NCBI GenBank assembly: GCA_030529855.1
Contig: JAUMWC010000018.1
Coordinates: 1 to 36,511, forward strand
Direction of reading: 5' to 3'
DNA length: 36,511 bases
From: Gemella sp.
GTDB taxonomy: Bacteria; Bacillota; Bacilli; Staphylococcales; Gemellaceae
Numbering within the stretch: the first letter of the stretch is position 1; every line of letters begins with the position of its first letter. Below, piece after piece: positions 1 through 36,511 of this stretch. Both the position numbers and the translations under genes were made by a program. The notes under the pieces were generated by a model. That model had not been told where the DNA came from and did not search any database. It saw only the letters and a list, made by a program, of their open reading frames with translations.

Positions 1-1726
1 CTTGAATTTTTTTTGCTATTTCACTCTTTAATATTAACTGTTTATTATCTTCAAGGTACTTAGCAAGATTTAATAAGATATTGTCATCACCTTTTTTTAC
101 AGAGTACATTGTACCAAACGGGAAAGACGAATCTGATATATGAGTTGGTAAACTTATTGATGCTCCACCTGAAATATTAAAGACCTGTGTGAAGGGAGTT
201 CTCCTTAACATTGGCTCCCATTGATTTACCATAAGCCTTACTTGATCTGCTAGTGGTAAACTATCAATATTTAGCACCCTCTCCTTATCCTCTTCAGTTA
301 TTCCCCACGATTCTGCTTTATCTGCTATATGGGCATTGGTAGGAGTAAGTAGAATTGGATATTTTTCATGAAATTCACTCATTATCGTTTCATACTTAAT
401 CAAACTAATCGGTGGCAATCCAAGTTTTGCCGCTGTTAGATTAGCTCTTACCCTTGCCATACCATAAGTTATAGGATCCAACTTTGTTTTATCCACATTC
501 CTAGGTAAAGATACTGCTCCCCCAATCATAGTGTAAGTATAATCTCGCATAAGTTCTCTACCATTGACCGGAAATTCAACTTCCTCTACTATAAATCCTT
601 GTGATTTCAAAAATCCAACTTGATTCAGAACAGCTTCCACCGCCTCTGGGTCAACATCAGTTCCCATAGGAGATTTTGTTGTATATGCTATTTTATAATC
701 TTTTAAATTTGTATCTTTACTAAAATTAGCACTGTCGTTTTTAAGCTGTTTTTCTTTATAATAATTATATAAAGTTATAGCATCTTCAACTGATTTAGTG
801 ATAGGAAAATGAGAAGTTATAGACGTATTTTCCGTTCTAAATGCTGAACGGCTCGGTTTATAACCTACAAGACCCGTCCAAGAAGCAGGTATTCTAATAG
901 AACCACCTGAATCACTAGCCGATGCTACTGGAACCATACCAGAAGCTATCGCAGCTGCTGACCCTCCTGATGAACCTCCAGAGTTTAAAGATAGGTCCCA
1001 AGGATTTCTAGAAGATCCAAATAGGTATGAGTTTGTATTATTTCTATATCCATATTCAGGATAATTCGACTGGGCGATAGGTATAAATCCTAAAGTTTTA
1101 AAATCTCTTGTATAAGTACCATCTCCTCTTGATGTGTTGTTTCCATTATAATAAAGACCATTACTCGCATCCCCACCAGCAATACCATGTCCTAATCCTT
1201 TTAAAATCAGAGGAACACCTAAAAATGGCTGACCAGTATCTACTAGATTCTTGGCTTCTTCTAAAGCTCTGGCCTTTGCTTCTACTAAACCATTCTCTTT
1301 TTTATCAGTTATCAACGCATTTAACTCTGCTTCTTGTTTTTCAATTTCAGCAAAAGCTAATTCCACAAGTTCTTCAGGTGTAACCTTCTTTTCTCTAACC
1401 ATAGTTGCCAATTCAGTAGCTGTTTTTCTTTTATAAGTTTCACTGGTTAAAGGTAATGTCTCATCTACCTTAATATAATTAATGTTAGGATTATTGACTT
1501 CACTAATTCCTGCAGTTTCTTGAGTTGTCGTCGCACCATCTATGGTTGGTACGCTTTGAGTAGCTGCAGTTACCTCATTTTTATCAGAAACAACTGTCTC
1601 AGTAGATTGAGTAGCTGATTGATTACTACTCCCCTCTTCTGCTTGAACTAAATTTGAAGTTAATAAAATAGCCCCCGAAACTCCTATTAAAGATGATAAA
1701 ACTTTTAAAGAATTATTTTTTTTCAT
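1..1726 (-). CDS. Secreted amidase-signature family enzyme (3' end outside window)
   Basis: The reading frame opens at an ATG preceded by AAGGAGAGGG and runs off the left edge without a stop (about 575 codons seen). Residues 1-29 form a signal peptide ending VQA|EE, followed by a Ser/Thr/Glu-rich linker to about residue 90. The rest is an amidase-signature domain: the catalytic Lys in LILKG near residue 174, the glycine/serine-rich GGSSGGSAA near 250, and SDSGGSIR near 272, which together supply the Ser-cisSer-Lys triad of this family. Such enzymes hydrolyse C-N amide bonds. The cytosolic member GatA has no signal peptide, so this is not the glutamyl-tRNA amidotransferase. It probably acts outside the cell on an amide or peptide; the substrate cannot be told from the sequence. 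It is divergent from gnd. Confidence 0.88.
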   Translation of the reverse strand, partial: MKKNNSLKVLSSLIGVSGAILLTSNLVQAEEGSSNQSATQSTETVVSDKNEVTAATQSVPTIDGATTTQETAGISEVNNPNINYIKVDETLPLTSETYKRKTATELATMVREKKVTPEELVELAFAEIEKQEAELNALITDKKENGLVEAKARALEEAKNLVDTGQPFLGVPLILKGLGHGIAGGDASNGLYYNGNNTSRGDGTYTRDFKTLGFIPIAQSNYPEYGYRNNTNSYLFGSSRNPWDLSLNSGGSSGGSAAAIASGMVPVASASDSGGSIRIPASWTGLVGYKPSRSAFRTENTSITSHFPITKSVEDAITLYNYYKEKQLKNDSANFSKDTNLKDYKIAYTTKSPMGTDVDPEAVEAVLNQVGFLKSQGFIVEEVEFPVNGRELMRDYTYTMIGGAVSLPRNVDKTKLDPITYGMARVRANLTAAKLGLPPISLIKYETIMSEFHEKYPILLTPTNAHIADKAESWGITEEDKERVLNIDSLPLADQVRLMVNQWEPMLRRTPFTQVFNISGGASISLPTHISDSSFPFGTMYSVKKGDDNILLNLAKYLEDNKQLILKSEIAKKIQ

Positions 1727-1766
1727 AATCCCTCTCCTTGATATTGATAAATATTTTTATATACTC

Positions 1767-1794
1767 ATTATACTAAATTAAGTTATAATTTCAA
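1767..1794 (-). promoter_or_regulatory. Promoter of the secreted amidase
   Basis: On the minus strand TTGAAA (1789-1794) and a perfect TATAAT (1767-1772) are separated by 16 bp, about 40 nt upstream of the amidase start. Confidence 0.7.
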
Positions 1795-1987
1795 GTATAA
1801 ATTAGATCTGCTACAGTCAACATAGAGTAACTCTAATAAATTCCCAAATGTTGAAAATACTGAAAATAATAATCTGTTATATTTTCACAATCTAATCTGT
1901 ATTAAAAATAAAAACACACTTCCAATTATAAACTCTGCTAAAAAAATATCCTTCCATCTCAATTCCTTTATTTTATAAAAAGTTAAT

Positions 1988-2021
1988 GATATAATTTTTT
2001 TATTAAGAAATTTTTGGGAGG
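1988..2021 (+). promoter_or_regulatory. Extended -10 promoter and ribosome binding site of gnd-zwf
   Basis: TGATATAAT is an extended -10 element with TATAAT at 1990-1995; no good -35 is visible 17 bp upstream. GGGAGG at 2016-2021 is placed to direct the ATG at 2027. Confidence 0.6.
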
Positions 2022-2026
2022 ACCTT

Positions 2027-3445
2027 ATGGCACACAATAATATAGCAGTAATCGGTCTATCAGTAATGGGATCTAACCTTGCGTTAAACATTGCAGATAA
2101 CGGATACAAAGTAGCAGTTTACAACCGTACAACTTCAGTAATGGAAGAAATGGTTAAAAATCACCCACACGAAAACGTAGAAGGAATTGCAGACTTAAAA
2201 GACTTAGTAGCAAGTCTTGTTAAACCACGTAAATTCATCATCATGGTTAAAGCTGGAGCTCCAGTAGATGCAGTTATCGAGAACTTATTAGAGCACGTTG
2301 AAGAAGGAGATATCATTATCGATGGTGGAAACTCATTCTTCAAAGACACACAAAGAAGATACGACTACCTATCTGAGAAAAACATCCACTTCTTCGGAAT
2401 CGGTATCTCTGGTGGAGAAGAAGGAGCTAGACGTGGACCTGCTATGATGCCAGGTGGTAACGAAGAAGCTTACCAAGAAATCAGACCAATTTTAGAAGCA
2501 ATCTCAGCAAAAGTTAATGATATTCCATGTTGTTCATACACTTCAACAGGTGGAGCTGGACACTATGTGAAAATGGTTCACAACGGAATTGAATACGGAG
2601 ATATGCAATTAATCTCTGAAGCTTACAAAGTATTAAAACACCTAGGTGGATTCACTAACGAAGAATTACAAAACATTTTCGAAAAATGGAATGGTGAAGA
2701 ATTAGAATCATACCTAATCGAAATCACAGCTAACATCTTCAAAGTTAAAGACCCTGAAGGTCAAGGATTCCTAGTAGACAAAATCCTAGACCGTTCTGGA
2801 CAAAAAGGAACTGGAAAATGGACTACTGAACAAGCAGTTGACTTAGGAATCGACATCTCAGTAATTTCTTCATCACTAAATGCTCGTTACATGTCATCAA
2901 ACAAAGATGAAAGAGTATTAGCTGAAAAAGAATTCGGACGTGATCCATACAAATTAGTAGAGGACAGAGAAAACTTAATCAAAATCGTAAAAGAATCACT
3001 ATACGCAGCTAAGATCATCTCTTACGCACAAGGATTCAAACTATTAAAAGCAGCTGAAGCTGAATACGGATGGACATTTGACTACGCTCAAATCGCTAAA
3101 ATTTTCCGTGGTGGATGTATTATCCAAGCTAAATTACTACAAAACATTATCGAAGCATACGAAAACAACCCAGCTTTAGATAACCTATTATTAGACCCAT
3201 TCTTCAAAGATGTAATCAAGAAGAACCAATCTAGCTTACGTGAACTAGTAGTATTAGCTATCCAAAACTCACTACCAGTAACATCTATGTCATCAGCATT
3301 AACATACCTAGATGTACTTACAACAGCAGATTCAGGAGCAAACTTAATCCAAGCCCAACGTGACTACTTCGGTGCTCACACATTCGAAAGAACAGACAAA
3401 GATGGATTCTTCCACTATGACTGGGTTGGAAACAATGCAAAATAG
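2027..3445 (+). CDS. gnd: 6-phosphogluconate dehydrogenase, decarboxylating
   Basis: Oxidatively decarboxylates 6-phosphogluconate to ribulose 5-phosphate, making NADPH in the cytosol (pentose phosphate pathway). The 472 residues match the usual bacterial length of about 468-472. The N-terminal Rossmann motif GLSVMGSNLALN starts at residue 10, with NRT at 33-35 placed to contact the NADP phosphate. The family signature ISGGEEGARRG lies near 130, and HYVKMVHNGIEYG at 179-191 carries the catalytic Lys182 plus His185 and Asn186. The ATG has a GGGAGG ribosome binding site. Its last 11 nt overlap the start of zwf, so the two dehydrogenases are co-transcribed and probably translationally coupled. 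Codons are enriched in C-ending forms such as TTC and AAC, as in highly expressed genes of AT-rich Firmicutes. Confidence 0.97.
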   Translation: MAHNNIAVIGLSVMGSNLALNIADNGYKVAVYNRTTSVMEEMVKNHPHENVEGIADLKDLVASLVKPRKFIIMVKAGAPVDAVIENLLEHVEEGDIIIDGGNSFFKDTQRRYDYLSEKNIHFFGIGISGGEEGARRGPAMMPGGNEEAYQEIRPILEAISAKVNDIPCCSYTSTGGAGHYVKMVHNGIEYGDMQLISEAYKVLKHLGGFTNEELQNIFEKWNGEELESYLIEITANIFKVKDPEGQGFLVDKILDRSGQKGTGKWTTEQAVDLGIDISVISSSLNARYMSSNKDERVLAEKEFGRDPYKLVEDRENLIKIVKESLYAAKIISYAQGFKLLKAAEAEYGWTFDYAQIAKIFRGGCIIQAKLLQNIIEAYENNPALDNLLLDPFFKDVIKKNQSSLRELVVLAIQNSLPVTSMSSALTYLDVLTTADSGANLIQAQRDYFGAHTFERTDKDGFFHYDWVGNNAK

Positions 3446-4811
3446 AAAAGCTATAACACTATTTGGTGGAAGTGGAGATCTTACATATCGTAAACTTCTT
3501 CCAGCTATGTATAATCTTCATGTACTAGGTAAATTAGAAGACAACTTTGAAATAATTGGGCTTGGTCGTCGTGATTATACTACAGAAGATTACGTAGCTA
3601 TAGCTCGTGATTGGATGAAAGAACACTCTCGTAAAAAATACGAAGAAGAAATTTTCAACGAATTCGCAAAAAGAATTACTTACTTCAAAATAGATATCTC
3701 TAACGAAGATGAGTACGCTAGACTACAAGACTTCTACAACCAAGAAGGAATAACAGAACACGTCTACTACTATGCAGTAGCACCCGAGCTATTCCTTACA
3801 ATAAGTAAAGGTCTAAGAAAACACTGTAGTGAAAACAATGCAAAAGTTATCGTTGAAAAACCTTTCGGAGCAGACTTAGAAGATGCAACTGCACTTAATG
3901 CAAAACTTGAAGAATTCTTCGGTCACGATGAAATCTACCACATCGACCACTACCTTGGTAAAGAAATGATTCAAAACATCCTTTCTGTAAGATTCAACAA
4001 TGCAATCTTCAAAGGAATTTGGAATAAAGACTTTATCGATAGTGTTCAAATCACAGTAGCAGAAGCTGTAGGTGTTGGTACTCGTGCAGGTTACTACGAT
4101 ACATCAGGAGCAACTAAAGATATGCTTCAAAACCACTTACTACAGGTTTTATCAATTGTAGCAATGGAAGAACCTACAGGTGATACTATGCACGAAGAAC
4201 AATTAGAACTTCTTAAAGCATTAAAACCAGTAGAAAACGTAGAAGATGTTTTAGTAATGGGACAATACGATGGTTACTTACAAGAAGCTAACATCGCTGA
4301 AAATTCTAAAACTGAAACATACGTAGCCCTAAAAGTAGAAATTGACAACGAAAGATGGCAAGGCGTTCCATTCTTTATCAGAACAGGTAAGAAAATGGCA
4401 ACAAGAGAAAGCCAAATCGTTGTAAAATTCAAGGCAGAAAATGGTACCCCTCAAAACATGCTTATCATAAAAGTACAACCAACTGAGGGAATCTACCTTA
4501 AATTCAATGCTAAAAAACCAGGAACAGACAGAGACTTACAAGAAGTATCAATGGACTTCTGTCAAAGTTGTATTTTAGAAAATAGAATTAACACTCCAGA
4601 AGCATATGAAAGATTACTTGATGCATGTTTCAAAGGAGATAGAATGTTATTCTCTCAATGGGATCAAATCGTAGTTTCTTGGAACTATATCAATGATATG
4701 TTAGCTAAGCACAAGGCTTCTGGATCTCCAGTATACACATACGAACAAGATTCAATGGGACCTAAAAAAGCTGATAATCTAACTGACTGGATTCTAGATT
4801 TAGAAGAATAG
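3435..4811 (+). CDS. zwf: Glucose-6-phosphate 1-dehydrogenase
   Basis: Oxidises glucose 6-phosphate to 6-phosphogluconolactone with NADP, the entry step of the pentose phosphate pathway. I start it at ATG 3435 (458 residues, MQNRKAI...), because the nucleotide motif GGSGDLTYRKLLPA then falls at residues 11-24 as expected. A longer in-frame start at 3360 would lie deep inside gnd and add 25 residues foreign to the family. IDHYLGKE at 170-177 gives the substrate-binding Asp171, His172 and Lys176; His234 in QNHLLQVL matches the catalytic base. It is somewhat shorter than the usual 480-500 residues. There is no strong ribosome binding site before the start, only GGTTGGA inside gnd, so translation probably depends on ribosomes finishing gnd. 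No 6-phosphogluconolactonase gene lies beside it. Confidence 0.95.
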   Translation: MQNRKAITLFGGSGDLTYRKLLPAMYNLHVLGKLEDNFEIIGLGRRDYTTEDYVAIARDWMKEHSRKKYEEEIFNEFAKRITYFKIDISNEDEYARLQDFYNQEGITEHVYYYAVAPELFLTISKGLRKHCSENNAKVIVEKPFGADLEDATALNAKLEEFFGHDEIYHIDHYLGKEMIQNILSVRFNNAIFKGIWNKDFIDSVQITVAEAVGVGTRAGYYDTSGATKDMLQNHLLQVLSIVAMEEPTGDTMHEEQLELLKALKPVENVEDVLVMGQYDGYLQEANIAENSKTETYVALKVEIDNERWQGVPFFIRTGKKMATRESQIVVKFKAENGTPQNMLIIKVQPTEGIYLKFNAKKPGTDRDLQEVSMDFCQSCILENRINTPEAYERLLDACFKGDRMLFSQWDQIVVSWNYINDMLAKHKASGSPVYTYEQDSMGPKKADNLTDWILDLEE

Positions 4812-4820
4812 AACACAAAA

Positions 4821-4849
4821 AGAAGTTGAGAAAAATTTTCTCAACTTCT
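4821..4849. terminator. Bidirectional terminator between zwf and fbp
   Basis: AGAAGTTGAGAAAA and its exact complement TTTTCTCAACTTCT form a near-perfect palindrome around one base, with T-rich DNA on the right and A-rich DNA on the left. It can therefore end transcription from both convergent genes. Confidence 0.88.
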
Positions 4850-4851
4850 TT

Positions 4852-6795
4852 TTATAATTCTGCTATATCACCATTTTGATAAGCTTGTAATAATTCTTTA
4901 AGAACCACTATTTGCTGGATTAATTCTTTACCTACATCTGTATCCTTAATTCTTTTTCTTCTCAGTTCCCTATCTACTACTCGTTTTGTAGATATAATAT
5001 CTTTCTCTACTTTAATTGCATCTGCCTTATCAACAAATAAATCATGTTTCATAAGCTGCAGTCCATAAGAATTATAGGTTAAAGTATATCCACCATGTCC
5101 TGTCGTCTTATTGTAAGCCTTAGACATTCCACCATCTATAACTATAACACGACCATTAGCTTTTATCGGATCTTCTCCCTTAACAGCTTTTACAGGAGTA
5201 TGTCCGTTTATAATATGTCCCGTCTCATCAAGACCAAATTCAAGAAGTAATTTCTTCGCAAATACTTCATCTTCTCTTAATTTATAATAAGCGTTTTTCA
5301 CTTCTGTGTGTAAATCTTTATTTCCCAGGAAATATCTTTCAAAAGTAGTCATATCCTTTTTACCAAAAAGCGATGAATTAGAGCCTTGCCATAGATACAA
5401 GAATATAGGATCTCCTTCTTGCTCTTTTCCATAAAAAGTCTTTCTTATTTTCTCGTCAAAGAAAGTAAGCAGATCTTTTCCAGAATAATATTTACCTCCA
5501 TACTCAAGACCTTGGAAGTTACCATCTTTATCCACAGGCATACATCCATGTAGTAAAAGATTTCCATTATGTAACTTATACATAGCTCCCTTATTTATCA
5601 TAAAGTTCATATGTTTCTTAAGCTTATCACTAGCTACAAACAAGTCTCTTAATTTATAAATAAGCTCCTCTTCTTCCTTAGTTAGCTGATATGGATTTTC
5701 TTTATCGACTGTAGGAAAATCACAGCTAAGCATAGGATGACAAACACCAGCAATTTCTACTTCTTTCTTATCAAAATCTATTTTATCAAGCAGCAATCTA
5801 GATTCCATATTAAATTCAGGGTGTTTAGAAATAACACTATGTTCCAATTTAAATTGAATTATCGCTATCGCCTTGTGCATTCTCGCAATTTGTAAAATTT
5901 CTTCCTCTTGATAAACTTGACCACTAACCAACTTTGGTCTAAACTCTTTACACTCATCTTCTGCATAGAATTTATCACTAAAGTTAACAAGACTTCTTAA
6001 GGAAATACCATATCTATCTTCAATAATATCTAAATTATCATATCTAGCACAGATTCTAAGCACATTAGCCATAGCAATCAAATCTCCACAAGAAGCTCCA
6101 ATCCATAAAATATCATGATTCCCCCACTGAATATCAACAGAATGATAGTCCATCAATCTGTCCATAATTTTATCCGGAAAAGGCCCTCTATCATAAATAT
6201 CTCCTACAATATGAAGATGGTTTACCGTCAGTTTTTGTATAGAATATGCTACTTTCACTATAAAATCTTCTTCAACTCCCAATTCAAAAATTGAATCTAC
6301 AATCCTATCATAATAAGTTTCCTTGTCCTTATTAAAATCTATTTTGTAAATCAACTCTTCGATGATATAAGCATATTCTTTAGGTAATAATTTCCTTGTC
6401 TTAGATCTCGTATATTTCCTAGCTGATACTTGAACAACATCAAGAAGTTGCCTAATCAAGTCTTTTTTCAAAAAATTATACCCATCTTTTGACAACTCAC
6501 TTCTTAATAACACTAATTTCTCTTCTGGATAATAAATAACAGTAGATAATAATCGTAATCTCTCTTCACTTAAGTCACTTCCAAAAACTTCTCGTAATTT
6601 TTCCTTTATCACACCAGAACCATTTCTTAAAATATGGTCGAATACATCATATTCACCATGAATATCACTTATAAAATGCTCTGTCCCTTTAGGTAAAACC
6701 AGGATTGATTCTAAATTTATAATCTCACTAATAACTGCATTTTTATTAGGAAATTGCTTAGCCAATAATTTAAGATAGTCGTTTGAATGTTTCAT
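4852..6795 (-). CDS. fbp: Fructose-1,6-bisphosphatase, class III
   Basis: Converts fructose 1,6-bisphosphate to fructose 6-phosphate in gluconeogenesis. The 647 residues fit the Firmicute class III enzyme (about 640-670). It has the metallophosphoesterase set in order: DIHGEYD at 44-50, GDIYDRG near 200, GNHD near 227 and INGHTPVKA late in the protein, whose Asp, Asn and His residues bind the metal pair. The start has AAAGAGGTG eight bases upstream. It lies 71 nt downstream of iolB on the same strand, and that gap is largely filled by a 17-bp hairpin, with little room for a separate promoter. It may be expressed by read-through from the inositol operon or from a promoter hidden around the hairpin. 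It converges with zwf, so the two genes share a terminator. Confidence 0.95.
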   Translation of the reverse strand: MKHSNDYLKLLAKQFPNKNAVISEIINLESILVLPKGTEHFISDIHGEYDVFDHILRNGSGVIKEKLREVFGSDLSEERLRLLSTVIYYPEEKLVLLRSELSKDGYNFLKKDLIRQLLDVVQVSARKYTRSKTRKLLPKEYAYIIEELIYKIDFNKDKETYYDRIVDSIFELGVEEDFIVKVAYSIQKLTVNHLHIVGDIYDRGPFPDKIMDRLMDYHSVDIQWGNHDILWIGASCGDLIAMANVLRICARYDNLDIIEDRYGISLRSLVNFSDKFYAEDECKEFRPKLVSGQVYQEEEILQIARMHKAIAIIQFKLEHSVISKHPEFNMESRLLLDKIDFDKKEVEIAGVCHPMLSCDFPTVDKENPYQLTKEEEELIYKLRDLFVASDKLKKHMNFMINKGAMYKLHNGNLLLHGCMPVDKDGNFQGLEYGGKYYSGKDLLTFFDEKIRKTFYGKEQEGDPIFLYLWQGSNSSLFGKKDMTTFERYFLGNKDLHTEVKNAYYKLREDEVFAKKLLLEFGLDETGHIINGHTPVKAVKGEDPIKANGRVIVIDGGMSKAYNKTTGHGGYTLTYNSYGLQLMKHDLFVDKADAIKVEKDIISTKRVVDRELRRKRIKDTDVGKELIQQIVVLKELLQAYQNGDIAEL

Positions 6796-6821
6796 AAAAA
6801 TAGCACCTCTTTACAAAAAAT

Positions 6822-6859
6822 AATATAATAACCTGCAAATAATTGCAGGTTATTATATT
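6822..6859 (-). terminator. Terminator at the end of the iol operon
   Basis: A perfect 17-bp stem (6822-6838 with 6843-6859) and a 4-nt loop are followed on the minus strand by ATTATTTTTTG. It lies 7 nt after the iolB stop and just upstream of fbp. Confidence 0.88.
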
Positions 6860-6866
6860 CATAACT

Positions 6867-7622
6867 TTATTTTAGTAACCAAGTATGTTTTTCCTCAAAT
6901 ATTCTTTCAGTCCAAGGATTATTTTCAAAATGTGGTATCATCCATACATAAAACATTCTGTACCCTGGAGCTGTTGCTTGGGGATGAACCAATCCTCCTG
7001 GTATATATGATGCCGAATTATTCTTAATTACAGCAGCCTCATCCCCTATAACTGAAACTCCGAAACCACTTGGATGATCAAATTTGTAAAAATATACCTC
7101 TGGTTGAGGGTGATGGTGAGGTGGATAACTATTCCATCTTCCAGTATAACTCAACACTTCACCTAGAACCATATTAGAATATGGAGCTGTTGAATAATCA
7201 AATATTGTTCTTATTATTCTCTTAGACGTCGAATCATATTCTTCTTGCCCTGCAACAATTTGATTCACATCATCTTGTCCATAGTATTTTAGTTCAAACT
7301 CTTTATCATTTTCTTTTTGCTGAACTAAGATTTCTACATCTGTAATGGCTTTAACTAAAACTTTATCTTTTTTAGAAAAATGGACACAATATGGTTTTTC
7401 TTCAAAAATATCCTTTCTTTCAACAAGATGTTTTTCATTTAAAAATTTCAATTCTACTTTCCCTGTCAAGAGTAGTACTGCACTTTCTTTCTCACCAGAA
7501 GAAATAACCAACTCTTCTCCAGATTTCAAAAGATGTACACTAACATCCATTAACATATCAGGATAAAATTCAGAATCACATATAATATTTTTACCATATT
7601 TTATATCTAGATTTTCAAACAT
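6867..7622 (-). CDS. iolB: 5-deoxy-glucuronate isomerase
   Basis: Isomerises 5-deoxy-D-glucuronate to 5-dehydro-2-deoxy-D-gluconate, the fourth step of inositol catabolism. The 251 residues form the two-cupin IolB fold (the Bacillus protein is about 271). The second half carries the metal-binding HHHPQPEVYFYKF near residues 168-180, then the conserved IPGGLVHPQATAPGY and YVWMIPH. The first 100 residues are more divergent than the catalytic half. It is the last gene of the iolDCAB unit, 10 nt after iolA, and is followed by a strong terminator. Confidence 0.95.
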   Translation of the reverse strand: MFENLDIKYGKNIICDSEFYPDMLMDVSVHLLKSGEELVISSGEKESAVLLLTGKVELKFLNEKHLVERKDIFEEKPYCVHFSKKDKVLVKAITDVEILVQQKENDKEFELKYYGQDDVNQIVAGQEEYDSTSKRIIRTIFDYSTAPYSNMVLGEVLSYTGRWNSYPPHHHPQPEVYFYKFDHPSGFGVSVIGDEAAVIKNNSASYIPGGLVHPQATAPGYRMFYVWMIPHFENNPWTERIFEEKHTWLLK

Positions 7623-7632
7623 AGTTTTTCTC

Positions 7633-9084
7633 CTAGAATTTATTTGTGCGATATTGAGCTGTTACTACTTTTTTATGAGTATAGAATTCTAAAGCATCTT
7701 TACCGTTGCAGTGTAATGTTCCGTAGAATGAATCTTTCCATCCTGAAAACGGGAACCACGCAATAGGCGCTGGTACTCCTAAGTTTATACCTAACATTCC
7801 TGCATCGATATTTTCTCTGAAGTATCTCACCGCACTTGCACTATTAGTAAATAAGCACGCTCCATTTGCAAATCTAGATTTATTTGCTAAATCTACAGCT
7901 TCTCTCAGCCCCTTAACTCTTACTACAGATACAACTGGTGCAAATATTTCATCTTTCCAAATCGTTTTTTCTGGATCAACATTATCAAATATAGTTGGCC
8001 CAACAAAATATCCTTTTTCCGGAATTCCTTCTCTACCATCTCTAATTAAAGTTGCACCTTCTTCTATACCTTTTCCTATATATCCAAATATTCTTTCTTG
8101 GGCTGCTTTATCAATTACTGGTCCTAAAAATACATCTTCAGCAAGAGCATCTCCGATAGTAATTTTATCTGATTCTTCTTTTAATCTAGCAACAAATTTA
8201 TCAGCTATCCCTTCCTCTACAGCTATTACTGCAGCTGCCATACATCTTTCTCCCGCTGATCCAAACGCTCCTCCAATAATCTTAGGCATAGCATCATCTA
8301 AATCAGCATCATTTAATACTATTAAGTGATTTTTAGCTCCAGTTAAAGCTTGAACTCTCTTAAGATGTTTAGATCCTTCTTGATAAATATATCTTCCTAC
8401 CGGCTCACTTCCTACAAACGATATACCTTTAATATTTTTACTTTCAATAATTCCATTTACTACATCTTTAGCTCCAAAGACAACGTTTAATACACCTTTT
8501 GGGAATCCTGCTTGTTCTACAAAATCAATTATTTTTTCAATTAATAAAGGTGTTTTCTCAGAAGGTTTTAATACAACTGTATTTCCTGCTGCTAATGCCA
8601 CTGGGAACATCCAAAACGGAACCATCATCGGGAAGTTAAATGGAGTTATGCACCCGATTACCCCTACAGGATATCTGTAATTACTTACTTCTACATCCGT
8701 AGCCACTGATGCTAACGAATCTCCCATATAATTATGAACTAAACCTGCTGCACTCTCAACATTTTCAATTCCTCTACCTACTTCTCCAAGAGCTTCTGTA
8801 AGATTTTTACCATGCTCTAAAGTAATAAGTCTAGCTAATTCTTCTTTATTTTCTTCCAAAATATTTTGTAATTTAAATAGTAATTTCGTTCTCTTTAGAA
8901 TTGAAGTTTTACTCCAAGTTTTGAACGTTTCTGCTGCAACTTCTGCTGCATATTCTAATTCATCTTTTGTTGATAGTGGTACTCTTGCAATTACCTCCTC
9001 AGTTGCAGGATTCGTAACATCCAGTATATCTGTACTCTTACTTTCAACCCATTCTCCATTAATATAATTTTTTAAAATTTTCAT
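7633..9084 (-). CDS. iolA: Methylmalonate/malonate-semialdehyde dehydrogenase (CoA-acylating)
   Basis: Converts malonate semialdehyde plus CoA and NAD to acetyl-CoA and CO2, the last step of the inositol pathway. At 483 residues it matches Bacillus IolA (487). Aldehyde dehydrogenase hallmarks are present: the early [25 protein letters not shown], the NAD-site [15 protein letters not shown] and GSAGERCMA with catalytic Cys281. The GERCMA context is typical of MmsA/IolA rather than other aldehyde dehydrogenases. AAAGGAG precedes the ATG. It follows iolC by 5 nt and precedes iolB by 10 nt, so it belongs to the same transcript. Confidence 0.95.
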
Positions 9085-9089
9085 ATAAA

Positions 9090-10088
9090 CTATTCTCCTT
9101 TAAAAATATTTGCTTTGATTACCGCTTCTTCTATAGCTTCGAATGTAGGTAAGTTTTCTGATGATGAATGACTACCTATATTTATCGAGGCTGCAGCACT
9201 AGCATAATGCAGTGCTTTTTCTAAACTTTCTCCTTTTAATAAACATGTTAAAAAGGCTGACCCGTGCGCATCTCCTCCACCAAAAGATTTAAGCACTTTA
9301 GCTGGATATGAAGGTGTTGAGTATTCTTCTCCTTCTTTAGAAAAGGCTACCGACCCTTTTTTACCATGTTTTATTACAACTACTTTAGAATTTTTTTCTA
9401 ACCAATAATTTGCTATTTCTTTATCTGTTAAATCACTTTGATTTAAGATAGATCCTGTAAGTTCTAACTCTTCTCTAGATCCTATTATAATATCCGAATC
9501 TCTGGCAACAACACTATAATAAATACTAATCTCATCTTTATTGGCCCAACTATATTCTCTATAATCAACATCAAAAACAACTGTTACATTGTGTTTTTTA
9601 GCAAGCATAAGCGTTTTTAAAACCGCTTCTCTTGAAGGTGAAGCTGATAATGAAGTTCCTGAAATTAAAATTATTTTAGAAGATTTAATGTACTCTTCAT
9701 CAATATCATCAACATGCAATGATAAGTCTGCTGCATTATTTCTATACATTAATATACTAGATTCCGTTTCAGATTTCATTTCAGTAAATGTTAACCCTAA
9801 ATTTTCTCTTCCTTTAGTTCTAACTATTTTCGAAACATCTACACCTTCAGAAGACAATTTACTTGTAATAAAATCCCCAAACTGATCATCAGATACTCTT
9901 CCAATAAATCCAACCCTATTCCCTAACCTTGATAATCCTATAGAAAGATTAGCGGGAGAGCCTCCTAGGTACATGTTAAATGATTTCACTTTGTCTAGTG
10001 TTCTATTCATTTCATTTGGATTTAAATCTATAGTAGCTCTTCCTACACAAATTACATCTAAATTTTTATTTTCATTTTCAAATAACAT
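9090..10088 (-). CDS. iolC: 5-dehydro-2-deoxygluconokinase
   Basis: Phosphorylates 5-dehydro-2-deoxy-D-gluconate with ATP, step five of inositol catabolism. It is a 332-residue PfkB-family sugar kinase. Visible hallmarks are GRATIDLNP at the start, the sugar-binding [17 protein letters not shown] at about 40-56, and [12 protein letters not shown] near 265-276, where the Asp of GGGDA is the catalytic base. In most PfkB kinases this motif reads GAGDxF; here a third Gly and a His are used. It is packed between iolD (10 nt) and iolA (5 nt). Confidence 0.94.
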
Positions 10089-10098
10089 ATTAACCTCC

Positions 10099-12003
10099 TT
10101 AGTATTTTCTTGCCGTACTTAATTTTTCTTCTTTTCTGTTGTAAGCCTCTAATACTTCTTTTTTATTAGAATTACTTGAAACACCCACATTCCACCAAGT
10201 ATTATATCCTGTTGTCATTGTTTTCGGTAATACCTTGATATCAATCAGTGTAGATTTATCTGATTTTCTACTTTCTTCTAATGCATTTTTTAATTCTTCT
10301 AATGTTGTTACTTTATATGTGTTAGCACCATATCCTTTAGCAACAGTAGCATAATCAACATTCATAACTTTATTATCTTTATCTCTAAATTCACAGTAGA
10401 ATGTGTCACTTCCATTCTCCATTTGAAGATTATTTATACATCCAAATCCAGAGTTATCTAATAAAATAACATTTATCTTATATCCATATTGAATTGATGT
10501 TAATAATTCAGAATGAAGCATATTAAAACTTCCATCCCCTGTTAGAGCATATACTTCTCTATCAGGTTCTGCCATTTTAACACCTAGAGCTCCGTTAACT
10601 TCATATCCCATACAAGAATATCCATATTCCATATTGTATGAATTCAAGCTATAAGAATTCCATAATTTCTGAACATCTCCAGGAATAGAACCTGCTGCCG
10701 CTACCATAACACCAGTATCTCCTATCAAATCATTAAGATTTGCTATTACACTACTTTGAGTAAGTTTAGTCCCTAAAGAATCTACATATTCATTAAAAAT
10801 TTCTTGATCAAAATGCCCATCAACTTCAGCCTTAAAACCTTCCTCGCTGAACTCTACAGTAGCCAACCTTTCTCTTTCTTCAAGCCACTCTTTTTTCAAA
10901 TCTTCTAATTCTGTATAACTTGTCTTATATCCTGATAATCTAGGCGTTATTTCCTTTAAAAATTCCTTAATATCAGCAACTACTGCTAAAGCATCAAGTT
11001 TATACGTCTGCATTCTGCTAAGATTTACATTTAAAAACTTAGCATTGTTAGAAAACTGTGTTTTTGATCCTGTTGTAAAGTCTGTATACCTAGTCCCTAA
11101 TCCGATAACTAGATCTGCTGATTGAACAACTTTATTAGCTGAACTAGTTCCTAGTATTCCATTACCACCTAAGTAATTTTTAAAATCATGTAGTAACGTA
11201 GATTTTCCTGCATGTGTTTCCACTAAAGGAATATTATACTCAAGCGATATTTTTTCTAATTCTTCTCTAGCTTCAGAATACTTAGCACCTCCACCCACAA
11301 GAAGTACAGGTCTTTTAGATTCTCTAATTAATTTTTCAGCATCTTCTAATTCTCTCTCACTAGCTCTCTTTCTATCTACATAGTGAACTCTCTTTTTGAA
11401 AAATTCTACAGGATAGTCATATGCTTCTCCCTCAACATCTTGAGATATACAGATCGTTACTGGTCCTGTTCTTTCTGGGTTTGTTAATATTTCAAAAGCT
11501 TTTATTAAACTAGACATTAGTTGCTCTGGTCTAGTTATTCTGTCCCAAAATCTAGAAACCGGTCTAAGCGTATCATTCGTTGTTAATGTTAAATCATGTT
11601 CTTGTTCAAACTGCTGTAAAACTGGATCCGGTTGCCTAGACGCAAAAGTTTCTCCTGGAATTAAAAGTAACGGTATATTATTTGCTAACGCAGTTGCTGC
11701 CGCAGTTACAAAATTAGCTGCTCCTGGCCCCACTGAACTTGTACAAGCCATTATTTTTCTTCTTTTCTTCTGTTTTGCAAATCCCATAGCAGCCAACGCC
11801 ATTGCTTGTTCATTTTTACCTTGATAAATTTTTAAAGTATATTCTTCATCCTGCAATGCTTGACCTATACCCAGCACATTACCATGACCGAAAATACTAA
11901 ATATCCCTTCTACAAATTTATCTTCTTTACCATCAAAAGAAATATATTGATTTTCTATAAATCTTATTAAAGCTTGAGCTGCAGTTAGTCTAATTGTACT
12001 CAT
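10099..12003 (-). CDS. iolD: 3D-(3,5/4)-trihydroxycyclohexane-1,2-dione acylhydrolase
   Basis: Thiamine-diphosphate enzyme that opens the ring of trihydroxycyclohexane-1,2-dione to 5-deoxyglucuronate. The 634 residues match the usual length of about 637. The N-terminal pyrimidine-binding domain has the cofactor-activating Glu65 in QGKNEQAM and then SSVGPGAANFVTAAATA. The C-terminal cofactor domain has GDGSFN near 487, about 26 residues before DNSGFG, the GDG-X(24-27)-N motif that holds the diphosphate. It is the first gene after the internal iolD promoter, with AGGAGGG before its ATG, and heads iolD-iolC-iolA-iolB. Confidence 0.96.
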   Translation of the reverse strand: MSTIRLTAAQALIRFIENQYISFDGKEDKFVEGIFSIFGHGNVLGIGQALQDEEYTLKIYQGKNEQAMALAAMGFAKQKKRRKIMACTSSVGPGAANFVTAAATALANNIPLLLIPGETFASRQPDPVLQQFEQEHDLTLTTNDTLRPVSRFWDRITRPEQLMSSLIKAFEILTNPERTGPVTICISQDVEGEAYDYPVEFFKKRVHYVDRKRASERELEDAEKLIRESKRPVLLVGGGAKYSEAREELEKISLEYNIPLVETHAGKSTLLHDFKNYLGGNGILGTSSANKVVQSADLVIGLGTRYTDFTTGSKTQFSNNAKFLNVNLSRMQTYKLDALAVVADIKEFLKEITPRLSGYKTSYTELEDLKKEWLEERERLATVEFSEEGFKAEVDGHFDQEIFNEYVDSLGTKLTQSSVIANLNDLIGDTGVMVAAAGSIPGDVQKLWNSYSLNSYNMEYGYSCMGYEVNGALGVKMAEPDREVYALTGDGSFNMLHSELLTSIQYGYKINVILLDNSGFGCINNLQMENGSDTFYCEFRDKDNKVMNVDYATVAKGYGANTYKVTTLEELKNALEESRKSDKSTLIDIKVLPKTMTTGYNTWWNVGVSSNSNKKEVLEAYNRKEEKLSTARKY

Positions 12004-12012
12004 ATTTCCCTC

Positions 12013-12045
12013 CTGTTTGGTTATATTATTGTTAACTTTTGATTA
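12013..12045 (-). promoter_or_regulatory. Predicted IolR operator of iolD (three tandem 11-mers)
   Basis: On the minus strand TAATCAAAAGT (12035-12045), TAACAATAATA (12024-12034) and TAACCAAACAG (12013-12023) are contiguous. The consensus I remember for Bacillus subtilis IolR is a tandem 11-mer WRAYCAADARD; the first unit fits exactly, the third with one mismatch, the middle one poorly. They lie directly after the -10 box, where a repressor would block transcription. Confidence 0.65.
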
Positions 12046-12046
12046 T

Positions 12047-12075
12047 ATTATAACACCGTTTTCATTTTTTGGCAA
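12047..12075 (-). promoter_or_regulatory. iolD promoter with overlapping cre-like site
   Basis: TTGCCA (12070-12075) and TATAAT (12047-12052) are 17 bp apart on the minus strand. TGAAAACGGTGTTA (12051-12064) overlaps the -10 and spacer and matches the CcpA cre consensus WGWAANCGNTNNCW with one mismatch. Confidence 0.72.
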
Positions 12076-12098
12076 CCCTTTCTTTTTGTTGCGAAAAT

Positions 12099-12869
12099 TT
12101 ACCTTACCTCTATTACTTCTACACCCTTAAACTCTAGATAATCCTTCAATGCAACATCTTCCATTGCAGTTGTTATTATAGCTTTAAAATCTTCTACTTC
12201 TGCATATTTTATAAAACCACTATTATTAAATTTGCTTTCGTCGACCAACAAATAATTAACTAAACATTTACTAATTACATTACTCTTTAATTCATATTCT
12301 TCTACAGTATTATTCATGACCCCACTATCTTTTGTAACACTTGACGCAGCCATAAAAGATTTATGTATATTTATTTTATCTAATACTGTATGATTTCCTA
12401 ATTTAACAAAAGCATTTATTCTTTTCCTATAATTATTTCCACTTAATATGATATTAACATTAGGTAACTTAGCAGCTTTGTTAATTACATCTAAATTATT
12501 AGTTATTATCGTTAAATTTATATTTTTGTCAACATAATCTAAAATCCATGCAGTTGTAGTTCCAGAATCTATATATATCCTGTCTCCATCATCTATATAT
12601 TTTGCTGCTTTTTCTGCAATTATTTTTTTCTGGGTAATATTTAATATATTTCTCTTATTAACATCTACTAATACTTCTTCTTCATCTAAATCTCTAATAG
12701 ATTCTACTCCACCATATACTTTAATTATATTTCCTTTATCTAACAAAGTTTTCACATATCTTCTAACAGTATTCATAGACAAATCAAAGTTTTTTTCTAA
12801 TTCTTTTAATGATACTTTCTTTTTCTTATGTATATATTTCTCGACTGCATCTATTCTTTTCGATTTCAT
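12099..12869 (-). CDS. iolR: DeoR-family repressor of the inositol cluster
   Basis: 256-residue DeoR/GlpR-type regulator. The winged helix-turn-helix occupies residues 1-60, with KVSLKELEKNFDLSMNTVRR as the helix-turn-helix and YGGVE closing the wing. The C-terminal sugar-phosphate sensor domain carries DSGTTTAWIL near 100 and a late LLVDESKF, as in DeoR proteins that respond to phosphorylated intermediates. In Bacillus the IolR inducer is 2-deoxy-5-keto-D-gluconate 6-phosphate, the IolC product; the same is plausible here. It sits between iolG2 and iolD on the same strand, and three promoters of the cluster carry matching tandem 11-mer operators, which supports the assignment. Confidence 0.88.
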   Translation of the reverse strand: MKSKRIDAVEKYIHKKKKVSLKELEKNFDLSMNTVRRYVKTLLDKGNIIKVYGGVESIRDLDEEEVLVDVNKRNILNITQKKIIAEKAAKYIDDGDRIYIDSGTTTAWILDYVDKNINLTIITNNLDVINKAAKLPNVNIILSGNNYRKRINAFVKLGNHTVLDKINIHKSFMAASSVTKDSGVMNNTVEEYELKSNVISKCLVNYLLVDESKFNNSGFIKYAEVEDFKAIITTAMEDVALKDYLEFKGVEVIEVR

Positions 12870-12898
12870 ATACTACCTCCTTAGTTTTATTCTATAAT

Positions 12899-12938
12899 AA
12901 ATCAATGGAGCAAAAGTTCACTTTTACTCCATTGATTT
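12899..12938 (-). terminator. Hairpin between iolG2 and iolR
   Basis: An 18-bp stem (12899-12916 with 12921-12938, one G-U pair on the minus strand) around a 4-nt loop. The minus strand continues ATTATAGAAT, without a good U tract, so it may only attenuate transcription or protect the 3' end of the iolEGG2 message. Confidence 0.55.
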
Positions 12939-12940
12939 CA

Positions 12941-13939
12941 TTAGATTTCTATAATTGTATTTTTTTCTAATGATTCTTTACATTTTAAACATACTTTAGT
13001 TGCCACTAATGCATCTTTGGCAGTAACTTTTGGCTTTAAATCCTCTTTTATACATTTCACAAAATCAGATATTTCACTTATAAACGCCTTTTCAAATCTT
13101 TCCGGGAAATTTCTTGAACATTCTCTTCTTACTCCAGACGAATCATATATAGTTACCAAATTTTTCTCTGGAACTGGAGCAATTCTTATCCACCCTTTGG
13201 TTCCCATAATTTCTGTTTCTACTTGATATCCATGCGGAGCATTTCTTCCTGCTACTAAATGTACCATTATATTATTATCCATAACACCTTGAACAATACC
13301 AGTCTCCAACTCTCCAACTTCGTCTAGTTCTTTTTTAGCAAAATTCGAACCAAAAGCCCAAACTTGTTTGAATTCTCTACCAGTTAACCACCTTATCGCA
13401 TCTACATCATGTATAGCCATATCATGGTATATACCACCACTGTTGCTGTTTTTGGCAAATTTTACAAATGATTCTAAACCATCTGCAGGATCTATTCCAT
13501 AGGCTCTGATATAAGTTATTTCTCCAATACTTCCACTATCAATAATTTCTTTAGCATAAGCGTAATCTTCATCAAATCTTCTCATAAATCCTACTTGAAA
13601 TTTAACATTTTTATCATCAACATCAAGTATTCTTTCGATATCTTCTACTCTTATACCTAGCGGTTTTTCTGCAAATGTATGAACTCCCTTGTCTATTGCA
13701 TATCTAACCATAGTAGGTCTGTCTTCTGCAGATGCCGCTATAATAACCATATCTAAACCGGCATTATCAATCATTTCTTCAAACGAAGTATACCCTTCAA
13801 TACCATTACTCCTGTAATATTCTAGCTCCGATTCAACAACACTGCACACAGCTGTTAGTTTAACATCAGAAATTTTTTTCAAATTATTAATATGAGTAGA
13901 ACCCATTCTTCCTAGACCTACGACTCCTACCTTTAGCAT
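12941..13939 (-). CDS. Second inositol 2-dehydrogenase-like oxidoreductase (Gfo/Idh/MocA)
   Basis: 332-residue NAD(P)-dependent dehydrogenase. The Rossmann motif GLGRMGSTH begins at residue 8 and EKPLG at 91-95 carries the catalytic Lys92. YHDMAIHDVD at 171-180 supplies Asp173 and His177, the full Lys/Asp/His set of inositol dehydrogenases. FMRRFDEDY near 118-126 is the motif shared with IolG. It differs enough from the neighbouring iolG to be a functional paralogue, perhaps for scyllo- or D-chiro-inositol as Bacillus IolX, IolW or IolG relatives do; the substrate is inferred only. It lies 28 nt after iolG in the iolE-iolG-iolG2 unit. Confidence 0.85.
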   Translation of the reverse strand: MLKVGVVGLGRMGSTHINNLKKISDVKLTAVCSVVESELEYYRSNGIEGYTSFEEMIDNAGLDMVIIAASAEDRPTMVRYAIDKGVHTFAEKPLGIRVEDIERILDVDDKNVKFQVGFMRRFDEDYAYAKEIIDSGSIGEITYIRAYGIDPADGLESFVKFAKNSNSGGIYHDMAIHDVDAIRWLTGREFKQVWAFGSNFAKKELDEVGELETGIVQGVMDNNIMVHLVAGRNAPHGYQVETEIMGTKGWIRIAPVPEKNLVTIYDSSGVRRECSRNFPERFEKAFISEISDFVKCIKEDLKPKVTAKDALVATKVCLKCKESLEKNTIIEI

Positions 13940-13967
13940 AAGCTATTCCCCCTCATGAGAATTAATT

Positions 13968-14999
13968 TTATTTGAAATTTTTGTAGAATTCTGGTTTCTC
14001 TATTAACTTGATTTCTTCTGTTTTTCCTGTTTCTTGCGACTTAATACAAGCGTCAGCTGTGACTGCAGCAGTATAACCATCCCATGTACTTGGTCCTGCT
14101 AACTCTAAACCATTATTTAATCTATCAGCTATATCTTGGAACTCAACATCATAAGCAGCTATAAATCTTTCTTTCCAATCTGTTAAAATATCTGTACTTC
14201 TCTTAGCACCTTTACTTAATACTACACTAGGAACCGCTGGTAATTGAGCCATTCCTAACTCTCCTACTACATCACAATGAATATCATATCCATAAGCATT
14301 TACAAAAACTTCTGTAACAATATTTACACCCGATTCTGTTTCTAAAACAATAAGTTGAGGATCTTGTAATGGTGTATCATACTCTTCTGTAACTGCAGCT
14401 CTTCTAGGGAAATATACTTTTGCAGTTTTATATTCTTCTCCTAGTAACCAGTGCACAATTTCTATCTCATGTATGAATGTTTCTACTATAGCTTGTGAAC
14501 TAACATAATTTTTAGGTTGAGATAAATATGTATTATAGTGACGGCAGTGAAGCATTAACGGCTTACCTATTTCTCCATTATCAATATATTCTTTTAATTT
14601 AATATATCCTGGATCATATCTTCTCATAAACCCTACTTGAAGCATTCTCTTACCAGTTTTTTCCTCTGCTCTAAGAACCTCTAAACACTCTTCTTCTGTC
14701 ATAGCAAGTGGTTTCTCAACAAAGACATATTTGTTATTATTAAGCGCAGCTATTGCTACTTCTGCGTGTAATTGATTAATGGCTGTTACTACAACTAAAT
14801 CAACATTATCACTAGCTACTAAATCTTGGTATGAAGAAAAATCTTCAGCATTAAGATTATATTTTTTAATTAAATCTTTACCTTTGTTCTCTACTATATC
14901 ATATACTCCTGTAACCTCCATACCAGAAACTCTATTTTGAATTCTGTTTAAATGATCTTCTCCAATTTTACCTAAACCTACTATTCCTACTCTGATCAT
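13968..14999 (-). CDS. iolG: myo-Inositol 2-dehydrogenase
   Basis: Oxidises myo-inositol to scyllo-inosose with NAD, the first step of the pathway. The 343 residues are a Gfo/Idh/MocA protein: GLGKIGEDH at 8-16, EKPLAM with catalytic Lys96, FMRRYDPGY at 124-132 and IHEIEIVHWLLG with His177. The position four residues before that His, Asp172 in the Bacillus enzyme as I remember it, is Glu173 here (VETFIHE), and the next conserved Asp is Glu180. The overall motif pattern still favours IolG. It lies 31 nt after iolE and 28 nt before the second dehydrogenase. Confidence 0.88.
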   Translation of the reverse strand: MIRVGIVGLGKIGEDHLNRIQNRVSGMEVTGVYDIVENKGKDLIKKYNLNAEDFSSYQDLVASDNVDLVVVTAINQLHAEVAIAALNNNKYVFVEKPLAMTEEECLEVLRAEEKTGKRMLQVGFMRRYDPGYIKLKEYIDNGEIGKPLMLHCRHYNTYLSQPKNYVSSQAIVETFIHEIEIVHWLLGEEYKTAKVYFPRRAAVTEEYDTPLQDPQLIVLETESGVNIVTEVFVNAYGYDIHCDVVGELGMAQLPAVPSVVLSKGAKRSTDILTDWKERFIAAYDVEFQDIADRLNNGLELAGPSTWDGYTAAVTADACIKSQETGKTEEIKLIEKPEFYKNFK

Positions 15000-15030
15000 T
15001 TTAAAATCTCCTTTATGTTTTTTATTGTAA

Positions 15031-15933
15031 TTAGTTATATTTTCTTAATCCTTGCATATAATTAAACCCTTTTATAGCATATTCTAAAGGATTCGCAATC
15101 TCTGGGTCTTGTTCTGCTTCTACTACTATCCATCCACTATATCCTATCTCTAGTAAGAAATCATAGACTTCTTGATAATCAATACATCCATCACCAGGGA
15201 CAGTGAATATTCCATGTAAGAAGGAATTTAAAAAACTCATATTCCCCTTTTCTGCTTCCTCTAATTTTTCTTTCCTTACATCTTTAAAATGAACATGCCC
15301 TATTCTATCTTTCAACTCCGTCAACAACTTCATATATTCTTTATCTGAAACATAAATATGTCCTGTATCATATAATAGATAGACTTTATCAGGTTCTGTA
15401 AGATCCATTAATTTTTTTGTTTCTTCGAATGTTTGGATACCTGTTCCCATGTGATGGTGATAGCACAATTTCAATCCACGTTCATTAGCGATTTCTCCTA
15501 AAATATTTAGACCTTCAGCTAGGATTTTAAACTCTTCTTCAGTATATATCGGTTTTTCTGTATATACACAAACATCTCTCAAACCTTGAATACTTCCACT
15601 TTGTTCAGAATATACAGCAACATCAGCCCCTACTGCTTGTAGGAAATCACAATGTTTTATAAACTCTTCTTTAGTGTTCTCTAATCCTTTATCAATTAAA
15701 TATCCACTAAACCACTGTGCAGCTATCCTCATATTCCTTAAAGATAATTCTTTATTTAATTCTACAGGATCTGTCGGATAACATCCCCCAACTTCAGTTC
15801 CTTCAAAACCTACCAATTTAGCATCACTTAATATTTGTTTATAGGTATTTTCTTTTCCTATCTCTGGAATATCATCATTTCTCCATCCAATAGGGGCAAT
15901 ACCATATTTAATTCTCGTTACTTCGTAAGACAT
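15031..15933 (-). CDS. iolE: Inosose (2-keto-myo-inositol) dehydratase
   Basis: Removes water from scyllo-inosose to give trihydroxycyclohexane-1,2-dione, the second step of inositol catabolism. The 300 residues match Bacillus IolE (297). The N-terminal [16 protein letters not shown] is characteristic of Iol[21 protein letters not shown] and HVHFKDVR are the metal-binding TIM-barrel strands shared with xylose-isomerase-like proteins. AAGGAGG precedes the ATG. It is the first gene of the minus-strand unit and is divergent from the symporter. Confidence 0.94.
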
Positions 15934-15957
15934 ATACTTACCTCCTTATTTTAATTC

Positions 15958-15979
15958 TCTTTTGAGTAACTTTTGCTTA
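15958..15979 (-). promoter_or_regulatory. Predicted IolR operator of iolE
   Basis: On the minus strand TAAGCAAAAGT (15969-15979) is followed directly by TACTCAAAAGA (15958-15968). Each has one mismatch to the tandem 11-mer WRAYCAADARD. The pair starts 11 nt downstream of the iolE -10 box. Confidence 0.62.
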
Positions 15980-15990
15980 ACTTATACTTT

Positions 15991-16020
15991 ATTATATATT
16001 ACCCACTAAAGCGTTGTCAA
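15991..16020 (-). promoter_or_regulatory. iolE promoter with overlapping cre-like site
   Basis: TTGACA (16015-16020) and TATAAT (15991-15996) are 18 bp apart on the minus strand. CTAAAGCGTTGTCA (16006-16019) overlaps the -35 and has two mismatches to the cre consensus. Confidence 0.68.
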
Positions 16021-16147
16021 CTTTTATTTTTATTTACTTTATCTTTTATTGAATCCCACCACAAACATTATTATTACAACACTAATAAAGAAGCATCTAT
16101 ATATGAAAGCAAAAAACACCTATTTACAAAAAAATAAAAAACTTTTA

Positions 16148-16183
16148 AGAAAGCGTTGACATTTTATTTTTTTAGTATATTAT
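16148..16183 (+). promoter_or_regulatory. Symporter promoter with overlapping cre site
   Basis: TTGACA (16156-16161) and TATTAT (16178-16183) are 16 bp apart. AGAAAGCGTTGACA (16148-16161) fits the cre consensus WGWAANCGNTNNCW at every position and covers the -35, as expected for CcpA repression. Confidence 0.75.
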
Positions 16184-16209
16184 TTACTTGAAGATAAGAA
16201 AAACCATAT

Positions 16210-16231
16210 TTATTTGGTTAAGTTTTGGTTA
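16210..16231 (-). promoter_or_regulatory. Predicted IolR operator of the symporter operon
   Basis: Read on the minus strand, TAACCAAAACT (16221-16231) and TAACCAAATAA (16210-16220) are contiguous, each with one mismatch to WRAYCAADARD. They lie about 27 bp downstream of the symporter -10 box. Confidence 0.65.
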
Positions 16232-16279
16232 AATATAATCAAACCACTAAATTAAATATTAAAAAGGAGGATTATAAAT

Positions 16280-17872
16280 ATGGGTCTGTTTTCTATAATT
16301 TCATTTATCACAATTATAGTAGGAGTAGCTCTATTCGCTTACAAAAAAAGTAGAGCTGTCGATTCAACTAACGAAGAGGGTTATTTCCTTGGCGGTCGAA
16401 GTTTAGGAGGATTTGCTATCGCTTCTACTATTATTATGACTAACTTATCTACCGAACAAATAGTTGGTCAAAACGCTCAATCATTTAGAGTTGGTATGGA
16501 AACAATGGCTTGGGAAGTTACATCTGGTCTTGCCTGTGTTCTTCTAGCATTAGTATTCTTACCAAGATACTTCAAATATGGTATAAACACTGTATCAGAC
16601 TTCATAGAAGTACGCTACGATACTATGACTAAGCGAATTGTTTCTGTTCTATTCATTTTCGCTTATGTTATTTCATTCTTACCAGTTGTACTTTACTCTG
16701 GTGCTTTAGTATTCAACCAAATATTCAAAGTTGATAAATTATTAGGAATTTCTACAAGTGCATCTATAGTACTTATTTCATTCTTTATAGGAACAATCGG
16801 TATTCTTTACTTATTCTTAGGTGGAATGAGATTAGGAGCCTACAGTGATATAGTTTATGGATTTGGATTAATTGTTGGAGGACTTTCTATACCAGTCATC
16901 GGACTTATCATGTTAGGTAATGGTAGTTTCTTTGGAGGTTTAAATTATGTAGTTGAACATAGCCCTGAAAAACTTAATGCTATCGGAGCTATTGATTCTC
17001 CAATCGTTCCATGGCCTACACTATTCCTAGGTATGATGTTCAATAACCTATTCTTCTGGTGTACTAACCAAATGATCGTTCAAAAAGCACTTGCTGGTAA
17101 AAACTTAAAAGAAGCACAAAAAGGTGCTCTTATAGTTGGATTCTTCAAAATCTTCGGTGCATTATTCCTTGTATTCCCAGGAATCTTAGCATATAATATG
17201 GTTGGAGATCAAATAACTAACCCTGACTCTGCTTACCCTACATTGATCACTCATATTTTACCTGAGTGGGCTCTAGGAATATTCGGTGCAGTAATTTTCG
17301 GAGCAATCCTATCTTCATTCGTAGGATCACTAAGTTCTACAGCAACATTATTTACATTAGACTTATACAAACCAATTTTCGGAGCTAACAAAACATCTAA
17401 ACAAGTTGCAAAAACAGGTCGTACAGTTACAATCATTATAGGAGCTGCAGTTACTCTAATCGCTCCACTAATCGCATTATTCCCACAAGGATTATATCAA
17501 GTTGTTCAAGAATTCAATGGTATCTACAACATGCCACTTCTTGTTCTAATCTTAGCAGGATTCTTTGTTAAACGTGTTTCTAGTTTAGGAGCTAAAGTTA
17601 CTTTCTTAGTTCACATCGTTCTTTACGGATTATCTAAAGTATTCCTTGCTGATATTCACTTCTTATATGTACTAAGTGGATTATTCTTCCTAGACTTACT
17701 TGTACTATTAGGATTCAGTAAGTACTCTACAACTAAAGCATTTAACTTTGAAGAATTTAATAGCGGACTTGATTTAAAACCTTGGAAGCACCGTCACATC
17801 GTTAGTGCTGCCGTTATAATCGCAATGCTTGCTACGTATGTATTATTCTCACCTTGGGGATTAGCTAAATAA
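16280..17872 (+). CDS. Sodium/solute symporter (SSS family), probable inositol importer
   Basis: 530-residue integral membrane protein with about 13-14 hydrophobic segments and a short lysine/arginine cytoplasmic end. YFLGGRSLGG near residue 36, IIMTNLSTEQIVGQNAQSFR at about 51-70 and the loop with NTVSDFIEVRYD are typical of the SSS family (sodium/glucose and sodium/inositol symporter relatives). AAGGAGG precedes the ATG. It heads a plus-strand unit divergent from iolE, with cre and IolR-like sites in its leader, so inositol is the likely substrate; mammalian sodium/inositol transporters belong to the same superfamily. It replaces the MFS transporter IolT/IolF of Bacillus. Two PTS proteins follow it 22 nt downstream. 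Confidence 0.87.
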   Translation: MGLFSIISFITIIVGVALFAYKKSRAVDSTNEEGYFLGGRSLGGFAIASTIIMTNLSTEQIVGQNAQSFRVGMETMAWEVTSGLACVLLALVFLPRYFKYGINTVSDFIEVRYDTMTKRIVSVLFIFAYVISFLPVVLYSGALVFNQIFKVDKLLGISTSASIVLISFFIGTIGILYLFLGGMRLGAYSDIVYGFGLIVGGLSIPVIGLIMLGNGSFFGGLNYVVEHSPEKLNAIGAIDSPIVPWPTLFLGMMFNNLFFWCTNQMIVQKALAGKNLKEAQKGALIVGFFKIFGALFLVFPGILAYNMVGDQITNPDSAYPTLITHILPEWALGIFGAVIFGAILSSFVGSLSSTATLFTLDLYKPIFGANKTSKQVAKTGRTVTIIIGAAVTLIAPLIALFPQGLYQVVQEFNGIYNMPLLVLILAGFFVKRVSSLGAKVTFLVHIVLYGLSKVFLADIHFLYVLSGLFFLDLLVLLGFSKYSTTKAFNFEEFNSGLDLKPWKHRHIVSAAVIIAMLATYVLFSPWGLAK

Positions 17873-17894
17873 TTTATTACAAAGGAGATAATTT

Positions 17895-18194
17895 ATGGTA
17901 AAAATACTTTTAGTATGTAACGCAGGAATTTCTAATACTGTATTACTAAATCACGTGAAAGAAGAAGCTGAAAAAAAAGGGAATATTTGTGAAGTTAAAT
18001 CTAGCACTGTTGCAAATGTCACTGACAACATTTCAAGTGCAGATGTAGTGCTACTTGCTCCACAAGTAGCGTTCGAAAGAGATGCTATATCAAAATTAAC
18101 TACAGTTCCTGTAGAAGTCATTTCAACTGAAGCTTACGCAAATCTTGATGGACTTGCAGTTACTGAATACGCATTAAAATTAGCTAAAAAATAA
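17895..18194 (+). CDS. PTS lactose/cellobiose-type IIB protein, orphan
   Basis: 99-residue stand-alone IIB domain. LLVCNAGISNT at residues 5-15 is the phosphocysteine P-loop, with Cys8 as the phosphate acceptor; VLLAPQVAFE near 53-62 is the conserved second strand. Residues normally needed for phosphotransfer are intact. In a normal PTS this protein passes phosphate from IIA to a sugar carried by IIC, but no IIC is present; the gene upstream is a sodium symporter. AAAGGAG precedes the ATG, and the stop codon overlaps the start of the IIA gene (TAATG). A regulatory role linked to the symporter or to IolR is possible but unproven. Confidence 0.88.
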   Translation: MVKILLVCNAGISNTVLLNHVKEEAEKKGNICEVKSSTVANVTDNISSADVVLLAPQVAFERDAISKLTTVPVEVISTEAYANLDGLAVTEYALKLAKK

Positions 18195-18490
18195 TGAAAC
18201 TTACTTCAATGAAGTTAATCGCTCACGTCGGAGAAGCTAAATCTAAATATATGTCCGCAATATCTAAGGCTAAAGAATCAAAATTTGAAGAAGCTGAAGC
18301 CTTGTGTTCAGAAGGAGATTTAGCTTTCAACCGTGGCCATAAAGTACATCAAGAATTATTAACTAGAATGGCTAGTGGGGAAAAATTAGATATAGATTTA
18401 CTTCTTATTCATTCCGAAGATCAGCTTATGTCTACAGAAGTTTTTAGAACTCTCTCTAGAGAATTCATAGATTTATACAAACGAATATAA
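18194..18490 (+). CDS. PTS lactose/cellobiose-type IIA protein, orphan
   Basis: 98-residue helical IIA protein of the Lac family, which would receive phosphate from HPr. LLLIHSEDQLMST at 69-81 aligns with the LLxVHAQDHLM site: His73 matches the phosphorylated His78 and Asp76 the metal-binding Asp of the trimer axis, but the second His (His82) is Gln77 here. Its ATG shares one base with the IIB stop (TAATG), giving translational coupling in a IIB-then-IIA order. It is the last gene before a strong terminator. It should be phosphorylatable, yet there is no membrane IIC to use the phosphate. Confidence 0.87.
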   Translation: MKLTSMKLIAHVGEAKSKYMSAISKAKESKFEEAEALCSEGDLAFNRGHKVHQELLTRMASGEKLDIDLLLIHSEDQLMSTEVFRTLSREFIDLYKRI

Positions 18491-18493
18491 AGA

Positions 18494-18524
18494 AAAAGCC
18501 AAGATATTAAGTATCTTGGCTTTT
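18494..18524 (+). terminator. Terminator of the symporter-IIB-IIA operon
   Basis: A 13-bp stem, AAAAGCCAAGATA with TATCTTGGCTTTT, around a 5-nt loop and continuing TTTTATTCTTCTTT. Confidence 0.9.
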
Positions 18525-18653
18525 ATTCTTCTTTAAAATTATAATATACCCAAATTAAAATGGACTTCCCCTTGTAAATTAAATAACTAAATACCTCACT
18601 TAAAAACTCATTTTTCTAGTCTCTTTTTTGTGAAAATTAAATTTTTAGAAGGT

Positions 18654-20120
18654 TTATTCATTATAACCTAACCCCCAATACGGTATATACTTTTTATGTT
18701 TATTACCTGCATTTTCATCATATATCTTTATTTTTCCACTATTTAATGCTAGTGAAATTAATTTCGAAGCAATTGAAGATTGTTTCGGACTCAAACCAAA
18801 TCTAGCCCTTATACTTCTGTTCGTCATATAGTCTTTTTCAATATACAATCTCGCTGCATGATAAAATATAGTATTGATCTTTTCTCTATCATCTAAATCT
18901 TGTATATTTCTTCTTGCAAAAAGTGTAACTGTAGTAAAATCTCCCTCAGAAGATATATCTGGAGCCGGAAGATTTTCCATTTCAAGGGTAATCACTACCT
19001 TATCAATACCACTTCCTCTCGATTCTACCAGATGCATTTTTCTAAACAAATCAGCTAATGTTTCATTTCTAGAATAAGGAGGTAAATCTAGTAATCTTTC
19101 CGGTTTATTTAAAGGGGCTCCCGGGTTCGTAAAAACTACTCTGTTATCAAAAATTTCAATCATAGGTGAAGAGCCTTTTATAGAAAAATCCTGGTGTACA
19201 ACCTGATTGGCCACTATTTCTCTAATTACTAAGAGAGGAAAATCTGTTTCCGAAATTATTTGTCCTCCTTCTTTTAAAATTTCAGGATTTTTAGGTAAAT
19301 TATCTTTAATACATTTCAACACCCATTCAAAACCTACAGCTATCCCTGTACTTAACGTTTCATCAACTAATGTAGCCAACTTATTATTACCCTTATATCG
19401 TATTATTCTCAATGATTTAGATTTCAATCCTTCAAAAGTATCTAAATTTTTAGAAAATGTAAATGCTCCTAAATTAGTTATATTATAAACTTCCCCTGAC
19501 CGTTCTATAATACCGTCTCTAATCATATTGCTTATAAGGTTTTTTTCTGAAATTTCACCATATTCTAACATTTTTTTATAAACTTCTAAATCTAATAGAT
19601 TATGTACTTCTGCAAACGAACAATTTGTTTTTGCAAATTCTTTTTCGAAACTTCTTGCTTCAAAAGATTTCCATAATTCTCTTTCTTTTTCTTTATATTC
19701 AGATAAGTTTTTAACAGATGAGCCACTTCGTATATATCTCTTCCCATCAAATTCTAACGGACTTCCTGCATTCATTAAAATAACCAGCACTACAACATGT
19801 TTACCTTCTATGTCATATTCTTCAAAATGTATATTTATTCTTGGAGAAATCATCCTCTCTAACCAAGTTATAAAAGGTTCTCCTCCACCTCTTTTTAGAG
19901 TTTTAGGATGAAAGGTTGTTCCTACAATTTCTTTAGTATCATCTTTTATCCCCCATATCATATAGGCATGCTCTTTTTGCAATAAAGCCGACGAATTTGC
20001 TAAAGCTGAAACATATCTACCAATACGTTCTTGATCTTCGTTATTCATTTTATATTCTATTACTTCATCTTCGTGATTAGCAATAATTTTTTTTAGTTTT
20101 TCAATATCTTCATTATTCAT
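18654..20120 (-). CDS. AlbA_2/HATPase domain protein (COG2865-like)
   Basis: 488 residues. The N-terminal AlbA_2 (Schlafen-like, nucleic-acid-binding) domain covers about 10-125, with EDEVIEYK, YVSALANSSALL and MIWGIKDDTKEIVGT. A central part contains LREIVANQVVHQDFS near 298-312 and ESRGSGIDKVV near 355-370, the GHKL-type ATPase region of RecG-like putative regulators. A winged-helix-like C-terminus follows (TNRSIRARFGLSPKQSS). Proteins of this architecture are often annotated as transcriptional regulators or ATP-dependent helicases and are sometimes found in defence loci; the role here is unknown. The start has no clear ribosome binding site (GAAAAAAAAG only). It stands alone, downstream of a 55-bp tandem duplication. 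Confidence 0.8.
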   Translation of the reverse strand: MNNEDIEKLKKIIANHEDEVIEYKMNNEDQERIGRYVSALANSSALLQKEHAYMIWGIKDDTKEIVGTTFHPKTLKRGGGEPFITWLERMISPRINIHFEEYDIEGKHVVVLVILMNAGSPLEFDGKRYIRSGSSVKNLSEYKEKERELWKSFEARSFEKEFAKTNCSFAEVHNLLDLEVYKKMLEYGEISEKNLISNMIRDGIIERSGEVYNITNLGAFTFSKNLDTFEGLKSKSLRIIRYKGNNKLATLVDETLSTGIAVGFEWVLKCIKDNLPKNPEILKEGGQIISETDFPLLVIREIVANQVVHQDFSIKGSSPMIEIFDNRVVFTNPGAPLNKPERLLDLPPYSRNETLADLFRKMHLVESRGSGIDKVVITLEMENLPAPDISSEGDFTTVTLFARRNIQDLDDREKINTIFYHAARLYIEKDYMTNRSIRARFGLSPKQSSIASKLISLALNSGKIKIYDENAGNKHKKYIPYWGLGYNE

Positions 20121-20133
20121 AATTCTTTTTTTT

Positions 20134-20243
20134 CAAGTAAATTTATTTAACTTAACAAAACCATTAATATCAACGTTTTTCTATTTTCCAAGTAAATTCC
20201 TGTAACTTAACAAAACCATTAATATCAACGTTTTTCTATTTTA
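20134..20243. repeat. 55-bp tandem duplication upstream of the AlbA_2 gene
   Basis: Two adjacent 55-bp units (20134-20188 and 20189-20243) differ at only about three positions, near the CAAGTAAATT end. On the minus strand each unit contains TTGATA, a 17-bp spacer and TTAAAT (inner copy) or TTACAG (outer copy). The repeat may therefore be a duplicated promoter or operator for the AlbA_2 gene. Confidence 0.9.
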
Positions 20244-20540
20244 AATAAATTTTCATTCAAGAAAAAAATTTGATCCCTCCTTCGATAAATGATTTTATTT
20301 TATTGTATTCATTATACAATTTTTATAACCACTATAGCAAGCCTAATATTTAGTTTCAAACTAATTAACAAAAAGAGTAGAAGAATATTTCATAGTATTA
20401 TAATGATACATTACTAACACGTTAATTTTCCTATTTTTTATTAATAAATACTATCATAGTAGACATCAAAAAGTGTATATATTTTTTGAAAATAATACAT
20501 TATTTTTATATTCTTAAATTTTTGTAGCTTTACTATATCA

Positions 20541-20576
20541 AAAAGACCAGCAGTTAATATTAACTACTGATCTTTT
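20541..20576 (-). terminator. Terminator of the ytpR-acidic repeat protein unit
   Basis: A 16-bp stem (20541-20556 with 20561-20576, two G-U pairs) around ATAT, followed on the minus strand by a T run. Confidence 0.85.
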
Positions 20577-20584
20577 CTCAAACT

Positions 20585-23500
20585 CTATTTCTTCTTAGAT
20601 TTTTTATTTTTTTGCACTCTTGGTGCCAAATCTAAGTTCCAAGATTGCTCTTCTTTAGAAGCTATCTCTTGAAAATAATTATTCTTTGCTGCTTTAGCTT
20701 TAGGTGTAGAGATAGCTGATGCTGCAGCTTTTACATCCTTAGCTACCTTCGTTGCTTCCGCTGGTGCTGGTCTAGATGTACCGTAAATAGCAGAAACCAC
20801 TTGAGTTGGTTTATATTTATCTACTCTCACTGGAGATGTTATTTTTTGTTGTACATATTCTGTTGTGTTTTTTCTAGGTATCTTCACATTAGAATACTTA
20901 TCAAAAATAGCGTCTAATTTCTTTTGCTTCTCTTCAATTGTTGTTCTAGATACTGGTCTATATCCTCTATCTTGAGTCTTATATTCTCCAAATGTTAGAG
21001 GCGCATCTTCTGTTACAAAGTATTCATCTACATCATTTGTATATAATTTTTCTTCGTACTCAATACCTCTCGGTTTTTCTGCTTGGAATTTTTTAGCCAT
21101 AGACTCTTGTCTTGCATAATCATAAGAAGCAGTTGTGCTAGTAGAAGATATAGCTTCAGAAGCTGGTGATGTAGTAGCTTTTTCTTCTACTGAATTATTC
21201 TTAACTCCCCAGTATTGAGATCTGTATTCATCAATTTTCTTCTGCTTCAACTCTCTATTAAGAGCTTCTATATCCACTTGATCAGACTTGTACTCTATTT
21301 CATTTTGAGTTTCTAATTCATAGATTTCTTCTTCATCTAAATCATAATCTGAGTAATACTCATCTTCAGCATATTCATCAGCATGACGTAAGTCTTCATA
21401 AGATTCAAATTTATATTCACTTTCTTTAGCTACTTTCTCAATAGAAATTTCTTCTTCAAATCCTATAGATAAATCATCTTCTAAATCTCTTGAAACTCTT
21501 TCTCTAACCTTATCTTCTTTGATTAATTCTAAGTTTTCTTCCAACATAGTGATTTCTTCTAATTTTTTTTCATTAGATTTCTCTACTATGTTTGTTTCTA
21601 AGATTAAATTATCTAAGTTACTTCTCTCTCTACTAGAAACTAAATCTTGTGATGTTTTGTCCTTGAATAAACCTTTTCTTAAGTTTTCGATTTCTTCTGG
21701 ATGTGGTTCATCCGATGTATTTACATCAAATTTCTTACGCTCAATATCTGTTGCTAAAACATCTTCATTTCCAGATAACACGTCATCTAGTGAAGTATAA
21801 CTTAACTTAGATCTTCTAACTGGCGCTCCGTCTGATTCTTCTACTTCAATAGTGTAATCACGTGTATCTCTACTGATTTCTTCTTGAGTAGACTTGATGT
21901 TTTCCATAACACTTTCAATCTTATCACTATCTCTATCTCTTAAGAAGTTTTCTGAGTTAGAAATTTTATCTTGTTTTCTGTCTAATCTATTGAAGTCATT
22001 ATTTAATCTATCTATTTCTTCTTGGTTCTTAGATTCGTGAATATTTTCAACTACAACTTCTTCAACTTGTTCTTCTGATTCTTTTGCAATACTCTTAGCA
22101 AATCTATCTTTTCCATTAGATAAACTTAAATCATATGCTATTTCATCAATCTCTTTTTCTTGAAGTATTCTTCTAACTTTTACAGAAGCTAAAGTAGGGT
22201 GAACTCTACGTTCTCTTTCTTCTTTTGGACTTCTTTCTTCAAATACATCTACCGATTTAATTTGATCCGCTTCGATTCCGAATGAACGTAAACTTTCTTG
22301 AAGACTAATGTTTTCTTCTTCCTCTGGATCGATTTCTTTTTCTTCAACAAGATCTAACTTGTCAGCTATAGATGGTTCTTCTTCTACATACTCTATTTCG
22401 TATTCCTCATCTTCTGATTTATCAGATTTATTTATAAATCTTCCAAAGAATCCTTCTTTTTTAGCTGGTTTTTCTTCTTGAACTTCTTCTTCATAATCGT
22501 AGTCATAATCTAGTTCTTCATCTTGATCATAATCTAACTCTTCTTCTTTTTCCGACTTATTAAATTTATTACTAAATTTATCTTTCACTGATGCAAAGAA
22601 TTCTTTTCCAGATGGTCTTGGAGCTAAATCTTTTTCTAACTCTAGATCCTCTTCAACATATTCTACTTCTAAATCAAAATCATCATACTCATCTTGTTTT
22701 TGTTTAGCTTCTTGTTTTTGACGCTCAAGATATGTTTTGTAGTCTTCTGCTTCATCATCTTCTGATTCTTCTTCATAATCATATTCTGAACCTGCAGACT
22801 TATCTTTAGTTTTGAATAATGCTGTAACTTTATTTAAGCAAGATTCTTTTTTAACAGGCTCTTTCTCTACTACAAGTTCTTCTTCAACTTCTTCATAGAT
22901 TTCTTCTTTATCAACCTCAAGATCTTCTGACTCTTCTTGCTCATAATCATATTCGTCTTTATCGTTTCCAGTGAATCTCTCTTTTAGACTTGCAAATGAG
23001 AAACGAGATTTCTTAGATTTTTCTTCCTTAGTTTCTTCTAAATCTAAATCATCATACAAGTCATCTTCTGACTCTTCATATACTTCTTCCTTGTTTTCTT
23101 TTTTCTTAAAGAATGAGAAGCGCGATTCCTTCTCTTGAGTTTCTTCTAACTCTAAGTCATCATAGATATCTTCTTCTACATCTGTAAATGTTTCTTCATC
23201 GTATTCTTCATAACTATCATCTTCGTATAGTTCTTCTTTAGTTTCTTTTTTCTTAAAGAATGAGAAATTCGATTCTTCTTTCTTAGTTTCTTCTAAGTCT
23301 AAATCATCGTATAAATCATCTTCTGATTCTTCATATACTTCTTCTTTGCTTTCTTTTTTCTTAAAGAATGAGAAACCTGACTTCGTAGCTTTCTTCTCTT
23401 CTCTCAGACCTAACTCTCTCTCTAAGTCTGCATATTCATCTTCTTCATCAAAGATTTCATCTTCGTATAAATCTTCTTTTTCGGCTTTCTTCTTAAAGAA

Positions 23501-24166
23501 TGAGAAACCGGATTTCTTTTCTTTCTTCTCTTCTAGTTCGAACTCTTCTTCTAAGTCGTCCTCAAAGATTTCGTCTTCAAATTCATCTTCTTTAACTTCT
23601 TTTTTCTTGAAGAATGAGAAGCCGGATTTCTTTTCTTTCTTCTCTTCTAGATCGAAATCATCGTATAGATCATCTTCAAAGATTTCTTCTTCTGATAAGT
23701 CTTCTTTTTCGGCTTTCTTCTTGAAGAATGAGAAACGTGATTTTTTATTTTCCTGTGTTTCTTCTAATTCCAACTCATCTACATCTGTAAATTCATCTTC
23801 TTCATAAACATCTTCTTCTTTTTTACTGAAGAATGATCTTGACTTCTCAGTTCTTTCAGCAGCTTCTTTTAATTCTTCTTCTAAAGCCGCTTGATAGTCA
23901 TCTTCTTCATAGTAGTCTTCTAATTCGTCTTCTTCAAATTTATTAACAGATTTTAAGTTACTAATTCTTGATATCTTTTCGCTAACCGAATTTTTTGGTT
24001 TTGATGAATTTAATTCCGCCTCTAACGCAGCATAGTATTCCTCTTCATCGTCATATCCTTCTACTACTTCTTCTTCGAATAACTTGCTTCTTTTTTTCTT
24101 TTTAGATTTTGATGATTCTTCTACTTCATCATAATCTTCCTCAAATAATTTTTTCCAATTTACCAT
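20585..24166 (-). CDS. Large acidic low-complexity repeat protein, unknown function
   Basis: 1193 residues, extremely rich in Glu, Asp and Lys, with no signal peptide or membrane segment, so cytoplasmic and probably largely disordered. Residues about 20-400 hold repeats in which a short aromatic-basic patch, FSFFKKK (six exact copies), alternates with acidic strings such as EEVYEESEDDLYDDLDLEET. Degenerate versions occur on both sides (KKLFEED at the N-terminus, RSFFSKK, EFFASVKDKF, GFFGRFINK). The middle has charged, coiled-coil-like stretches; the C-terminus is more ordered, with KYKPTQVVSAIYGTSRP and a basic tail KNKKSKKK. It starts 15 nt after ytpR. In Bacillus and Staphylococcus the gene after ytpR is sftA, an FtsK-type translocase with an acidic N-terminal region; no FtsK motor is present here. 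I do not recognise the protein. Confidence 0.85.
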   Translation of the reverse strand: MVNWKKLFEEDYDEVEESSKSKKKKRSKLFEEEVVEGYDDEEEYYAALEAELNSSKPKNSVSEKISRISNLKSVNKFEEDELEDYYEEDDYQAALEEELKEAAERTEKSRSFFSKKEEDVYEEDEFTDVDELELEETQENKKSRFSFFKKKAEKEDLSEEEIFEDDLYDDFDLEEKKEKKSGFSFFKKKEVKEDEFEDEIFEDDLEEEFELEEKKEKKSGFSFFKKKAEKEDLYEDEIFDEEDEYADLERELGLREEKKATKSGFSFFKKKESKEEVYEESEDDLYDDLDLEETKKEESNFSFFKKKETKEELYEDDSYEEYDEETFTDVEEDIYDDLELEETQEKESRFSFFKKKENKEEVYEESEDDLYDDLDLEETKEEKSKKSRFSFASLKERFTGNDKDEYDYEQEESEDLEVDKEEIYEEVEEELVVEKEPVKKESCLNKVTALFKTKDKSAGSEYDYEEESEDDEAEDYKTYLERQKQEAKQKQDEYDDFDLEVEYVEEDLELEKDLAPRPSGKEFFASVKDKFSNKFNKSEKEEELDYDQDEELDYDYDYEEEVQEEKPAKKEGFFGRFINKSDKSEDEEYEIEYVEEEPSIADKLDLVEEKEIDPEEEENISLQESLRSFGIEADQIKSVDVFEERSPKEERERRVHPTLASVKVRRILQEKEIDEIAYDLSLSNGKDRFAKSIAKESEEQVEEVVVENIHESKNQEEIDRLNNDFNRLDRKQDKISNSENFLRDRDSDKIESVMENIKSTQEEISRDTRDYTIEVEESDGAPVRRSKLSYTSLDDVLSGNEDVLATDIERKKFDVNTSDEPHPEEIENLRKGLFKDKTSQDLVSSRERSNLDNLILETNIVEKSNEKKLEEITMLEENLELIKEDKVRERVSRDLEDDLSIGFEEEISIEKVAKESEYKFESYEDLRHADEYAEDEYYSDYDLDEEEIYELETQNEIEYKSDQVDIEALNRELKQKKIDEYRSQYWGVKNNSVEEKATTSPASEAISSTSTTASYDYARQESMAKKFQAEKPRGIEYEEKLYTNDVDEYFVTEDAPLTFGEYKTQDRGYRPVSRTTIEEKQKKLDAIFDKYSNVKIPRKNTTEYVQQKITSPVRVDKYKPTQVVSAIYGTSRPAPAEATKVAKDVKAAASAISTPKAKAAKNNYFQEIASKEEQSWNLDLAPRVQKNKKSKKK

Positions 24167-24181
24167 TGCTTATACTCCTTA

Positions 24182-24787
24182 CTAAAGATTAAGCTCTTTT
24201 ATTTTTCTTCCTGTTTCAGACGCTGGATCTAAAACTAAAATTCCTTTTACTTCTGGGTCATAATCTAATCCTAGTTCTTTTCTAGAACATAACATTCCAT
24301 TAGATTCCACACCTCTTAATTTAGATTTTTTAATTAACAATCCACTTGGCATCATAGCTCCTGGTGTTGCCACTACTACCTTTTGTCCTGCTTCAACATT
24401 AGCAGCACCACAAACAATTTGCAGAGTTTCTTCTTCTGAAATCTTAACTTGTGTTACTGATAATTTATCTGCATCTGGGTGTTTTTCTTTAGAAAGCACT
24501 TCTCCTACTACGAAGTAGTCATCGTTGTTTCCTTCTAAATCAATTTTAATCCCATTTTTTTCAAGTCTTGCACTTAAAACTTCTTTTTGCTCGTCTGTTA
24601 ATTCAACGTTTCCATTACCTTCAATTTTTAAGTTTTCAACATTGAATAGATTTAAACCTACAAGTTTCCCTTCTAGGTTTCTTATAAGAGTCATACTTTT
24701 CTTTTCTTCGTAAGTTACCTCGTCTGCTTGTTCTACTGTGATTAATAGAGTTTCCCCTAACATTTCTTTATTGTAAAAAAATAACAT
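24182..24787 (-). CDS. ytpR: YtpR-family tRNA-binding domain protein
   Basis: 201 residues: an N-terminal domain of about 90 residues (DUF4479-like) joined to an EMAP-II/PheT-type OB-fold, about 92-195. The OB-fold shows [40 protein letters not shown] and [20 protein letters not shown], the usual tRNA-binding motif set also found at the start of phenylalanyl-tRNA synthetase beta. Family members are conserved in Firmicutes; their function is unsettled. CAGGAG precedes the ATG. It is the promoter-proximal gene of a two-gene unit with the acidic repeat protein. Confidence 0.9.
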
Positions 24788-24845
24788 ATTTTTCTCCTGA
24801 TTCTAGAATTAATATACTTGCTAAAAAGCAGAATTTATCTATATT

Positions 24846-24854
24846 ATTATATCA
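24846..24854 (-). promoter_or_regulatory. Extended -10 promoter of ytpR
   Basis: The minus strand reads TGATATAAT, an extended -10, about 60 nt upstream of the ytpR start; the -35 region is weak. Confidence 0.55.
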
Positions 24855-24899
24855 AAAAAAACAAATTCTATCTATGAATATCCATATTTTTATGAATAT

Positions 24900-24928
24900 T
24901 TGATTATTAATTTTTTCTTTGTTAAAAT
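24900..24928 (+). promoter_or_regulatory. Promoter of the 78-residue membrane protein
   Basis: TTGATT (24900-24905), a 17-bp spacer and TAAAAT (24923-24928). Transcription would begin near 24935, which rules out an upstream in-frame ATG at 24900 as the translation start. Confidence 0.65.
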
Positions 24929-24959
24929 TAATTTACTTAAATCAGGAGTGTATTTTACA

Positions 24960-25196
24960 ATGACTAATAAAAATTTAGGAAAAGATATTTTAAAAAATAA
25001 ATTTAAAAATTTGGCGATCATACTTACTCTTTGTATTCTTCTTTGGGTAGTAAATCACTTTTTTATTAAATCTAATTTACTAGAGCAATTAGCCTACTTA
25101 GTCGCTATTTTTTATACAATTTATAGTTTTATACTAATAGCAATTATGAACATTTACGCAAAACCAAATACAAATAAAGAAAAAGAGAAAAAATAA
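24960..25196 (+). CDS. Small two-helix membrane protein, unknown
   Basis: 78 residues from ATG 24960, which has CAGGAG 11 nt upstream; the longer frame beginning at 24900 would start inside the promoter. After a basic N-terminus (KDILKNKFKN) there are two hydrophobic segments, about residues 18-35 and 43-66, and a Lys-rich C-terminal tail (NTNKEKEKK), so both ends probably face the cytoplasm. I see no family signature. The terminator hairpin overlaps the stop codon, so it is a single-gene transcript ahead of the surface protein gene. Confidence 0.65.
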   Translation: MTNKNLGKDILKNKFKNLAIILTLCILLWVVNHFFIKSNLLEQLAYLVAIFYTIYSFILIAIMNIYAKPNTNKEKEKK

Positions 25197-25205
25197 TTTC
25201 TCTTT
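25182..25205 (+). terminator. Terminator overlapping the stop of the small membrane protein gene
   Basis: AAAGAGAAA (25182-25190) pairs with TTTCTCTTT (25197-25205), followed by more T. The stem is short and AT-rich. Confidence 0.6.
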
Positions 25206-25278
25206 TTTTATTTTGAATTAATTTAATTTTATATTTCCTGTACTAGAATAAAATTTAAGATGTACGGAGGTATATATA

Positions 25279-26826
25279 ATGCTTAAAAATTTACTTATTA
25301 AAATTTTTATTTTTATATTTACACTTGTCAGTGTAGCAACATTTACACCCTATAATATCGCACTTTCTTCATCAGCAAAAACTTACATTGTTCCCATAAA
25401 ACTCTCTAGTTTCTCTACAATTAGCGGAGCCTTACCTAAAAATATAGCCCTAATAAAAACCGCAATAATCAAGGAAGATAAGGATACATCTTCCATCACC
25501 CTTTCATTAGAAACAAAAGAGAATACCAATAATCCTAACTATATTTTAGATATAGCAATCTATGATAACAACCAACTTAAATCAGGAAAATTTTTCTATC
25601 GTTACTTTGATGAAAAATCCAAAACCTATATTCATCAAGTACAATTCGAAAGAAAATCTCAAAAAGAAAGTCAGATAAAAGTTAATATTTTATCAAACGA
25701 GAAAACAGAATCTTCTGATGTTGTAATACAGATAGATTGGTCAAAAGCAAAAACATTAAATACAAAAAAATTTGCTGATAATGTACCTGCCGACTCAGAG
25801 AAAGTAGAAAATATAAAAACATCAATAAATACTAATAAAAAAATTCTTACTCCTAATTCTATACATACCAACTCTAACTTAAATAATCAACCTAAACAAA
25901 CATCCATACCAACAGATATACCTACTAATCCAGCTAAGATGCAGGACTATATCAATTACTACAATAATATTAAAGCTAGACCTACCCCGCCGCAGGTTAG
26001 TACCACAAGTATTACTACAACTACTACTGGTAAGATTGAAGAAAATCCCGAAGATACTCTAGATGAAAATAAAGATAGTAAGAAAAAAGATGATAAACCA
26101 ATCCTAAGGTCAGTCTCAGATTTCTTTTCATCAAATACTGCGACAAAATCAGCTGGTTCTTATATTGTAGAAATATCTTCAAACCATCTAAATCCCCTAA
26201 CCGGTAAACTCGCTAACGAAAATTCTAAAGATAAAGACCTTATAAAACTTCTAAGCAGAAACATCATTACACCAAGTATAGAAAATAGTACTAATCTTAA
26301 AGAAATACTAAGACAAGAAATAGACACTAGCGAGAAAAGTTGGGCAAGGGCTGGACTTGATAAAAAAGGAGATAAACTTTACGCAACAGTAAGATTACAT
26401 CTTATAAACCATATAACTAGGTCTCAAGAAGAAGGTCCCTTCTTTAAAGTTTTAAAAGAAAATGGACAGTATGAATTAGTTACCTCTACTGAATCACACC
26501 TAAATATTAATAAAGATGGTGATTCTTACGCCGACTACACTTTCGAAGTACCTAGAGAAAACTTTTCTGCAATGGTGCAGGTAAATGTAGAATCTATGAA
26601 CAAGACCATAAACTTCTTTATAGAATCAAATCCTAGAAGTATAAAAAAAGGAACTATGTCTAACGCAGAACAGAGCAAGTCTCAACCTGCTAGTCCTTTA
26701 TTAAAAACTATTATCCTTGCCCTTGTTCTACTTCTTGTGATAATCATCCCTCTTCTAGTAATCAGAAGAAAAAGGCAACTAGAAGAAGATGAGTACGAAG
26801 AGTATGATAATGAAGATGAGGATTAG
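25279..26826 (+). CDS. Membrane-anchored surface protein with two possible NEAT-like domains
   Basis: 515 residues. The N-terminus has a signal peptide (hydrophobic to about residue 31). A first beta-rich domain spans about 35-160, opening TYIVPIKLSS and closing VVIQIDWSKA; a Thr/Asn/Pro-rich linker follows (about 165-290, with a run of threonines). A second domain, about 295-455, opens SYIVEISSNH and closes YTFEVPRENFSAMVQVNVES. The openings and closings resemble divergent NEAT (haem-binding) domains, but I do not see the tyrosine pair of haem binders, so this is tentative. The C-terminus has one membrane helix (LLKTIILALVLLLVIIIPLL), RRKR and a strongly acidic cytoplasmic tail; there is no LPXTG. 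GGAGG precedes the ATG. Confidence 0.72.
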   Translation: MLKNLLIKIFIFIFTLVSVATFTPYNIALSSSAKTYIVPIKLSSFSTISGALPKNIALIKTAIIKEDKDTSSITLSLETKENTNNPNYILDIAIYDNNQLKSGKFFYRYFDEKSKTYIHQVQFERKSQKESQIKVNILSNEKTESSDVVIQIDWSKAKTLNTKKFADNVPADSEKVENIKTSINTNKKILTPNSIHTNSNLNNQPKQTSIPTDIPTNPAKMQDYINYYNNIKARPTPPQVSTTSITTTTTGKIEENPEDTLDENKDSKKKDDKPILRSVSDFFSSNTATKSAGSYIVEISSNHLNPLTGKLANENSKDKDLIKLLSRNIITPSIENSTNLKEILRQEIDTSEKSWARAGLDKKGDKLYATVRLHLINHITRSQEEGPFFKVLKENGQYELVTSTESHLNINKDGDSYADYTFEVPRENFSAMVQVNVESMNKTINFFIESNPRSIKKGTMSNAEQSKSQPASPLLKTIILALVLLLVIIIPLLVIRRKRQLEEDEYEEYDNEDED

Positions 26827-26847
26827 AAAAGGAATTTGTTAAAACAC

Positions 26848-26882
26848 AAAAAACAGAGAGTTTAGCACACTCTCTGTTTTTT
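26848..26882 (+). terminator. Terminator of the surface protein gene
   Basis: A 14-bp stem, AAAAAACAGAGAGT with ACTCTCTGTTTTTT, around a 7-nt loop. Confidence 0.9.
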
Positions 26883-26938
26883 ATTTAGTGATTAGCAAAT
26901 TCTTCAATCTTATTTGCATTCTATCATTTCTTATGTTT

Positions 26939-27334
26939 TTAGTCAGTGGTTGTAGAGTTTGATGTAGTTTTAAAAATAGTTTTAGATAAAACTATAGGTG
27001 TTAGCATTAAATTCGCAAGAACTAGTACCACATACACTGTTGTATTTATCATTGAATTGTTTTTTAAATATGCTATTCCTGCAAAAATTACCATCATAAG
27101 TAAGAATGTTACTATAAAAATCTTCCACTTACTCTTGATTTTATTATGAACAAAAATTGTTTTTAAAAGAGGAAGTGGTGTCAATATTATATTCGCAAAA
27201 ATTAATATTACATACCACGTTGTATTTATCATTGAAGTATTTTTCAAATATAATACCCCCGCAAAAATTGTCAACATTAATAAAATTGTTATTGTAAAAC
27301 TTTTAAATATTTTAGCATTTAATAATTCTTTCAT
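26939..27334 (-). CDS. Four-helix membrane protein made of two duplicated halves
   Basis: 131 residues forming two copies of a unit of about 60 residues. Each copy has a helix ending IFAG(V/I)xYLKN(T/N)SMINTT followed by a helix ending LTPxxLxKTIF; the identical SMINTT and KTIF elements show that the unit was duplicated in tandem. A charged link (HNKIKSKWK) joins them. AAAGGAG precedes the ATG. It lies 30 nt downstream of a 40-residue membrane protein gene and is probably transcribed with it. No known function is evident; a small transporter-like or immunity-type membrane protein are possibilities only. Confidence 0.7.
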   Translation of the reverse strand: MKELLNAKIFKSFTITILLMLTIFAGVLYLKNTSMINTTWYVILIFANIILTPLPLLKTIFVHNKIKSKWKIFIVTFLLMMVIFAGIAYLKNNSMINTTVYVVLVLANLMLTPIVLSKTIFKTTSNSTTTD

Positions 27335-27364
27335 TACCTTTCTCCTTTATAGAAAATTAGGTTG

Positions 27365-27487
27365 TTACTTCCTTTTCTTACCTTTAGATTTCGAACTGAA
27401 TTTTTTATATAAAACTACGTACAAAATAACTGTCACAAAACCTACTAAAGCTCCTGTTAGAAGTTGTGTAAAATCAAACGATAACAT
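27365..27487 (-). CDS. 40-residue single-helix membrane protein
   Basis: A short gene with clear expression signals: AGGAGG eight bases before the ATG and a near-consensus promoter 58 nt upstream of the ATG. It starts MLSFDFTQLLTGALVG, continues as one hydrophobic helix to about residue 28 (VTVILYVVLY) and ends with a very basic tail, KKFSSKSKGKKRK. The shape resembles small holin-like or type I toxin peptides and small membrane regulators, but I do not recognise a specific family. It is co-oriented with the duplicated membrane protein gene 30 nt downstream and with the XRE regulator gene upstream. Confidence 0.68.
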   Translation of the reverse strand: MLSFDFTQLLTGALVGFVTVILYVVLYKKFSSKSKGKKRK

Positions 27488-27544
27488 AATTTTTTCCTCC
27501 TATTATTTTCTAATATATTTTTTGAAAAGCTTTTCTATACTTTT

Positions 27545-27573
27545 ATTTTACTTCTACAAACCTATCTTGTCAA
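27545..27573 (-). promoter_or_regulatory. Strong promoter of the 40-residue membrane protein
   Basis: TTGACA (27568-27573), a 17-bp spacer and TAAAAT (27545-27550) on the minus strand, one of the best sigma-A promoters in the window. Confidence 0.78.
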
Positions 27574-27640
27574 CAAAAAATATTAATATTTTATTTATTT
27601 TTATTATTAAATTAATTTATTTTAACATAACAATAAAAAT

Positions 27641-27675
27641 AAGCCTAAAGTAATTTATAATATTACTCTAGGTCT
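27641..27675 (-). terminator. Probable terminator of the XRE regulator
   Basis: CCTAAAGTAAT (27644-27654) pairs with ATTACTCTAGG (27662-27672) with one G-U pair; the minus strand then reads CTTATTTTTATTG. Confidence 0.65.
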
Positions 27676-27703
27676 AATTAATTATATTAAGTTTTTTTAG
27701 ATT

Positions 27704-28564
27704 TTAATTTATATTATTAATATCTTTATCAGTCTCTATTATTCTCTTATTATTACCCTCTAATTTATATAGCATATTGGCTATTATAAGATTTTCTTTA
27801 GCTTCATCTATCATAGAAACTTCTTCTAATAAATTAGATAAAATACAGTGTAAATCTGCTAGTGCATAGGTAGTCCTATATTTTTTACAGAAGTTTATTG
27901 CTTCTACAGTCGCTGATGTTGCCTTCTCATCTTTTTTCAGCCATAGTTCCCTACAATAATTATATTTGAATTTTATTACAGTTTCTAATTCTTCTACATT
28001 TGATATATGTATTGTTTTAATATGTTCTAGTAGTTCTGCCGTTAGTTTTTCATATAAATCATGTCTTCCTGTTTCGAAATAGTATCCTGCTAAACTAGTC
28101 GCTACTGATGTATACATAGTATCCCGTTTGTTTATCTGTTCCAAGATACTTTCCATTAGGGCAATACCTTCTTCTACTTGCCCCTCGTATCTGCATAATA
28201 GTACAGCCTTAATCCATGTTAAATATAACTTATCTGCTTGTGATAGGTTTAAGTTTCTTTCACTTTCTAGGTCATATATATATTTTAGCCCTTCAAAATC
28301 TCTTATAGAAAGATATTTTTTTGACATTTCTCTAAATCTCGAAAGGTTGTCTGTTTTTTCTTCTTCTTTTTCATCGAAGAAATAATTCACTGTAACATTT
28401 AGTCTATTAGCTAACTTGTAAAGTAGTTCTGCTCCTGGAGAGTAGTTACCCTGCTCTATTCTACTTATCTGTGCTTGTTCACATATCCCATTTGCTAATT
28501 CAGCTTGAGATATTTTTAATTCTAATCTTCTAGCCTTAAATCTAGTCGCTAATAAAATACTCAT
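27704..28564 (-). CDS. XRE-type regulator with TPR-like C-terminus (RRNPP/Rgg-like)
   Basis: I start it at ATG 28564 (286 residues): AGAGGTG sits six bases upstream, whereas the in-frame GTG at 28573 would overlap that ribosome binding site. The N-terminal helix-turn-helix, about residues 6-60, has KISQAELANGICEQAQISRIEQG and LYKLANRLNVTVNYFF. The remaining 220 residues are helical repeats of the tetratricopeptide kind, as in PlcR, Rgg and other RRNPP regulators that bind small peptides. No secreted peptide gene of the usual form is visible within 150 bp upstream. A 40-residue membrane protein lies downstream, but its basic tail is unlike a pheromone precursor. The ligand and targets are unknown. 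Confidence 0.82.
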   Translation of the reverse strand: MSILLATRFKARRLELKISQAELANGICEQAQISRIEQGNYSPGAELLYKLANRLNVTVNYFFDEKEEEKTDNLSRFREMSKKYLSIRDFEGLKYIYDLESERNLNLSQADKLYLTWIKAVLLCRYEGQVEEGIALMESILEQINKRDTMYTSVATSLAGYYFETGRHDLYEKLTAELLEHIKTIHISNVEELETVIKFKYNYCRELWLKKDEKATSATVEAINFCKKYRTTYALADLHCILSNLLEEVSMIDEAKENLIIANMLYKLEGNNKRIIETDKDINNIN

Positions 28565-28689
28565 TTTATTCACCTCTAAAAAAACTTAATATTAAAATTA
28601 TTAATTTATTAATAATTTTATCATATTTTAGAATATTTTTAAATATCATCGTATTAATTTTATAAATTTTTTATTCTACATACAAAAAC

Positions 28690-28719
28690 AACTGCCTCCT
28701 ACCTAAGTAGGAAGCAGTT
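28690..28719 (-). terminator. Terminator of the two membrane protein genes
   Basis: A 13-bp stem (28690-28702 with 28707-28719, one G-U pair) followed on the minus strand by GTTTTTG. Confidence 0.82.
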
Positions 28720-28722
28720 ATT

Positions 28723-29106
28723 TTATTTTACTTCATTCTCTTTTTCTAACTTATATTTTTCTCCGTAGGCTAAAATAGAAAATACTAATGATAAAGCAAC
28801 TAATAGAGCCAGTATATTTGATACTTTCCCTTCCCATAAACCTACATTTTTTTCATAAGCAATAATTGCAAATACCATCAGCCACAGATAACGGAAAAGT
28901 CCAAAAATTTTTAATTTCAAACTCACATACTTACATCCTGCAATGTAATCTTTATAAGAAAAATATATCATTAATCCACAGACTAGAACACACAAAATAT
29001 CAAAAACTGTTCTGTTAAAATATTCAAAAGTAGAAAGTATAACTCCATATAAGACTACAAATAAGAAAGATATTATTGTATATCTATATTTCTTCAAAAA
29101 CTTCAT
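28723..29106 (-). CDS. Four-helix membrane protein, unknown
   Basis: 127 residues with a basic N-terminus (MKFLKKYRY) and four hydrophobic segments, about 11-27, 33-52, 65-83 and 95-113, then a charged C-terminus (EKYKLEKENEVK). AAAGGAGG precedes the ATG. It follows the next membrane protein gene by 13 nt, so the pair is one transcript. No recognisable motif; such paired small membrane proteins are sometimes immunity or transporter accessory proteins, which is speculation here. Confidence 0.65.
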   Translation of the reverse strand: MKFLKKYRYTIISFLFVVLYGVILSTFEYFNRTVFDILCVLVCGLMIYFSYKDYIAGCKYVSLKLKIFGLFRYLWLMVFAIIAYEKNVGLWEGKVSNILALLVALSLVFSILAYGEKYKLEKENEVK

Positions 29107-29119
29107 ATCACTACCTCCT

Positions 29120-29491
29120 TTAATAAGTAGTATCCCTTATTTCTTCTTCCTTTAGTAATCTTCTCCTATATAAGTCTGCATAAATCATAGGCAGTAAGCA
29201 AACTAACAAGGGAGCATAAAAATAATAATCTACTTTCCCTATATGATTGTTAACCGAAATAATAAGAATTAAATAAGTTATTCCAATTACCGATACTATA
29301 GTATCTATTTTTAATAATTTTATTATCTTTTCTGTTTTGTATTTCAACTTCTTCTTTTCATCTGCATATATATTAGGACATAAATATACCATAAACCCTA
29401 CAAAAACAAGAACTATATAAACAGAGTAAAATATAGAAAGTAAGGCTAATATACTAGCCATAAATTTTAATAACAATAACTTTTTATTCAT
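29120..29491 (-). CDS. Membrane protein, unknown, paired with the next gene
   Basis: 123 residues. Hydrophobic segments at about 5-38, 63-80 and 88-108 flank a basic loop (DEKKKLKYKTEKIIK), and the C-terminus is charged (RRRLLKEEEIRD). AAGGAGAG precedes the ATG and an extended -10 lies about 26 nt upstream, so this is the first gene of a two-gene unit. It shares size and layout with its partner but no clear sequence repeat. Function unknown. Confidence 0.65.
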   Translation of the reverse strand: MNKKLLLLKFMASILALLSIFYSVYIVLVFVGFMVYLCPNIYADEKKKLKYKTEKIIKLLKIDTIVSVIGITYLILIISVNNHIGKVDYYFYAPLLVCLLPMIYADLYRRRLLKEEEIRDTTY

Positions 29492-29516
29492 TTCTACTCT
29501 CCTTATCTTTTTCTAT

Positions 29517-29525
29517 ATTATATCA
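29517..29525 (-). promoter_or_regulatory. Extended -10 promoter of the membrane protein pair
   Basis: The minus strand reads TGATATAAT, 26 nt upstream of the start codon; there is no convincing -35. Confidence 0.5.
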
Positions 29526-29601
29526 TATATACGTTAAACATTTACTTGAAAATATTTTTTATATTGTTTATACTATGTGTATTCAGTAATATTCATAAAA
29601 C

Positions 29602-29631
29602 AAAAAGACAGGACGGCTATCCTGTCTTTTT
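29602..29631 (-). terminator. Terminator of merR-nitroreductase
   Basis: AAAAAGACAGGA pairs with TCCTGTCTTTTT around a 6-nt loop; A and T runs on both sides let it work in both directions. Confidence 0.88.
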
Positions 29632-29671
29632 TTCTTATATTATTTCGCTGTAAAAAATTCTGATGTTTTGA

Positions 29672-30346
29672 TTATTTCACCCAAGTAATAACTTGATTTC
29701 TTTCTTTTCTTGATCTTTGGTGTTTTGGATCAGCTAACCTATATCCAAATGATACCATTACTGCTATAGATTCTTTTTCTCCATCAATTAAGTTAAGTTC
29801 TGCTAGTTTTTCATTAACTTTATCATAATTAAATCCTTCGATAGGACAAGAGTCAACCCCTAGTCTTATGGCTGATGTCATCATATTTCCTAGTGCTATA
29901 TATGTCTGTTTAGAAGTCCAATCAAGAAGTCCTCTTTCACTATCTGTAATCTTCATATCATTTTCTTGGAATGATTTGTATAAATCTAAACGACTAGTTA
30001 ATGCATCTCCCTCACCTAATCCACGTCTTACTAAAGATTCTTTTATAGATTCACTATCATAACGAGCATTTCTCTCTGCTAAAATTAATACAAAATGGCT
30101 AGCAGTATCTAATTGCGGAGCTGCTCCCCAAGCGATTGGTTTTAATTCATCTCTCACTTTAGCAATAGCAGCTCTATCTAATACTAAAAATCTCCAACCT
30201 TCTAGTCCTACTGATGATGGGCTTAGCCAAGCTGAGTCTAAGATTGTTTCCATATCTTCTTTTGATACATCTTTATCATTATAAACACGTACTGATACAC
30301 GACGGTCAAAATTTTCTCTAATTTCTTTTCTAATTTCTTCTGTCAT
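29672..30346 (-). CDS. Nitroreductase-family NAD(P)H:FMN oxidoreductase
   Basis: 224 residues of the FMN-dependent nitroreductase fold. The N-terminal FDRRVSVRVYND (about 13-24) and SPSSVGLEGWRFLVL (about 42-56) are the FMN-phosphate and ring-binding elements; ALGNMMTSAIRLGVDSCPIEGF (about 151-172) is the conserved core helix and active-site loop, and SFGYRLADP closes the family signature. Such enzymes reduce nitro compounds, quinones or flavins. The gene starts 6 nt after the MerR regulator gene and is transcribed with it. The facing aldo/keto reductase shares the regulator's promoter pattern, which suggests a role in detoxifying reactive electrophiles (inference). Confidence 0.9.
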   Translation of the reverse strand: MTEEIRKEIRENFDRRVSVRVYNDKDVSKEDMETILDSAWLSPSSVGLEGWRFLVLDRAAIAKVRDELKPIAWGAAPQLDTASHFVLILAERNARYDSESIKESLVRRGLGEGDALTSRLDLYKSFQENDMKITDSERGLLDWTSKQTYIALGNMMTSAIRLGVDSCPIEGFNYDKVNEKLAELNLIDGEKESIAVMVSFGYRLADPKHQRSRKERNQVITWVK

Positions 30347-30352
30347 TTTGAA

Positions 30353-30763
30353 TTACCTCTTTGTATTTCTTATATCATAGTAAGCTTTTGTTCTTGCTTC
30401 TTCATCCAAACCTTTTTTCTGTAAATCAGCTAATGACTTATGAATTTTTATCTTCTCTATAAGATAAGCATGAGTTTCTTTTAATTCTTGTATTTGTTTT
30501 TCTAGTTCAACTCTTGTTTTTTCTAAAAGTTCTGTAGATAATTTATGATTATGAAATTCTGCTAAAATACTTCGAATATCTTCCAAAGACATACCTACTC
30601 TTCTATAGTGTACTATAGCTCTTAGTATTTCAATAGATTTTTCATCAAAGTAACGTATCCCCTGTGTATTTCTCGGTATTTCAACCATTCCTTCTTTTTC
30701 ATAAAACCTTATAGCATGTGCAGATATCCCTAAATCTAGTGATACATCTTTTATTGTTATCAT
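30353..30763 (-). CDS. MerR-family regulator without cysteines
   Basis: 136 residues. Residues 1-70 are the MerR winged helix-turn-helix: MITIKDVSLDLGISAHAIRF, YEKEGMVEIPRNTQGIRYFD and YRRVGMSLEDIRSIL. A long coiled-coil dimerisation helix follows (about 80-120). There is no Cys at all, so it cannot sense metals or electrophiles by thiol chemistry as Cys-bearing AdhR/NmlR relatives do; a bound ligand is more likely. It is the first gene of a unit with the nitroreductase and is divergent from the aldo/keto reductase. Both promoters have the 19-bp spacers that MerR proteins untwist. Confidence 0.92.
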   Translation of the reverse strand: MITIKDVSLDLGISAHAIRFYEKEGMVEIPRNTQGIRYFDEKSIEILRAIVHYRRVGMSLEDIRSILAEFHNHKLSTELLEKTRVELEKQIQELKETHAYLIEKIKIHKSLADLQKKGLDEEARTKAYYDIRNTKR

Positions 30764-30786
30764 CAGCTCAGCCTCCTTATAGTGTT

Positions 30787-30817
30787 ACTTTAACAAGTTA
30801 TACCTACTCTAAGTCAA
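30787..30817 (-). promoter_or_regulatory. MerR-type promoter of merR-nitroreductase
   Basis: TTGACT (30812-30817) and TAAAGT (30787-30792) are separated by 19 bp, the over-long spacer of MerR-activated promoters. The upstream part TTGACTTAGAGTA is identical to the facing promoter. Confidence 0.75.
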
Positions 30818-30876
30818 TATATATCTTTACTTTTTAAAGGTCTATTTAAATATTATACCACTTTAATAAATTTTTA

Positions 30877-30907
30877 TTGACTTAGAGTACTTATAAGGTG
30901 ATAAAAT
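30877..30907 (+). promoter_or_regulatory. MerR-type promoter of the aldo/keto reductase
   Basis: TTGACT (30877-30882) and TAAAAT (30902-30907) are 19 bp apart; the spacer begins TAGAGTA, as in the facing promoter, and contains the palindrome CTTATAAG. Confidence 0.78.
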
Positions 30908-30939
30908 TTAAATAACTTATAAAATAAAGGAGAATTTTT

Positions 30940-31788
30940 ATGGCAGTAGAAAAATTTTATACACTTAACGACGGTAACAAAATCCCTTCTATAGGATTTG
31001 GTACTTGGCAAACTCCAGATGGAGATGTTGCTAGAGAATCTGTAAAAGCTGCTATTAAAGCAGGATACAGACATATCGATACTGCAGCAATTTATGGAAA
31101 TGAAGAATCTGTCGGGGCAGGAATCAAAGAATCAGGTGTTGCAAGAGAAGAACTATTCATCACAACGAAATTATGGAATGATTCTCACTCTTACGAAGCA
31201 GCTAAAGAAGCTATTGATAAATCTCTAGAAAGATTAGGACTAGATTATTTAGACCTTTATTTAATCCACTGGCCAGCACCAGCTGCAATCCGTGATACTT
31301 GGAAAGAAGCTAACGCAGGGGCATGGCGTGCTATGGAAGAAGCAGTAGAAGCTGGTAAAATCAAATCTATCGGTGTTTCTAACTTTATGCCACATCACTT
31401 AGATGCACTTTTAGAAACAGCTAAAATCAAACCTGTTGTAAACCAAATTTACTTAAGCCCTAGTGTTCAACAAGAAGAAGTCGTTGCCCACAACAATAAA
31501 TATGACATAATTAGTCAAGCTTACTCTCCACTAGGAACAGGAGATATTTTCTCAATAGAAGAATTAAACGACCTTGCTAGTAAGTACAACAAGACTGTTG
31601 CTCAAGTTGTATTACGCTGGAGCTTACAAAAAGGATTCTTACCTTTACCAAAATCAGTAACTGAATCTAGAATTATTGAAAACTTAGATGTTTATGACTT
31701 CGAAATTTCTGCTGAAGATATGAAACTTATCGACTCATTCAAAGGTAAAGCTGGTCAAGCAAAAAATCCTGATGAAGTAGGATTCTAA
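30940..31788 (+). CDS. Aldo/keto reductase
   Basis: 282 residues, a complete NADPH-dependent aldo/keto reductase of the 2,5-diketogluconate reductase/YvgN type. The catalytic tetrad is intact: Asp47 and Tyr52 in HIDTAAIYGNE, Lys77 in TTKLW and His110 in LIHWP. GVSNF near 145 and LPKSVTESRI near 238-247, the NADPH-binding part, are also present. AAAGGAG precedes the ATG. It reduces aldehydes or ketones, perhaps methylglyoxal as YvgN does; the exact substrate is unknown. The MerR-type promoter shows that it is probably controlled together with the divergent nitroreductase. Confidence 0.94.
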   Translation: MAVEKFYTLNDGNKIPSIGFGTWQTPDGDVARESVKAAIKAGYRHIDTAAIYGNEESVGAGIKESGVAREELFITTKLWNDSHSYEAAKEAIDKSLERLGLDYLDLYLIHWPAPAAIRDTWKEANAGAWRAMEEAVEAGKIKSIGVSNFMPHHLDALLETAKIKPVVNQIYLSPSVQQEEVVAHNNKYDIISQAYSPLGTGDIFSIEELNDLASKYNKTVAQVVLRWSLQKGFLPLPKSVTESRIIENLDVYDFEISAEDMKLIDSFKGKAGQAKNPDEVGF

Positions 31789-31800
31789 TTTAAGACAAAG

Positions 31801-31832
31801 AAAAAAAGCCAAATATATGTTTGGCTTTTTTT
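31801..31832. terminator. Bidirectional terminator between the aldo/keto reductase and repeat protein genes
   Basis: AAAAAAAGCCAAA pairs with TTTGGCTTTTTTT around a 6-nt loop; poly-A and poly-T arms serve both convergent genes. The stop codon of the repeat protein touches the right arm. Confidence 0.9.
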
Positions 31833-33468
31833 ATACTCTAAATAATACTAATCCTGCAGCTACAACTAATACAAATAGTACAGCTACAGTTGATGCAAGT
31901 TTATTCGTATCAACTGGGTTAGTCGTTACCTTATATTCTCCTAATACTGATGACGATTCACCACTGCTACTTGAACCTGATGAAGCATTAGATGAAGAAA
32001 CATCACTTGATTCCTGACTAGACTCTACAGCTACACCATTACTTGATTGAGCTGTTGGTGATACTGCTGATATAATATTGTTTACTATATTTTGCACATT
32101 TTCTGGTAATACACTGTCTAAAACTTCAGGAAGATTAACTATAGATTCTTCTGCTCTTATAGTTTCTAATAGTGCTTCTACCGGAGCTAGACTAGCTATC
32201 ACCGTTGGTAAATTAACTGATTCTATATTTATTAAATCAGCTAATAATTCTGGTAAGGTTTCTCTTACTGGTGCTTCTGACGGAGTTAATCCTCCTTCAA
32301 ATTCCGGTAAAGCTTCTCTTGTTGGCGATTCTGTTGGAGTTAATCCTCCTTCGATTTCTGGTAAAGCTTCTCTTACTGGTGCCTCTGCTGGTACTACCCC
32401 ACCTTCAAATTCCGGTAAAACTTCTCTTGTTGGCGATTCTGCTGGAGTTAATCCTCCTTCGATTTCTGGTAAAGCTTCTCTTACTGGTGCTTCTGACGGA
32501 GTTAATCCTCCTTCGATTTCTGGTAAAGCTTCTCTTGTTGGCGATTCTGCTGGAGTTAATCCTCCTTCAAATTCTGGTAGGACTTCCCTTACTGGTGCTT
32601 CTGACGGAGTTAATCCTCCTTGGATTTCTGGTAAAGCTTCTTTTATCGGTGCTTCTGAAGGTACTAAACTTCCTGTAAATTCTGGTAAGGCTTCTCTTGT
32701 TGGCGCAGTTGCTGGTACTAAACTTCCTGTGAATTCAGGTAAAGCTTCTCTTACCGGCGCAGTTGCTGGTACTAACCATCCCGTGAATTCCGGTTTCGGC
32801 GCAAAAATTAAAGTACTTCTTGCACTCATTACCCTCTTAATTATCTCTCCACTATACTCAGGAAGTGGTTCTCTTGTTGGGAAGAATACTGGTATTGCTC
32901 CGATTTCTAACTTTGGTAATGGTGGAAATATCAATGTACTTTTAGATGTAAATATTTCTTCTGTAGTTTCTGGTTCTTCTACAGGACTCATCAACGAAAT
33001 TGCTGTTTCTGCTACAGGCGGTTCTTGTGTCGTCACAACTACTGTTTGCGGTACTGTTGTTAATTCTGAAGCTACCGGACGTTCTAGCGATGTTGTTGTT
33101 TCAGATGAGGTAGATTTCTCTGTTGTAATAATTTCTGTTTGTGGTATCGATGTTGTCCTAGGCTCTGCCGTACGTTCCAACGAGGCTGTTATAACTTTTG
33201 TTTCAGAAAGTACTGTTGTAGGTGCTGCTGTCGATACACCACTTGTTGTAATAACTTCTACAACTTCTCTTACTTCACTTACTTGTTCTATATGGTCTAT
33301 TTCAGGACTAGGTACATCTTTTATAATCTTAGTTTCTCTAGAAATAAGATTATCAGCTTTTGCTATTTTGTTTTCTGATTCAGCATAACTCATATTTAAA
33401 AATACCAGTTGCATTACTGTTAAAGTCGCTATAATCTTTTTAAATCTAGAAACTGTTTTCTTTTTCAT
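31831..33468 (-). CDS. Repeat-rich surface protein with C-terminal membrane helix
   Basis: 545 residues. The signal peptide ends at about residue 29 (MSYA|ES). A Ser/Thr/Glu-rich region (about 30-175) is followed by two STLIF(P/A)P elements and then nine 18-residue repeats of the type ALPEFEGGLTPSEAPVRE, in which (S)EAPVRE and (A/T)ESPTRE endings alternate. After a short hydrophobic-acidic segment there is a Ser-rich stretch and a C-terminal helix (LASTVAVLFVLVVAAGLVLF) ending in RV. No LPXTG exists; NPVDTN stands at the position a sorting signal would take. It is probably exported, with its Pro/Glu-rich stalk extended from the cell surface. AAGGAGG precedes the start. Confidence 0.8.
   Translation of the reverse strand: MKKKTVSRFKKIIATLTVMQLVFLNMSYAESENKIAKADNLISRETKIIKDVPSPEIDHIEQVSEVREVVEVITTSGVSTAAPTTVLSETKVITASLERTAEPRTTSIPQTEIITTEKSTSSETTTSLERPVASELTTVPQTVVVTTQEPPVAETAISLMSPVEEPETTEEIFTSKSTLIFPPLPKLEIGAIPVFFPTREPLPEYSGEIIKRVMSARSTLIFAPKPEFTGWLVPATAPVREALPEFTGSLVPATAPTREALPEFTGSLVPSEAPIKEALPEIQGGLTPSEAPVREVLPEFEGGLTPAESPTREALPEIEGGLTPSEAPVREALPEIEGGLTPAESPTREVLPEFEGGVVPAEAPVREALPEIEGGLTPTESPTREALPEFEGGLTPSEAPVRETLPELLADLINIESVNLPTVIASLAPVEALLETIRAEESIVNLPEVLDSVLPENVQNIVNNIISAVSPTAQSSNGVAVESSQESSDVSSSNASSGSSSSGESSSVLGEYKVTTNPVDTNKLASTVAVLFVLVVAAGLVLFRV
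32260..32745. repeat. Nine tandem 54-bp coding repeats
   Basis: Nine in-frame 54-bp units (18 codons) with no length change inside the array. Most of units 3-9 alternate between two variants, so the recent unit of duplication was probably 108 bp. Such arrays expand and contract between strains. Confidence 0.92.
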
Positions 33469-33507
33469 CCTAGCCCTCCTTACTTTTTTTTTATAATCTA
33501 CTAATAA

Positions 33508-33536
33508 ATTCTAACATTAATTTTAATTAAAGTCAA
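33508..33536 (-). promoter_or_regulatory. Promoter of the repeat surface protein
   Basis: TTGACT (33531-33536), a 17-bp spacer and TAGAAT (33508-33513) on the minus strand, with TG two bases before the -10 hexamer's first base pair region, giving a good sigma-A site. Confidence 0.7.
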
Positions 33537-33659
33537 TGTTTTCACCTCTACTTTCAATAGAGATTTTCAAGTTTCTTTTTTTTACCTTATTTATATTCCA
33601 ATTATATATTTTGTAAGTTCAAAACTTTATATAAACTTAAAAAATTATTCTAACCTAAT

Positions 33660-33678
33660 TATATATATATATATATAT
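33660..33678. repeat. TA dinucleotide run
   Basis: About nine TA repeats lie more than 120 bp upstream of the repeat-protein promoter. Slippage is possible, but the run is not placed in a promoter spacer. Confidence 0.8.
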
Positions 33679-33784
33679 TTGTCAACAATTTCTCCACCAA
33701 GACCTTAAAAAAACTTATATTGTTATACATCTTATTTCTTATCTTGTATAATAGAACTATATTAAAATTAATCGAGGTGTCATT

Positions 33785-35272
33785 ATGACTATAATCAAAA
33801 TAGCCAAAACTTCTGAAAACAAAGACGTACTTATGTACGGAAATAAATTAAATCGTCACGGTATTATTGCTGGGGCTACTGGTACAGGTAAAACTATCTC
33901 TCTTAAAGTTCTAACAGAGCAGTTTTCTAAAGCAGGAATACCTGTATTCCTTGCTGATATCAAGGGAGACTTAGCTACTCTTGCTAAATCTGGTTCACTA
34001 GAAGGAAAAGTTGCTGAGCGTGTTTCTTCTATGGGATTAGATGACTTCGCTAACCAAGGTTACCCTGTAAGACTATGGGACGTGTTCCAAGAGAAAGGTC
34101 ATCCAATTAGAGCAACTATTTCTGAAATGGGACCTTTATTATTAGCTAGACTTCTAGAACTTAATGAAACACAAACTGGAATTTTAAATATCGCTTTCCG
34201 TGTTGCTGATGATAAAGGACTTCTTTTAATCGATATGAAAGACCTGAAAGCAATGCTTAATGACCTTGCTGAAAATTCATCAGAATATTCAACTCAATAT
34301 GGAAACATTACTAAGCAATCAATCGGTGCTATCCAACGTTCACTACTAACATTAGAAGACCAAGGTGGAGATGACTTCTTCGGTGAACCTGCTATTGATT
34401 TAGCTGACTTTATGCAACTTAATCAAGATGGAAAAGGATTTATCAATATCCTTATGGCTCAAAAATTATTTGGTTCTCCAAAACTATACTCAACGTTCCT
34501 ACTTTGGATGCTAACAGAATTATTCGAAATGCTACCAGAAGTTGGAGATTTAGACAAACCTAAGATGATCTTCTTCTTCGATGAAGCCCACCTACTATTC
34601 AACGATGCGCCTAAAGCATTCGTTGAGCGTGTTGAACAAGTAGTAAGACTTATCCGTTCTAAGGGAGTTGGTATCTACTTCGTAACACAAAACCCAGTGG
34701 ATATCCCTGAAAACATTCTGGGACAATTAGGAAACAGAATCCAACACGCACTTAGAGCTTATACTCCAAAAGAAATCAAGGCAGTTAAACTAGCTGCTGC
34801 TACTTTCCGTCCTAACCCTAACCTTGATACAGCTGCTGCTCTTACTGAACTTAAAGTTGGGGAAGCATTAATCTCATGTCTAAATGAAGAAGGTCAACCA
34901 GAAATAGTAGAAAGAGCGTCAGTTAGACCACCAGAATCATTTATCGGTGCTGTAGACGAGTCAGAATACACTGCTCTTATAAACAATTCTCCAATGGAAG
35001 CTAAATACAGAACTTCATTCGATAGAGAATCTGCCTTTGAAATCCTATCTAATAAAGTTGCTCAGCAAACTGCTCAAGCAGAAGCACAACAAACAAATCA
35101 AACACAACCGCAAGCACAAGAACCACAATACAGAGAAGAACCTAGACGTTCACCTGGTAGACCTGCTAGATCTAACCTAGAAAGAACTATGGATACAGTA
35201 GTAAAAGCTGCTACATCAACTATCGGTAGAGAAATTATTCGTGGTATCTTTGGAATACTGAAAAAACGATAA
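33785..35272 (+). CDS. HerA-like P-loop ATPase (DUF853/YjgR family)
   Basis: 495 residues. Walker A GATGTGKT lies at 30-37, followed by FLADIKGDLATLAKSG, typical of the YjgR/DUF853 proteins; Walker B MIFFFDEAHLLF is at about 260-271, then FVTQNPVDIPENILGQLGNRIQHALRAYTPKE, which includes the sensor and arginine region of HerA/FtsK-type ATPases. The C-terminus has a Gln-rich linker (about 430-450), a basic SPGRPARS patch and a short amphipathic tail. The enzyme is cytosolic and may pump or process nucleic acid, but its role is not known. GAGGTG precedes the ATG. It is not paired with a NurA nuclease gene here. Confidence 0.9.
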   Translation: MTIIKIAKTSENKDVLMYGNKLNRHGIIAGATGTGKTISLKVLTEQFSKAGIPVFLADIKGDLATLAKSGSLEGKVAERVSSMGLDDFANQGYPVRLWDVFQEKGHPIRATISEMGPLLLARLLELNETQTGILNIAFRVADDKGLLLIDMKDLKAMLNDLAENSSEYSTQYGNITKQSIGAIQRSLLTLEDQGGDDFFGEPAIDLADFMQLNQDGKGFINILMAQKLFGSPKLYSTFLLWMLTELFEMLPEVGDLDKPKMIFFFDEAHLLFNDAPKAFVERVEQVVRLIRSKGVGIYFVTQNPVDIPENILGQLGNRIQHALRAYTPKEIKAVKLAAATFRPNPNLDTAAALTELKVGEALISCLNEEGQPEIVERASVRPPESFIGAVDESEYTALINNSPMEAKYRTSFDRESAFEILSNKVAQQTAQAEAQQTNQTQPQAQEPQYREEPRRSPGRPARSNLERTMDTVVKAATSTIGREIIRGIFGILKKR

Positions 35273-35281
35273 AAAATAAAG

Positions 35282-35303
35282 GATGTTCAGAATTCTGAAC
35301 ATC
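35282..35303 (+). terminator. Hairpin after the HerA-like gene
   Basis: GATGTTCAG pairs with CTGAACATC around AATT, followed by TTTATAATTTTAT, an imperfect U tract. Confidence 0.65.
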
Positions 35304-35353
35304 TTTATAATTTTATGTTATAATTAAAGCATTATTTATTTAGGAGAAATAAA

Positions 35354-36190
35354 ATGAAAAAATTTAAAAAATTATCCTTAATTATGGGACTTTCTTCATT
35401 AGCATTACTTACAACAGCTTGTGCTCAATTAGACAAGATTGGTGAAGATATAAGTAACCACGCTTCTCAACCTGCAGAAACAACAACTACCCAAAAATTA
35501 AGTGAAACTGATACTATCAGAAGAATCATCGGGAAAATGAATGCTATGAAATCTTGGGAAGTAGCATCTGAAACAAAAATTAAACAAGAGCAAGCTGGAG
35601 CTGGAGGATTCGAAGGAACTTCTACTATCCTTACTCAATACACAGCAAATCCTTACATTTTCAAGTCAGAAGAAACTATTTCTGATGGAACTATTCAATC
35701 TGCTTATGTTAAAGATGGAGTTCAATACCGTTATATTAAATCTCAAGGAAACGAAAACTGGACAAAAGGAACTATTCCAGGAGATAAACTTATTAACTTC
35801 AAAAGAAATCACATCGCTACTTATTACAGAGCTTTCGGAGCTATTTTAGAAAAAAATAAAGACTTTACATTTAAGGATAATGGTTCTACTTATGAAATCT
35901 CATTTAAACCAGCTAATGCAGATGAATATAAGGAATTCTTATTTGGTACAAACCCTAGTGTTAAAGATTTCAAAATTGAGTCTTACTCAGCTAAATATAT
36001 AATTGATAAGGTTACTCTAATACCAACAAGTATTGAACGTGAAGAAGTTATCTCATACACTACTGATAAAGATGTTAAGATAAAATCTTCTAATACCATC
36101 ATTGATAGATTTAAGAACGTAAACCAAGTAAAAGATATTACTATTCCTGATGGTCATAAAAACGCAAAAGACGAAATAAAATTCGATTAA
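35354..36190 (+). CDS. Lipoprotein of the DUF6612/LolA-like type
   Basis: 278 residues. A lipoprotein signal peptide ends LLTTAC with Cys23 as the lipidated residue; a Thr-rich spacer follows, then a beta-rich domain that begins with a helix (DTIRRIIGKMNAMKSWEV) and continues with paired strands such as YVKDGVQYRYIKSQGNENWTK and TLIPTSIEREEV. This layout is like the LolA/LppX-fold lipoproteins grouped as DUF6612 in Firmicutes; the ligand is unknown. It would be anchored on the outer face of the membrane. TAGGAG precedes the ATG, and it has its own terminator. Confidence 0.82.
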   Translation: MKKFKKLSLIMGLSSLALLTTACAQLDKIGEDISNHASQPAETTTTQKLSETDTIRRIIGKMNAMKSWEVASETKIKQEQAGAGGFEGTSTILTQYTANPYIFKSEETISDGTIQSAYVKDGVQYRYIKSQGNENWTKGTIPGDKLINFKRNHIATYYRAFGAILEKNKDFTFKDNGSTYEISFKPANADEYKEFLFGTNPSVKDFKIESYSAKYIIDKVTLIPTSIEREEVISYTTDKDVKIKSSNTIIDRFKNVNQVKDITIPDGHKNAKDEIKFD

Positions 36191-36194
36191 TTTA

Positions 36195-36229
36195 ATAAAC
36201 CTTGATAGAAATAATCTATCAAGGTTTAT
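36195..36229 (+). terminator. Terminator of the lipoprotein gene
   Basis: A 15-bp stem, ATAAACCTTGATAGA with TCTATCAAGGTTTAT, and a 5-nt loop, followed by TTTTG. Confidence 0.88.
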
Positions 36230-36239
36230 TTTTGTAAAA

Positions 36240-36269
36240 AAAGAGAAAGTCTATCTAGACCTTCTCTTT
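36240..36269 (-). terminator. Terminator of clpP
   Basis: AAAGAGAAAGTCTA pairs with TAGACCTTCTCTTT (one G-U pair) around two bases; the minus strand continues with a T run. Confidence 0.85.
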
Positions 36270-36275
36270 AAATTA

Positions 36276-36511
36276 TTATTCAGCTTTTTTGTTAGCTGCT
36301 TTTTTAGGTTTTTCTTTTTTACTTGGTTTGTTATGTTTTGGATACATAACTTCATCAACAAGTCCGTAAGCAAGAGCTTCTTCAGCAGTCATGTAGTTAT
36401 CACGCTCTGTGTCTCGCTCGATAGCCTTGATTGTTTGACCAGTTCTTTCAGCTAAAATTTTGTTTAATCTAGCCTTAGTTCTTAAAATGTGACGAGCTGC
36501 AATTTCGATTT
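36276..36511 (-). CDS. clpP: ATP-dependent Clp protease proteolytic subunit, C-terminal part
   Basis: The right edge cuts the gene; the last 77 codons and the TAA are seen. [20 protein letters not shown] and [25 protein letters not shown] match the C-terminal third of ClpP, and the second Asp of RDTERD is the catalytic Asp (Asp171 in Escherichia coli). After the normal end near DEVMYP there are about 20 extra residues, almost all Lys, Pro, Asn and Ala ([20 protein letters not shown]), which the usual 193-200-residue ClpP lacks. ClpP is the serine protease chamber that works with ClpX or ClpC in protein quality control. Confidence 0.95.

Follow-up and report, generated by a model that had tools for sequence, protein, structure and literature searches.

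A predicted Na+/inositol symporter encoded with an IIC-less lactose-type PTS IIB/IIA pair in a Gemella inositol cluster

Introduction

To our knowledge, the phosphotransferase system (PTS) controls non-PTS importers mainly by means of IIA-Glc, of HPr(Ser-P) or of the domain carried by LacS; we know of no earlier SSS-family importer wired to the PTS, so the system proposed below would be the first. In LacS of streptococci and lactobacilli, a GPH-family symporter carries an IIA-Glc-like domain and a secondary sugar importer is placed under the control of PTS phosphorylation. In inducer exclusion, as outlined in a review, the soluble PTS protein IIA-Glc binds non-PTS permeases (LacY, MalFGK) depending on its phosphorylation state. 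In SbtA-SbtB, described in a review where SbtA is labelled SSS, a small signalling protein of the cytoplasm holds a Na+-coupled importer.

Here we analyse a 36,511-nucleotide stretch of DNA from a Gemella sp. (hereafter the window), in which a predicted inositol symporter of the SSS family is followed by lactose-type IIB and IIA genes. The locus resembles LacS in joining a secondary importer to putative PTS control, but the PTS proteins are separate and of the Lac family, and it is a IIB, not a fused IIA, that is conserved as the partner. IIA-Glc is from a different family and serves many permeases, whereas here the IIB and IIA are encoded in the permease's own operon, and their binding to it is putative. 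SbtB, a PII protein, is active when bound to AMP, while the IIB considered here is a PTS phosphocarrier. The pair shares with the lactose/cellobiose PTS (CelABC, ChbABC, LacEF) a PF02255 IIA and a PF02302 IIB with conserved His and Cys, but the IIC (TIGR00410) is absent and the IIB loop reads GIS[AN] instead of GMST.

Results

Gene content and layout of the locus

The initial annotation described an SSS symporter, a IIB with Cys8, a IIA with His73 and a terminator, with no IIC in the window. All of this was confirmed: the open reading frames and the terminator stem lie at the positions listed below, the residues align, and PF02378, the IIC domain, was not found in the window. The features of the locus are as follows.

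6867..7622, minus strand: iolB (PF04962, KduI/IolB)
7633..9084, minus strand: iolA, methylmalonate-semialdehyde dehydrogenase type (TIGR01722, above cut-off)
9090..10088, minus strand: iolC, 5-dehydro-2-deoxygluconokinase (TIGR04382, above cut-off)
10099..12003, minus strand: iolD (TIGR04377, above cut-off)
12099..12869, minus strand: iol-cluster regulator of the DeoR family, a possible IolR (PF00455/PF08220; no NCBIfam model above cut-off)
12941..13939, minus strand: iolG-like inositol dehydrogenase 2 (TIGR04380, 302 bits, below the cut-off of 355)
13968..14999, minus strand: iolG-like inositol dehydrogenase 1 (GFO_IDH_MocA; best NCBIfam model NF052679, 430 bits, below the cut-off of 540)
15031..15933, minus strand: iolE, myo-inosose-2 dehydratase (TIGR04379, above cut-off)
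15991..16020, minus strand: promoter-like TTGACA-18-TATAAT for the iolE operon (12/12 consensus; as a class, such sites do not exceed the shuffle mean)
16009..16019, plus strand: operator-like motif AARCGTTGWCA at the -35 box of the iolE promoter, likewise in loci L107 and L108
16151..16161, plus strand: the same operator-like motif at the -35 box of the symporter promoter, likewise in L107 and L108
16156..16183, plus strand: promoter-like TTGACA-16-TATTAT for the symporter, IIB and IIA genes (11/12 consensus; the same limit from shuffling applies)
16280..17872, plus strand: SSS-family Na+/solute symporter, predicted inositol importer (PF00474, NCBIfam PRK10484; orthologues within iol clusters of several families)
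17895..18194, plus strand: Lac/cellobiose-type PTS IIB with Cys8 in the loop CNAGISN (PF02302)
18194..18490, plus strand: Lac/cellobiose-type PTS IIA with His73 (PF02255; His73 invariant in two alignments)
18494..18524, plus strand: intrinsic terminator after the IIA gene (14-pair stem and T run)

The symporter comprises 530 amino acids, and a profile search matched PF00474 as its sole domain (E 2.9e-49), with no fused IIA-Glc-like domain. Its score against PRK10484 (667 bits over residues 3-527, cut-off 401) places it in that SSS subfamily. The gene is linked to the iol pathway both in the window and among its orthologues, and we predict that it imports inositol.

The IIB (99 amino acids) matches PF02302 with an E value of 4.6e-15 and scores 59.9 bits against an NCBIfam subfamily cut-off of 110. 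For the IIA (98 amino acids), PF02255 is the sole match (E 3.7e-30), with no Glc-family domain seen in the profile search, and a genome-wide search found no other PF02255 protein in the same genome. Cys8 aligns with the Cys of solved ChbB/CelA proteins and His73 with the His of solved IIA-Lac/Cel proteins, positions that we take to be the catalytic residues; His73 is kept in all six aligned Gemella-type IIAs. The Enzyme II-Lac hallmarks of a PF02255 IIA with His and a PF02302 IIB with Cys are thus present, but a lacE/cello-family IIC was found neither in the operon nor in the genome. The usual loop CxxGMST, which is not a formal criterion, is missing from the IIB.

The symporter and IIB genes are separated by 22 bases containing a ribosome-binding-site-like AAAGGAG, and the IIB and IIA genes overlap by one base, with stop and start combined in TAATG. 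Because of this tight spacing and the terminator, the three genes are predicted to be co-transcribed. The motif AARCGTTGWCA occurs in exactly two copies in each of three Gemella loci, one for each divergent -35 box. The initial annotation had called the regulator IolR; a regulator does lie in the iol operon, but it is of the DeoR family and no NCBIfam model gives it that name.

The symporter and IIB are linked across five families

A symporter with a IIB inside an iol cluster was found in 27 genomes of five families (22 Lactobacillales out of 395, the genomes G706 and G769, and three Gemella), the IIB either adjoining the symporter or lying one gene away. In every genome where an iol-type IIB was found (27/27), symporter and IIB sit in the iol cluster, with or without a IIA, and all 27 stretches contain further iol genes. 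A search of 395 genomes of the order Lactobacillales, to which genome G091 belongs, placed all 22 top-scoring IIBs at an iol symporter, 11 directly after it and 11 after the symporter and one dehydrogenase gene. In Lactobacillales, the orthologous symporter of the iol cluster is thus followed by a distinct clade of IIB, mostly without a IIA.

The initial annotation had raised the question of whether the full trio always sits in iol clusters. In our partial census it is the symporter and IIB that do so; the contiguous trio is so far found only in Gemella, where two further genomes carry it beside iol genes and where the content of the iol block and trio is constant while the flanks vary. A contiguous IIA is absent from 24 of the 27 genomes, and in G706 the IIA lies in the cluster on the opposite strand. 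Five orthologous iol-linked symporters (G393, G260, G188, G254 and G271) have no IIB within the 19-kb stretches read, and the relay is therefore not needed for transport.

On the symporter tree, the link to IIB requires two gains or losses, as a single event suffices in 0% of 200 bootstrap trees. A common origin of the two IIB clades is neither supported nor rejected (AU p 0.415). The link was possibly acquired twice and kept in three or more families of iol-positive Lactobacillales. Few residues of the symporter distinguish members with a linked IIB from those without, and they form no clear docking patch, so shared residues were set aside as a guide to a docking site.

A putative relay acting on the symporter

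We interpret the trio as a predicted Na+/inositol symporter with an IIC-less Lac-type IIA/IIB pair, the pair being a likely phosphorelay that regulates the symporter by PTS load; we put the probability of this reading, drawn from sequence comparison, at roughly 0.55. In its favour are the recurrent linkage of IIB to the symporter, the two gains or losses on the tree, the conserved Cys and His, the loop common to the iol-type IIBs, the lack of a Lac-type IIC in G000 and G011, the paired motif and the constant content of the iol block; against it count the iol-linked symporters without a IIB, the rarity of a contiguous IIA and the absence of a clear docking patch. Since no matching IIC was found in the genome of the window, the relay would likely control inositol uptake. 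Starting at PEP, phosphate would travel via EI and HPr to IIA (His73) and from there to IIB (Cys8). The changed loop GI[ST][AN] would fit a IIB that bears phosphate but no longer hands it to an IIC-bound sugar. In one of its two states, IIB may dock at the symporter's cytoplasmic face, and the docked form would reduce inositol uptake while PTS sugars are consumed. In operons with IIB alone, the phosphate would come from a IIA encoded elsewhere in the genome.

The output of the relay is probably IIB rather than IIA, because outside Gemella only IIB is conserved as the symporter's partner. The initial proposal of a signalling relay in the iol locus is supported in part: the putative relay lacks a IIC of its own and keeps its catalytic residues. 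More tentatively, and with odds somewhat below even, these loci may define a separate class of PTS-coupled symporter, in which a soluble IIB of its own, with or without IIA, replaces the IIC permease and PEP-derived phosphate on its Cys directly switches a Na+-driven SSS importer. A IIB detached from IIC and now the operon partner of a symporter would be a new output of the relay, and this would explain how transport itself could give PTS sugars precedence over inositol. The carriers include culturable and manipulable lactic acid bacteria, which leaves the system open to direct testing.

The relay could instead target transcription or an iol enzyme, with phospho-IIB or IIA modifying the DeoR-family regulator or a dehydrogenase. 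Of the 27 stretches, 22 show such a regulator together with the iol genes, and five are truncated or do not contain it; the dehydrogenase gene between symporter and IIB in half of the 22 top-scoring Lactobacillales loci (11) points the same way. However, the regulator of the window matches only DeoR HTH, DeoRC and general HTH models, with no PRD or other PTS-target domain, and it is the symporter that forms the conserved neighbour, since Gemella and the remaining 11 loci have no intervening dehydrogenase. We consider this target unlikely.

The search for a matching IIC

A IIC need not be encoded beside the Lac-type IIB and IIA that work with it, as PtcA/PtcB of Lactococcus illustrate, and a matching IIC elsewhere had been named at the outset as the finding that would speak against a signalling role. 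Genome-wide searches detected no Lac-type IIC in the window's genome (G000) or in Gemella genome G011. The former, an assembly that is 96.74% complete, encodes eight PF02378 IICs, of which six are of the Glc superfamily and two mannitol-type, and the Lac/Cel-type model is absent from their NCBIfam matches (E <= 1e-50). As none of the eight is Lac-type, the objection falls away for this genome, and it does so for G011 as well. The same query succeeds in Gemella genome G012, where a Lac-type IIC adjoins a second, LacF-like IIA. All 27 symporter and IIB iol stretches are without a Lac-type IIC; the search was genome-wide in G000, G011 and G012, and in Lactobacillales it covered the stretches around the iol loci.

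That the IIA and IIB are ordinary PTS parts for a distant IIC, sharing the symporter's operon by chance, draws on this scope in Lactobacillales, and on the IIA relatives, for which 42 of 80 loci have a Lac-type IIC no more than 5 kb away. Against it stand the two Gemella genomes, unless the missing few per cent of their assemblies hide a IIC, and chance fails to explain either the linkage of 22 out of 22 IIBs or the loop common to the 28 iol-type IIBs. This explanation appears highly unlikely.

The loop in question separates the iol-type IIBs from ordinary ones. The Cys is kept in 28/28 iol-type IIBs of both clades, even though the window IIB is only 23-24% identical to those of Lactobacillales in a seven-row alignment. 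All 28 carry GI[ST][AN] and none GMST, which is found in 75 of 79 ordinary IIBs. Erysipelotrichaceae IIBs without a IIC retain GMST, and the loop change is therefore not simply due to the lack of a nearby IIC.

Retention of the inositol pathway

Intact relay residues, the missing IIC and tight gene linkage would also suit group translocation, with the symporter substituting for IIC and phospho-IIB phosphorylating the substrate, inositol or a different polyol, on its exit from the symporter. The Iol pathway begins from free inositol, so the retention of its enzymes argues against this: among the 27 stretches, counting the window, IolC is missing only from L107, where reading stopped at iolD; IolE only from L248, a contig of 4.4 kb; and IolD from L231, L247 and L248. 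As the IIB loop also departs from the ordinary form, and IIB-free symporter orthologues serve the same pathway, we regard phosphorylation at the symporter as very doubtful.

Distribution and divergence of the PTS proteins

The second His of the IIA was initially reported as replaced by Gln. The Gln is present, but it does not mark IIC loss or a signalling role: the position is Gln in 81/81 IIA relatives from loci found by a scan with two patterns, one of which itself demands Gln, and for 42 of these relatives the locus also encodes a Lac-type IIC. A general link of this IIA branch to SSS symporters was likewise discarded, the symporter query matching none of 80 IIA-relative loci; across 98 loci and the window, its sole matches were three copies of the window itself.

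Each of 26 genomes tested carries one or more Lac-type IIAs, which would suit the relay but may be no more than a sign that IIA is common. The idea that a dedicated iol IIA occurs only where the genome has no other is partly supported. Genomes G000, G011 and G706 fit, with a single Lac-type IIA located in the iol cluster; G012, with its second IIA, and G091, G127 and G475, whose single Lac-type IIA lies elsewhere, do not.

Decay of the pair as leftovers of a lost PTS might be read from the Gemella IIBs (the window's IIB is only 39-43% identical to those of G011 and G012, against 77-79% for the symporter) and from Gemella sp. GL1, where half a IIB and an intact IIA form a scar, but is scarcely credible given open frames and Cys8, His73 and a GIS loop that are invariant among Gemella despite this divergence, the scar being a single rearrangement in which symporter and iol genes were lost together.

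Annotation of iol-type IIB proteins

No described SSS-IIB or iol-IIB system was recognised in a literature survey composed mostly of titles and abstract openings. The initial statement that no such system is described in an inositol locus needs qualifying, as a PTS gene was drawn beside an iol operon in 2008: OG1RF_0166 of Enterococcus faecalis OG1RF, a 'probable PTS IIC component' placed downstream of the operon (PMC2530867). In the section of that paper covering the iol operon, its function is not discussed and it is not called a IIB. E. faecalis P0062, known to us from the protein alone and named 'IIC' at NCBI, is an iol-type IIB of 107 amino acids, and we infer that it is OG1RF_0166. NCBI labels many iol-type IIB proteins of about 100 amino acids 'IIC', a standing misannotation that the present comparison exposes.

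Symporter, IIB and IIA genes in the iol cluster

The locus in the window is made up of three consecutive open reading frames:

16280-17872, forward strand (+), SSS symporter
17895-18194, forward strand (+), Lac-type PTS IIB
18194-18490, forward strand (+), PTS IIA

The initial annotation had described these three frames and a terminator, and all were found. The symporter and IIB frames are separated by 22 bases, those of IIB and IIA overlap by one base, and a 14-pair terminator lies immediately 3' of IIA. The products belong to the Pfam families SSF, PTS_IIB and PTS_IIA, every match exceeding its cut-off, and the symporter also scores above the PRK10484 cut-off of NCBIfam. On the other side, iolE is divergent from the symporter gene, and beyond it lie in turn two iolG-like genes, the gene of a DeoR-family regulator, iolD, iolC, iolA and iolB. 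Curated cut-offs are passed by IolE, IolD, IolC and IolA, and are not reached by the two IolG-like proteins. Two other proteins of the window are recorded here:

20585-24166, reverse strand (-), 1193-aa protein with no Pfam match; a relative adjoins IIA in Gemella sp. GL1
25279-26826, forward strand (+), protein with a Shp-type heme-binding domain (PF11545)

The iolE-symporter intergenic region contains two divergent promoter-like sites (12/12 and 11/12 consensus positions). Across the whole region such sites show no excess over shuffles, which leaves AARCGTTGWCA as the motif that carries the argument. Exactly two copies occur in the window and in each of two further Gemella loci (L107, L108), always in this intergenic region with one at each -35 box; the chance expectation is 0.01-0.04 per locus, for a motif derived from the same three loci. 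Its placement suggests shared control, with CcpA or the DeoR-family protein as candidate binders.

Among 15 Gemellaceae genomes, 13 of them at ≥90% completeness, IIA was matched in four (G000, which carries the window, and G010, G011 and G012) and the symporter in three (G000, G011, G012). Neither was matched in nine genomes of the other genus or in the incomplete G013 and G014. In G011 and G012 the symporter, IIB and IIA genes are consecutive with iolE divergent, as in the window, to which identities are 77-79% for the symporter, about 40-43% for IIB and 49-52% for IIA. The flanks are not alike: G000 has an AlbA_2-domain gene, G011 an ORF read as a transposase, and G012 a long region without recognisable proteins, taken for rRNA. 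In Gemella sp. GL1 (G010; L019:6417-8297), a rearrangement fuses a shortened fbp frame with the 3' half of IIB; IIA is intact there, and the symporter and iol genes are absent from the locus.

Search for a matching IIC

The initial annotation had proposed signalling by a IIB/IIA pair without IIC, a view against which a matching IIC elsewhere would speak. None of Lac type was found in the G000 assembly (1,610,897 bases, 96.74% complete). Its eight PF02378 proteins, by NCBIfam matches at E ≤ 1e-50, are IIBC proteins of glucose/maltose, N-acetylglucosamine, sucrose, trehalose and beta-glucoside type, a further IIBC whose sugar is unknown and two IIC of mannitol type; none of the eight is of lacE/cello type. 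A Lac/Cel IIC query, itself above the cut-off for TIGR00410 lacE, gave no match in G000 at E ≤ 1. Over the 15 Gemellaceae genomes it found one place only, adjoining the second IIA of G012, which serves as its positive control. No PF02255 protein other than the IIA beside the symporter was found in G000.

Symporter-IIB linkage beyond Gemella

A symporter search of 398 genomes of the class matched 52 at E ≤ 1e-120, with 17 above 740 bits. Ten of these top symporters lie in iol clusters, five with a IIB (G000, G091, G116, G127, G400) and five with none in the 19-kb stretches read (G393, G260, G271, G188, G254). No iol gene was seen around the remaining seven (G079, G162, G151, G233, G348, G313, G357), in stretches reaching 1.5 kb to each side, G079 excepted.

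Profile A6, comprising Gemella and Lactobacillales IIBs, was searched against 395 genomes from the order to which G091 belongs; we infer this order to be Lactobacillales because NCBI assigns matching proteins to Vagococcus, Enterococcus and Carnobacterium. Some match was obtained in 307 genomes at E ≤ 1e-12, most far below the top scores. Scores fall from 143.6 to 102.8 bits over ranks 1-22, then drop to 92.9 at rank 23. A symporter precedes the IIB in all 22, directly in 11 and with one dehydrogenase gene between in 11. At the next eight loci, a Lac-type IIC accompanies the IIB in five, a symporter precedes it in one (G706), and the other two have neither; the top 30 places were examined, and further divergent members may exist lower down. 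The order in G706 is iolG, iolE, symporter, dehydrogenase, IIB, IIA on the opposite strand, iolB, iolC, iolD, an aldolase-like gene and iolA. G769 is an additional genome with both genes. Among the 22 genomes of genus g146, the Enterococcus faecalis protein P0062, used as query, revealed a IIB of these symporter-linked clades (iol-type) in 10, of which nine had been counted before.

In total, at least 27 genomes from five families (f1, f7, f36, f48, f50), three Gemella included, carry symporter and IIB. Stretches of 4.4 to 36.5 kb were read by one procedure for all 27. As to whether such sets always sit in iol clusters, a question raised at the outset, additional iol genes are present in 27/27, and a Lac-type IIC in 0/27. 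IIA lies within the stretch in four (three Gemella and G706). The linkage and its conservation are firm.

No iolD was seen in the stretches of G475 (L231), G495 (L247) or G471, the last read on a contig of just 4.4 kb; G475 and G495 have iolA, iolB, iolC, iolE, symporter, dehydrogenase and IIB. Of the ten g146 genomes that carry an iol-type IIB, nine have S10-operon ribosomal protein genes directly adjoining the cluster at its symporter-IIB end (L184-L188, L191, L193, L194, L227), so that this site recurs.

A distinctive IIB loop

The Cys and the loop CxxGI[ST][AN] are found in 28/28 iol-type IIBs, namely 26 with the symporter in view (the 22 top places, G706 and three Gemella) and the metagenome proteins P0026 and P0027, which have no known context. 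Ordinary IIBs have GMST in 75/79 cases and GI in 0/79. Outside the 28, the loop reads CEAGISA in G769 and CETGISA in P0062. In PDB alignments it aligns with CSAGMST of ChbB, a loop that we take to be phosphate-binding. Erysipelotrichaceae IIBs without a neighbouring IIC, part of the ordinary set, retain GMST, so the loop change is not a mere result of a missing nearby IIC.

Candidate phosphate donors

PF02255 is present in 26/26 genomes with an iol-type IIB (G769 being outside this count), which may reflect how common IIA is. Six have exactly one, within the iol cluster in G000, G011 and G706 and elsewhere in G091, G127 and G475; no Lac-type IIC occurs in 11-kb stretches near the lone IIA of the latter three. 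In the 22 genomes of the top places, coordinates show no PF02255 place closer than 50 kb to the IIB on its contig, a check limited in G427 and G471 by a nearby contig end. The sole Lac-type IIA of G091 (L228:5036-5768) adjoins a SemiSWEET-like gene (PF03083), with no Lac-type IIC beside it.

History and possible function

A symporter tree of 26 rows, some of them partial, groups the Gemella branch with f2, a family of the same order that lacks the IIB (99/99), and places Lactobacillales in a separate clade (100/98). The IIB link requires two changes, forced by the starred branches, and one change suffices in 0% of 200 bootstrap trees. The IIB tree has one Gemella and one Lactobacillales clade (each 100/100); their union in a single clade is not rejected (AU p 0.415, from 103 columns that include the loop and with long branches). 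Two recruitments of the IIB would account for this pattern, as would its loss from the f2 line or a transfer.

The simplest reading is a putative PTS-dependent switch on the symporter. We rate the set as what would be a further form of control by the PTS of an importer outside it, with comparisons to LacS, IIA-Glc and SbtB drawn from parts of a review (PMC10710835). Excerpts on Geobacillus describe ribose repression of iol via Crh and CcpA (PMC13130090); this differs in being transcriptional and requiring no IIA/IIB relay. In the available portions of the main text of an iol survey (PMC9430895), the terms 'PTS' and 'symporter' are absent. Passages on E. faecalis tie the iol operon to inositol use among strains (PMC4374294, PMC2680900), and in OG1RF, which carries it, iolB and iolG2 transposon mutants lost inositol fermentation (PMC2530867, in part).

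Misnamed IIBs and other IIC-less loci

The same part of PMC2530867 labels OG1RF_0166, downstream of the iol operon, a probable PTS IIC component. NCBI applies the name 'PTS cellobiose transporter subunit IIC' to proteins of 101-107 aa whose precomputed domain is PF02302 (IIB): P0030, P0032, P0043, P0045, P0062, P0063, P0065 and P0072. P0062 matches TIGR00853 IIB with a score under the model cut-off.

Among 80 loci of IIA relatives, 15 are Erysipelotrichaceae operons with transketolase and IIB and no Lac-type IIC within 5 kb, possibly another IIC-less relay. One (L090:7080-11048) encodes a MarR-like regulator (under the Pfam cut-off), IIB, IIA, a HAD hydrolase and a split transketolase (N, C); others have two IIBs and no Lac-type IIC nearby, many contigs ending close. 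At L086:7657-9216, and at L091 where a contig end cuts the arrangement, a Mem_trans (PF03547) permease takes the place of a IIC after Lac-type IIB and IIA, only a few bases away at L086.
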